Shown: positions 1 to 64,000 of the stretch, piece by piece
Layout of the letters: every line of letters starts with the position of its first letter
Position numbering within the stretch: the stretch's first letter is position 1
Assembly: GCA_943737045.1 (NCBI GenBank)
Contig: CALSFV010000259.1
Span: 310,001 to 374,000, forward strand
DNA from: Parapristionchus giblindavisi
Taxonomy: Eukaryota; Nematoda; Chromadorea; Rhabditida; Diplogasteridae
Length of the DNA stretch: 64,000 bases
Direction of reading: 5' to 3'
Program-made: the position numbers and the translations under genes
The notes under the pieces: generated by a model
Database searches by the model: none
What the model saw: the letters and a program-made list of their open reading frames with translations, nothing else
What the model was told of the DNA's origin: nothing

Positions 1-274
1 GTGAGAATTATGGTTGAAATCTCAAATCGATTCCATATAAACAACTGAATTATTGTGGTCGTTTGAAACGATATAAAATATTTCACACTATCTGAATCTC
101 TAATGTTATCTTCACTTTACATTTCATTATGTAGGACTCGGGGAAAACACTGGGAAAGTTTCTAAATTACTCGGGAATGCAGTATATTCAACAATTAGAC
201 AGGAACTATGGTTACAGTAAGAACAATGAACATGTTTTTGCATGGATATATTGTTCTAAAGATCGTATATTTAC

Positions 275-642
275 CTCAACAACTATGAGGGCCACATAGG
301 TGGAGGATGCTAAACCAAAAATTAATTTAGATAAAAAAATATTCCGAATTGACTCCACTGAATTCAATCGGCACTCCAACGATGGATTGACATCTTCGAG
401 GAGAAGGGAAATAGGTCGATTCACGTGCGTATTGATTATACACTATAGTGAAGAGGCTATGATGAGATGTCTCTCCCAAAACGTGTCTAAATTGCAAAAA
501 AAATACTTTTTAAAAACATTAAAAAAATAAAACATACCTGATGCGGGAAGGAATAATGATGTCCAAGAAATCGTGTACCGAGCGTGTAAGACCGGATGTC
601 GTCGGAATACAGTCCTGCACCAATATTGTAGTGATACCACAT
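275..642 (-). CDS. Partial unknown protein, two exons at window edge
   Basis: Two possible exons are joined in phase 0. Exon 1 (538-642) starts with ATG and encodes 35 residues beginning MWYHYNIGAGLYSDD, ending at a good GTATGTTT donor. Exon 2 (275-442) follows an acceptor reading CACTATAG and adds 56 residues ending in a hydrophobic run (LIFGLASSTYVALIVVE) before a GTAAAT donor. Both exons are a whole number of codons and the frame stays open, which supports a real gene, but the acceptor is weak and I recognise no family. The hydrophobic end might be a membrane segment. The rest of the gene would lie left of the window. It could be a chance pairing of open stretches. Confidence 0.3.
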
Positions 643-1081
643 ACTAATTTAATACTCTAGACTGCTATGCTATTCTGCTATTCGTGTGTGAGATAACGCA
701 ACACACAATAAATTTTTGAATTAACGATTGGAGAGTGAAACGAAGCAGGAGATGGTCTATTATAGAAAATCAACGGCAATAACCTCTGTGAAGTAGTCGC
801 TGAGGTACTTCTGCGGAATATTTAAAAGGAGATATAAAAACCACCACTGGAAGCTCCAATTGTCCAAAAGAGCATTCACCCGATGTAGGCTCTCTTCTGC
901 CCTGAATTTAATAATTTAATTTTCAATATATGATAAGTACATATATTTTATGCTTTTTACAAGAAAACACGGTAAATAATAATAGATAAATACATAAATA
1001 AAATAGATTGATTTACACATAGCAACTCAACAAACGTAGAGGTTGAATAATGGGCAATGGTCTGTTGGGATAAGGTATACA
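643..1081. other. Intergenic, nothing recognised
   Basis: AT-rich DNA between the edge gene fragment and the first foldback element. No convincing exon, RNA gene or repeat was seen. Confidence 0.5.
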
Positions 1082-1083
1082 TA

Positions 1084-2584
1084 CAGTAGCGCCACAAAGT
1101 CTTAATACACTTTTTAGTTCTGCTGCCATTTTGGCGTCAGGTGAGATATCGAGCTGAATCTTGTACATGATGTACCCACAGTATGTACGCATTCGATCCT
1201 CTTATAAGGTCTCACGGGCCTTTCTGGTTATTGAATAGTGATGACGCTACCGAACAACACTTTTTCGAAAATTCATTATTCTTTCAGGGAATTTTTCGTA
1301 CTCATCAAACTTCGTGATCATTGAGAGAACTACAAGGCCTATCCAGAAAAAAAGTTTCAGGTTGCTGCGAATTCGGGTATTGGCTGCAGACTTGCTGCAA
1401 CTTCGTGGTCGCAAAATCATATCTCGGCTTCTAGAAGAGCTTTAAAGGAGTTCAAAGCAGCAAACTGATTCTCTCGGTGAATCCTAATGATCCTGTAAGT
1501 ATGGTAGCGCTAGCATATATTCACCCTCATGGATCGGAAAAGTCACTTTTTTAAAAGACCAAACTTTGAAAAATCACAATTCTGGGGGCGGGCATTGTAA
1601 AATTCTGGTTTTCGGATAGGAATGTTGAAAATATATTAATTAATCGATTCCCCGCTTTTTAGAGCGATTGCTTATCTTTCTTGCCTGTGGCAGTCGATTA
1701 TCTGAAGGATAGTCGTTTAGGCCGCCATCCCTTCTCATCACGCGACCCGCAAACATTTCTGGGTCTTCGACACAATGAAAAGTTCTTTCATTCGATAACA
1801 GTAGATCGAAAACGCTTTCTTTTATAGACTACGATGTTCAGGATTATCGACATTACGTTTTAGAGTTATTTGATCTATCAAATCTCGTTGAGCAGTGTCG
1901 AAGACCCAGAAATGTTTGCGGGTCGCGTGATGAGAAGGGAGCGCGGCCTAAACGACTATCCTTCAGATAATCGACTGCCGCAGGCAAGAAAGATAAGCAA
2001 TAGCTCTAAAAAGCGGGGAATCGATTAATTAATATATTTTCAACATTCCTATCTGATAACCAGAATTTTACAATGCCCGCCCCCCGAAATGTGATTTTTC
2101 AAAGTTTGGTCTTTTAAAAAAGTGACTTTTCCGATCCATGAGGGTGAATGATATGCTAGCGCTACCATACTTACAGGATCATTTGGATTCACCGAGAGAA
2201 TCAGTTTGCTGCTTTGAACTACTTTAAAGCTCTTCTAGAAGCCGAGATATGATTTTGCGACCACGAAGTTGCAGCAAGTCTGCAGCCAATACCCGAATTC
2301 GCAGCAACCTGAAACTTTTTTCTGGATAGGCATTGTAGTTCTCTCAATGATCACGAAGTTTGATGAGTACGAAAAATTCCCTGAAAGAACAATGAATTTT
2401 CGAAAAAGTGTTGTTCGGTAGCGTCATCACTATTCAATAACCAGAAAGGCCCGTGAGACCTTATAATAGGATCGAATGCTCACATACTGTGGGTACATCA
2501 TGTACAACTTGCAGCTTGATATCTCACCTGACGCCAAAATGGCAGCAGAACTAAAAAGTGTATTAAGACTTTGCGGCGCTACTG
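1084..2584. mobile_element. Large foldback element, 690-bp arms, TA flanks
   Basis: The sequence from 1084 to 1773 returns as its reverse complement at 1895-2584. Both arms are 690 bp and differ by scattered substitutions. The loop is 121 bp. The ends read CAGTAGCGCC and its complement, and each end is bounded by TA (1082-1083 and 2585-2586), the target duplication of Tc1/mariner-type insertions. No transposase-like reading frame is seen, so this is a non-autonomous element. Equal-length arms show that the inverted structure is old enough to have point changes but has not lost blocks of sequence. Confidence 0.85.
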
Positions 2585-2610
2585 TATAATAACTCAGGGA
2601 AACTGAATGC

Positions 2611-2674
2611 AATTCGGTTTTTCGGTTGCACGATTAGCCTTGCCGCTCCTCGTGCAACCGAAAAAAACCGAATT
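2611..2674. repeat. Short hairpin next to the foldback
   Basis: AATTCGGTTTTTCGGTTGCA at 2611 is repeated inverted at 2650-2674 with a loop of about 15 bases. It lies 27 bases outside the right end of the large foldback and may be a separate small insertion or a transcribed hairpin. Confidence 0.6.
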
Positions 2675-3324
2675 AATATGCAATTGTTGTACAATAACAA
2701 TAAGTACAATACCAGTCAAGAGCAGGTTCGAGGTCCTTCAAGCAAATGAATTGTGGCCCATTTATGCTATTGAGCAGTGTAGCAATGGCGCGACGGGTAC
2801 GATCGTTGACTCGGCCAATCTTAATTGAAGACATCATACATGAGAATCATAATCCTCGTTTTATGTTATGCACGCAAGTATATACCTTATAAGGAGCATA
2901 ATAAAGAATTATTTTAAATAAATAAATATTATAACTGACATCAACAACCAGTTCGAATACGTAGCATCGGTCTTTCGTCCAATTCATAAGTTCTTCGAGA
3001 TTCTCCGAACTACGAGTTATCTCTCCATTCTGAAATCATCCGATAGCGTCTTCTAACATAATGTTTTGCTAAATGTTTATAACTACAGTTTTCGACATGA
3101 TGTAAAAAATAATACAATTATTAGGCAAGGAGTTCCATAAATTGACTCGTTGCCACGGTTGCGACATAGTATTTTATGTGCACTATAGATTTCACCCTAT
3201 CTGTATTTGTTTTCCGCCACTGTCACCACATAAATAAATATTATTATTAATTATTACAACAAATTATTGTTCATTCATTGGAAAAAAAATCACTTTATGA
3301 CTTGGTGACTTCATAGTATCACTT
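2675..3324. other. Intergenic, nothing recognised
   Basis: AT-rich stretch containing the probable 3' flank of the acidic-protein gene at 3325. No exon with supporting splice sites was found. Confidence 0.4.
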
Positions 3325-5591
3325 TTATACCTTCTTGATGAATGCCACCAGATGAGGTTCGCCTCCCTCTGTTCCTTCGAACAAATGAAATCGCATCTCA
3401 TTATCACAAGTGCAGTATTGCAGGTACACATTGACCCATTCCAGATCATCCTCATGATCTGTCTCGCCCAACTGAAATTAACCTATTTTTAAGCTAAAAA
3501 TTGAAAGAAATTATTTAAAGGTAGAGTCCCACGAATGTTTTCGTGAAGAAACAGCGAAGACAGAAATGTAGCAAAAGTTTGTTCTGCCTACATGAGATGT
3601 CTGCGCTACTTTCTTGCCTATCACACAAGATAGATGTGAGGCATTTACTTGAAATTTAAAAAAATGCTTCAAGTGAGCTTAATTATGATGTTTGAATGTT
3701 GACGAAACTAAAGTGGCATTGCGAAGTAGTGGCTCATATATTTTTTCGAATATATTAAAAAGTTAGATTATCTCACCCTGATCGTACAAGTGATGGGCTC
3801 AATCGTTCCATCGCCTCGATCAAGTGTCTCCGGGTCCTCGAAATCATCGAGGAATCGAACACTCACAGTGTTTAGTGGACACGAATGATTGATGACCATG
3901 TGACTGTTGTGAGCAGATAGAGTCCGAACGGGTCTCAGTGGATCATGACTCGGAACACGGATGAAGCGACGCTCACCCATCCTTATATTCTCATGCACAC
4001 AATTGGGAGCAGCAGCCATTCGGCCAAACATTGACGATGGTCCTGTCCTACCGGGGAATAGGGCAGGACCATGCTGGTTATTGGTTACAGGTGGTAACGG
4101 GTGTGGGTCAGGAATCGGTTCGTCTTCCTCGGATTCTTCATCGGTTTCTATCTCCAGAGGACCATCTCTCAGTAGATCTTCATCGATATCATCGTGGTCA
4201 GAAACTGGTTGATTGGGAAGATGTGGTCCGATGGCTACGTCTATGCTGTTTGTTTCGTCATCGTCGCTGGATGATTCTCTATCCATGAGGTCATGGTCCC
4301 CTCTATCGGCTTCTGCATCCATATTGCCTCCATTCTCATCGTCACTGTCTTCATCGTCTGACTTCTCGTCTTCGAATATTTTGACCTCGTTATTCGAAAG
4401 TCCAGAACGGTCCTGAGCCTCTTCTCCTTCCTGAACCTCTACCTCATCATCATCATAGTCGCTGGCTCTCTGGGCATTCGTGTTAGTTTCACTGTTATTC
4501 GACGCAGATTCATGTGATTTATCCTCATTCGCTGTACTAGATGTCGCATCACTCTGCTCAGTTTCTACTTTATTGTCTTGGTTCGGAGAGGAAACCATTG
4601 AACTGTTGCCGTTACTGGCTATGGACTGTATGCTCTGGGCAGCCTGCGTCCCTTCGTCTCCATAGTCAGACACGGCCATCAAGTCCTGCTTATCTTCGAC
4701 GTAATCAGATACCGACATCATATCTTCCTCTTTCTCTTCGATCTCATCCATCAAATCAAGAACAGTCTCATCTTCGCTCTCTTCCGCCTTGAGCTTATTG
4801 ATCCTCTCTCTGATGAGCATGGCCTCCATCCAACCTACAGTATCGTCTCCCTCGTCGTCCATGACCTTTCCATCATCTCTTCCTTTAGTGAGTTCATCTC
4901 CGTTCATAGCATCTTCCCATCTCTCATCTTCTTCATTTTCATCTTCATCCAATAAATTATCTCCACAACCAGAATCATCTCGCTCCTGAAATTGGATTCT
5001 CATATTGGGCTACCAAAAGAATATAAATATTTTTTTTACATTAATTCAATTTTTTTAGAAATAATTTTCAATTTTTTTAGAAATAATGTCAAATTAATAA
5101 CGTGAGTACAAATATATGATACATCATTGAAATATTCAAAGAATTAGATACGACGAAAGATCAAGAGACCACATTGTTAGTTCGAAGTTCAATCATAATT
5201 CAGATATCTGCATTGAAATTATGAGCTTATTTTATGTTAAAGAATGCTCAGTATACCTATAGTACTGGAAGGGAATGAAGCCCCCACTTTTCACCATATA
5301 CACATTATGCGGAACATGATTTCTTTGAAAGAAGAATGTAAATATAATGAATGTCAAAATTTTTAAAAAATAACCATAGTAATAACATGAATATACATGT
5401 AAAAATCAAAAAGTACATAATCACAAAATATAAATACAAGTAGAAATGGCACTAACCGATTGATTCCCTTCGAATGTCTCATTGGCCAGAACGAAATGGT
5501 CCTCCTCATCTGTGATTTCGGATGAGGGATTGTCCCCAGGGCAAGTGGTCGCTCTTAGGACACTCGAATCGAGAATTTTCTTTGAAGACAT
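3325..5591 (-). CDS. Acidic Ser/Asp/Glu-rich protein, about 500 residues
   Basis: Model of three exons, all phase 0: 5457-5591 (ATG, MSSKKILDSSVLRATT...), 3777-4985 or -5009, and 3325-3471. Two acceptors for exon 2 are both in frame; the TTTCAG at 4986-4991 fits the nematode consensus better. The middle 300 residues are dominated by Asp, Glu and Ser, with a repeated SDY motif (SVSDYVEDKQ / AVSDYGDEG), and look disordered. The C-terminal 130 residues are more ordinary: FIRVPSHDPLRPVRTLSAH, then VNVYLQYCTCDNEMRFHLFEG. That part may be a folded domain. I do not recognise the family. A nuclear or chromatin-associated role would fit the acidity but is a guess. The final GTATAA may be the stop, as modelled, or a donor to a further exon. 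Confidence 0.7.
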
Positions 5592-5705
5592 CTGATCAAA
5601 AAATATAAATTCTTTTTTATAGCAATAATGACGTACGAATCATAAACTACATATATGTGATGAATGTAAAAGTATGTATAATCGCTATGTACTATAGTTG
5701 ATATA

Positions 5706-6207
5706 CAGTACAGCAGAATCCCCCAGTGAAAATGGGCGCCCCGGGTGACCCGGGGCGCCCATGAGGCCCCTCGATTTTTTACGCTGTGAATGATGAATAT
5801 TAGCCTTTCAAATTGTTTGCGTTGTTTTACTCCACAGTTGACGGAATTTATCAAAGAAATTTTGGAATTTTATAAATTACGTAGCCTGGGAAAAAATATT
5901 CAAAATTATAATTTTTATTAATTTTTGGCAAATGCCGCGCGAAAATTTTGCATAACTCGCGCACGCTCGGCAAATTCTATCGCAAAGTGAAATCTTCCCA
6001 GCATTTCTTTTTCTTAGCACAATTCAGTTGGCAAGCATTTAAAAATTCCAAAATTTCTTTGATAAATTCCGTCAACGCTGGAGTAAAGCAACGCAAACAA
6101 TTTGAAAGGCTGATATTCAATATTCAAAGCGTAAAAAATCGAGGGGCCAAAAGGACACCCCGGGTCACCCGGGGCGCCCATTTTCACTGAGGGATTCTGC
6201 TGTACTG
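5706..6207. mobile_element. Tc1/mariner-type MITE with GC-rich palindromes in its arms
   Basis: A 502-bp element with about 165-bp terminal inverted repeats. Both ends begin CAGTACAGCAGAATCC and are flanked by TA (5704-5705, 6208-6209). No coding capacity is seen. Each arm contains a GC-rich self-complementary block; the left one, 5734-5760, is a perfect 27-base palindrome centred on one G. The element lies 115 bp upstream of the start of the acidic-protein gene, so it may sit in that gene's promoter or 5' leader. Confidence 0.85.
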
Positions 6208-6209
6208 TA

Positions 6210-9200
6210 TAAGATGATGAGAAAAATGCTGAGATATATCATAAACAATAATAGAAAAATTAACGGGAATAATTAATGAACATGGATTGTTAAGAATTCC
6301 GAGACCAGCAATAATAGAAACGAATTAAAATAAAATAGAGAACAGAATGAGAGGTTGAATGAATCTGGGAAAATTTAGCATGATGTTTCTACGAGATGAG
6401 GAATCTAGTAAGTTCCTTGCTACTCCGATCATACTGTATCAAGACGTTAAGACGATGGTAGAAAGTAATTAGAAATCGAGATAAAAGTGATATTCAGCAT
6501 ATTCCACCACTGTTCTCTAATACAAGGATAAGCGGATGAACAAGACTAACTAGGGAATGGTGTGAAGTCGTCATCAAATCAGGTAATTACGGTAGCGATG
6601 GGCTTTACTGATTTTGCCTTAGAGTAAACGGGCACCATGGAAACTAGTTCAGGACTGAGTAAAAATAGACGAAGAAGAAATGTTATCCGATTCCAAAGAA
6701 CGAAAGATAAGACAAGGCTGTATATGTCACACTTTCCCTGAAGAAAACTACAAGAAAACGTGGTATCGATAAAACTTATGCGATTTTTTCTATGAAATAT
6801 TATGATATATTATGCTTACGTGAGAATAATAAAGAATAACTTGCTAGGGAAGATTAACGAATAGATTAGAATGATGAAGGATTTTATGAAGAAAGATTTG
6901 AAGGACTCGAAGACTAAGAAGTGAAGAGATTTGTGTAAACAGTGAACTTTTGACGGCCAAGCACAATATGAGAGATTATAGCTTCGAAGAATCAACTACA
7001 TATACAACTCACTCAAAATTCGATTAAAATAGCTTGTTTTAAAATTCAGTTAAACTAATATATCTTTTTTCTTATCACCGTGTGAACTATCAAGTCCCAG
7101 ACACATACATATTATATATAGAAGTAAGAAAATGAAAGAAGAATAAGAAAATATGAAAATATATTAATAATGTTATATAAGAGGGAAGAAGTCAACAGGC
7201 GAGGATATAGAGAGTTTACAGGAATGCGAAAATAAGTTAATGAACGTCTTACTCCATACGAGAAAGAGATAGAGATGGGTGTAAGAGGGAGAGGGAGAGA
7301 AAAGGGAGAGGGAGAGATCTCAGTGTTGAAGGGATTCCCGAGTGAGACCGCCCATGGTCGTCTTCACCAATATACTCTTCCTCAGTAGTCCATTTATAGT
7401 ATCCTCAGAACTAATCTAATTAACATTAGATAGCTGTAGTTGTTTCACTAATACGAATTACTATGAGAGTTACTGAAGCGAGACGTTGTGCGTGCAATGC
7501 ATATTTATTTATTTTAATTATCATACATCAAAAAGATGTGGCAACATTTGAAATAAACACTTGAATGAGAGAATGAGGGTAAAAAGGGAATGGAAAGGAA
7601 GTCAAGAATCAGAAAGTTTACAACTTCGGCGAGCTGATCATTGACCCCTGTCAAAGTCCCCAAGTCCATGCTATTACTGCAATTCTTATTATTTTACCTA
7701 TCCCTTCTGTATTTGCTTTCGCATCAGTCACGGGTGTATCAAATAAATAAATTAATATAAAACTAACAAAGAAAAAAAGAAGTAATCAGTGAACAGCCGT
7801 AGACTTGAATGGGAGGTACAGGTGAATGATAAGAAACATTCGAAGACTAGAGGGAGACTCTACTTTAGTTGAAACAATTCGGAACATGTGTAAATAACTA
7901 AATAACTGACTAAATAAGAATTAGGGGACCAAATCCTGGCCGAATTTGATCCGAAAGTTAGACATGAGCAGTACATATAGAGGGAACGAGTAGTATACTC
8001 TATGAGTCATTCTATCCTATGCTTCTCCATCATTTTACCTATATCATCTCTCTATCCCCTCTTCCTCGCCCCTCTCATTTTCTCTGTCACCTCCTCGTCT
8101 CTTCAATTCTTCAATCTCTTCGTCTTTCTCTTTGTTCTGACCGTTACCGCTTTCTCAACTCTCTGTTATCATACTTTACCTCCAGAAACCATCCATCAAA
8201 GCGTATTTTTTGCAGTGCTTCCTACCTCTGTTTCTTCGTTCTGCATCTCTCTCTCTCACACACACTCTTTCCCCGCTCCTACCCCCCTCCACCCCATGTT
8301 CTTCCCCACCTCTCCCACCTCCCTTATCTCTCGTATGTCTCAAACTATCTGGACTCTATATTCCTATTCCCTCTATCGTCCCTATCTTCACGCATGGAGG
8401 AGACTTGTGATTGGAGAAAAGAGAAGACGAAATAGAGAAGGAAGGTGGAGGATGCTTAAATGAAAGACTTTTAGAAACGAGGAAAAAGAGGGCATCGCGA
8501 TGGAGATTGAAGAGAATAGGAGAGAGAGAGAGAGAGATCCCGGAATCGTTGAAGTAAGAAGATCAAATATACACCGGAAGGAGAGATAGGCCGAGAAGGG
8601 AGAGGTGGATTATCTAATAAGGGAAAAGGACTTGCGAGATTAGTCCTTTGGCCCTTCTCATCTCTTATTCATTTATTCATCGTCGTATTCAAAGATTGGC
8701 TTGCATAGATAATAACACACACACTCGTGATACAACCACTCATCTAATATGGGTAAACCATCTTTTTTTCGTCCGCGTCTCTTATTTTCTCCGTTATCGG
8801 TCTCCCCCTCCATATTAGCATATACGCATTTACTTTAGTGAGGTACCGTAAGACAACGCGAAAATGGTGCTGCAATATTACAAATGAAAAAGTTTAGCGA
8901 ATATCGTGGTATAGTCGTAAATCATTATTGGCTATTCGCTTCTTGGAATCGGACATTATTTAGGTAGCTAAGAGACGTGGAAATCGTACATTTAAAATAT
9001 CAGGAGAACTAAGAATAATACAACATTTGCCTGTCTATTTGGAATATTTAAATAGGAATATTTTGAGTAAAATTGAGAATATATGAGAAGATGTGATAGG
9101 AAGTGATTTCTGCTAACAAATTATTGTTACATCTAACAATAAGTTTGTAGGATGTGCTTGAAGGAAAGAATCGACCTTCCTATCACTAATTTCAACAAAC

Positions 9201-10130
9201 GTTAGGTTGTGACTTACTAATGAGAGGAGAAGAAGAGGGGGAGAACTGATAGAAGATGAACAGAAAGAGGAAGATAAGGAATACATGCTCTACTAAAATG
9301 TCATGAATTGTTCTACCGGAATTCTAAGAAATTTTATTCAGTAATTTAGCTCACCTTAGCTCTGCAACTAACAAATACGGAAAAGTAAAAAAAAGTTCAA
9401 TATATATGTTACATTTGTTATAATATGATAGAAAATTACAATAATATCTACATGACACCATATAAATTGTCTTATGCCATAGTTTTATATAATTTGTATG
9501 CTTGCCCCGTGTTCACTTTATTTTATACCATTCTTATCAACTAATATCACATAACGATTATGTTTATAAGCAGACACAACGAACTGATATAGCTGTCGTG
9601 ATACTCCGTAGAATGTTTTCTGCCTGTTATTTGCCTAATTACCTCATTAGCAGAGGAGTTCAACTAATAAATACATTCCAAGAAGTAGTAAATTTTTAAA
9701 TACTGCGAATAATATCTACGCTCCGTGGAGATGGTGGTATTATATGGAACTATCGGTTAAAATGAGTGCATATGGGCGAAAAAAAAAACATTTTGAAATT
9801 TTTTCATAAAAAAATTTCGAAAAAAAAGCATGAAAGCTAAACGCAAGTATTGCAACGTTCTGATTATTTGTTGAAACTGCTCACATGATAAAATGAATAA
9901 ATTTTGAATTTGATTTTGCACGTACGTTGCTCTCATTAATAGTTCAATTACAGATCAAAGTTCCATCGTTCATCTTCCTTGTTCAATGCAATTTACGGGA
10001 ATGACTTAATCAACCTTTACAAGAAATCATTCAACGGCATGGTATAAAAAGAACGATCTTCAAAGCGCATACACCAATTCCTAATTATACTATCCTTTCT
10101 ATTATATTCTATTTCATTATAACAATTGTA
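6210..10130. other. Gene-free stretch with purine/pyrimidine tracts
   Basis: No supported exon. The region holds GA-rich runs near 7260-7320, a long pyrimidine-rich tract at about 8000-8340 with open frames in all three plus frames, and AT-rich DNA beyond 8850. The last 100-200 bases should contain the promoter of the secreted-protein gene at 10134, but no defined motif was recognised. Confidence 0.5.
8002..8340. repeat. Pyrimidine-rich low-complexity tract
   Basis: Strongly C/T-biased on the plus strand (many CTC, TTC and CTCTCTC steps). It is open in three frames at once, the mark of composition bias, not of coding. The predicted peptides are Ser/Pro/Leu/Phe-rich and lack domain character. 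Confidence 0.7.
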
Positions 10131-10133
10131 GGA

Positions 10134-11939
10134 ATGAAACTCTTCCTTGTCTTTGGACTGCTCGCACTTGTCGCCGCAGCATTCGCTCAGGACGACGAGG
10201 TACATATGTTTTAATATACTATAAATTATTTTAACTAACACAGTCGCAGGAGTCGTTTGACCTCGGAGATAGCCTCGATGGAGGAGAGGAAGAGGACAGT
10301 TCGATCGCTGATCTCCCTCAGGACGATGACAAAACCGCTCAAGACGATACTGTGAGTAGGCGATTATAGGAATTTTTGGGTACAGTTAATTCGTAATACC
10401 CCATCAGCCTCAGAAATAATTTACCATATTATTGTTCATTAATCTTTCCAAATTATTCTCCCATCAGGACGCTGAAGAAGAGGAGGACGAGACTCCAGTG
10501 GAGGACAATGAGGACGGTGAAGACGCGGACTTTGATGGAATCGCTGCTGAGGCAGAGACCGACAACAACAATGATGAGGTCAGAATAGTCTTTGACTGTT
10601 ATGAGCATGCATAGTTCATTCCGAAAAATATATAAATTTTCAGAATACTCAATTATATCTTGCCGTCTAGTTTCATTGTTGATATTTGTAGGAAGTTAGT
10701 GATGACGAGGAAGTCTCCCAGTCTGAAACCACGCCCACCGATGATGAAATCCCTGTCGCCGCTGCCCAACGTTCTTTCGTAGCGCCCACTCCCAAGAAGA
10801 ACGATGACTTCCCCAAGTTCAAGGTAGCTAGTTATTGCTGAAAATACTGAAAATTGAAAATTTTAAAAAGCTACATTTTATTCACCAATATTCTACATGC
10901 GCATGGCCACTTTCCTTGCCCAAATTAGTTGTGTATAAATCTGTTCATAATGTAGCAGATATCAAATATCTTTGTAGCCCTTCGCACCAGTGTATGGTCT
11001 CGGCAGATGGAACAGATGTCAGGGACGTCGTTTCGGTCCCATCAGGCCAAGATTCGTTCCTAGATTCAACTGCAAGGGAGCCTATCAGAAGGTTCGATCA
11101 ATATATTTGTGTGCACCACATAATATAGTTCACAAAGGTATAATATAAATGCATAAATTCAGGGATTCTCATTCGGATTCGCCAAAGGACAAGCTGTAGG
11201 ATATAGAAAGGGTTTCTTCGATGGACAAAAGAAAGGAGAGTTTATTGGTTACAAGAGAGGATTCCCTGCCGGACAGAAGAAGGGAGAATTCATCGGATTC
11301 GTCAAGGTATTATTATCTATTTCTTGAACTCAAGCAGCCATTAAGTTCTGTAATATCAGAAAAATACTTTCATATGCTATTTAAGGGAAGAAAGGTCGGA
11401 TATTCCGAGGGAGAGAAGGTCGGCAAAGCCAAGGGAATCATCATCGGAACTGTGAGTATATTCTATATTCAATTGCATTCCATGTACAGTAATAATCATC
11501 GATCATTGCCATAGGCCATTGGACTAAAGAAGGGCAGAAAGGAGGGTATCTTTATCGGCAGAAAGGAAGGCATCAAGTTCGGTGTTAGAAAGGTAATAAC
11601 CATGACAACCAAGATGACAGCTATTATTATCATATTATCGTTTCAGGGATGGAAATACGGAAAGGCCAAAGGAATCGAAATCGGATATGCAAAAGGTCTA
11701 GCTGCTGGACTCAGAAAGGTATGCACAACACTATGTTCACCCCAAAGATGTGTAATTATATTTAAATAAGAACAAAACGAGAAAAAAAATGAAAAAATGA
11801 ATATGAGAATGAAAAGTGAAAATGAGATGCTCACAAATTTCAGGGAGGATATCTCTGCAACAAAAAGATCGCTCTTCTCAAGAGAAACTGGCTTCGTTTC
11901 CACGGAAGAGGACACTTCGGCCATCATCAATTCTATTGA
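10134..11939 (+). CDS. Secreted acidic Gly-X3-repeat protein A
   Basis: Ten exons, all introns phase 0: 10134-10199, 10244-10351, 10468-10578, 10692-10823, 10978-11091, 11163-11306, 11386-11451, 11515-11592, 11647-11718, 11844-11939 (328 residues). An AG lies just before the ATG (TTGTAGGAATG), as at a trans-splice site. Order: signal peptide (MKLFLVFGLLALVAAAFAQ); a very acidic arm to about residue 139; a basic, aromatic linker with two Cys (ending NCKGAYQK); 30 consecutive Gly-X-X-X tetrads such as GYRKGFFDGQKKGEFI; a tail with one Cys five residues after the last tetrad, then a basic helix and a His cluster. AATAAA follows at 11960-11965. The Gly-X3 period resembles the deca-GX3 motif of Yae1/Lto1 proteins, but those are cytosolic and shorter. 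Function unknown; a secreted structural or matrix role is inference. The 48-codon exon contains an internal 16-residue duplication. Confidence 0.88.
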
Positions 11940-12057
11940 ATTATGACTGAATAACGATAAATAAATAGATAGATATGAATAAATGTTGAAACACATTCCA
12001 TAATGAGACATTGTACAGGCATGATACTTGAGGAGGCTCACAATGGAACTCTGTGGA

Positions 12058-12125
12058 CTTGGCATGGTCATATGAGAATGCAATATCATGACTAGAATAA
12101 GTTTTCTTTTGCTGATTTTGTTGAT
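12058..12125. mobile_element. Fragment related to the foldback at 23171-23604
   Basis: GTCATATGAGAATGCAATAT followed by CATGACTAGAATAAGTTTTC resembles the arm of the foldback element at 23.2 kb (CCATATGAGATGGCAATAAC then CATGACTAGGATCAGTTTTC). Only about 70 bp of one arm is recognisable. It lies about 120 bp past the stop codon of Gly-X3 gene A. Confidence 0.5.
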
Positions 12126-12669
12126 GTCAAGGTCGAAAGATTAAAACGTGTTATGTTTTTTAAATACCGCAAACGTGGAAAATCGATCAACAATTTTCTC
12201 ATTATTGTGTTATTATTGAATTTGAAAATTCTAAATAGAATTATGAGCCTTAAAAGATTTTTCATTCTCAGATTCAAACATTCCATTCTATAACGTGGAG
12301 CTATCGAAGTTCATTTTCCTTATGACATTTTCTCAATGTTTTGAATGTTTTAACGGTCCGCCTTCACGATTATTGAAATAACGCTTTACACAAACATTTA
12401 ACAGAAACATGGAACAGGGAGACCAAGGCGAATACAGATATGCAAAAAGAAAATTCACTTAGCTCTAATAAACAATCACTGTCCATTTTTTTTATTTCTA
12501 GGGAGAGGATATATTTTGATAAATTTGCTGCACAACGTGAAAATTTCGAAGTTGCTCAATTCTAGATCAAAGTTCGATGACAAAAATTTAGTATAAATTT
12601 TATCATGCACATAAATAACGTATTTGCTGCGACTAATATGTACATGTTTACATTCTTCTAAGATATCTA

Positions 12670-12880
12670 CACTCAGAGAAATGAAGTGTTAATATGCACA
12701 CCCATAGGTGATCCGAGAGAAACTGTAATCCCCAATGTGTTCTAATTAACAGCTTTTGGGATGTAAATTGGGAAAAAAGTGTAAATTGGAACTCATGGGG
12801 GTGTTCAATAGAACACTTTGATGCGTTCAATAGAACACATCAAAAGGCTGTATAGATTTTTACACATTTTTTTCTGAGTG
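12670..12880. mobile_element. 211-bp MITE with CACTCAGA ends
   Basis: The left end reads CACTCAGAGAAATG and the right end is TTTTTTTCTGAGTG, with TA on both sides. The arms continue as imperfect inverted repeats (TGTGTTCTA in the left half, TAGAACACATC in the right). No coding sequence. A similar CTCTGAGTG end occurs at about 18757. Confidence 0.65.
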
Positions 12881-13293
12881 TATTTGCATTAATTAAAAAA
12901 TGTAAGTTCTGACAACAGAGAAAATTGCTATGTTTGCTGTTAATTTGCAGAGAAATGTTGCACGTTGAGACTTGACCGATTTACCTCTTCCACGCTTTGT
13001 CTCTAACTTTCTGTGTCTCTTTTTCTCTATGAGGACAATTATATCTCAGAGAAAACATAATTCAATCCCAAAAAAAGTTAAACGCATGTATTATCTTGTT
13101 TATTTCATTAATAACTTGCAATAAGAATAGTAACAAACATGATAGGTGGAAATAGTTTATCAGAAAATGACCAATTTAATGACGACGGCCGTAGTTGTGG
13201 TCGTGACTGAAATTGGTACATTCATTTCACAATGCAAAAGGTCAATCATTTTAGCGGTTAAATTATTAAAATATTATTATAATTATTACATTT

Positions 13294-14925
13294 CTATTTT
13301 GAACAAACGCACTCGTGTGAATCGCTGTCGCTATCATGATGATGATGACGATGTCCTCTCTTTCTCTGGCATCTCTTCAGCTTTCTCTTCAGTTTGTCAG
13401 TCTTCTTGTCGCACTTGCGCAGGCCCTTTAATATTTTCATTTATTTTCGTTCGAAAGTCTAGAACGAATGCATAGCACATAAAACATCTTAAATTCTGAA
13501 ATCAACCTTCTCGAAACCGTCGGAATGACCCTTCTTGTATCCAACCTTCAATCCTTTAGCATGCCCTTGCTCGAAACCCTGAAATATTTTGATCAACATT
13601 TCATTTTCGTTTATTGGATAAAATCATACTCTAATTTATGCATTATAGTGTTTGCATAATTATGGTGGTGTTTATTTTTACTTTGCAACGTCTTTGTTAA
13701 TCATACCTTCTTGAGCCAGTATTCACGTCCGATTTTCTTGCCAATGGCGATTCCTTGCTTGCGACCAACGAATACTCCCTTGTTCTGAAGGAAAACATAT
13801 TGCCTACAATGAAACAACGTAAAAATAAACAACTTACAAATCCAACACGGATGCCATTATTCTTTCCATCACGGAAACCATGACCATATCCGATCCTCTT
13901 TCCCTGAAGCACTTTGTAGAATAAGTAACACAATTCTTGTTGCGAATAAGAAGTAACAATACAATCAAATTAGTTTATGAAGAATGATTGACCTTGAGAA
14001 GCCCAATGAACTCTCCCTTCTTCTTTCCGTCAGTGAATCCTGCACGGTATCCGACAGAATGTCCCTTGCGGTATCCAGCGGCGAACACCTAGGCGAATTT
14101 ATGTATGTTAAGCCCAGGCTAAAATCACAACCTCAAGGGATTACATTTTTTGATTAAATACTAATGACTGAACATCAAACTACTGTAATATGTTCGAGAG
14201 GACTTATTTACCTTTCTCCAGCACTCCTGTTTGTGCCATTGTCTGTGTCCATGCCCATTCCAGCTGCGACTGAACTGAAAATCATCGAAAAGATAATTAA
14301 TCTTTCCTAACAGATGAAAATAAAACCAAGACTCCTTTTGCAGAGAGTATACAATTAAAGAACTACTTCATTCTATTGTAAAAATGAACGAAAAAGAGTA
14401 ATACTTGTCCTTGAGATCCGTGATTTAAAGGCCCACGAGGTCCGACGAAGGTTCCTTTCTGTGCAGTTTCTCCATCATACTCGGACTGTTCGTTATATTC
14501 ATCCTGAATAAGGCTTTTGAACGTAAGTCGTATGAATTCACTCACATTTCCGTCATCACTTTCTTCTGCTTCTTCTGGCTCTCCGAAACCTACTACATCA
14601 TCGTTCTCCTAAACCAACTCAGATCAGCAAGACCAAATATGATGGAAATAATACAAGATGGATTGAAGCATGGAATTGTACTACATACTTACGTTGCATA
14701 TAATAGACATAGATTAAATCATTTTTATGTGCTATACCTCATTATCATCTTGCACCCCTTCATTGTAGTCTACAGAGTCATCCTGCAATCGAGCGAATAT
14801 GAAGATATCATTTCGAACCATTATCAAATCAATATCATATCGTTAAAAATCGTTAAACTAACTTCTGACTGAGCGAGCGAAACAGCCACGAGGCCGAAGA
14901 GCAGGAAAAGCGCCCACAACTTCAT
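13294..14925 (-). CDS. Secreted Gly-X3-repeat protein B
   Basis: Ten exons, all phase 0: 14863-14925, 14738-14782, 14546-14608, 14405-14503, 14212-14274, 13993-14088, 13838-13903, 13707-13784, 13507-13578, 13294-13425 (258 residues). Order: signal peptide (MKLWALFLLFGLVAVSLAQ); acidic arm with Tyr (DDSVDYNEG, EPEEAEESDDG); a GPRGPLNHGSQGQ segment; a Trp/His linker with one Cys (QECWRK); 26 Gly-X-X-X tetrads, e.g. GYRKGHSVGYRAGFTDGKKK; then GLRKCDKKTDKLKRKLKRC, a short basic coiled coil, a His cluster, a DSDSDS run and a C-terminal CVC. The rod exons are 32, 22, 26 and 24 codons; the last three match genes A and C exactly. The final acceptor is AAAG, weaker than TTTCAG. It is convergent with gene A, 1.35 kb away. 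Function unknown. Confidence 0.88.
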
Positions 14926-15268
14926 TTTCCTTTGGGACGTGATTAATGAAGCCACGCTCTTTCCTTATAAAGTGTTTCCATTGTTTTGACTGTTCTTCAA
15001 TGGTTAATTGAAATTTGTGAAGAAGGATGAATTATTCATATCTCTGTTCTTTGTACTTATCGTTTGAAGACGTGCAAAAATGGTCTTTAATTATTTGACT
15101 GATTTTAGCATAGCAAGGGGTGTGATTGGTACATATGAGATATGATAGGAACGACGAAAGTGCTAGACGGATTTTTTTATATGGTAAAGCCATTTTGATC
15201 TTTGATAGTCAGAATACGCTTTTCAAGAGTATCTAAAGTTAGTTGTTTATTCCTAAGGGAAACTTTCT
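14926..15268. promoter_or_regulatory. Upstream region of Gly-X3 gene B
   Basis: About 340 bp between the gene B start and the retrotransposon tail. A sequence reading TTTATAAGG on the minus strand (plus 14966-14974) is a possible TATA-like element about 45 bp upstream of the ATG. The same kind of sequence (TATATAAAG, plus 25829-25837) lies about 105 bp upstream of gene C. Assignment is by position only. Confidence 0.3.
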
Positions 15269-17090
15269 TTTTTTTTTTTTTTATGTGCAGCCAGTGGAAG
15301 CTGCCATTCATCTGACCATTTTACAATGGTATCGATTGCTGTTTGTAGATGTAACGGGGAATCACCAGCTTCGAAAGAGCGATAAATTTTTATATCATCT
15401 GCGTACATTCTAGCTACGACTCCGTTTTGTTGGGCTAGTGAAGGAATTTCCGAGGTATATATGAGGAAAAGAAGCGGACCCAAAACGGAGCCCTGTGGGA
15501 CACCGCTTGTAACACTAAGTGACTGTGATAGCTTTTCACGGACTCTAACCTGGAAGGATCGATTACTTAAATAGGCGGATATCCAATTAACTGTCTTATC
15601 TGACAATCCAACAGTACCAAGTTTCATTAGCATTTTCGAATGAGATACTCTATCAAAAGCTTTCGCAAAATCAAAATATATTACATCAACCGGTTTTCCT
15701 TCACTGGTAGAAGAAGTCCAATGCTCCAGTACTTCTAACATATGCATTTCGCGAGATCTTTTCTGTCTGAATCCGTATTGTACATCTGGGAATATTTCTA
15801 ACGATTCGCAATGAGTTATTATAGATTTACACAATAAACGCTCGAATATTCTACAGAAGAAAGAAGTTATAGAAATCGGTCTATAGTTCAGCGGATCCGA
15901 AAATGGTGGTGATTTCTAAAAAAACGATGGAGTGACGATAGGGGGAGGGGACTACCCCTGTTTCAAAAGAATGACGAACGATTATTTCTAGTGGTTCAGC
16001 TATTGGTACGGCTATTTTCTTAATGAACGAGAGATCTATATTCTCTGGAGTACGACAGGAAGATCGCTTCCTTTTTTTCAATTAGAGCGCAGATTTCATG
16101 TCGAAGAAACAGTGGCTCTTGATAATTGCCAAAAGTTGGGAGTTGTGAAAGTTGGGGTAGTGTACCATTATCAACAGTGAACACTCCTTCGAATGCTTTT
16201 GCAAGCAGGTTGGCCTTACCTAAGTCATCCATAATTAGAATACCATTTTTGTTTTTAAGTCCCTCAACTCCTTTCTCTTTATTAGAGCAGCGTTTCATAT
16301 ACCGAAAGAACTTATTGCTATCTTCGCTATCGATTATTCTCCGTTCTATGGTTTTCTGGTATCTATCCAATTCTTTCCTGAACTTCTCATTTAGTTGTTC
16401 AAAATTGTGACTATCAAGAGGGTCCTGGCTATTGATTGATTTCTGCCAAGCACAAAACATTCTGTGCAAGAGTCTTTCGATATGGGGAGGGAGTTTCCCA
16501 TGGGTAACATTTATTCTAGTCCATGGTACATGGATATCTATTGATTTTTGGATTAATCCTAGTAATATGTCATACATTTGATCCACTCCCACAATTGTAG
16601 AGAATAAACCTGTCCAGTCTACATTCGCTAATTGTATATTAATGAGATCGTAATCTGCTTTTCTGTAGTCTCTTTTCAATACGAATGAGGGGACGGAGTG
16701 TTCTATGGAGATCTTGAAATCAATTGTATAATGATCAGACTTACAAAACGGCGGGCCAATTTTGATTTGGTTTATCAGTCTAGGATTATTACAGAGAACT
16801 AGATCCAATATATTTCCGTGTACGTGGGTCGGATCTTTTGATTTTCGGATCCAACTGTGCAAGTTTCAATGTACGGCAAAATTCAAGGAATGATTGAGAG
16901 GGAGGTGTGACCTTTTGAGCCATAGGAAACTTAAGCCAATTAATATCAGGAAAGTTGAAATCACCTGTTATGATGGAAGGTTGGGGGCAAGAGCAGAGAT
17001 CAGTTATTGATTTTATAAGTGCATCCGTATGAACAGTTGTTGCTTTGGGGTTACGATAGGCGCATATAATGGAGGACGGGATAACGAGTA
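15269..17090 (-). mobile_element. Truncated non-LTR retrotransposon (CR1/Jockey-like)
   Basis: The minus strand encodes, in order, the end of an APE-type endonuclease (GDFNFPDINW near 16935-16966, then KSDHYTIDFKI near 16730), a linker, and a reverse transcriptase: FDFAKAFDRVSH, GVPQGSVLGPLLFLIY and the catalytic YADD at about 15391-15409. At least one frameshift separates the linker from the RT (around 16020-16080) and another lies near 15840-15900. The 5' part of the endonuclease is missing. On the minus strand the RT runs into an A-tract (plus T-tract 15269-15283) straight after QLPLAAH, so the thumb and 3' UTR are also missing. The copy is dead. Confidence 0.9.
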
Positions 17091-18900
17091 ATTACTGAAC
17101 GAGACATGCCCTGAGGGGTTGCGGGTCTGCAATTATGGTTACGCTACATTTTATATTTAAATAATTTTATACCGTTGATTAGGGTCAGCTGAATGGGTTA
17201 ATTATATTAATAAAAGAAATTCACCGCCCTTGTATTAATTTAGAAAATGTTAGGTTAGTGCATATATATCTTACAATTTCCAGATATGACTTCTTTATCT
17301 CACATATTTCAAATAGGCGAAATTTGTTTTATGTTACTTGCTCATCAGTGACTTTCTATGCTAATTACTCATCAATGAAAAATATGATTCAAAATATTGT
17401 TTTGGGTCCCTCGGCATATGATATGCTTATAGGATAAATATTATTATTATTAATCACCGTACCATAAATCGGCAAATCGCTCCTCTAGTTGCCATATCCA
17501 TTCCCTCCTCCGTGAGCTTCTCTTCGATCATAAGCAGGCAAAACGGTGCAAATCTGAATGATTGAATACGGTAACTATGAGCACATTTGGGATATGTCGA
17601 CTACCGTACCCAGGATGAGCGAGCAGACACGCTTCGCATTGAACTTAGAAGGACTCACGGGTGATCGATTCATCAACTTTCCTGAAATCAACACGATCAA
17701 TACTGCAAAAAACAAACGCAACGATAAATATTTATAACAATCGCGTTTAGATATTGCCTGGGACCATACGTCGAAAAGTATATAACAAAGTACCAAGCCT
17801 GACCGCATTTTGAGCCAAAATATTACAAAAATCGAAAAAACCTAACCGTATTTTGAGCTAAATTTGCTAAAAATCGAAAAACATGACCGCATTTTGAAAT
17901 CCGGTAACCTAGCTATTCGACATATTCCTGGGACATATCTTATGAATTAGACATAGTAACAAGAATTGTTAATTGCACCTTCTTGAACCCCATACTATTA
18001 TATTTTTTTTTAATTTGGAGACCAATAATCTTCTATGCCACAGTATGACAGACATCGGTTACTGTAGCCGACTTACCGGTTTGAACTGAACTGGATAATA
18101 GAAGGCGACCACCTCGAATATCTATTATACCGGGCAAAAATATTATTGATTTTTTGAATCAATAAATCAACAAATCAAACCTAAATTCCATTGAGTAGCG
18201 ACAACAGTGAAGAGACGAAAAGCAATCGTGAGACATCTCGGATCTCACTCGCCTCCAAAACTCCTAACAATGATAGAACGAATTCAGATCCAAGTGGAAG
18301 GGTAGCTGAAAGTATTGATTAATCCGAATTTATCGATTAATTTGAATCGACTATTTAGGTCGCAGACCGCATTTGCTATAGCCCATGTTGTATTCATGAC
18401 TTGCGGCAAAAAGTTTACCGACAAATGCGACGTCACAATTGTAGGAGAATTACTTCAGGCAAAAAGCCTCCGCCTACAGTTGTGACGTCCTTGACAAAGG
18501 GTTTGCCGACGTTTACAGCCTCAGATTGTGCTGAGATGAGCTAGATAAAACTTTGATGGAATTGCTACAGTATTATGAATCAATAATCGATTACTGATTC
18601 TAACCTGAGGTTAGCTTGCACAGCCATTAAAGGATCTCGTAGAGCGCTAGGCGTTGCGACACTGACCACGCCTGATAATTCGATAAAACTAATCGACCTT
18701 TCGAGAGAAAAACGATAATTTAAGCTACCTGTAGCTTAAGGGTTTTTTCTCTGAGTGTAACCCCCAGAGTCACCGAGTGCTTACTACGGACCCCCAGTCG
18801 GCTAACTACAATGGTCGGATGTTCCATACCACCTCCAAACCCTTAAAAACTAATGGTTTGGACAGGGATTTTCGCCTAAGCAAAGACACGCCTTTTTTGT
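17091..18900. other. Intergenic with small repeats
   Basis: Contains a short tandem repeat (17799-17900), a hairpin at 18431-18493 (GACGTCACAATTGTAGG against CCTACAGTTGTGACGTC) and a short perfect palindrome at about 18720-18739 (TTAAGCTAC CT GTAGCTTAA) followed by a MITE-like end TTTTTTCTCTGAGTG. Minus-strand open stretches at 17455-17820 could be tiny exons but have no consistent phase and overlap the tandem repeat. Confidence 0.5.
17799..17900. repeat. Tandem repeat of about 42 bp, 2.4 copies
   Basis: The unit starts CTGACCGCATTTTGAGC and ends AAAAATCGAAAAA; a diverged second copy follows (TAACCGTATTTTGAGCTAAA...) and a partial third (TGACCGCATTTTGAAAT). Confidence 0.7.
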
Positions 18901-18901
18901 A

Positions 18902-19303
18902 AATCTGGCTCCAAGATCAACAAGGAATACCTAGGGAAGATAGTAAAACTCTCCTGGAGCAGTTCCCACTTCGGAAACTGCTCGTGGACCTCCGAGCAGG
19001 ATGGGGCGCCAGTTTATAAGGCAAAGATCGTTAAGGCGTGGTTAAAGGAACAGTTTTCCGAATTCATTCGAGGAGATTATTGGCTGCCTCCTAGCCCGAT
19101 CTCAGCCGCTGGTCTACTCAGCCTGGGGCACCTTGGAGGATAGGTACTGTACTGCTCCCCACCCAAAGCTGGAGTCCCTGAAGAAATCCTTGGAGAAGGA
19201 GTGGTCGAAGATGAACACCACCTACCCGCGTACAGTGAGAGAGTCGTACCCCTCCCGTCTCAGCGACGTCATCAAGCCCAAAAGAGGCAGAATCGGGCAA
19301 TGA
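18902..19303 (+). pseudogene. Tc1/mariner transposase C-terminal remnant
   Basis: In one frame the DNA reads SGSKINKEYLGKIVK, then WTSEQDGAPVYKAKIVKAWL and SEFIRGDYWLPPSP, the typical block around the second catalytic Asp (QDGAP) of Tc1/mariner transposases. At about 19098 the frame shifts and resumes as SPLVYSAWGTLEDRYCTAPH and LESLKKSLEKEW, then PSRLSDVIKPKRGRIGQ and a stop at 19301-19303. The third catalytic acid, expected within PDLSP-D, is lost at the frameshift. The N-terminal half is absent. No terminal repeats were found. Confidence 0.85.
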
Positions 19304-19602
19304 TTGTTTTATTGTATTCCTAGATGATTGAAGATTATCTGGTAAATATTTGAACGGAACTCGATTTTTTTGAAAAAAAGATATTCCTTTTTATTGTGTC
19401 ACCATAATTAATCTCCACCCTGTAATCTGCAGTTTAGTAAAGCAAACATATTTATTTATGATGAACGTGTATTACAACTCTTAAGTCCTAGTTTCACCCC
19501 GTTGTCGTGTAGTGTAGTGTGTTGACAATGTACGGGAGTTACTATCTTCTTTATTAACAGAAAAAAATACAGAGTGGAGAGATAGATGAGTACTGAATCT
19601 TC

Positions 19603-20123
19603 TTATTCTCTGCGAATTCGACGAATGAGTTGGATATCCGTTGGTACCTGAAACCAATTAAATCATAATATTGATTAGTATATACTATATATACCGTCTT
19701 TCTGAGAAGAGCAGCCACTGCAGTCTTCTCGAAGATCCCAATCAGGAGGTTCTCAGCTGCCTCCTACAATGAGAATTCATAATGAGTTTCATATTATCTA
19801 ATACCTATGGATATATACTACGTCATATAATGAACTTAAAATACTCAAACGTAGGAGAAGGTATATTAATACTGGTCAATTGAATTAATCAATATAATAT
19901 CTATTACCTGTAGAGCGTCAGCAGCAGCGGCATGAATTCGAACTTTTCGTCGCATCTATATTAACAAATATTACATTTTAGACAAATCGACATGAATAAA
20001 TCCAATATAAATGAAATGTATACAAATAAAATATACCTTCATCAGTATTCCTCTGATTAATCGTTGGAAAGATAGACGAGGAATGAGTAGAGGAACGGTT
20101 CGTCGGAAGTATCGAATCCTCAT
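19603..20123 (-). CDS. Tail-less histone H3-like protein, 85 residues
   Basis: Four exons: 20037-20123, 19908-19955, 19686-19763, 19603-19647. The product aligns without gaps to histone H3 residues 49-133. It has LIPRLSFQRLIRGI for H3 LIRKLPFQRLVREI, DALQEAAENLLIGIFEKT for MALQEASEAYLVGLFEDT, and VYIVPTDIQLIRRIRRE for VTIMPKDIQLARRIRGE. The exon 3 donor is the second of two overlapping GTATAT sites; it alone gives full-length loop 2. The ATG falls at the alpha-N helix and a stop codon (TAA) lies 9 bases upstream in frame, so the modifiable N-terminal tail is missing. H113 of the H3-H3 interface is Leu and Cys110 is Ala, while Asp123, Arg128, Arg129 and Arg131 are kept. Loop 1 has no CENP-A-like insertion. 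A poly(A) signal lies at plus 19550-19555. It could be a divergent CENP-A/H3 variant, a regulatory H3-fold protein, or a decaying copy. Confidence 0.85.
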
Positions 20124-20502
20124 CTTATCTTAAATAAAGTATTGTAGAATAAAGTATCTCTAATAAAGTGTTGTAGAGAATACTGTATTAGAGATAGACG
20201 ACTTACAAAAGTAGATAACGGTAAGAAAACTATTATAAGAATGACGGAATGCCCAATATAGACAACACGTCAACTATGACTACGTGTTCTTAAATTAGCA
20301 TAGAGAAATGTGTAGGCTAATGTGCAGTATGATTATGCAAATAGACTTTGTAGCAGACATAGCAATTATATGCAAATAATAAGGGGAAAAACTATATGTA
20401 CATAGATAATATACTTCCTGAACGAAAATTCGTACCTGTGAAGATACAAGTTCAGTTCGTACAGTATATCTTCATATCGACAGTATCCGACCAGACGACC
20501 AA
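20124..20502. promoter_or_regulatory. Upstream region of the H3-like gene
   Basis: Contains a short imperfect direct duplication (AATAAAGTATTGTAGAATAAAGTATCTCTAATAAAG..., split at 20132-20190) and a good donor on the minus strand (GTAAGTCG, plus 20199-20206) with an acceptor-like TTTAAG just before the ATG. This could be a 5'-UTR intron. No basic histone-tail exon was found here in any frame. Confidence 0.35.
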
Positions 20503-20614
20503 GAGGGAGAGGGAGAGGGAGAGGGAGAGGGAGAGGGAGAGGGAGAGGGAGAGGGAGAGGGAGAGGGAGAGGGAGAGGGAGAGGGAGAGGGAGAGGGAGA
20601 GGGAGAGGGAGAGG
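20503..20614. repeat. (GGGAGA)n microsatellite, about 18 units
   Basis: 112 bp of nearly perfect GAGGGA/GGGAGA hexamers. Six-base periodicity leaves the frames open as Arg-Glu or Ser-Pro dipeptide runs; these are shadows of the repeat. It lies about 400 bp upstream of the H3-like gene. Confidence 0.95.
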
Positions 20615-20840
20615 CATACGCGCCTTTATAAATGTATTGTGTTATGACAATGAATAACGATGTTAACGATGAGCAAAGATCAAAGATCATGTTGACCTAT
20701 ATCTTTTATGGATCACTAATCTTTTCTTCATTTGGATAACTGCAGCATTGTTTCGTTCATCACATTCATTTTCAGTTCTGATGATTATTTGGGCCCGTCA
20801 AATCATCTTAGCGTTATATTAATGATATTTATAAATATTA

Positions 20841-22101
20841 GGTTGTATCATAAGTAACTGACTTTTTTGTGACATTTTTCGATTTCTTTGTTCTTAGAAG
20901 TGAATATAGCCAGCGATCTAAAATATCATGCTTGCACATCGGTGACGTCTTGCCAACATCTTATCAGCATACGGGTCCCAAGTATCCAGAACTGTCGGAA
21001 CTGGCAGGCAAAGAAACCGGTGAATGCCCTCTTGACATCAACTCTTTTTTCTCATTGGTTTTCTTTAAGAACTCTATGGATGGCGGAAACGAGTTGTTCA
21101 TAGTGAAAGGCATAGTCTGCGGTATAAGCAGGGTGGGGTAGGGCAGCCCAGTCATGCACGGCTAGTTTGGCATAAATCCATATATCTCTATGCAGTAAAT
21201 CAAGTTAATGTTGGAAGTGGTTTTTGGCTTTTTTTTCGCTACTCGATTAAGCACGAAACCTCTACTCCCGTAGTCAGAGAGTATAAGAGGTGGCGGCAAT
21301 AGCAGATATATCGGTAATAAGTTACAAGTGTTTCAACCATTTAGCTATCGAGCGCAATTTCACTCCTCAATTTTTGCGCTGAAAATCAAGTTTAGGAATG
21401 TTTCCTGTCCGTTCAGTCTTATCAATCAACAAAGACTCTTCACTGCTGTTATCATAGAGGACCCATCTATCATCTCTGGTAATCATTTGATTGGGTCATG
21501 CCCGGTTGCGACGGGAGGTAAAAAGAAAGATAGTCATACAAACCCTCAAATTCATGTCTATTGAGTAAAAACGGTATGGATCGTTCATTTTCAATTTTGT
21601 ACCCTTTTATCATCCGCTACTCCTTTCGCTATAGTTGAGAGGTGAGCACCGACCATGGTTGACAAAATCCCACTAGTGCGATGGGGATTCAATTCCGCTT
21701 CGTCGTGCTGCTTTTCAAAATCTAACACCAAGTAAGGTCCAGATTGGTATCATTGAACGACACTGTAGTCTCTACAATGGAAGCGATGGAACCGGGTCTT
21801 CACAGTTCCATGACAAGGAGTGTCTATGCCATGCATGCCTCGCAGCATGACTTCATATAACTTCTCCTTAAAGGAAAAGAGCAAAATAAAAATTAGCACG
21901 ATTTTTGCGTAAAATTAATTTGTACAAAATTTCCCGAAATTTTTCCATTTGAAAACAGTTGATGCTGACAACATCGTGCTTACACAGATGAGATAATGTG
22001 CTATCAGTAGCGCTTGGCCAGACAACCCTGTATGTTCATAGCTGAAAAAGAGAGCGCTTCAAAATCATGACACAAAAAAGTCAGTTACTTATGATACAAC
22101 C
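20841..22101 (-). mobile_element. Degenerate full-length mariner element
   Basis: 1,261 bp with 31-bp terminal inverted repeats (GGTTGTATCATAAGTAACTG ... and complement), flanked by TA at 20839-20840 and 22102-22103. The minus strand carries a decayed mariner transposase with several stops and frameshifts. Recognisable pieces are KLYEVMLRGMHGIDTPCHGT (near 21850), TVKTRFHRFHCRDYS in the helix-turn-helix region, ITRDDRWVLYDN around the first catalytic Asp (near 21470), and FRSL close to the C-terminus (about 20910). Both ends survive, so it might be mobilised in trans, but it makes no transposase. Confidence 0.9.
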
Positions 22102-22109
22102 TAATATAA

Positions 22110-23170
22110 ATATGGCTCGTTGATAATTATTATCACTCAGCACGATGATTTTTATGTTCTGTTCATAATGTTCTTCGTGTGGGTTCGATCACGTCATTTA
22201 CTCGTCTCATCAGGAAACATCGATTGATGCCCGAGCATACCATCTTGAGCTGATTTCGCCTGTATACACTGATAAAACAATCGAGAGTTTCTACTACATG
22301 GGCAGCAGGAGATTGAAGACATCGTCTCCGAATCAGATCAATGCAGATATTTACGAATTTATTCATTCAAAACTTCCAGTTATTTTTTTGCGATACTCCC
22401 AGTTAATTTTTTTCAGATTTATCATGCACAGGTGCACTGAATAAACCATGCTAAAACATAAGAGTATGGATCTGCAACTATGTGAAAATGTTTTAAAAAA
22501 TCGGAAGAAAAATATTCGGTCAATTTTTTTGCAAAAAAAAAACAAACAATTGTTTCACTTTTTTCGTTTTCACTATTGTTTAAAAGAATGAATTAAGCAC
22601 TATATCTATTTTTGGATATTCAAATGATTACATGACTTTTATTTATCAGCTCGGCTAATGGTACTTCGCATGTTTATTTTTGAAGTAAATGGAGATGAGT
22701 GAGTTTCGACACTGATTTTCATTGATTCCGTGCGTCATGAAGGGATGAAATATAGTTTAAGAGTGTAGTCTACAGCGTATCCAAAAAGTACTGTTACACG
22801 GATAAAACCAAGTATCTTTCTCAAAAAATCATCGTAGACAATTCAAACGGGGGAGAGTATTCATCACTGATCAAAGGTGCATATATGTCAATGAACGATC
22901 ATACGATATGGCTTCCATTGCCCCGCTATGACGGCTGAGGGACGGAGTCGATCACGATGTACATGCAGGGGATGCCGATTCTATCCAGTGCCTATTCAGA
23001 GGACTTTTCAGTATTCAACAGTCGAAGCCCTTGATGATCACCCCCTGTCTCCGCACAAGGGAAACGATAGAGGTCACGGATTCGATCCTGAAACGACCCA
23101 TATATAATACATAATAGTATAATATCTAATATACTTAATAGGTGGCTAGCAGGGGAGACGCTTCTTTCTT
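22110..23170. other. Intergenic, nothing recognised
   Basis: AT-rich DNA between the mariner and the next foldback. No exon, RNA gene or clear repeat was found. Confidence 0.45.
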
Positions 23171-23604
23171 ACAAGGGGATGGTCGCAACTGGTCCTGGCC
23201 ATATGAGATGGCAATAACATGACTAGGATCAGTTTTCGATGCTGACTACGAATCCGTTTTCAGAAAGTGCCTAATCGACCTGATTTTCGAGGAAATCGAT
23301 ATTTTAATTCGGATATTCGTGTGGTTTCCTGCGCAAACCGTCCGGGTGGGCTGGTAAACTCATCTATAATCTCTCGCAATAGTTTACCTTACATTGCCGG
23401 ATCTTTCCGATGCAATCCAGACACTTTGTGAAGGAAACTACACGACTTTTCGAATTAACAAGCCAAATTTCAATACCGATTTTCTCGAATATCAGGTCGA
23501 TTAGGCACTTTCTGAAAACGGATTCGTAATCAGCATCGAAAACTGATCCTAGTCATGTTATTGTCATCTCATATGGCCAGGACCAGTTGCGACCATCCCC
23601 TTGT
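23171..23604. mobile_element. Foldback element of about 430 bp
   Basis: ACAAGGGGATGGTCGCAACT at 23171 returns inverted as AGTTGCGACCATCCCCTTGT at 23585-23604. The arms stay similar for about 130 bp and then, with small gaps, for about 40 bp more, leaving a loop of about 90 bp. No coding sequence and no obvious target duplication. A fragment of the same family lies at 12058-12125. Confidence 0.8.
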
Positions 23605-24138
23605 TAGAGCAGTAAAGCTCCTCGTGCAAAATAAAATCCGGATCTGAGTAAATAAAATTGATAAGATCTCTGCCTGATATTGACATCATATTTAATCATT
23701 CTTCATTTCTCAATCTTCACGTTCTACAATAATAATAATAATTTATCACATTCGCACATTGTTGCTGTGGGATAAATCGTTCTATACAGTTTTCATATGT
23801 TAATCGTTAATTTACCTGATTTATATATTTATTTATTCTGTGTTTTTTTGTAAACGTATAAAATTATTATTAATATATTATTATAGTGCAGTTTTTTTCT
23901 GATATTAAGAAAGGACAAACATAAAATAATCATAAGAATTTCCAAGAAATTTTGTAATATAAATTTTCCATTCCTGAAGTACTCTTCACTTATCTATATT
24001 AACATGTAAGTACTTCGAAGTTCAATTTAAGTGAGACGTTATGATTTATCACAAAATTGTTCATATGTGATCTATCAACAATATACAGGAATTACTAGTA
24101 TTTCTTTATTCAAGAATACATGCTAAATAACATTGCAA
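23605..24138. other. Intergenic, 3' flank of Gly-X3 gene C
   Basis: AT-rich. Contains the gene C polyadenylation signal AATAAA on the minus strand (plus 24105-24110), 29 bases past the stop codon. Nothing else recognised. Confidence 0.6.
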
Positions 24139-25727
24139 TCACTGATGGCTGGCTCCAGGGAATCGGTCGTCAACAACTCGATGATTATGATGGTTTCCGA
24201 TTCCGTGGTGATGGTGATAGTTAGCCTTGAGATGGTACAACTCTTCCTCCAGACGCTTGATCTCTTCGGCGCACTCGGTGCTTCCCTGATATAGCAATAT
24301 TTACTTAGGTACTTTAACAGGGGAGTGGACAAAATACTACCTCTTCGAATCCTTCCTTATCTCCCTTCGAGTATCCCTCAAGGTAGCCGACTTCCTTTCC
24401 CTTCTCGACAGCCTCAACATTACAATTATTCAATATAAACACGGAGATTAATTGAATAACTGACCTTATCATAATTGTTGTTGTATCCGTCCTTCTTTCC
24501 CTCGGTGTATCCCTTGTAGAGTCCCTTGGTGGCTCCCTTTACCTGAAATACCAAACCGTTGACCGGTACCCAAACATATTGATGATAATGGACCGTACCA
24601 TGCCGGCGAAGTGACCGTGCCAGTATCCGTGGGAAGTGCCAGCCGTGATTCCGTCTTTCTTGCCCTATAACCACTCAACGTCGCACATTTATGATTAATT
24701 TTACAATATGTTCTGGTGGAAAAAATAGTGAAAAAAAAACAATTTTCACTCTGTAATCGTAATGAACTTTTCTTACAGCCTCGAATCCCTCATCGTATCC
24801 GAGTCTCTCGCCTTCAACAAGTCCGGCAGTCTTTCCCTTCTCGAATCCCTGTTCGTATCCAACATCGAATCCCTGAATATTGACTTTCAAGAGCAGACAT
24901 TTCGAAATATGCCTTAACCCTTCCACATGATTTCAAGCTCGTGTTCGGATAAATCTACTGATAATACCTTATTGTAGGCAGCAGAGCAGTTGCACTTCTG
25001 ATGATGATGGTGATGATGATGAGGATAATGGGGGAAGGTGGGAACAATGGGGATTGGTCGGTGGACATGATGGCAGGGACGACGAGGATGGAACTGAAAA
25101 GAAGCTGAACGTATCGCATTTATCAGAAATGAGAAAGAAATGTGTAAAAATGTAACTATCGGAATGATAAAATGAAGTTGTCTTACGGAGTGACCGTGGT
25201 ATCCGTGGTGTCCGTGGTGGACCACATGATGGACAACGGAATGGGTGCCTTGAGTGTGAATAACATGAGGAACAGGATGAGCGCAGGGGACCGATGGGTG
25301 GCCATGAAGACCGAATGCGGTAGATTCGTGACCGTGATCGATGACCTGGAAATATCGCGATAAACCGATTTTGTGGTTATCTAACTTACATCAACGCCAT
25401 GTTCATGGTCGTAGCCGCCGATGTCCTGGAATATTATGACTTTTTAAAACATTCATTGATTTTTTCCAATTTTCCAAGCCATTTTTCTTTTAAAATGTTA
25501 TATTTAATTCGTTTATTTTTGGAATAACCTACGTAAGCACATATTTGGAAATCGATTTTGTCGAGCCAAAGAGTGGAAAATTTTTAAAAATTCAAAATTA
25601 TTTCTGCTGTTGATTAGATTTCCGCATTATATCAAGGTTGTATTTGTTCAAGGTCCATAGCATGACTAACCTGAGTGTAGTGCGCGAAGGAGGTTGCAGC
25701 AAGGGCTAGAAGAACAGCGAACTTCAT
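24139..25727 (-). CDS. Secreted His-rich Gly-X3-repeat protein C
   Basis: Nine exons, all phase 0: 25671-25727, 25390-25425, 25187-25345, 24968-25093, 24777-24872, 24599-24664, 24465-24542, 24341-24412, 24139-24285 (278 residues). Order: signal peptide (MKFAVLLALAATSFA); a His-rich arm (HGHESTAFGLHGHPS, VVHHVVHHGHHGYHGHS, a run of seven His) instead of the acidic arm of A and B; a linker with CNCSAAYNK matching NCKGAYQK of A; 26 tetrads, e.g. GYEQGFEKGKTAGLVEGERL, with Gly replaced by Asn or Ala in two of them; then GSTECAEEIKRLEEELYHLK, a coiled coil preceded by Cys at the same place as in A and B; and a His-rich tail. Rod exons are 32, 22, 26 and 24 codons as in B. The His clusters suggest metal binding or pH-dependent assembly (inference). 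Confidence 0.88.
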
Positions 25728-26856
25728 GGCTCGTTCCTGTATTAAACAATTTCAAGAATTGAACACAGTTGTGGAAGAAATAGAGAAGAACAAATGAATT
25801 GTGATCTTAAATTCATTTGTTCTCCTTTATATAGCGTTCTCGGATGTTTTGACTTAGTCCGAGATGAACTTCTCTACTAATGAACAATTCTTTAACGTTT
25901 TCCAATTGAGCAAGATAGAATCCTTCGTTGATGAGCTCATTTATACTATAGTTCAATGTTTGCATATAAATTGAAATTTCAAAGTTCTTAATTTTTCATC
26001 AATAAATGGGATCTGTAATAGGCTACAATGAAATAGAATGAAGGAAAAAAATAAAGAAGGTGCGAATTATAGAAGAAGGAACCGCTTATCTGACAACTTA
26101 ATATGACGTTAAATTTATAACTTTCAAAAAGTAAGCTGTAATACAATTTGTATATGACAATGGCACATTTTACCAACGAGATCGCTTGAAAATCGACACA
26201 AATAATGAAATTTCAAGTCGAACATAAAATATGAGCTCAGATTCGCCTCGAGACGTAATCTGCGATATTGAACAATTGTATGCTTGCCGAGAGTCTGTTG
26301 GATTTTCGCATAAACTTCCGCATTTTCTGTGGAAGTTTTCAAATCTTTCTCTAGTGCCGCTGGGTTAACTACGATGCAAGTCTATGTCAAATGCTCATTT
26401 ATTTGTTTCATATTAAGTTTTTTTTAAATATTAATAGATCCATAAGTATACATGCACATTAAATGCAAAATTATATAATGGTATGAGTTAGGTAATATTG
26501 TTCCTTATGGTGTTTCGGCCGCTATATCTAGACCGCATAATGACCATTGGGTATTATAATGAATATAATTCTAGGAATATTGTTTAATATCTCTTCACAT
26601 AAGCAGTCAAATATTCGAACCTCCAGAACATTCCTGAATACAGAACAATCCATTCATTCTTCTCATTGGGATTCTTCCTAATTCTAGAGTGGTCGTCTCA
26701 CTATTCATTTCTCCTTCTTCTCATTTCTCTCTTCATATGTCTTCCTCTGCTCTTCCATCTCTTTACTCATTTATCTCATTCCCCTCAATTATCATTCTTC
26801 TTCAGTCGTAGAATAAGGAACCGTGACAGGAATTCGTCGAATACTCCGCCCCTTTG
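25728..26856. other. Intergenic between divergent genes
   Basis: Shared upstream region of gene C (minus) and the small membrane-protein gene at 26857 (plus). TATATAAAG on the minus strand (plus 25829-25837) is TATA-like for gene C. A pyrimidine-rich tract at 26660-26810 precedes the plus-strand gene. TTATGGTGTTTCGGCCGC at about 26509 has a diverged copy in the next gene's first intron at about 27897. Confidence 0.45.
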
Positions 26857-28599
26857 ATGGCCTATCCAGCCATGGTATCTACCGTACCTGCCGCGGATTC
26901 ATTCTTTCTTATGGAAGGTGAGAGATCAGCTGTTATGATCAACCCTATGAGAGGTATTCTTCAATTCATGAACTTAGTTTGTCCCAGTTGGTAAAATAAA
27001 ATTTTCTTGTCCGCGTCGAAATGTTTAATATTCGCAATGTAACTGCGTAAACAGATGAAGGGATAGAAGATAAATTAATTGATTTTATCTACCTTATGCG
27101 CATTAATTGATCCATATTGGACAGTGAGGAAGCAACCCTAGTCAGTTTCTGAATTTTTTAATGGAGTTACTTTCCATATGTACCCGTTTGACGGGGTCTC
27201 TCTATCTTGCTCCTCTCTAAACATAGAAATTCATTGTGGCTCTGGGTGGTTCTCTGGTACCAAATAAACAATTGTATTTTATATGGTAATGACATGTTCA
27301 TCATTATCTGTGTGATAAATCAGTATCGTTTTCAAATCTATCGTAAAATCGTTTAGTTGAAACATATCTGGAACATGCTATAATATATTGAAAAATGCAT
27401 TCAAGGCACACTTAAGTTAATTTTGCTCTCCGCATTGGCAATACTCTCTCGCATACAAAGAAAGCGAGAGAGCATTGCCAGGGCGGATAGTTTCAGATTA
27501 GCTAGGTGTAGGGTTGCCGGTTCGAATTCGAATTCGAAGAATTCGCACCCCTTTCCCATCTCTCATCCTCTCTCCCCTTTCCCTTCAAGGAATCGCACAC
27601 ATCTGCCAGACGGAACGAATAGTTCGGGACAGACCGAATTATTCGGTCTGTCCCGAACTATTCGTGTCGAATTCTTCGAAGGGAAGGGGAGAGAGGGCGC
27701 GTCTCAAACGAATTGCCGAGAGAGAAGGGAAGCGATTGACAAAGGGCACGAATTATTCGCGCTCGTTCCTGCAACACTAGCCTAGGGGTGTCACTTTAAT
27801 TATAATTAAATTAATTATACTAATAGAAGTACAAGTATAGGTTTGCATGAACTAAATGTTAAATGTTTTAATATATTGGTTAGCTAATAAAGTGCCCTAT
27901 GGTGTTTCGACCGCGACGTAATATATGATTTGAGGAAATCGTCCAATCTTCTACGGAAGTGGAATGCCCCCTTCTAACCTGAATCATCCACAAATCGCTG
28001 AATGTATATAACTTTTAATGATTTTAAAACTCAAAAAAAAGAAAAAAAGAGAGTGATTATTGACAAACCATTCGGATTGTGCGCAAAGACCAATCAAATT
28101 ATCACGGTTACTCATTGAGTCTTTATAAAACAGTAATTTCTTGCTTCACTCAATAATCGATGTATCTCTCCAGCCTTCCCCGTGGTGGCGACCACACTCT
28201 TTCTCATCTGTGTTGGTGCTATTCTCAGTGTGGTCATCGCCCTCTTCTGTATCTGTGGACATGCACTCTCCGGAAGTGCGAAGAATGGGGGCAATGAGTG
28301 AGTGTCTATTACCAATTTTTTTCATTCGCTGTTTTTTCCAACCACGAAAATCAGTTAGTGCTAAAATAAGGTGCAATTCTTCTATCCTCTGATCATCTTT
28401 TTTGCATTCGAGACGTTCAAACTTCTCATCATTTCTTTATCTGCTCATCATCGTCATTTATGGAACAGAATTTTGCATTATCATTTGCAGAAATTGTGAG
28501 TATGATGAGCTAGAGCTGCCTCCATTCGAACTTCCCATCATCATAGCCGATCATGCAACATCACGAACGAATGAACAAGATTCCGGAATATTAGAATGA
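26857..28599 (+). CDS. Small single-pass membrane protein, 97 residues
   Basis: Three exons: 26857-26917, 28174-28297, 28491-28599, with introns in phase 1 and phase 2. The sequence starts MAYPAMVSTVPAADSFFLME, has one hydrophobic helix (VVATTLFLICVGAILSVVIA then LFCICGHAL) at about residues 22-50, and ends in an acidic tail (NCEYDELELPPFELP). No cleavable signal peptide is evident, so a type III-like or tail-facing orientation is likely. CFCICG-like cysteines near the membrane could be palmitoylated (inference). Family not recognised. The gene at 30830 has the same size, the same exon phases and one central helix, suggesting a tandem pair. The first intron holds a foldback element. A Ser-rich open stretch near 29435-29510 might be an alternative last exon. 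Confidence 0.7.
27440..27790. mobile_element. Foldback element with a perfect central hairpin
   Basis: Imperfect inverted repeats converge on a perfect hairpin at about 27619-27665, where AATAGTTCGGGACAGACCGA is followed after a few bases by its exact complement. Outside it, GAATTCGAAGAATTCG is matched by CGAATTCTTCGAAG, then CTTTCCC by GGGAAGG, and outward CTAGGTGTAGGGTTGC by GCAACACTAGCCTAGG. No coding sequence. It lies within intron 1 of the membrane-protein gene and would form a long hairpin in the pre-mRNA. Confidence 0.75.
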
Positions 28600-30829
28600 G
28601 ATTAATAAAATTCCTTGATTCCGCCCAAATGACATTAAATTCTGCAATCATTCTTCTTAAACTGTACCCCTAGAATACCGTACTCTGTTTTTCGAAAGAA
28701 CGAATTGATAGAATGAAAAAGTAATCAATAATATTTAATTTTGATCCTCTTTTCATTGAACGTTGTCTTGTTCAAAAAATGAATGGAAATTGTCTAATCC
28801 GTTACATCCGCAAGTCTCGAAATAGATTTTTAATTTCTATTGACTATAAAGTACTATCTATATCTCTTTTCGAATGAATTCATATGGGCCGAACGCGTTT
28901 TTTCGTACCTTAGAGATCAATCTCTGTGATGTATATCACATACCGATATTACTGTCAGTTCGCAAAACGAAATGCATTCTAGGGAATCGTAATTACTATC
29001 TGGTGATTTGTAATTCGCGCGGACTTCTTATGGATAGAGTATAGTCCATCTAAAAAATCCCTTAATAATCCATGCAGTTCCGTCATTTATGTCATTTGCG
29101 TCGCAAATAATTCTTGCTATTTCTTTTCTTTTCATAGTGCTCGTTCAAATTAGAAAGGATGGCTTCCCTTCAAGAAACCGTCTGATGGGAAAAGGGTATT
29201 AAAGAAATTGAAAAGTATGTTTTTTTTCGTTTCCCCTCTAACAACTCTATCTAGCCAACAACGACGGTGATATCTGATAGTGATGTACCGAGAAGATCAA
29301 TTTCTATTTCGTATTGTTTTTCTTTTTATATAAAATATACTGTTCACTAATTATTTAGTAGTCTAGTAAAGATGTATTTTATTTTCATTTGCAATTTGTA
29401 AACCTGAAAAGCACATAGTTCATTATAGTATTCCAAGTCTCCTTGTCACCGTCTCAGTCCTCTTCGGACTTGTCGCACGACTCGCCGCTATGGACCCTAT
29501 ATGCATATTCTTGAGATTATGTTCATTTAATGATGGCACTGAAGAGGAGTGGCTTTGGAGCTCGTGCATCTGGATATAGATATTTCATACTTGAAGTAGT
29601 GTACCAAATAAAATATTTTCTTTATCATGGTCTACTTCGATTTCGCTTCCATCGAGTGGTTCATCAACACCAGTTCAGTCCACCCAAACACATCAGTAAC
29701 CACGAAGATATCCATGAAGATTTTTCCACTACGGTTTAATCAGAATAGTGCGACACTGATTTTGATAAATATGTTATGCATTATACTATATTATTGCGAG
29801 GAACATAAAAACATCAATAATATGCACATCTTTACTCACAAGGAACCAATAACATTGTTCTTCTCGAGATATGGTATTGTTTCGTATCGTATGTATGATC
29901 TCAGATTAGATATGCGATCGCACCCGTGGATTCTTCTATGATGGATGGCCTCTCAGATCTTCCTTCCTAACTTATCTTCACCCAATTTCCTCCCTGCTTC
30001 TTCCCTTCTTTGTTCATCTTCTTCTTCATCATTTGTGTAATGGACCTTATTTCTTGCACCATCCCAAAGCTCATTCATCGTGTCATTCCATTCATTCTCT
30101 TCTCTTCTTGTAAGATATTATACATGTAGGTGAAGTGAGCCGAACACATTTTTGAAAACAACAACACCAACATGATAAAGGCATAATGTGATATTTCAGA
30201 TAATTGTTTAAATATAGTATACTGTGTAATGAGTAATTATATGTGTATATACTTAGAAATGTTAAATGATATTTCTTCTTGAATAACAACAAAGTGCATA
30301 ATCATCTAATCAGTTTGTTTATTGCACCTCGTCTATGCTACATAGTGCTCAAGTTCCAACTTTGCCAATTAGCTCGACTCAATGTATCTAGATTCAGATT
30401 ACCCTTACGCTTTGTAGACATAAAGGACTTAATCTATTATAAGCATAAAAAAATTCCTGTTATTCGATTCCATGAACTTTAAAATCTTACGAAAAGTGCA
30501 CAAGATTCTCCATACTCCAGAGTCATGTTTTTGGCACAAAAATGATAACGTCATCATCATTGTATCAGGAAAACCACAAGTATAATTATATATTCTATCC
30601 TCGTGATGATATTTATGCGCTATGTGTGATACGTAAGGACCTTAAAGATCCGTGGCTCCGATATAATAGAGAATAGAAGGGTACAAGAACGGGACGAGAA
30701 GATGAATGAGATGGACTAGGTTAGAATAGATTCGTAGGAGGTAGAGGAAATAGGACAAAAAGGATCTCGAGTGGGAGGAGCCTCCTTCTTATATCTCATC
30801 CTTATATAGTACATATACAGTTGGAGTGC
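28600..30829. other. Intergenic, nothing firmly recognised
   Basis: AT-rich DNA between the two small membrane-protein genes. At 29435-29510 a plus-strand stretch after a TATAG acceptor encodes a Ser-rich peptide (SLSPSQSSSDLSHDSPLW) ending at a stop; it could be an unassigned terminal exon. The rest shows no supported exon. Confidence 0.4.
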
Positions 30830-32141
30830 ATGGACTCCACACCTCTTATGTCTGCTGAGTTCAAGGATGATACTGAACCGGAAGAAGGTATAATATTCAT
30901 TATTCAATTAAATTTCTAGGTGTTCATTGTTGCTACTTTTTTTTCAAATTCGCAATCATATTGATCATATGGCAAGATTCTTTGAAAATTTTTTTTAATA
31001 ATAGTGAACACACAGTGTTTTTCCATTTTTTGAGTAGTTGAACAAAGTTATCTTATTTGGCCATATCAATATTGTGATAGCGTAGCTTATTAACGCCTCA
31101 TGACGTGAATTCCTTTGAATATTGAAATCTAGTACATTTTTAAGTTAATAAGGTTTTCTCTAAATAATGTCGCCATGGTGAATTTTGAGATGGATGAGAT
31201 ATAAGTTTTATCAAAGCATATTATAGTTAATGCAGAATATATACAGAATAGATCAAAACTGTAATCACTAGAACAGACATAATTATTTCGGCCCTATTAA
31301 TTACACGGAAAGAGTAGTTTAAGGTCATACTGAACATATGGATATGTTTAGGTTCAGTATTTTTCGAATATGTGGGTTTCAGACAATACTTTCAGTGGAC
31401 GACCTAATTCTCTATGTCCTAGCCGCCATCGTGTGTTTCTGTGTCGTCTTCGGTTTCATCTGTCTTGTGGCCTATCTCGGTCACCACTACGCACACGAGT
31501 ACGAACGACGTCAATTTCACGAAGAATCTCCTGAGTATGATTCATTATTACATTAAATTAGAAGAAAATATTAAATTAAAATAAATTAAATTAAAAATTG
31601 AATTACATTTCTTTGTTTATGATATTCTTTTGCTGTAGTTGAAAGACGACTGATCAGGTTAAATTAGTTACACATATAGGTAACTGTAGCAGGCTAATAT
31701 AGCCAAATGGCTACGATGATTAATTCATTGCCGCAGCCAGATATCAAAATAGTATATGAAATAAGTATTAATAGACTCAGCTTTCTTTCTCTTTGCAGAA
31801 AAAGCCTAACTTTTCCATAATTAAAAGTAAAATAGAATATTTTATTCCTTACTTGGATACTTTTTCTGCGTAATAAGGGAACGGCCGTTCGATAAAAACG
31901 TGATTTTCATCCGACATGATAGGCGATTGTGTTTCATTGAGATTATGTGAGTGAAAAAGTGGGCGGAGCATGACAAGTTTTATAGAATTACAGCGTGATT
32001 CGTCGCTACAAGATGATAAAGCTGCTTCATCGTCGACGAGCTATGGAACATTCACTTCGGCTAGCCATGGGCAAGACCAGAGGTCTTAAGATCAGTCCAG
32101 TACAGACCCCATTGACACAACCAAAACATTTCCCCCCGTAA
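30830..32141 (+). CDS. Small single-pass membrane protein, tandem partner
   Basis: Exon 1 (30830-30887) encodes MDSTPLMSAEFKDDTEPEE and ends in phase 1. Exon 2 (31396 onward) encodes one helix (LILYVLAAIVCFCVVFGFIC LVAYLG) and HHYAHEYERRQFHEES. Two endings are possible. Read through, exon 2 stops at 31556 (SPEYDSLLH, 72 residues) with AATAAA-like sequence soon after. If the GTATGA within it is a phase-2 donor, an exon at 31994-32141 follows in frame, adding VIRRYKMIKLLHRRRAMEHS and a TPLTQPKHFPP tail (about 114 residues). The second model gives the same phase 1/phase 2 intron pattern as the gene at 26857. Family not recognised. Confidence 0.6.
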
Positions 32142-32841
32142 CTGATTATTAACCCCGCTCACTCTTCTCTCCGTAAGCCAAATTTCATCTCAATCTCTGA
32201 TTTGTGCGTTTCGATGTTGAACAAAGTTGATAGTGATATTTATTGAATTTACACAGTAATCAGCGCCTAAGTGGTGAAAATTCGGTAAGAAATAAGGGAA
32301 AAAACAAAAGTAAGGCTGATAGCCGTGACGAGAGGTGAATGAAGCGGGAAAGATTCGCGGGACAATGACAGAATCGACAAATATATCTACACAAGTCTCT
32401 AAGATAACTATAAAAAAGTAGAGTAAAGGCAAATACAAAGATTTTATATTATGAAATCTATTGTGCTTCTCTTTTGCAAAAAAAAACAAGCTAATCATAC
32501 TGAACCTGTTGAGGAAAATATTCAAAGAAATACAAATACACTATAGGCGGTGCTACACACAATATGATAGAACTAATCGACTAAACGGTCATGGTTTCGT
32601 TGATCAAAGGCAATTCAATTACATTCATAAGTCTACCGATAGAAAAAAAAAACATAAAATATACACACCCTAAAACTGCAACCAGGTCCCGGATGCAAAA
32701 CAAACAAAAAAATCAGCAGTGAATAATATAATGAACAGTCGACTTCAGTGCTGATTACTATGTTTCTAATGTGGTATATGAACGATTAAAGAGAACTACT
32801 ATCTGGACTTTCGAGATTAGAAAATACAAGTGCATATAATC
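32142..32841. other. Intergenic between convergent genes
   Basis: AT-rich interval between the 3' ends of the small membrane-protein gene and the RING-ligase gene. Nothing recognised. Confidence 0.5.
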
Positions 32842-35800
32842 TTAATAAATTCGGATCGTCTTGCATGTGGATGCATTGAAGAAGCTCGAATCTTGCTCCT
32901 CAACCTGGAAATTTTTACAGTTAATAAATTATTGCAACCGGTAAGAAATTCGAAGCCATTTAGATTTGATACAAACAATTTTTATTTATGCACTATAGGT
33001 TACGCTAATATTGAATTATTGAATAATCGAGTTGTTGTGATTATATATTCAGTACTGATATAATCTCCATTAACGTATTTGAGTATTGATTATCTAATAC
33101 TTACATGTGCCCTGCACATTGGACAAGTGTGCTTCTCATCCAGCCACTTCTCCGCACATTCCTCACAGAAGATGTGGTTACACAACAACTGCAATTATTG
33201 AATCAATTTACGATTTATTTAGCATAGGATAGATTTCTGTTTGATTGTTCGTAACCGCTTTTTTAAAACTATATTTTCATCTTTCTTTTCTTCACAGAAA
33301 ATGTAGACTTTGCTGTAAACTTTTATAATTTTAAGAAAACTATCATTTTTCGCGCCTGCAAAAAAAACCGGCTGAATTGACATCTGTTGTTTATATAATA
33401 CCTTGATAGGGCATCGCATATTCTCGTAGCAAATGGAACATTTTGGATCCTTGGCGATCTCTTCCTGAGTGGGAGGAACTCCGTACGAGACCAGATTGAG
33501 TAGCGAGAAGAAGCTTCTATACAAGAGTCGAGAACATCCGAAAATCTCCTTCAGCTGCAAAACATCGATTGTTTAACACTATATCGATCACGTAAAGGTC
33601 ATGCAAGAATAACATGAAGGCACGTTCTCTGTTGATTTTAAGAAAAATTATAACAGCATCGATTTTTTCAATTTCAAACCATGAAGCATAAATAAAGTAC
33701 GTGTCAATAAGCTCTAACCTTGAGGAAGACATAGATACCGGCGAGTACAAGATCAACGAAGGGAGTGTTCTCAGTGAGTGAGCCACGATGAATCTGTTCA
33801 CCAGTCTCAGTCAATGGAGAAGGACCGAAGAAGTACCTGAAATGTGGAAATATGAGATCATTTACAAAACAAATCAATAATTTCCAGATGATCATATTTT
33901 AGTTACCAAAGTATCACATTCGATTACATGTTTATCACTATTTTCTTTCTCATGATCACCCAAATGCTCACTTTATTATGCAATCAATACAAATATGTAA
34001 GCTCACATAATCCACCAGGGTGCTGCAATGGCCGCACGGTACATTTGCGAGCCGTACTCCAGAAACTGGGAAAGACGACGTCGTCGCTTCAGGACCATTG
34101 TACGTGCGGGAAGAGATACCAACTGAACAATGAACATTATTATAAAACTCAATGATCATTATTGTGAACATACAAGTGTAAATAACTTCACTTACAAGTC
34201 CTTTTAGGGTGACGGTGAGATGTTTCGCAGCGAGATCAGTCATTATAACATAGTAGAGAGTGACCAGACAGTTTTGATACCTACAATCGAGATAAATAAG
34301 AGTTGCTTTTCACTATTCACGATTTTGTCAGATTTCCCTTTAAATGTCATCTTTCACGATTTTGGGAAAATTCACCCCATAGACTTTCATGGATTGTTCA
34401 CTAAATAAAACCCCAGTAGAATATCATATAAGTGATCAATGACGTAAATGTGAACTGAACATCAAAGATCAAAGAACACCCACATTTGGAACTGCATCGT
34501 TAATCCGTCAAGGATTGGTTGAAGGCTCAGTCCAATAATATAGACGATCGATAGATAATGACCAGCAATGGCGAAAAGTGCAATGAATATTGATCCACGT
34601 TGGTTGGAAGCAATGGAAGTAACGTGCTGAAAATATTAGTTGTTTCGTTTTCATTATTATAATTATAGCCATTCATTGTTAGCGAAAAATGTTGAATGGA
34701 CTATTGCAGGGATGCGCATGCAAGACAAAATTATCAATCGATTGTTTTTAAACCTAGCTTTGCTTGTTTGAATGCGAACCGAATGAATTGATTTCAATTA
34801 CACTATTCTTTATGCCTCGTGATAAACAATGCGAGTAATGTACCTTATCAGCAAGAAGAAAGACTATGTATCCTACTACGGTTGAGAATATCGCTGCACG
34901 CTTCTCGAAACACAACTTGAACAGGAAGAGAAGGGCGAACGGCAGAAACGCCGAGAACATATATGCAACCTAAAATATAATTAATTACACCATACCATAA
35001 TGATTGGTATGTTACAAAAATTTCAGTATTTTCGCAGTAGTCATCGAAAAGATGCCTAATGAAATCGGAATATCAATCGATCGTTTCGAAGCATCGAGCA
35101 ACCTTACATCAAAAGATACAAAACTACCGTACCACAGCGCATCGATACCTTATCCTATCAGCGTTAAGACTGACGGAAGCAGTAATGTAGCTATCCATAT
35201 CTCGATGACTCTCACAACAACGACAATCGTCACTCGATTCACAATTATAATTACCCTTTGTCTCTCGCCCCTCCATCTATCCGACAGAAACTTCTCCCAT
35301 TAATTACTATGGAGAAGGCACTCATTATATCGACTTCAATTCTAAAATAGCAGGCACTTTTAAAAAACCCATATACGAAATTCCTTAAGCTTAGCTGATT
35401 GTCCCCACTAAGGTCAAACTCCGCTTTCTTAGTCAAGGAGGTAAGAATAACTTATATTACTTTTAAATGTTCCTAATAGTATCATTTGCCGGATCATTTC
35501 AATATTTTATTTATATAACTTCGAACTTTAACACCGTACTTTAAAAATACCGATAAATTTAGCATATTTGTTTTATTTAGAAACTCTTACCGTTTGGGCA
35601 TTTCTGTTCTGCCTCAATGCTAGTCGGAGTCGAGTGAATTCACGCCGCAACAATTCAGGCGTTGACTCCACATTGTTGTCATTGGGACGTCGGCGACCAT
35701 TCTGAATGTTCTATTGTATTAATTTTCTTTGCCACTATTTATGCGTTACGCGAGATTACGCACTAATTTTGTACCATATTCATAATAGCCTAGACCATGG

Positions 35801-38800
35801 GGTAAACTTTGTCAATGGAATCTAATGGCTGCAGCGCCCTTGTTGTCTTGCAAGATGGCTTTAGTAAACAAATGGCAGACCTCATCTCGTAGGAACTCAT
35901 CCTCCTCACTCGATCCAATCTCTTCTTCTGTATCTTCTATAACAGCGAGAGATTCAGATGCGCTCATGTCGATTTCGAAATGTCTGCAATCAAGCATATT
36001 TTTAAATGTTACTGTATGAAAAGTGTGATATCGTATAGTTGAACTTCATCTTATAATCTTAAAAGGAGATAAATATATTCATTGAAATGCCGAAAACATA
36101 AAATTTTGTCGCATCACGAATTGACGAACTATGCTTACGGTAATTTTTGAAAATCGTGAATGACATCCAGGCTGGGTCAAACCATAGTGAAAGAGAAAAG
36201 ATGGCGCGGATAGGAAGCGACTGGTCTACTACCCAATCGATGGTGGCAAATCGATAGTTGATTGGCATAAGGAATAGGATGACATCTGATCTGTCTCATA
36301 AAAAACACTATCTGAGAGAATTCAACAACTCGGATATTTTTTGGTATCGATGAAAAATAGATTTTTCTCTTTTATATGTGATAATTACAGGCTCCTTGAG
36401 TGTAGTTCACTGGTACTTGGAAATTCCTTCCAATTGAAAATTCGCTTCAGAAAGTGACCACACCACGATTTGGAGCCTTTTCCTAAAAAGTTTATTTCGA
36501 ATCCAATCGATTCGGGAGTGGCCGCAATCAACTCCTTTGCTAATTCTAAGAAACTATTGTCAAGGAGAGTTTTTCAATCAACGGTCTACGAAGGCTGGAA
36601 TTCGGGAATTTTCGAAATATTTTTCACATTAAATTAATTCTCACTATTTTCCCATGCCGAATATAAATTTTTTATTTGCTCAATAACTTCTACATGTGAT
36701 AACACACCTTCAGTTTAAAAATCATAATTTAAAAAAAAAGGTATATATGGCGAACAAATCATTTTATAACGAAAGTCGTGAATTATGGTGTGCTCCTACA
36801 GTAATCCCTATTCGGTTAATTTTGTTTTTCGCTAGTTTTAAGCATATTTTCAGCGGTTTTCTTTACAACGTTAGACGTATGTGATTATTCTGCACCATCG
36901 GAGTGCATCTGCACAGTATAAATGATGACCATTGCTGATCGCATTTGTACTGTAAATGTTATTCACTTTCGTATACTAGCCATCTTGCGACGTTGCCACC
37001 ATACTCATGCCGTTCTGTGCTCTTTCTTGTCGGTTTTATAGACTGATCAGAGAATAACAGAGAGCACGTAAATTACAGTACAAGTACAGTGCAAGTACGA
37101 TCAGCAATATGGTCATCACATATACCGCGCAGCTGCACTCCGAAGGTGCAGAATAAACATATACGTTTAACATTGTAAAGAAAAGCGCTGAAAATATGCT
37201 TAAAACTAGCGAAAAAATAAAATTAACCGAGTAGGGATTACTGTAGGAGCACACCATAATTCACGACTTTCGTTATAAAAATGATTCGTTCGCCATATAT
37301 ACCTTTTTTAAAAAATATGATTTATAAACTGAAGGTGTGTTATCACATGTAGAAGTTATTGAGGAAATAAAAAAATTATATTCGCCATGGGAAAATAGTG
37401 AGAATTAATTTAATGTGAAAATTATTTCGAAAATTCCCGAATTCCAGCCTTCGTTGACCGTTGATCGAAAAACTTTCCTTGACAATAGTTTCTTAGAATT
37501 AGCCTAGGGGTTGATTGCGGCCACTCCCGAATCGATTGAATTCGAAAAAAACTTTTTAGGAAAAGGCGCCAAATCGTGGTGTGGTCACTTCCTGAAGCCA
37601 ATTTTCAATTGGAAGGAATTTCCAAGTACCAGTGAACTACACTCAAGGAGCCTGTAATTATCACATATAAAAGAGAAAAATCTATTTTTCATCGATACCG
37701 CACCTATGTCGATTTTCTCAGATAGCGTGATATAATACAACCAGTGAATACAAAGATATCATGGATAGGTATAGAACTTCAGAGCACACGACTATCTATT
37801 GATGGTCTAGTGGTCTACGGCGCGCTCAAAGACCCTTGCTGACGAGTTCAACGACTACATTGCATGGGGATCTCCCGCGAATTTTGAACATGTAATTCTC
37901 CTAGGGATGCTCCAAGGTCTTAATATTTCAAACAGTTAATCTGCATTTCACAATTGCTACCGTCACGAAATAATGGAAAAAAGTATTTTTTAAAATTTAT
38001 TATATTATTAAATATGCTCACACTGCGGGCCTTCTATTATTGCGAATGGAGTTGAGCGCAGCGACTTCAGCGGCTTCTTCTACTCTCTGCAAAGAAGAAA
38101 TCATCATATTTAACTTCAGGTTATATACCACTCAGGAGCATTTCATTATTAGAAAAAGTTAAGATGGAGAAGTTGTTAGGAGCATATTGTGCAAAACTGT
38201 TCGAATGTGTATTTGGCATCGAGTGTTTAGGAAGCAATCTCTTTTGAAAAGGCTACTTCAAAGGTTAACGGTCTATTGCTGGCATACGTAATATAAAATA
38301 CATGGACATTTGGTAGCAATCACTTTAAATTCATGCGAAATTCTAAGAAGGAGATAGGGAAAAAGAACCCGAAAAAAACAATCGTAAGTGGACAGGAATA
38401 GTGATCAAAACCTCGTGCAACGTGTCTTCCATCACAATCATGCAGTCTACCTGAATAAGTGCTTCCCGTTCATCTTCGTCGCCAGGAGTCCAGAATCGAG
38501 TCGTCGACTCCGCCCCTTCTGGACCTCTATCAGCTAATCTCAACGCTGCTTCTTCCTCGAGTGAGGGTGTGCTAGCTGACGGACTCTGTGATGTTAGTCA
38601 TGATAGTAACAATAGAAAAAAACAGGAATCTAAAGACGAAGATATTGAATAAAGAAGTAAATTACGTGCAAGTTTCTCCAATCTAGACTTTATTATTCAA
38701 TAGTTGTACTTTTCTGATACCACATAAAGCTATAATTAGACCCTCGGGCATATTACTGATATGGTTTTAATCTATCGTACACAAGCAATGCTTTATGATC

Positions 38801-38945
38801 ATCATGTAGGCTATGTTACCTGTCTAGTCATAGTGGGCGTGATTTCATCATCGTCGAATGGGATGACAAGACAAGTGGAAGGGGCTGAGGCTGAAGATGG
38901 CAATGCAGGGGGATGGGCAGGGACACGACGAGGATTATCTTGCAT
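32842..38945 (-). CDS. RNFT1/2-like membrane RING E3 ubiquitin ligase
   Basis: Thirteen exons with matching phases: 38820-38945, 38451-38585, 38022-38086, 35881-35983, 35591-35701, 34844-34969, 34484-34626, 34196-34280, 34007-34122, 33719-33836, 33402-33554, 33105-33188, 32842-32904 (about 475 residues). An acidic, Ser/Pro-rich N-terminus (about 180 residues) is followed by hydrophobic segments (FSAFLPFALLFLFKLCF, IFSTVVGYIVFLLADK, IFIALFAIAGHYLSIVYIIG, PFVDLVLAGIYVFLK) and a C-terminal C3HC4 RING: CSIC, then LLCNHIFCEECAEKW and CPMC. The RING is split by an intron after CPIK. Ending soon after the RING (NASTCKTIRIY) with GVPPTQEEI before it is the layout of RNFT1/RNFT2, ER-membrane E3 ligases; an ERAD-type role follows from the family. 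The donor of exon 4 (GAG before GTCTGC) is unusual and is the weakest join. Intron 3 contains a 1.4-kb palindrome. Confidence 0.85.
36308..37733. mobile_element. Foldback element, about 650-bp arms, in RNFT-like intron
   Basis: CACTATCTGAGAG at 36308 matches inverted CTCAGATAGCGTG ending at 37733. From 36341 the arms are closely complementary (GGTATCGATGAAAAATAGAT against ATCTATTTTTCATCGATACC) up to about 36957, and the right arm runs from about 37075. The loop is about 115 bp. Arms differ by substitutions and small gaps. No coding capacity. The pre-mRNA of the host gene would carry both arms in one intron. Confidence 0.85.
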
Positions 38946-40622
38946 CTCGAGGCAGGAACCCTTAAATGACAATGATTCTTGATATCTTAAGGAAAATATG
39001 TTTACAAAAATGTAAGAGTGGGAACGCTGATAGAGAGTTATTGAGAGAAAACTGGAAAATGTGAATGAGCTCTACGCGGGTACAGTTTTCTTTTGCGGTA
39101 TTGTCAAGAGCCAGAAATTGACTTTGTAGCGCAAATCATAAAATTTTCAACGCTTTTGCCTTGTTTTACAAATATTAGGGTGCTAATTAAAAATTAATAA
39201 TAATAATCAATAAAAATCAATAATACTAAAAGGAATATATAAAACAATAAATTGAAAGACCAATGAGAAAATGGAGTAGAACAAGAGAAATTATAGAATA
39301 ACCGACCGCACCACAGATAAAGACGTAGAAGAAATGTTAAAAGAGAGAATACAGCTAACAACCGCTCCGCATAGAATTTAAATGAAAAGAATGAAGTGTG
39401 ACGGATAGACAGACAGACAGTCAGACTTATCATTTAGGAAGTAGTGGAGGTGAGAATCAGAAAAAACGAAATTAGTGAATCAAAGAAAAGGCATGTAATT
39501 CAGAGTGATAGGCTGAAATTTAGACCTTGCACTTTTGAACTGTAGAAATGATGAAAGATAATGAAACCGTGATAGAGTGAGTGATACATTATAAGTTTGC
39601 AAGTGAGAAATGGACGATTGAAGACTACAGATCGTAGTGAGAATGAATTGGAATACCCTTAGTGGTTGAAAGTGAGAAACTTAGAGAAAAATATGAGAAG
39701 CACAGAAAGAGAGTGCGGTAAGGGAAGAGAGTTAGAGAAAGAAAGTGGAATTCACTTAATCGCCATCCACTCATTCCTCGCACAAATGAATTAAATCAGA
39801 TAAGAGGACAATATATCCTCATGCCGGGACACAACCCGTACGCACTACGCAACACTACATCGGTACCGCACGCAATTCAGCACAACTTTATCCGAAAACA
39901 TAAAACTGTTCAAAACGAAGAAAAATACGTATGATACGTTGATTATTAGAGCAAAGACCGAATGGTACTACGACAGTGTGAATAAAGCAGTGGATATAGA
40001 GTAATCGACTAGACTTACGAAGAAATGCTAAGGCCGAATAAATATAAAGACTAGTGGATGGCTGAGATAATGACAATAAGAGTGAGTGTGGTGGAGTGAA
40101 TGTATCATCTGAGAGAGTGTGAGGGATCGAGAGGGTACAGAGAAGCAGAGAGATAAGTGAATGGGAACAAAAGTGAAAGTGAAGGAGTGGTGTAGGAATG
40201 GTACGAGGGGGGGGGAGGATGGATGATACACGAACACACACGTTACTAGTTCGAACTTGGTAGATATGCATGAGTAAGCAGGTGAGAAGGAGTGGACATT
40301 GCGTCACAATGTTATAGTAAATGTAATAGTAGTATCTGGAGCGTGCTGAGAAAGGGGCGGGGCCAAATGACCGTCGAAAGAATCGAATGAGTAGAATATA
40401 TGCAGAATGCAAGTGAAATCATGACACAGGCCTCATATTAGGGCGATTAAGTTGATCGTAGAGATATTTTGTGTGTCATGAATTTGAGAATAAATATATC
40501 GCTAGATATCACAGAGAATACACTCGGAACTATAACGTGCCGCTAGACGGAGAAAAACGGTGCATAGGGGGGTGCATCACAGCAAACGAGTCAAAACACT
40601 AATGATTTCCTATAAAATACAA
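38946..40622. other. Intergenic, purine-rich
   Basis: Promoter side of the RING-ligase gene and 3' flank of the tetraspanin gene. Purine-rich on the plus strand (39540-40230), which opens a long low-complexity minus frame of 174 codons without domain character. At 39074-39103 the phrase GCGGGTACAGTTTTCTTTTG has a near copy at about 52427. Confidence 0.45.
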
Positions 40623-43600
40623 TCAATATCGACTCCTAGATCTGGATTTAGCACGAAGTGCAAAAGGTAGATTGTGTCTCTGGAGGTTTTCCCTTGTTAG
40701 TGAGGACATGGGTTGGGGATGAGTAGAGGGAGGTGATGACTGATAGGCAGCATTGTTGTGATCGGAGATGTAGAGTACACGGACATCTTGACGAGGCCGG
40801 AAGAGGAGGTAGCAAGCGAGACAGATTGCGACCACCTAAAATGGACTTTTAAAATATTAACATCCAATTTATTCAACATATAATAAATAAATAATTATCC
40901 AATATGACTTAACGATCTAACACGTTCCATATTCTATTCAGTCATTTGAATTCGCACCGACATGTGGTGTAAGTCGTAATAAAACTTAACAAAAAAGAAG
41001 AGATGTTGTGTGATAAATGTAGTTTTTACGATAACACCACATAATCGGCCAAATAAGAGATCATACGTAGTGCTCTATATTGAACATGGAAGATTTCATT
41101 GTATAACCCTGTTAACTATTCTTTATAATCTACAATATTATTCATATTATGCACACACCTGCATCAAGATAACGAAGAAGAAGACGACACAAGCTGCGGA
41201 GAATCCGATCATCAGCGCATTCCATATACGATAGTGACAACCATCGCATCGAATATCACATGTGCGAGGCACATCTTGTCGGAAGATACGAAAATCCGCA
41301 CAACCAGAGTTGCCTGAACATTCTTACTTCAACATGTTTTCTCAATCTTTCATCAAGTGTTTTAATCGTTGTGAAAGACATCGTTTGCGGCATATTGGCC
41401 GTGCATGTTAAAGATTTAAGTCAACCCTAGTCAAAAATGTCACCCGGAGAATTGATTTTTTCATGAATGGTTGTTTTCGGTATCAATGCTAACAGACGGC
41501 GGTGAATTGTTGAATACTCACCACAACATCTGAATGTTTGTTGCAGCTGATCGAGACTCTCCTGAATGATACTTGGCCCTTGGTAGTAATGTTGAACCAT
41601 ATAGTCGAGAGCGTCGGATAACTCGACGTCTATCTGAAATCGTCGAATTTGTCAATTTGCGCAATTCAACGTCGAATTTGCGCAATTCAACCTCAACTGT
41701 ATTGAAATTGGTAAGAGGAAGGTATATGTCAACAAATACAGTAAACTATTGTGTAGAAGAAAACAAACAAAAAACGACATTATGGTGATGAATAGCAACT
41801 TACGCCGTCCTTCTTGTAGAAGATGAAGATTCCAGCAGATAGTGTAGCCACCAAAAGAATGAAAACAGCCACCGCATATACTGCTATGAAGGGTCTCGAA
41901 CTCGCAGTCACTCCACAACAACCTACAAATGGATTATGTCATAGTTGTATTCATTAAATGATATTTACTATATTTATTGGCTTATGCTCACTTTGTTTAA
42001 AATGTTTCATTTCTGCAAAAGACTATCAATTTATAAGTGTTAAATATTAGTTCAATCTAGAATGAGAAAATTGAGCAGTGCGAGAAATATTGTAGATCAG
42101 ATAAAAACTGTTTCGCAATCAATGACTAATGCTAAAATGGTCAGCAGTAGCAAAAAAAGAGAAAAAAGCATTAGGGTGTGCGAAAACTAGAAAGTTCTTT
42201 CCCTTTGTAACTTTGTACTCACCGAAGAAAGCGACGACTATCATACAACATCCCAGTACGATCAGAATATAAGAGAAGGCATAGAGCGTTGGAGCTTCCC
42301 AAAAGGCCTCCTCAACTACTTGTCGATACCTGGAATAAAACAATTAAATTATTTTTAAAAAATGAAACAATTGCTAAGTGTATTAGGAAATCATCACAAA
42401 ATTCACACAACTATAACCATTACACACAGTAGCTAATACATTCAGTTTATCTACGTGCATGCGTAGATGATTTTTCTTTTGCTCATTAACCAGCGACACA
42501 TACAGTCTACACATTAATCACAACGATTTCATGTGAACCTTCGCTCTCCTGGTATGAGATCTGTCACGGTACTGTACCACATATACCATGTGTCGTTGCG
42601 GGCAAGACTCCGCAGAGTGTGGTTACTGAGATATTGATAATTGAGGCGCTGTGAAAACTAACGAAAATATATATAAGAAAAAGCACATGTTGGTGACTTC
42701 ACTACTGACGTCGGTATAAGAAAAGAATACGATTTTGGAAGGCACAGCAAGGAGCATATCTTCTTTTCTCATCAACATTTTGCACATCGCAATACATACG
42801 CGCAAAAAATCGTTCCAATGTGTTGCGAATTGCGATGTAATCGGGGGCGGAAGTAACGAAAGCTAACGAAGGTCATTTTTCTCTCAGTTTAACGCAATCG
42901 TCGAAATTCTTCTGCCATAAAGGGATGCCACGTGATACCAGCGACCAGAGATTAGACCATCATTCAAACAAAGATGAATTGATCGCGTGAGGATAGGATA
43001 CATCGGGCGACCGAACTCTTTAGTAAACATAATACTGTTCTCATCTATCACACTTTTAAATAATTATGATTAAAGAACAAGAATACGAATAGAATTTATG
43101 GATTATATGTATAAAATAGTCTGTCTAGTCGCCATGCGCTACCTCCCTTATACTTATCCAAGTAGTCTACAATACCATCTCGCATTTCTCGTGATCCGGT
43201 TTGTTTCCTCCATCCTGGAGAGAGAGGAAATGGCGTGAGATTTGAGGGAGGAAGGATAGGGATGAAGAAGAGGAAAAACAAGGAGAGTGATAGAGAAAAG
43301 TTTAAGGTAGGAAAGAAGAATGAATGAGGAATGAAGGATGATCATAACTACAAACTCATCGCCAAACTTGTACTAACATACTACCAATCTCTTTAATTAC
43401 GATGACTAATCTGTTTAAATTAATTATCGTCGTTATTATGTAAAACTTGCTCAATTCATTTACGTATTTTCTATGTAGTTTCTTCTCTCCCACCATGTTT
43501 AGGAAAGTGATGAGCGGAGTTTGATACGCGGAGAAGACGCAAGTAGGTCAGTAGTCTATCTCTGCGCATCAGTAATCTCGCCTTTTGTTATGGATCATTT

Positions 43601-44698
43601 GTTCAGATCGGAGGGAGAGTTAGTCAGAGATAGATGGATCATATTCCAGCCAAATGGACCGTTTTACGAATGTACCAAGCCGGGCTTTTACGTTACATTG
43701 TGCGAATGACGTTTCGCTACGAACAAAAGATACCTTTCACTCAGGAAATCTCTGAATCGACTATCAGATCGAAGCCACGCCCCCATGGCGAGAACCGTCG
43801 TTCCCACGACCTGGAATGCACACAATACTGGAATGTTCACAGTGGTCAATCATTATATCCGCAAATCAAAATTAAGTAAACACTTACGATGAAAATAATA
43901 TTTGCCGCGAAGATGCCATATTTGACCCAAGAGAGACATGGATTCTTCTCTTCAGTTATCGTCGACCTTAAAGAGGTCACCATTGAAACAAAAAAATTCC
44001 ATGAGATCAGATAAGCCAGGTCTAGACGTGTTTCACGTGAGAAAGGTATGAAAAGGCAATTGGACTATCCAGGGTCAAAAGGGGAACGAAAAGGGGGTGG
44101 CGCGATAAGAGCATGTTCTGTGCTTTTCTCAACCATTTTTATGTTGGATGAAGAGAAATCGAGCAAGAGTCAGCATAGAACAGATGACAACATGAACATA
44201 CTACGCCACAGAGAGAGCGGGAACAAAGAAAGAGCCACTTGCTATAGTTTGTGACCATATCTACACTGACGATCATACCATCAAAACATTCTTTAGCAAA
44301 CTATTGATCAGAGATTGGTTTTACATAAAAAGTTCAGTGTCCAGCACAGTCGATGTTTTAATATAATTAAGTCGAAAGGGAATGCAGGTCAGATAAAACT
44401 GTATGGATTTCTGTTCTATTGGTTCTAAAAATAGCCCACATATGGCTGGTATATGTGTCAACTAATTTGAATTAAAAAATAGTGATATATCTATTAAAAA
44501 GCGACTTCTTCTTCGTCGTCGGAAAGGTACTCACGTAGCCTCCGTGTACGTGTAGATATCATCGGGAGGCGGCCTTCTCGGATCCGATGACAGTGTGTGG
44601 TATATCCTCGGTAGGGCTAGTCCCCTGCCACTTTCGGTAGTCGCGGTGAGTGAACCGACGTCGTCCCATCGGTTGTTACTCCCCCCGCCACGACCCAT
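40623..44698 (-). CDS. Tetraspanin, about 341 residues
   Basis: Eight exons, all phases consistent: 44535-44698, 43888-43966, 43734-43810, 42223-42329, 41804-41922, 41522-41633, 41159-41313, 40623-40835. Four membrane segments: YGIFAANIIFIVVGTTVLAM; LYAFSYILIVLGCCMIVVAF; FIAVYAVAVFILLVATLSAG; FSAACVVFFFVILMQVVAIC. The large extracellular loop has the tetraspanin hallmark CCG (RCCGNSGC) and three later Cys (TCDIRCDGC), six in all. Unlike typical tetraspanins the N-terminus is long, about 65 residues before CLSWVKYG, Gly- then Pro-rich (DPRRPPPDDIY). The C-terminal cytosolic tail is Ser/Arg-rich. Tetraspanins organise membrane microdomains; the partner is not predictable here. A start at a later ATG is not available in exon 2, so the long N-terminus is likely real. 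Confidence 0.88.
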
Positions 44699-45835
44699 TC
44701 GATGGGGGACGAGAAGGAAGACAAAACTACGAACTAACTGAAATGATTGTGATGAGGACAATGTAAGAGTCGAATCGGAAATGGCGATCACATATAGATA
44801 GGAAATAACAAGTATGACACCGCAGCAACAATCGGAGGTAACCGTAGCAATGATGCTGATAATGAGGATAGACACGACTTGTGAGATCCAATAAAGGACG
44901 AATGAAAAAGTAAGCTAAGGACTAAGCACAACTTCTTTTGTTTTTTTACAGTGAGATTTGAGTAGAATAGAAATTGAAAATCTTCACTAGTTATGATGTG
45001 AATAGAGGACAGGCCCCGTAATCTTGGTTCATCTTGAATTTGGCCAATAAATTGTGAAATAATAGACAAATTCTGGCAAGACACGACAACATTGCGATGA
45101 ATGAGGAGTGAGAAATCTGTTTCTTCAATCAGAAATATGACTCAGAATTGACACAGTTCTCGAGACAAACATCGATTGATATGGGAGAATAAATTCATCG
45201 ATATACACGATTATCACTTGTTTACTTTTCCAGGACTGATTGCCCAAGTGCATACAAACGTGAAGTTAGTGGAACACAATATAAATGGAACTTAGGTCAA
45301 AGTTCTCTCGCAAGTACAAAGTCGAATACGGGTGACGAATATCAAAAACAAGTAATCCTCCTCCAAACACTTTGCCCGCCCTTCATTCACGTCGCGCATC
45401 CTTCGTTATTTAGCAGGGTAGAGCCGCGACGCGCGAGCCGCAACGCGCCTGACACATCGCCAATGTTTGCGCTCTCCTGCGATCCTTTCCCCTCTCATCG
45501 TGTGCATAGGAGAGGATACGAGGGAGGTTTTACCTGGGGGGTTGAGAAGAAAAGAAGGTAGATATACCATAGATAGGGATCGATCTTTTGACCCCGGGCT
45601 CCGCCCCTTGTAGACAAACTGAAATGTATGCCGTCGTGATCTTTGATTTCTTACTGGATACGGTATTGACCTTCCTGAGTTACTGTATGTGATTATCGCG
45701 CTAATCGCTTGACAATTTGATTAGAAGTCGGGGGCAAAAATAGACGTAGATGGGGCACAATGAGGAGACGAGTGGTCCCAGAGGAGCTGTAGTCTTGAAC
45801 GAGTCTAATGTCAAGAGAAGCAGAAGAATGAGAGG

Positions 45836-46015
45836 GAATGAGGCAAAATGAGGGAGAGAGGAAGAGCGAGAGGGGGAGGTAGGGGGAGAGAGATGGAAGG
45901 AGAGAGAGGGAGATGAAAGTTGGAGAGAGTGAGGGAGGTAGGAGAGAGACACGGAAGGAGAGATAGGGGGAGAGGAGATGGATGGAGAGGCAGAATGAGG
46001 AGGACGAGGGAGAGC
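45836..46015. repeat. GA-rich low-complexity tract
   Basis: About 180 bp almost purely of G and A with GGGAGAGAG steps. It opens three overlapping minus frames at once, which are artefacts of composition. Confidence 0.85.
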
Positions 46016-46348
46016 TGGATATGGGAGGAGAGCAAGCAAAAGAAGCTAATCTGTGCACTTGGACAATTCAAGCCTTGTCATGGTTGAAAACAAGATTAAC
46101 ACAATTTATTGCTCCTCTTGAATCCTTACCATTCAGAGTCAATTGTTGTCCATTACTTACGAGTAAAGGAATATTATTGATCAACGTTAAAACTTTTTGG
46201 CTTCATGATCGTACATACTTGGATAAATCATAACAGTGTCTCGATCGGTGATTTTAAAGACCTGCGAGTCATTAATCTATAAATGTTTATAACACAACAA
46301 ATCTCAGACAATGACGAAATTCCGATACGGATGTTCGTTTGATGTGAT

Positions 46349-46635
46349 TTCTTATGTGGTGTTAGTTTTTTCGTAAAAGGCAGCCGGATAAAGTAAAAGG
46401 GCTGGTTTTGCCCTCTTGGAAAAAACACTGTAAAAGCAAATATCGCTGTTCTCCGACTAGCCAGAGACTTGAAACTTGTTTTCTATGTTAAAAGTGCGAA
46501 AAAAGCATGCCAAAAAAGTTTTGTCTCTCGCTCTACTACGAACCATGTTTACAGTGATTTCGAAAAGAGGCCAACCTACCACCCAATTACTTTTCCGAGA
46601 GTATTTTTTTCGAAAAACTAACACCACATAAGAAA
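46349..46635. mobile_element. Short MITE, about 285 bp
   Basis: TTCTTATGTGGTGTTAGTTT followed by TTTCG at the left end returns inverted as CGAAAAACTAACACCACATAAG at 46610-46635. No coding capacity. It lies about 260 bp past the 3' end of the first phosphatase gene. Confidence 0.7.
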
Positions 46636-46890
46636 ATAAGGAATGTGCAATTATAAAAAAGGAGAACATATGGTAAAACTACTTGTAAATCTTTGGTAGG
46701 AACCGAGTCATACATAAAGATCACTGAGACAAATGCACTCTGAGAAGTTTGATCATATTGTATAATCTATAGGTTATTATGAAATAAAGATCATGAAACA
46801 ATGCATTGCCGTATAAAATTGAAACTACAACATAGTATTGTCAAATCTAGACTCTTATCTGCATACGAATGTGCCAAATCTAGACTATGG

Positions 46891-49800
46891 TTACTGTGAG
46901 AGACCGTTCGAGACGGCTGCATGGGCCTCGAATGAGTACGTGAACTGCGGGACAAGAGTGGGATCCGGTCCATCTTGAGCACGATGCACGTCACTGACGC
47001 TGTGAACACCCGTACGCATCCAGCAAGTAGCGAAACCGTTCGTGTTTCCGAACTTGATATCCGTATCCAGTCTGCAATCAATGAATCATTTTATTTAACA
47101 CAAAAATCTCAGTTAACGAAATACCTTTGCGAAATACCTTTTAATTTGACATTAGGGGTGCAAGTAAATTTATTATTATTTCATTCACCATATGCATACA
47201 TTATCACTGGTTTGTCTAATTATAATCACACAGCTATTATCCTTCCTCGATATTCCATTAACTCATGTTACGGATAATGTGTGTGTCTTCATATATTAGT
47301 GGTAGTGGGACCAATCGTATCGTATCGCTTAACAGATGAGGGGACTACTCTCAAACAAACCATGGACGATGGCTACTATTTCATCTTCCCCTCTACACTC
47401 CCTTCTATACCTCTCTACTTGCCGTCTTCTTTCTTCTTCTCCCTCGCCACATCTTCACTCTCTAGTTGTCTCTAGTACTCTTTGATGCATTCACCAAACT
47501 TTTTGTTCAGCGATCGGAACAATAGAGACCTACGAGAAAAGGACGTAGTGATAATGCGTGACTGTTCTAGTAATATTCCAGAAATCGCTGATTTGAAATA
47601 CGATTACCATTGGCATTAGACGCCCTTGTTCTATCAAATGTAAATTATTTACATAAGAACTAGTCCAACGGGTGTATTCCCAAATTTAATTTGATGAGTG
47701 GATGTTATTTCCGCTATCAAGATCAACCTACTATCGTTCGAATAGATCTAGCAAAAACTGTACTAAACAATTTATTGAGTTAATTCTGAGTCATAAACAG
47801 AAACAAATAGAAATTTCGGACCATAGTGAACTGCCCCTGGTTTCGACCCCCACTTCTGTTCTAAACTATTTTGCATTTATAGGTTAAATTGTCATGCTTG
47901 TAATGTCTACAGTAATATCAAGTCATCGAATCGACTTCCGTGTCTACGTGCGGGTATGGGGATACAAATAATTTTTTTTAAAATTTTAATCCAATGATTT
48001 CTAACATAATATGATTTCAGACCATTCTATGAGTTGTTTAAAAGCAGGTAAGTTGCGCGGAAGCGGGGTACCCCTGCCAACTCATACCGAGCATTTCACG
48101 GGGCCAGAAAAAATTGGCCAAATTCGAACCATGGAGATGTTTGAACTCAGTACTTTTCGAGAAGACTAACCAATGAGCCAGAGGAGAGCTTGTGAAAATA
48201 CTGAAGATAACAATGATGTGCTTTATAATATACATACCTATCACCGAACATGATCGTCTTATCGCTGTCGATTTTGAAATTAGCCATGAGATATCGCGCG
48301 AGTGTCTCCTCTGGCTTGCCGAATACAGTTGGCTGACGAGGATGGACCGCGACGCGTACCGACGCCGCCATGACGCCGGTGCCTGCAATGGACATTTTTT
48401 TAAAATCTTTGAAATTTAATTTCAACAAGGCTACCTAGAACTGTGTTTAACTTTTATCTCCATACTCTTTGTACAATACTGGACCTGGCACTATATACTA
48501 TTCAAAAACATGATCACTGATATTTTGTTCTTATTGGTCTATTTTACCTGGGACAACGATATCGGCGCCAGGCACTGGGAACGTATAGTCTTCATTGGTG
48601 ATGAAGAATCCACAATTAGGATCTCGAAGGTAATTTGCGGCCTGCAATTAAAAAAAACAATTTAGTACATCTTTTCTCAAATTCGCAAAAATAAACCTTA
48701 TTCGAGGAAAATTAAAATATATTAGAACTATCTCTAAATATAAAGGTATTCAGAAACAAACCTTCATGATCTTCATATAGCTGATGTGAGGATCATATCC
48801 GACAACGACTGAGGATGCCTTCCGTTCGATGTCGACTTTGTCAAGGAACATCGCTCCATCGGGCACGGAATCGGGCTAAACATGACCATTTTTTGAATCA
48901 TTTAGTGTTTTGTTTATAGTATTTATAATAGGCATGATGATGCAGCTTTTCTTTTCTGAAAGATGCATTTCTGCGTATTTGGATTGAGCAGCGTAAGGTA
49001 CATTTTTTGTTCTGTTCCCCGCATGAATCAATTACTCTATCCATCTGTCAATCTGCATTCATGGAGATTCTGCAAAAAATCTGTCCATGTCTCTTCATTG
49101 TCCGCACTCTCTCGCTCGAATTACCCCGTTCTTTCTCGTACTCCCAAGTGAATCCTAAAGCTGATGGGTGCGGGCCGTCAATTCATGGCGGCATGGTGGT
49201 TCATCTCAATTGAAAGAGCAAGTACGAGGGGTACACCCGTGCTCTCGAAGCCTAGGGCCATTCGTCAGACTATGACAGAGAACTTCGATCTCTAAGATGA
49301 TCCCTGGAGATTCGAATAGAAAAGATCTGCCAGTTATTCTTTATCTCAATCTGGGTGCGTAAACCTTTGACGTCTTCAAAGCAGATGGAACTCCTGGAGA
49401 CTCGCGCTTTGATCAAATTCAAGAAGTGATTTATTTTTATATTTTTACATTCGTAGAAATTTTAAAATACATTATTCTGTGTCCACATTATTTACCCTTT
49501 ATTGTGTCACTACCACTCTAACTTAATATCTGAGCAGTTATCAGAATGATCAGCAATATGACTTACACCTGGTCCGAAGACCTTCACATTGAAGTTGTTC
49601 TCCAATGTAGTCCGCACGGCTTCACTTCCAATCAGGTAGATGTCTTTACTGAGGAAATGAGGATTTCTCTTGAAGAAATCGACCATGACCACATTTGGAG
49701 AGACGATGTTGCTCTGGTAATAAAAAAATATGACTTTTTTTAAAATTTGGGGCAAATCTACGTCTACACTCTCTTCATGAATTATTACTTCTTTGATCTT

Positions 49801-50273
49801 CTTGATTTGATCTTTGATCTTTGATGAATAAATCTTCGTTGTGGAATTTGTTAGATGAAATATTAGTAGGTAATAGACATGCAAGTACCTCGGTGATGGC
49901 TCCGAATCCAAGATTCTTCAGCTTCTTTAGATATTGTTCAGTGGTCTTCGTCGAGTTGTTCGTGACGATGAACACTTGCTTGCCCTGAACATCGTATGCT
50001 AATTGAGAATTACTCTTACTAATTTATGGAAATGACAGTGAAATACTTACCAGCTCAAGAAGTTTATCGATGAAATTGATGGCCCCGGGTACGACTTCAG
50101 TGGCTTTCCATAGTACTCCTGAACAATTCTTTCGACAAAGTCAGATAGTTGCACCAAAGGGCCACAAGATTTATCAAATATAATGAAATACCGTCAGCGT
50201 CGAATAGGTAGGTGTTGTACTGCCAGATGGCATCTTCTCCAATGGTTGGTACGGGCAGCAATGAACCGGTCAT
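46891..50273 (-). CDS. pgph: HAD phosphatase, phosphoglycolate-phosphatase family, copy 1
   Basis: Eight exons: 50192-50273, 50051-50118, 49889-49984, 49567-49713, 48762-48875, 48548-48641, 48238-48382, 46891-47071 (about 308 residues). HAD motifs are complete: motif I FDADGVLW with both Asp; motif II VTNNSTKT; the Lys of motif III in VFGKPEE; motif IV MFGDRLDTDI. The C2-type cap (SNIVSPNVVMVDFFKRNPHF, GYDPHISY, GFFITNEDYTFP) is that of the PGP/PDXP group, which includes mammalian PGP (phosphoglycolate or glycerol-3-phosphate phosphatase) and C. elegans pgph genes. Substrate cannot be told from sequence. Cytosolic, no signal peptide. A MITE sits just upstream of the start. The next gene upstream on the same strand is a duplicate with the same intron positions, 643 bp away, so cotranscription is possible. 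Confidence 0.9.
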
Positions 50274-50329
50274 TCTTCTGCAAATCAAAAGATAGTAAAA
50301 CGATAGCATGTATATATGCAAATACTTCA

Positions 50330-50482
50330 TTTGGGTCCCGTGTAGACCGCTCAGAGTATAGAGATAGCGCAAAAATGATCTCCTCTCATTCTATTTTCAT
50401 AGTCATTCCTTATGAACCCTCCTATTATGATAAAATTAGTCTCAAGTGAGTCTTACTGTGAGCGGTCTACACGAGGGACCCA
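50330..50482. mobile_element. Small MITE between the phosphatase copies
   Basis: TGGGTCCCGTGTAGACCGCT at 50330 returns inverted as GAGCGGTCTACACGAGGGACCCA ending at 50482. About 153 bp, no coding sequence. It lies 57 bp upstream of the copy 1 start codon, in what should be the promoter or intercistronic region. Confidence 0.7.
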
Positions 50483-50915
50483 ACTGTTTCGACATCGAAA
50501 AATTGGTTCAAAGAGACGATGTATGTATACCTGATAGGTGAGACTGTAGAAGAAGAGAGCCTACGGAGACTAGTCGTAAATGAGCGAAGTATCTGTTGAA
50601 AATCAGAGATCAACTTCAATGGAAAGCATTTAATGTTCAAGAAGGTATAGAAGGCCATAGACCTATTCCATTCGACAATATCACTCTTTTCTTGTATTAA
50701 TTATTCTTTATCAACTGAATAACAATCATGAACAAAGCAGAAACAGTTAAAGTTAAGTTCACAATGGAATACTGGTCACGGGTCATATTTGAATATCCTA
50801 TAAGGATGATTTAATACATTAACAAACAACTAGTATATTACAAATAGCTACATCAATACACTCTGCATTCATAGAAGCAGAGTGGACTAAAGAAGCTACA
50901 GGTGTGGTACGAGAA

Positions 50916-52689
50916 CTACTCGCAGTGTTGCTCGAAGGAGTACGTGAACTGAGGTACAAGAGTTGGATCGGGTCCATCTTGGGCACGATGTACGTCGCTT
51001 ATGCTACACACTCCTGTGCGCATCCAACACGTTGCGAAACCGTTCGAATTACCGAACTTGATGTCGGTATCCAATCTGGAAGAGAAGTACTTCAATATTA
51101 TGTAGTGACAATGCGTAGAACTGTCCCGATTCACCGACTGATCTTGAAGAATTCGAGAACAAGACAGATCGGTCGTATTTTCAAACGATCGGTTGTAAAC
51201 AAGGCCTGTGACTAACCTATCACCAAACATTATAGTTTGCTCCTTATCGATGTTGAAATTGGCCATGAGATATCTGGCGAGGGTCTCGCACGGTTTACCG
51301 AATACTGTTGGCTCACGTGGAGATGCAACCGCACGGATGACAGAGGACATCGCGCCACTCTCTGAAAACACACAACTTTTTAACATATTTGGTACCATGC
51401 ATGCATAATACGAACTCATCATTAAAACTGATCAGATAATCATAATTTTCATTTTTTTCTCACCTGGAACTAGAAAATCACATCCAGGCATGACAATCGT
51501 CGTGTCCTCATTGGTCACGAAGAATCCACAATTTGGATCACGAAGGTAATTTACGGCCTGCAATATGTGTACTAATTCACTAATAGTACAGAATTTGCTG
51601 TCTTCGACTCTGATCATAAAACGATTTATTTGAATACCTTCATGATCTTAGGATAACTGAAGTGGGGATCGTATGACACAATCACAGCGGATGCTTTCTT
51701 CTCAATGTCAACGTAGTTAAGGAATGAAGGACATTCAGGCATGGGATCGGGCTGAATACGAGATGTCACACACAAAATTATCTTTTTCTCAAAAATATTG
51801 ATGATTTGCCTTATATAATAGAAAACATTATCTTGGAATATGCGAGTCAAAAGCATATATTGATTTTTTCATTCTTCATTCGCTTTCGCCATGTTTTTTT
51901 TTACAGTACTCACCCCCGTTCCGAAGCATTCCACGTTAAAATTGGATTCCATCGTCGTTTTGATAGCTTCATTACCGATGAGATAGATGCCCTTGCTAAC
52001 GAAGTGTGGGTTCCTCTTGAAGAAGTCCACCATGACTACGTTGGGACAGACGATATTGGACTGAATATATGACATATTCAAAGCAATTATTGTATTTTAT
52101 ACTTTAACAATTTTTTCTCCTTAGCACATAATCAAGTAATACTGAAAAGAATAAGTAAACCTCAGTGATCATTCCAAATCCGAGATTCTTCAGTTTCATC
52201 ACATACTGCTGCACGGTCTTTGTCGCATTGTTTGTGACGACGAACACTTGTTTGCCCTGAATATAATATGTTTATAACAAAGAAAATATCAGGATGGATT
52301 TTAAAATCTAACCTTCTCCACAAGTTTCTGAAGGAAGTTGGTCGCTCCAGGAATTACCTCAGTATCTTTCCATAGTACACCTGCAATCATTACTCAGACT
52401 AATCCTTATCTATAAATGGCGACAATGCGGGCACAGTTTACTTTTGCGGCATCGTTCGAACAAGACATCGTTTATTAAAGCAGCATTGACTGTTTCGTAT
52501 ACTACCTTTAAAAAATTAATACTACAGACAGACATGCCTAGTCATTTCGTCAGTAAAGTAATGATATTCAGTTATCATATTAACTGGTACTGACAAAAAT
52601 AAAATGTTACCATCGGCATCAAATAGATAGGTGTTGTACTGCCAGATGGATTCATCATCAAGAGAGGGAACGGGCAGATCGGATGACAT
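50916..52689 (-). CDS. pgph: HAD phosphatase, phosphoglycolate-phosphatase family, copy 2
   Basis: Eight exons: 52611-52689, 52313-52380, 52161-52256, 51914-52060, 51638-51751, 51464-51557, 51217-51361, 50916-51075 (about 300 residues). Internal exon lengths equal those of copy 1 (68, 96, 147, 114, 94 and 145 bases). Motifs: FDADGVLW; VTNNATKT; VFGKPCE; MFGDRLDTDI. The start at MSSDLPVP aligns with MTGSLLPVP of copy 1; an in-frame ATG ten codons further upstream (52719) would add MLISRLEDRT. It has extra Cys residues (VECFGTG, GCDFLVPG, FGKPCE) and a shorter C-terminus (ending QHCE). Same enzyme class as copy 1; the differing cap residues could mean a shifted substrate preference (inference). 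Confidence 0.9.
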
Positions 52690-53470
52690 GGTTCTATCCT
52701 CTAGACGTGAGATCAGCACAACTCCCTAGAATAGCCCAAATGTGGCACTCAACGATTTGTACAAAAGTGCATTAAGTATGTTCAAGGTCGAGCAACCACT
52801 CACTGTCCTACCGAAATTGCACTAATCGTAGAATCATCAATTTATCAAGGCCAGTGTATGACCACAAAGCGGCGGAAAAACACGGTTATTTGCGGTACGA
52901 TAACTAGAAGCAGAAACATACTCGAAACAGGCACGGTTCACAGTTTGAGGAGGGATACATTAGCACAGAGAATCACGGGTTGAAAATAGGCGGGTCAAGA
53001 ACAAAACAAAAGGTGGTCTAAAAGGATATATATATATATATGAATTGTGAATGAAACAACTGACAGAGTATATGAATCTTAGGGACTGTGATCACGGTAT
53101 AAAACAAGAACTGTTATGGTCTTTGTTTGGAAATCAGCTGGTACAAGTATATTCTTAAAGTGGATGATGAAATACATATTATATGATGAATAAGAAATGA
53201 TTGCAACCGTTTAGAGCATATATTATTCTAAATAAATAGTAGGACTCTTCCTTTTCTCCTAATAAATCGTTATGGCAGAACTCTAGTATTGATTATATTA
53301 ATCCGCATAAATTTGATTTTAATTGTAAAAGTTTGATTAATGATTGGGGCAAAGTTATGTTATGATACATATGTACACAAGTATACTAAAAGAATGAAAA
53401 TAAGACAATAGTAAACAGTCATATTAGGATAATTAAAGATAAATATTAAGTGAGGTAGATCGAGCGAGCT
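52690..53470. other. Intergenic, 3' flank of the ced-5-like gene
   Basis: AT-rich with a short (TA)n run at 53029-53042. No exon seen. Confidence 0.55.
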
Positions 53471-56400
53471 TCAATTGCCTGAAGGAGTTGGCGGCAGTGG
53501 CTGAAAAAATGATAAATCTGTGTAAAATTTCTTATCAATCTTCAGCGATGAAAAGGCAGAGATATGATCAAAAAGCAGATAGTGCATGCATAGAAGTCAT
53601 TCATGGTACTTCTCATGAAGATGGAGAGGAAATATGGTGAGAAAATCAAAAAACATTTTCAAAGTGCAATCGAAATTATTTTAAAACCGAACCTTATTCT
53701 TAGGAGAAAAGAAGGAAGTCTTTGACCGGAGTGTTCCAAACTGAGATCCATTCTCGCTATTATGATCGGGTGTTTGAGTCTTCTCCTTTGGTCGTTCGGG
53801 CAACGGAGGAGGAGGACCCGGCGGCGCTTTGAAATTGTGACTGCTCGCTGTCAGTTTTCGCATTCCTGCAACAATTTTTTATAGTCTGACCGTCGCCATA
53901 TACCTAGATAAGAATTCAACATCACTATCTCCTCATCTACATAAAATTAAACAAATATTCATATACACATCTGTTGTACATTCATCAAAATTATCTATAA
54001 TACCAAATGTAATGTATGAAGACGAATGACTTACTATCGAGAGTGTCGTCTACATTGGACTCTTTGGGCATACGCGATGACACACGAGATCCAGGAGAGG
54101 GAGAAAACAGTCCATCTGAGGTCATCGACATTGACGGAGATGCGGGAGAGGCTATTGATTGGGAGTCGAACGAGTCCCGAGGACTGAAATATCGAAGATC
54201 GTATTATTTTGTAATCTGGTATAAACTGAACACAAATTGTTGATTTTTTTGCTGGCTTATCAATTTTTAAAAATTAATCAAATTAAGAATAAGATTGTAC
54301 CTCTTGGACGAAGTAATGATGGACATCATATTATTGGTTGACTTCCTCAGATTCTTCATCGTTCTCGTCATTGTGCTGAAGTAAAACCATTATTATCAAA
54401 ATCTTTGTACGGGTAGCGAAGTCTTCGTGAGTGTAGTACTCAAAACAGGTTAGACTGTTTCAAGTGGAATTTTGTATCACTTATTGTATTATAATATGCA
54501 CAGGTCAAACATTTTAAAAATTCCTTACCCATGAACACCACGGGATTGGTGAAGTATACTTACCCCTGATTGTTGAGTGTAGTCGTGGACATCGTAGTAA
54601 CACTTGATCTTCGACTATCCTCTAATCGAGCATCCGTAGGCAATTTTGAATCCTGAATCGAAATATTTAATACACAATATTATTACAGTTTGACCGAAGT
54701 AATCAATTGATCGTCTGCATACAATGTGTTAAATTGTTTTAGCTTTAAAAAACTATTTTTACCTTATTGGTTGCAATTATGTTGTTATCATATATTATAA
54801 TATGAAAATATTTTCTGAAATTGACATTTTGAAATTCTTACTTCTACAATTCCAATATGTTTCTCAACGAATCGTTTGTGTTCGTGGAAACTGCTGACAA
54901 GATGCTCGTGCAGTTTAGAGTCAGCTTCAATGTGAACATAGACTGCGTACTCTACCAGAACTGTCTGAAATTGCTAGCTACTTTTCTGCTATCGTCGTGT
55001 AAAGGAAAAAAAAGGACTATGTCCTAAGTAAAGATGATAAAAAAACTCCACTCTCGCAATAATCACTCACGGAGAAAGCGTGGCCCGAGCGAAAAAGTGT
55101 AATTCAGGCCTTGTACCCGATAAAGTATTTTATCATCATACCTGTCGTATGATCAATTCCTTCAGTAGATTCACTAGCGCCGCCTCTTCCTCATCATATT
55201 GCTCTTGTAGATCAGGTTCGAAGAAGGGCTGAAATCAAAATTTCTATGAACGCATCCATGTTCACTTATTAATGCTCTTGTATGCGATCGATTACATTAT
55301 TTCATTTTTCCACAATATCGAGAATACGGAACCAAACCAATGAGCCAAACAACGCTTTTTACAATCTACAACGGAGAACGGATTTGTCTGTCTGTAAAAT
55401 TCGTCGATCCATAGGAAATACCCTTACCAGATAATTGGCGATTCCTCCCATGACATGAGCTTGACAGATTCCCAATACTTGTCGTTCGAGATTGCCTGCC
55501 TCCACTACTGTTGGATTCTGGAAACGTATTTGAACAATTATATCAAGTTTAATTTGAACATATCTCCATCAACACAATTAAAGAAGCATTCCATTAATAG
55601 TTCTACATGAATACAGACATAGCGATGCTGATAAATCAGTCTTGTCCTTGTTGCAGTATATTAATAGATACTTGTTTTCTGACGATACATTACTTTTCCC
55701 AATTGACCCATTCAAAATTATCATTCATAAAGACTAACCATTGAAAACTTCTTCGTTCCCTCAATGATGTCCTTGTTCTTGTCGACCATTTGATTCACTG
55801 CCATTTGTAATGGAGTGATCGTAATGGGTTCGGAGGATGAGACGACCTGAAATAAGGAAATGATGATTGGAGAGATAAAACAGGTCAGCACATAGAGACC
55901 TCATTTATATCGTTAAAGCATCTTCACAATGTATGATAAATAAATAAATAAAACATTATAGGAGTCTTTATGCCCTTAAAATATAGACAAATGAATGAGC
56001 ACAAACCTGACTGAAATTGAGAATGCCGGGCATCTCTTCATTCGGAACGACGTAGTGTTTGGTCATGTACGTCGATACAGTATCCCTAAATTAAAATGTT
56101 TCTTTTGTTTTTTTAAGGACATGCTATGCGAGCAAGCGGGTTCATTGGCTAGAATGAGAAGCTCCCGTAGTATAATCATAATGACGATTAACAGGAAGGG
56201 TGAAATACCTGCTTGCATCGCCTTGAGCGTACGGATACCATTTGTTCTCCTTGTTCTTGAACGCACGTGTGTATTCGAACTTTTGAACCTGAATTCATCG
56301 ATTGATTAGAATGCCATTAAAAGATTTGCATGTACAGTTCTTAGAGAGACAACAATTTAGCTAAAAACACTAGTAATCCATCAAAAGGTAGTGTATGAAA

Positions 56401-59400
56401 TTATGTGCTAAATTTAACGTACGTGATAGTGTTCGTAGTACAATTTGATGGCCGGCGACACGTTCTCGTCTTCGAATGGATACTTGTTAGGGACGGCGGT
56501 AATCGTGATAACCTTGATATAAAATGCGAAAATAAAATACGATAATGAGGACTTGGGCTTTCAGTTTAGGATCTTTGCTGTCAATCACAGCCATGTTTCT
56601 GGTTGGATATCTTGATATGTGGATACAAAGAAGCCAGCAATACAAGCTTAACACAAATAATAAGAGTTCTATATAAAACTAGAAATAGATAGACCTACTC
56701 GTAACATACGTTAAGCTAAGAATGAAGTGGGGAATCACGTGTAGAGTAATGGATATGATAATTAGGGGTAATGCACAATGGCTAATATGCATTGACAATA
56801 TGATAATTATATTATACAAAATAGATCAGATTACCCTGCACAACATTTCATAACCCTCTCTTTTGAAAGTCATACAGATAACACGACGCTCACAAGGTAA
56901 CCTTTGTGTAGCATCCAATACGGTTAGTAAATTGTTTCACGTCAATACCTGGAGGAATCTTCCAGGTGCCATTTTGATCTTATCCAATTGAGCTGATCCA
57001 TCGATGATGGACGAATGAGGATAAGCCTCTTTGAGATGAGAACAGAAGTCACCCAATCGCATCGCCGCTTTCGTCATGTACACAAACTGTTTCCCATTCA
57101 GATTGCCGAATCCCTAAAAAAGTGTTTCTAAAGAGGTTTCATGGGAGGAAGGGTTATGGAGTTACCTGTCCAAAGAATCCTACGAGATAGTAGAACGGGT
57201 GAAGTCTTGTGCCATTCTGTATTGCGTCATACAATTTGCCAACCTCCTTCTGAACAAGCCGTCTTCAATCTTTGATCATTGAAAGATTAATCTTACGGAT
57301 ATTCTGGCCATCGCTCTGTAATCAACAACGATTCGCTCGTAGTGTGGCATGATCTTATTGTAGTTATGAATGGCCTCCTCGAAAAGTTCTCCCTAAAATA
57401 ACAGTGCATAAAAATGGGAAAAGATGCTCATTAGTAATCAGTTATTACATAACTAAATTTAGACCTAGTATAGGCAAGGAATTGGATTCATTACTTAATA
57501 ATTTAGTAGGTAACATGTGATATATATCAAAACTACATCATTTTTTTCCCTACGTACACGTTCATACAACTCCGCGATCTCCGTCAATAACACGGCCTTC
57601 AATTGTCGCTCCGTAGCACAATTCCTATTTCGATTCATTCGGACGAGATAGTCGGGAAGTTCGTCGTTGCCCCACTGAATGATTGAATGTGCCCGATTAA
57701 ATGCACTTTCCTACAATGATAATGAACTAAACGAACATTGAGAACACTCTCCGCGTGAATCTTCAGTGTATTCGCTGCTTCAATATAGTTGCCACATTGG
57801 AGGTGAAGCTCGTAGAGAGTGTACACATATCGAATAGCGAGTTCGGCTTGGTCACTGTCTTGGTAGACACTCTGCAATAAATAAATATTTAACTGTCACT
57901 ATGATGATAGATGACTGATAAGATTTTGAGAAAAATCACATTTCCCCCTTCATCGAGAGAATAATCGAATAGGTCAAAATGTCTTCTGCCTACTGACTGA
58001 TCTTCAAAATTAGAGCAGCTATCTTACCAATAACTGATTGATTAGTCTCATTCGACTCTCCGCATTCTCCTCCCTCTCTTTCGTATTGCGATAGTCAAAG
58101 AGAAGTGCGAGAACCCGGTCGACTTCCGTCACGAATTTGTTCCCTCCCAGCTCCCATAAATCTAGATCCTGCCTATAATTTGATTTATTTAATTAAAACT
58201 TCTGTATTTATCCACAGCACGTCGTAGAACGTAGAGACTATTAGAGAGAGGAGGGGAACAATACCACCGAACTAGGGAATGAAAAGAAACCAAAATGAAT
58301 CAAGATGACTATGTGTAGACCGCATTTACATATAGTAGGGAAATGCGGAATTCAAATAGGTAGTATACGCTAGGTCAAACTATTTATAATTATGTCGAGG
58401 ACAGATCAAAAACCATTGTGCAATGGGATGGATCAACTTTCAACTGCAATAGCTAGAATAATGATAAATGGATGAACATACTCTAGATTATGCTCGAGTG
58501 ATTCAATAAAGATCTTCCGGAATCCTTTGTGCCCCTTATTCTCTTGCACGATGAGACTATCCAATTGGAGATATAGTTCTCGAGAGCTCTAAAATGTTTA
58601 TTTTTGATAACTTTTTATTGCAAATTAGATTCGAATTGGCTTCCATTATCATTAAACAACTTTTCGAAAGAACAATTTTAACAGTAAAATAAAATAGAAT
58701 ATCATTTTAATGTGCCCACCTCATTGAAGTTCCTCGGTTGTGCTTCACTCACAGCGAATTCAGTCATGATCATATCACAGATGATCTTGATGATCTCTCC
58801 GTGCTCATTTCTCGTTGTGATCGCTACTAGGAGGAAGTCACGGAACATCGATGGGATATGACGCTTCTTTTGAGCAGCTGAAATTGAAGAAACTATATTG
58901 ATATTACACTTTTTATACGATATGCCATAATTCAAGATATAGCACGCGTGTCGCGTAAGGTTCGAATAAACGGTGGCACATTGAAAAAGTCGAAAATTAG
59001 CAAAGGTCATTTTTTGGTAGTCCTTAGGGTCCCTAACAAGCTGGCCAAAGCTTTTTTGCATATCTTCATTTTCAACGTCGAGAGACGACGTCAAACTTTT
59101 TTGACGCCGAAATCGTCCGACTTTGGAGCTCTGTAGCTCTTCGGGGTGTGGTTTTGGTATCGAGCCTTCAACAGAAGAATTACTCGGAATGTTAAGGAGA
59201 ATGCGCCTGCATCATTGGCAGGTCGATATTTTATTTAGTATTTTTGTAAATCGATTTCATTAATTGGTTTAAAACAAAAATCGAAGCCGAAGGTTTTTAA
59301 TAGCTCAATCGACTGACCTCGATGAAAGTTAACGCTTACTGATAAGTTAAAGTGTATTCTCGTTTTTTCTTGTTTTCATAATCACAGGAAAACATTTCGA

Positions 59401-62400
59401 CAAAAACAAAATAAGCAAAAGAAAGTGCGGCAAGGAGGATCGAACCCCTGATAGTCAAAAAGTAACCTGCGACCTTATCCACTACACTACCCAGCCAGTT
59501 GTTGAGATGGTTGATAGATGAGCAAATCAACTAATCCGGATGGTTTGTGTATGAAAATGCACGAATTTCTCAATAAAAAAATCTTGAAATGCTCATAACT
59601 TTCGAAGGGTACCACATGACAAAACGTTCAGCATACCGTTGAAATCCTCTCATCGAGGTCAGTCGATTGAGCTATTAAAAACCTTCGGCTTCGATTTTTG
59701 TTAAGCACAATTCAACAAAATCGATTTACAGAAATATTAATACAAATATCGATCGGCCAATAATGCAGATGAATTCTTCTCGACATTCTAGGAAATTATT
59801 CTGTTGAAGGCTCGATACCAAAACCACACCCCGAAGAGCTACAGAGCTCCAAAGTCGGACGATTTCGGCGTCAAAAAAGTTTGACGTCGTCTCTCGACGT
59901 TGAAAATGAAGATATGCAAAAAAGCTCTTGCCAGGTTGTTAGGGACCCTAAGGACTACCAAAAAATGCGTTAATATGTGGGGGTCAAAAAATGTGCCAAA
60001 CACCCTCGGATTTTACTCGATTCTTCAGTGACACGCGTGATAGATCCTTATAATCTCTTTTTTATATTTATTCACAGTCATGCATAATTTCGTCTTCCGA
60101 CTCTCTCATTAATGAATATGAAAAAAATCGAACAACTATTGTGATGCTGAAAAGCTTACGAGACAGCATGAACCATGTGCTCTTTAGTTCATTCATCGCA
60201 TTCTTTACAAGATCTTCATTCTCTCGAGTACTATCATCTTTACTGGCGTGGATGATGAATGCGATGAGCGACAGCATATACTCCTTCCACAACTGAAATT
60301 GGTTCATATTTATCGTAATATTCAGCATCATCCAATATAATTTATAGTTTGCACGATGAAAAGTGTTTAGTTATTGAACATAATGATCATCAGATAAAGT
60401 TTTCAAATGTCAGCATAGGCTATCATAAATATCAGACTGTACGAATAAGATTACAACAGACAACTCCTCTAGTAATTAGTAATTACTTCCTGCAATTTAG
60501 TAATTACTCCATGCAATTAATTTTCAAGTTTTCTTTATGGCACATAGTTTGATGAATAATGAAATTACAGCGTGAGCTTTTACGTCACGTGACCATTGCA
60601 ACATTTACAAAAATGTAAATTACATTGTAATTGTAAATTTAAAAAAAGAACTTTTGAAATAAATGGACTGTTATCAAAAAGCTCTACCACGGCACAAAGC
60701 AAATTGCATGTAAATTGAGGTTGGAATAGGGCGCGGAATTTGTAAAGAAGGATATAGAGATAGAAGGAGCTTGTTCCTGAATCCTAGAAAGACAAAGGGG
60801 AAAGGATGAATACTAAGGCTCTTTCTTTCTGCTTCATTTGCGGATCTCTCTCACGATCTCAGTAAAGAGGATGTCCGATGAGCTCAGAATGAATAAATTT
60901 CTTTAAGAATTGCATGAATCATATTGACCCCCACACTAGTTTTTCTGGTAGGATTTAAAAAAAGAATAACTAGCAGTTTTTGTATTGCGTAAATAGCTGC
61001 TAGAAATCGCGAGACATTTATTAATATCACGAAGATACGCTTTAGCCAGGGTGTGGATATTTTTTTAAAGTAATTGCCAAAATGCATTTTTGGGATAAGG
61101 CACAGCTAAACCGATTTGCGGATTTCTTGTAATGATCCAAGCGGTTTTTCAATCTCAGAAAGAGAACAATTATGGACAGATGCATGCCATCGTGCAAGGC
61201 ATTCCATCTTTCAATCCAGCCCTTCTCTATCTCTGCTTTCTTGCAGCCCTCTCTATTTATCATTATCTCTTTTCCTTGCTATTTTTCCTCCATTTTTCGC
61301 TTCTCTCTCTTCTTCTTCCGTACTTCCCTAAGCTTTACTTACTCTCTAGCTATTCCCGGACTCTCCTCCAATTTATTCTCTAACAACTAAGCTAATCGAC
61401 AAGACAAGTCAGTATAAATCATTCTCAATATTATAAGAAGAAAAACGATCTTTACACAGGCCACGCCCCTTTTGACTATACCTCAACAAATGACGATACA
61501 TCAATGAGCGTCTTGTGAATAGCCTGGACATACTGCAGAACTTGGTAGACAATCCTGCAAATATGATGCATTTCCACAAAATGAATATTTTGCATTATGA
61601 ACAGTCGTATATTTTCGCATTCTAAAAAAACTAAATTATACAGCAAAAAAAAAATTATTATAAGATTAGCGTGCCTGTTGGTTTCGCGATTGAGAAGCGT
61701 CCATGTCACACAGAACGGTGACTTATTCAGGATATCTCGAACCATAAGGAGCATTTCCAAGATCACTTCCACCTTTTGCTCGTCGTGTGTCTGCAATAAT
61801 TATAATTTTTAATGAATTATGTATGGAATCGTATGTTTTCTTTACGTTTATATCTCTTCATACTCACCGCGATGTATTTCTTGAATGCCGGAGCTGTTGT
61901 GTGATGGAGAAGAGTGATCACTAGTGTATACGCGTAGGAGCGAGCATCGTCGACCTAGATGATAATGGTTATAACTGTATGGTCCAATCTAGTATACTTA
62001 GAATATCTTTAATACCAAAAAAAACTAAATGAAGATAGTTTTTATACAATTTTCATCGGGAAAGATTCAATGCACGGTGACTTGTACAGTTCATTGGTTC
62101 GCGTATCTCGAAGAAAATATGCGAATTCGAAGAAACTATGTACTTTTATATAAAATATGTTTAAATTATGCAAATTTTAAAATAGTGCGTCACACCAGTC
62201 GAAGAGAGCAAAATATAGTTGAATCTCACCTTGAATGGCAATATGCTATTACTGACGAATACGGCAGTTCTAACTGCACTTCTAAGACAAATAGTGATGA
62301 TCAGTTGCAGTTCATTGGTTGTGCCAACGTTCATTCCGCCTTTCTCCTGAGATTCAAAGCAAATTAGTGAGCCAATATAATCACGAATTATTGAAAAAGT

Positions 62401-64000
62401 GAAGTATTTAGACAAGCCCACCTTGGTTGGGAACAGTTTCTCTATCAACAACAGCAGTGTCTTGAAGCATTGGACGGACGTCTCGGTCTTCTTTCTGAAA
62501 AGTTACAAGTGATTCGTTATGGATCATAATGATCAAATATGGACGCAAACAATCTACTTTTTGACACGTAAAACCAAAATAAAGCTAATAAAGTAAAATA
62601 AAAATAAAGTTTTTCTAACGATCCAGAAATTGTGACGTACTCATCATTGGCTGTCATATCATCCATCTCCATTAGTCGAAGAAGAACAGAGAGGAAGGAT
62701 GGAAGGAGCTTCTCTCGACATGACTCCATCTGAGATGCATTAATGATCATAAATTATCTTTTTCAAGCATGATTCCTTTGCTATACATATATTGCCATAG
62801 CGCTTTGATGTAAGATAAATATGATCGGATAATGAGGATAATCGGATAATCAGTATAAATTACTGTTTCATCGAAGATAATAATAGGAGTGGGAATGAGT
62901 GAGAAAGAATGATTTAGATTATGTTCGAAAAGGCAGGAATATAGCATACCATGAATATCGGGGCTTTAATGATCGAATTGATGTAGCCGATCTTCTGTGA
63001 TTCTACCACGGAATCGGAGCAGTTGAGAATGATCGAGTTGAGATGCTCACTGGAAAGTAATCAAGGTTAAATAAAAAATTTATTGATGTTAACCTCGTGC
63101 ATTCAGGTGGTATTGAATCAAGTTAACACAAAAATTATATTTACAATGTTTAGCTGCTTTCGATGGGTGAAGTCTTGATTCTATAATATTTAGCAAAAAA
63201 TGAAACATTACGTCAATTTATCGGCATCATAGATGCCTCTGCATTCTTTCAACAGATTACTCTGTTCACAGACGATGACACTGGTCCTATCGGAATCTTT
63301 GCTCTCCGAGGATTGATCCGATAGAGTGGAGAACCGTTTCATCTAATATAATTCATTTAACTATTTTCGTATTGGCTAAACCAAAAGCTGTGAACGCATC
63401 TTTGTCGTATGTTCAAGAGAATCGGCCGCGCTTAAAGTTGAAACAGCCAAAAAAATACATAAGCCTCTGCGCTTTTAGTGTATGACTTCCATAAATGCAC
63501 ATGTTTCTTATTCTACTGGAATGTTTCACATTGTCGCGCAAATGTCAATGAGAACAAAAATGTCGAATGATCGTCCGTGCTAATGAAATCATTGTTACAA
63601 ATACGTATTTAAGGAGAAATAGAATCCTCACATCAACAGGTGTCATTATCAACGGTGATATAATCTCTGGCAGATGCTTCACAGCCGTGTTCTGCAGGGC
63701 AGCCAATCGAGCGTCACGCATACAGATCATATCTGCCAAGAATATGTAATGAGTTGAGATCAAATATTCGATCTTTTGAAATGAAAACGAGGAGAGGATG
63801 CTATTTCAGTAAGTGAAAGAACATTTTTAATAGTAGTAATGTAACAATCACTTACCAGCGACAGCATACAGGAACGATTCGAGTGCAGCAACGCATGGAT
63901 CCGCACAATTCACTCCAACTCTGTGAATGTAAATGGTTGGTTTCTTCATATTTTATCAGCTCCTATGTATCATTTTGAGTATGCTCTAATTGTTTTAAAG
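53471..64000 (-). CDS. ced-5: CED-5/DOCK1-type Rac GEF, C-terminal half
   Basis: At least twenty exons on the minus strand; the 5' part (SH3, DHR-1) lies beyond the window. From the right edge: helical region (VNCADPCVAALESFLYAVA near 63900; MICMRDARLAALQNTAVKHL 63655-63740; AIHKTLIDVSS near 61500). Then the DHR-2 Rac-GEF domain, about 54860-57870: YVYTLYELHLQCGNYIEAAN (57737-57871), FGNLNGKQFVYMTKAAMRLG near 57100, VQKFEYTRAFKNKENKWYPY near 56260, MPGILNF near 56015 and VMGGIANYLPFFEP near 55440/55200. These match DOCK1 landmarks such as QRFEY, LPGI and VMGGFANY. The C-terminal tail (exons 54035-54183, 53693-53865, 53471-53500) is Ser-rich, then APPGPPPPLPERPKEK and PLPPTPSGN, SH3 ligands like those that bind CRK/CED-2. 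With CED-12/ELMO it should activate Rac in corpse engulfment and cell migration. One intron holds a 1.1-kb palindrome. Confidence 0.9.
58943..60039. mobile_element. Foldback element in a ced-5 intron
   Basis: CACGCGTGTCGC at 58943 matches inverted GTGACACGCGTG at 60028-60039. The arms (about 58943-59330 and 59637-60039) are close complements, e.g. CAAACTTTTTTGACGCCGAA against TTCGGCGTCAAAAAAGTTTG, with small indels. The central 300 bp is unique and contains a tRNA-like sequence. The element lies wholly in the intron between the exon ending FMLS (60158) and the one starting AAQKRRHIPS (58877). Confidence 0.85.
59426..59497 (-). pseudogene. tRNA-like sequence (box A and box B)
   Basis: The minus strand has TAGTGTAGTGGATAAGG, an exact fit to the tRNA box A (TRGYNNARNGG), and 35 bases later GGGGTTCGATCCTCC, a box B with a plausible T-stem and TTCGATC loop. 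The 5' and 3' ends do not pair as an acceptor stem and the D-stem is poor, so this is probably a decayed tRNA or the head of a tRNA-derived SINE, not a working tRNA. Anticodon not assigned. Confidence 0.4.

Follow-up and report, generated by a model that had tools for sequence, protein, structure and literature searches.

Six nematode genes for apparently secreted proteins with long Gly-X-X-X rods closed by a cysteine on the glycine register

Glycine at every fourth residue (GX3) has been described in several proteins. The YG box of SMN is a solved, soluble glycine zipper ('YG zipper'; PDB 4GLI and 4RG5, cited in PMC8287954) in which the glycines are interdigitated with aromatics in an α-helix and two helices dimerize through their Gly faces, every Tyr resting on the Gly at i+3 of the opposite helix. 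In bacterial FliH/YscL, the repeats have the form AxxxG(xxxG)m with an Ala cap and m of about 2-10 and are predicted to be helical; PMC2674601 gives Tyr plus Phe at more than 45% of the x1 positions, with Leu also found there, and an x3 position rich in Glu, Gln and Ala. Yae1 and Lto1 are Fe-S assembly adaptors of a cytosolic pathway whose deca-GX3 motif spans 40 residues, and changing the glycines of the Lto1 motif reduces its complex with Yae1 (PMC4523923). The first-pass annotation of the present locus had used Yae1/Lto1 as its sole contrast, which was too narrow given the long GX3 repeats of FliH (PMC2674601) and the short solved ones of SMN (PMC8287954).

Three genes encoding much longer GX3 rods were modelled in the window, the whole stretch of 64,000 nucleotides of Parapristionchus giblindavisi DNA that was analysed. 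Hand splicing gave intact models at the places first proposed: gene A (10134..11939, forward strand, 326 residues, 10 exons), gene B (13294..14925, reverse strand, 258 residues, 10 exons) and gene C (24139..25727, reverse strand, 278 residues, 9 exons). No internal stop is present, every intron is GT-AG, every junction is in phase 0, and a few acceptors have weak sequences, such as TTTAAG, TTAAAG and GTTGAG. The proposed order of parts was recovered in each protein: a hydrophobic signal-peptide-like start whose [A/S]-x-A motif ends at residue 15-18 (judged by eye), a variable arm, a Cys-containing linker, the rod and a Cys-led, His-bearing tail. In gene A, the arm is acidic (net -32), the linker exon (10978..11091) has Cys at -25 and -7 from the rod start and the cap tetrad AYQK, and the 120-residue rod of 30 tetrads (11163..11718) is encoded by exons 11163-11306, 11386-11451, 11515-11592 and 11647-11718 (48+22+26+24 residues); the tail exon (11844..11939) reads GGYLC, has I/L/W/F at the heptad places after the Cys and continues with HGRGHFGHHQFY. 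Gene B has an acidic arm, a linker exon (14212..14274) with the cap tetrad CWRK, whose Cys lies on the stripe at -4, a 104-residue rod (13507..14088; exons 14088-13993, 13903-13838, 13784-13707 and 13578-13507, or 32+22+26+24 residues) and a His/Cys tail (exon 13294..13425) with GLRKC on the stripe, a basic heptad segment, HRHHHH and a CVC end. In gene C, a His-rich arm replaces the acidic one, and the linker exon (24968..25093) carries a His run, CNC and the cap tetrad AYNK. Its 104-residue rod (24341..24872; exons 24872-24777, 24664-24599, 24542-24465 and 24412-24341, again 32+22+26+24 residues) is followed by a tail exon (24139..24285) with GSTEC on the stripe, an acidic heptad segment (I/L/L/L) and a His tail.

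At least three further paralogs are present in the same genome, D at 9.5 kb beyond the window and E and F on another contig, which widens the proposed family of secreted proteins from three to six genes, apparently secreted and of conserved architecture. All six have signal-peptide-like starts by eye and rod exons of 32-22-26-24 residues in phase 0, the first being four tetrads longer (48 residues) in A than in B-F. A cap tetrad [A/C][Y/W]x[K/R] precedes every rod, and in 6/6 members a Cys stands at rod end +5, the next place of the Gly register. The Cys places on the N side vary: -7 in A, C, D and F, -4 in B, and none nearer than -18 in E. After the +5 Cys, a short heptad in A-D has hydrophobic residues or Cys at 15 of 16 places and Thr at the other; the same places are L/A/R/H in E and F/H/H/F in F. 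Six genes is a lower bound, since the 17 other loci opened are a part of the many genome matches, which also include C595, C220, C86, C317, C162, C341, C472, C496, C204, C2, C423, C337 and C447 among others.

The rods had been described as 26-30 unbroken tetrads. Within the window this holds for A only (30/30 Gly heads); B and C each have 24/26, with V at tetrad 1 and W at tetrad 20 in B, and N and A at tetrads 20 and 21 in C, leaving longest Gly-headed runs of 30, 18 and 19 in A, B and C. The rods of E and F, outside the window, are unbroken too. Over the six paralogs Gly heads 155 of 160 tetrads, and a small residue is found at each fourth place over several turns, as in glycine zippers. Tetrad 20 lacks a Gly head in B, C and D, which may put a kink in the zipper. 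The register crosses the splice junctions without a slip, as first noted (GT/AI in A, GF/NK in B, GM/VK in C). Aromatics are concentrated at x1 (60/160, against 12/160 at x2 and 7/160 at x3; Fisher p 1.6e-17), and x3 is rich in Lys.

Such a period could in principle be an artefact, either a minisatellite or wrong splice choices that read as GX3 by chance. The genome does contain minisatellites, built of 12-nt or related units, whose translations give GX3, frequently in several frames, and which produce scores against the rods; a short run in a second frame lies over the third rod exon of C (24499-24537). In rods A-F, however, the match at a lag of 12 nt is 0.90-1.00 at the GG positions and 0.27-0.37 at the remaining ten, whereas a 12-nt minisatellite repeats at all positions; at lags of 9 and 15 nt it is 0.16-0.28 over all positions. 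As the matches are high only at GG, the register is neither chance nor a DNA repeat. Apart from the run at 24499-24537, the period occupies a single frame in the window genes, and exon lengths, phase and flanking parts are kept in the six paralogs. When four tetrads of A are left out, 24 of the 26 Gly columns contain more than one Gly codon, and the x positions are 12-35% identical in 14 of 15 paralog pairs (56% in E-F); pN is below pS in all 15. The Gly register is thus kept by selection at the level of the protein rather than of the DNA, and we consider the artefact most improbable.

The other matches opened in the genome were set aside. Sixteen of these 17 loci repeat as DNA, in units of 12 nt or related lengths (C342 and C400, twice each; C207:1053 kb, C210, C360, C297, C251, C266, C265, C9, C121, C307, C238 and C159). 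The locus L056 (C207:1340 kb) has the reading GYGNGHRL, and an exon layout like that of the family is not visible in it by eye. None of C207:1024-1034 kb, C274, C13, C321, C223, C660 and C259:300-310 kb carries a set of family exons; at L048, on C660, one exon profile matched at E 1.5e-4 owing to a GFTR repeat.

Yae1_N (PF09811) was matched by all six members at E<=0.1 in Pfam, with scores of 32.1 bits for C, above the curated cut-off of 27.5, and of 22.5 and 19.1 for B and A; many other GX3 matches carry PF09811 too, including some named FliH. The worm proteins share GX3 tetrads with Yae1/Lto1, but their rods span 104-120 residues against the motif of about 40 described in PMC4523923, their signal-peptide-like starts contrast with a cytosolic location, and the C-terminal Trp of Lto1 (Phe in some) is absent, A, B and C ending in Y, K and Q. 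SMN_YG-box (PF20635) was matched weakly by one member (E 0.07). SMN has a Tudor domain and a Gemin2-binding region; no Pfam family other than Yae1_N and SMN_YG-box was matched by the six members at E<=0.1, and these two SMN features were not found. The YG box has three well-conserved glycines in an intracellular RNA-processing protein, against 24-30 here, and to our knowledge it comes without signal peptide, Cys cap or His arms. With FliH/YscL, the rods share the Ala-capped Gly repeat and the aromatic x1, whereas FliH is bacterial and its x3 (PMC2674601) is rich in Glu, Gln and Ala rather than Lys. Four NCBIfam FliH models were matched by 6/6 members, for B through the repeat and far under the cut-off (e.g. 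45 bits vs 260 and 42.8 vs 180), and the FliH C-terminal domain PF02108 gave no match in the six at E<=0.1. The best reading is that the worm rods prolong the kind of packing seen in the solved SMN YG box and have aromatics at x1 like those of FliH.

The matches listed in a database search for GX3 runs include two fungal proteins with names, P0001 (Smittium mucronatum) and P0031 (Cucurbitaria), together with many unnamed ones of prokaryotic look (P0002, P0013, P0014, P0016, P0020, P0024 and others). The Gly heads of those named here form runs of 18-45 (45 in P0001, 31 in P0020), some equalling or exceeding the worm rods in length, and several of these proteins have signal- or lipobox-like starts by eye. 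Their flanks differ, those inspected having no register Cys end followed by a His tail, and the worm architecture was found in 0/18 database sequences inspected among the matches listed; the likeness lies in the repeat and may be of convergent origin. Together with the fungal proteins, the animal family described here calls for a broadening of a 2015 statement on such repeats. No nematode match was found among about 8000 candidates scored in the protein search, which is weak evidence because other GX3 proteins crowd the candidates. Sequence searches of a 2026 copy of the PDB gave no clear relative, the four alignments inspected being low-complexity glycine repeats, and no paper on nematode secreted GX3-like proteins was found in the open-licence literature. 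TGATAA, the intestinal GATA site, shows no enrichment upstream (4 sites against a mean of 5.1 after shuffling) and hence points to no tissue.

The first-pass annotation had offered face-to-face helix packing or an extended fibre as the role of the Gly stripe. No specific support was obtained for the fibre, and helix packing is the best-supported mechanism, though an inferred one. An AlphaFold2 model of a window rod exon (six sequences, no oligomer) gave a low-confidence helix at residues 2-31 (block-mean pLDDT 51-59) and no helix at 32-48. For the fungal P0001, residues 68-191 were modelled as helical except 115-118, with block-mean pLDDT 69-85 over residues 81-150, in a model that is poor overall (mean pLDDT 51, pTM 0.29); its GX3 run beyond residue 191 is mostly non-helical with pLDDT <50, and a fold search with this low-confidence model gave nothing at E<=0.001 (best E 0.035). 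These predictions lend weak support to a rod helix. In idealised geometry, a right-handed rope with Gly at every fourth residue packs at 6.6 Å without backbone clash, as compared with 8.4 Å for all-Ala and 9.8 Å for a left-handed control; an initial crude model, in which Gly pointed straight at the partner helix, clashed, and in the model free of clashes Gly is turned by some 40 degrees from that direction. The geometry would therefore allow a close right-handed helical dimer at 6.6 Å.

These elements suggest, with somewhat more confidence than doubt, that A-F are secreted, parallel, in-register, disulfide-capped two-stranded right-handed glycine zippers, likely serving as an extracellular cross-linker or scaffold. 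The central 26-30 tetrads would form one long α-helix bearing the Gly stripe, and a pair of these helices, most probably aligned parallel and in register, would wrap into a zipper about 140-165 Å long. The stripes would face each other, the aromatic or Leu that follows a Gly packing on the next Gly of the partner in the manner of the SMN YG box. The stripe would open with the Ala- or Cys-headed cap tetrad and close with the +5 Cys, which would link the two chains by a disulfide at the interface; beyond this Cys, A-D would continue as a short left-handed heptad coil. With acidic arms (His-rich in C) at one end and His-bearing tails at the other, the rod would be a thin, stable spacer for arms responsive to charge, pH or metal.

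The zipper might instead run antiparallel, either from chain to chain or within a chain folded on itself, which would bring N-side and C-side Cys together across the ends. Gene B has rod-adjoining stripe Cys at both ends (-4 and +5) that could pair in this manner, and the break that B, C and D share at tetrad 20 might represent a turn. The helix of the P0001 model is interrupted at residues 115-118. But five of the six members lack a Cys at -4, a hairpin turning at tetrad 20 of 26, well off the middle, would be uneven, and the Cys-led heptads of A-D resemble a parallel coil; we regard this arrangement as unlikely. Still a little more doubtful is a disordered rod, basic, flexible and Gly-spaced, that co-condenses with the acidic arms into a gel or granule matrix. 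Glycine is a poor helix former, the AlphaFold2 confidence on the rod exon is low, and in A, B, D, E and F arms of -18 to -45 stand against rods of +10 to +22; disorder, however, needs neither an exact four-residue period maintained while synonymous sites diverged almost to saturation, nor the x1 aromatic rule, nor a register-fixed Cys in 6/6 members.

The composition of the ends suggests another possibility, that His-rich and Cys-rich ends mainly bind metal or heme and the rod is a mere spacer. Arm plus tail contain 30+9 His in C, 12+7 in D and 10+7 in E, F has 21 in its arm and a His-rich tail, and CxC, CVC and CGCGCGH pieces occur among the members. Against this, the arm and rod of A lack His altogether and its tail has four, B has four in the arm, and the best conserved part of the proteins is the rod, not the ends. 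We consider such a main role improbable and retain the disulfide-capped parallel zipper.

A long rod with Gly at nearly every fourth residue is a rarely described design for an extracellular animal protein, and the [A/C]-headed cap tetrad and the Cys exactly on the next Gly-register place are new details. Six rods of 104-120 residues with a stripe-fixed Cys offer a simple test of the packing, in which a disulfide map would give orientation and register. A more speculative extension, to which we give a low probability, is a lineage-specific cross-linker of ropes locked by stripe disulfides, where C, being acidic, would pair via both rod and coil with the basic A, B or D, and the His and acidic arms would make the network responsive to pH or metal. 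On this reading, the family would represent a class of secreted spacers built on right-handed GX3 packing, and not on heptads or collagen.

The DNA of the window, which spans C259:310001-374000, was read and spliced by hand, and the three resulting GX3-rod genes, A (10134-11939, forward strand, 326 aa), B (13294-14925, reverse strand, 258 aa) and C (24139-25727, reverse strand, 278 aa), end exactly where the first-pass annotation had placed them. All exon lengths of these models are divisible by three and all introns are GT-AG and in phase 0, a few acceptors being weak. By eye, each protein opens with a hydrophobic signal-like segment closing with [A/S]-x-A. Between B and C lies a broken non-LTR retrotransposon (15253-17091, reverse strand) with RVT_1 (E 6e-30) and Exo_endo_phos_2 on separate ORFs. 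The window also contains a GA-type microsatellite (20505-20615) giving alternating glycine when read in two frames, a HAD-type phosphatase-like gene apparently in two copies (48147-51431, reverse strand; Hydrolase_like match in the 50.9-51.4 kb ORF and, by eye, similar sequence at 48.1-48.4 kb) and an ORF (57635-57895, reverse strand) that may resemble a DHR2 segment of the DOCK/CED-5 family.

Relatives were sought in the genome (251 Mb, 703 contigs) with the rod sequences and PF09811 as queries, followed by DNA reading, and three paralogs were found: D (C259:383545-385008, forward strand), E (C202:254814-253017, reverse strand) and F (C202:239341 to about 241026, forward strand, with a putative C-terminus). 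The family has at least six genes, a lower bound since the search scores the best candidates only and 17 of the many other matches were opened. Sixteen of these 17 loci are DNA repeats, and the other one (L056, at C207:1340 kb) is by eye without the family layout. Minisatellites of GGGGCTTAAATC type, for example at C342:256957-265730, C400:137003-138920, C207:1052779-1055467 and C210:1357649-1358572, translate into GLKS/GLNR repeats, frequently in more than one or two frames of the same stretch, and can mislead searches for GX3 or Yae1_N.

In the spliced models, the Gly register crosses the splice junctions of A, B and C as had been proposed; the rod exons measure 32-22-26-24 aa in B-F and 48-22-26-24 aa in A. 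Counted by tetrads, Gly stands at the head in 30/30 for A, 24/26 for B and for C, 25/26 for D and 26/26 for E and for F, that is 155/160 in the six genes. The earlier description of 26-30 unbroken tetrads is thus correct for A but not for B (Val at tetrad 1, Trp at 20) and C (Asn at 20, Ala at 21); tetrad 20 is a shared weak point, being Trp in B, Asn in C and Ala in D. Aromatic residues of the six proteins gather at the first place after the head (x1 60/160, x2 12/160, x3 7/160; Fisher p 1.6e-17). Every rod is basic (+10 to +22) except that of C, whose charge is -4.

The genome holds 12-nt minisatellites readable as GX3, and such an origin was considered for the rods. At a 12-nt lag their GG bases match at 0.90-1.00, whereas the other ten positions match at only 0.27-0.37 (control lags 9 and 15: 0.16-0.28), which sets the family apart from the minisatellites. 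When the six rods were compared, A being shortened by four tetrads, more than one Gly codon was used in 24/26 Gly columns, synonymous differences were large (pS 0.50-0.78) and pN was lower than pS in 15/15 pairs, narrowly in C-D (0.49 vs 0.54); the E-F pair gave dN 0.22 and dS 0.82. In 14 pairs the x positions were 12-35% identical; E-F reached 56%. What selection maintains is the glycine register.

The tetrad before the rod is AYx[K/R] in 5/6 proteins and CWRK in B; Ala or Cys therefore opens the stripe. One extra tetrad follows the rod, G-headed in 5/6 and A-headed in E, and Cys occupies the next stripe place in 6/6. In A/B/C/D, the residues at Cys+4 (I/T/I/V), +7 (L/L/L/L), +11 (W/L/L/I) and +14 (F/C/L/F) read as a short heptad; the same four places are L/A/R/H in E and F/H/H/F in F. 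All members but C have an acidic arm (-18 to -45); the arm of C is instead rich in His (30 residues).

A TATA-like box is present 47-125 bp upstream of the ATG in 6/6 genes (that of B via a pattern added for B), with an acceptor-like AG 0-9 nt upstream of the ATG in 5/6, suggesting possible trans-splicing. The 22-nt C. elegans SL1 leader has 351 exact copies in the genome (80 forward, 271 reverse; backward control 0), which identifies the genome as that of a nematode. Among the named matches in the 120 listed of 7998, the COX1 of this assembly is 94% identical to that of Litoditis and 92% to that of Caenorhabditis briggsae, placing the organism among the rhabditids. A tandem array covering at least C145:26449-82876, with an SL1 copy about every 1.17 kb, is probably the 5S-SL1 repeat.

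Among known families, Pfam (E<=0.1) gave PF09811 in 6/6 members, SMN_YG-box in 1/6 and no other family; C was the only one of the three window genes to exceed the PF09811 cut-off. With NCBIfam (E<=0.1), four FliH models matched 6/6 and a fifth matched two, B scoring far below the cut-off, and two unrelated models matched one member each. PHROGs gave phrog_4785 (function unknown) in 6/6 and six others in one or two members. PDB sequence searches (E up to 10) returned two matches for query A1 (0.071, 0.34), none for A6, one for C (1.1) and seven for A, the best being an ARID-domain protein (3e-4); the alignments inspected (C 1/1, A 3/7) are low-complexity glycine repeats. In the protein database, where about 8000 candidates were scored and 18 matched sequences read, 12 matches were obtained at E<=1 (3 at E<=0.001) and 96 at E<=10 (62 at E<=0.001). 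Named matches were fungal, FliH-type or other bacterial and none was nematode-named, most matches being nameless. Some proteins equal or exceed A-F in the number of successive Gly heads: P0001 from the fungus Smittium mucronatum (45), P0020 (31) and P0019 (30). Six unnamed, prokaryote-looking proteins (P0002, P0013, P0014, P0016, P0024, P0040) have 19-26 consecutive Gly heads preceded by signal- or lipobox-like starts and form a separate, little-described class.

The FliH repeats follow the pattern AxxxG(xxxG)mxxxA, and their x1 place is over 45% Tyr+Phe and 15% Leu in the data described in PMC2674601, against 58/160 (36%) and 23/160 (14%) in A-F. The SMN YG box is described as a soluble dimer with three Gly face to face, every Tyr packing on the i+3 Gly of the opposite helix (PMC8287954). 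Glycine changes in the deca-GX3 motif of Lto1 are reported to weaken the complexes with Yae1 and with the targeting complex, above all in two of three sets (PMC4523923). In idealised geometry, a Gly-every-four stripe requires a right-handed rope with a pitch of about 50 A and a crossing of -45 degrees at 6.6 A. In a crude rope model, placing Gly exactly face on produced a clash; a scan of the backbone yielded a clash-free Gly rope at 6.6 A with Gly about 40 degrees off face-on (controls: all-Ala 8.4 A, crude left-handed 9.8 A). These modelled values resemble those of the GxxxG/GASright class. The stripe Cys would lie at or near the helix interface and, if the pair is parallel and in-register, would be well placed to form an inter-chain disulfide.

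Structure was predicted for A's 48-aa rod exon, together with five relatives, and for P0001 alone. In the former, residues 2-31 formed a helix (block-mean pLDDT 51-59) and residues 32-48 did not, a weak helix prediction. P0001 gave helices at 68-114 and 119-191 (block-mean pLDDT 69-85 over 81-150), and beyond residue 191 its GX3 run was largely non-helical, with low confidence. Overall the model is of poor quality (mean pLDDT 51.4, pTM 0.29), and a fold search with it found no match at E<=0.001.

The nematode family A-F is real and conserved; its proteins are apparently secreted, and their rods reach about three times the length of the deca-GX3 motif. The packing principle is not unique, nor is the run length; the whole architecture, from the signal through an acidic or His arm, the [A/C] cap, the rod and the stripe Cys to a heptad or His tail, was matched nowhere among the databases searched. 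The charge blocks, His arms and Cys ends point to a possible role of these proteins as extracellular cross-linkers.
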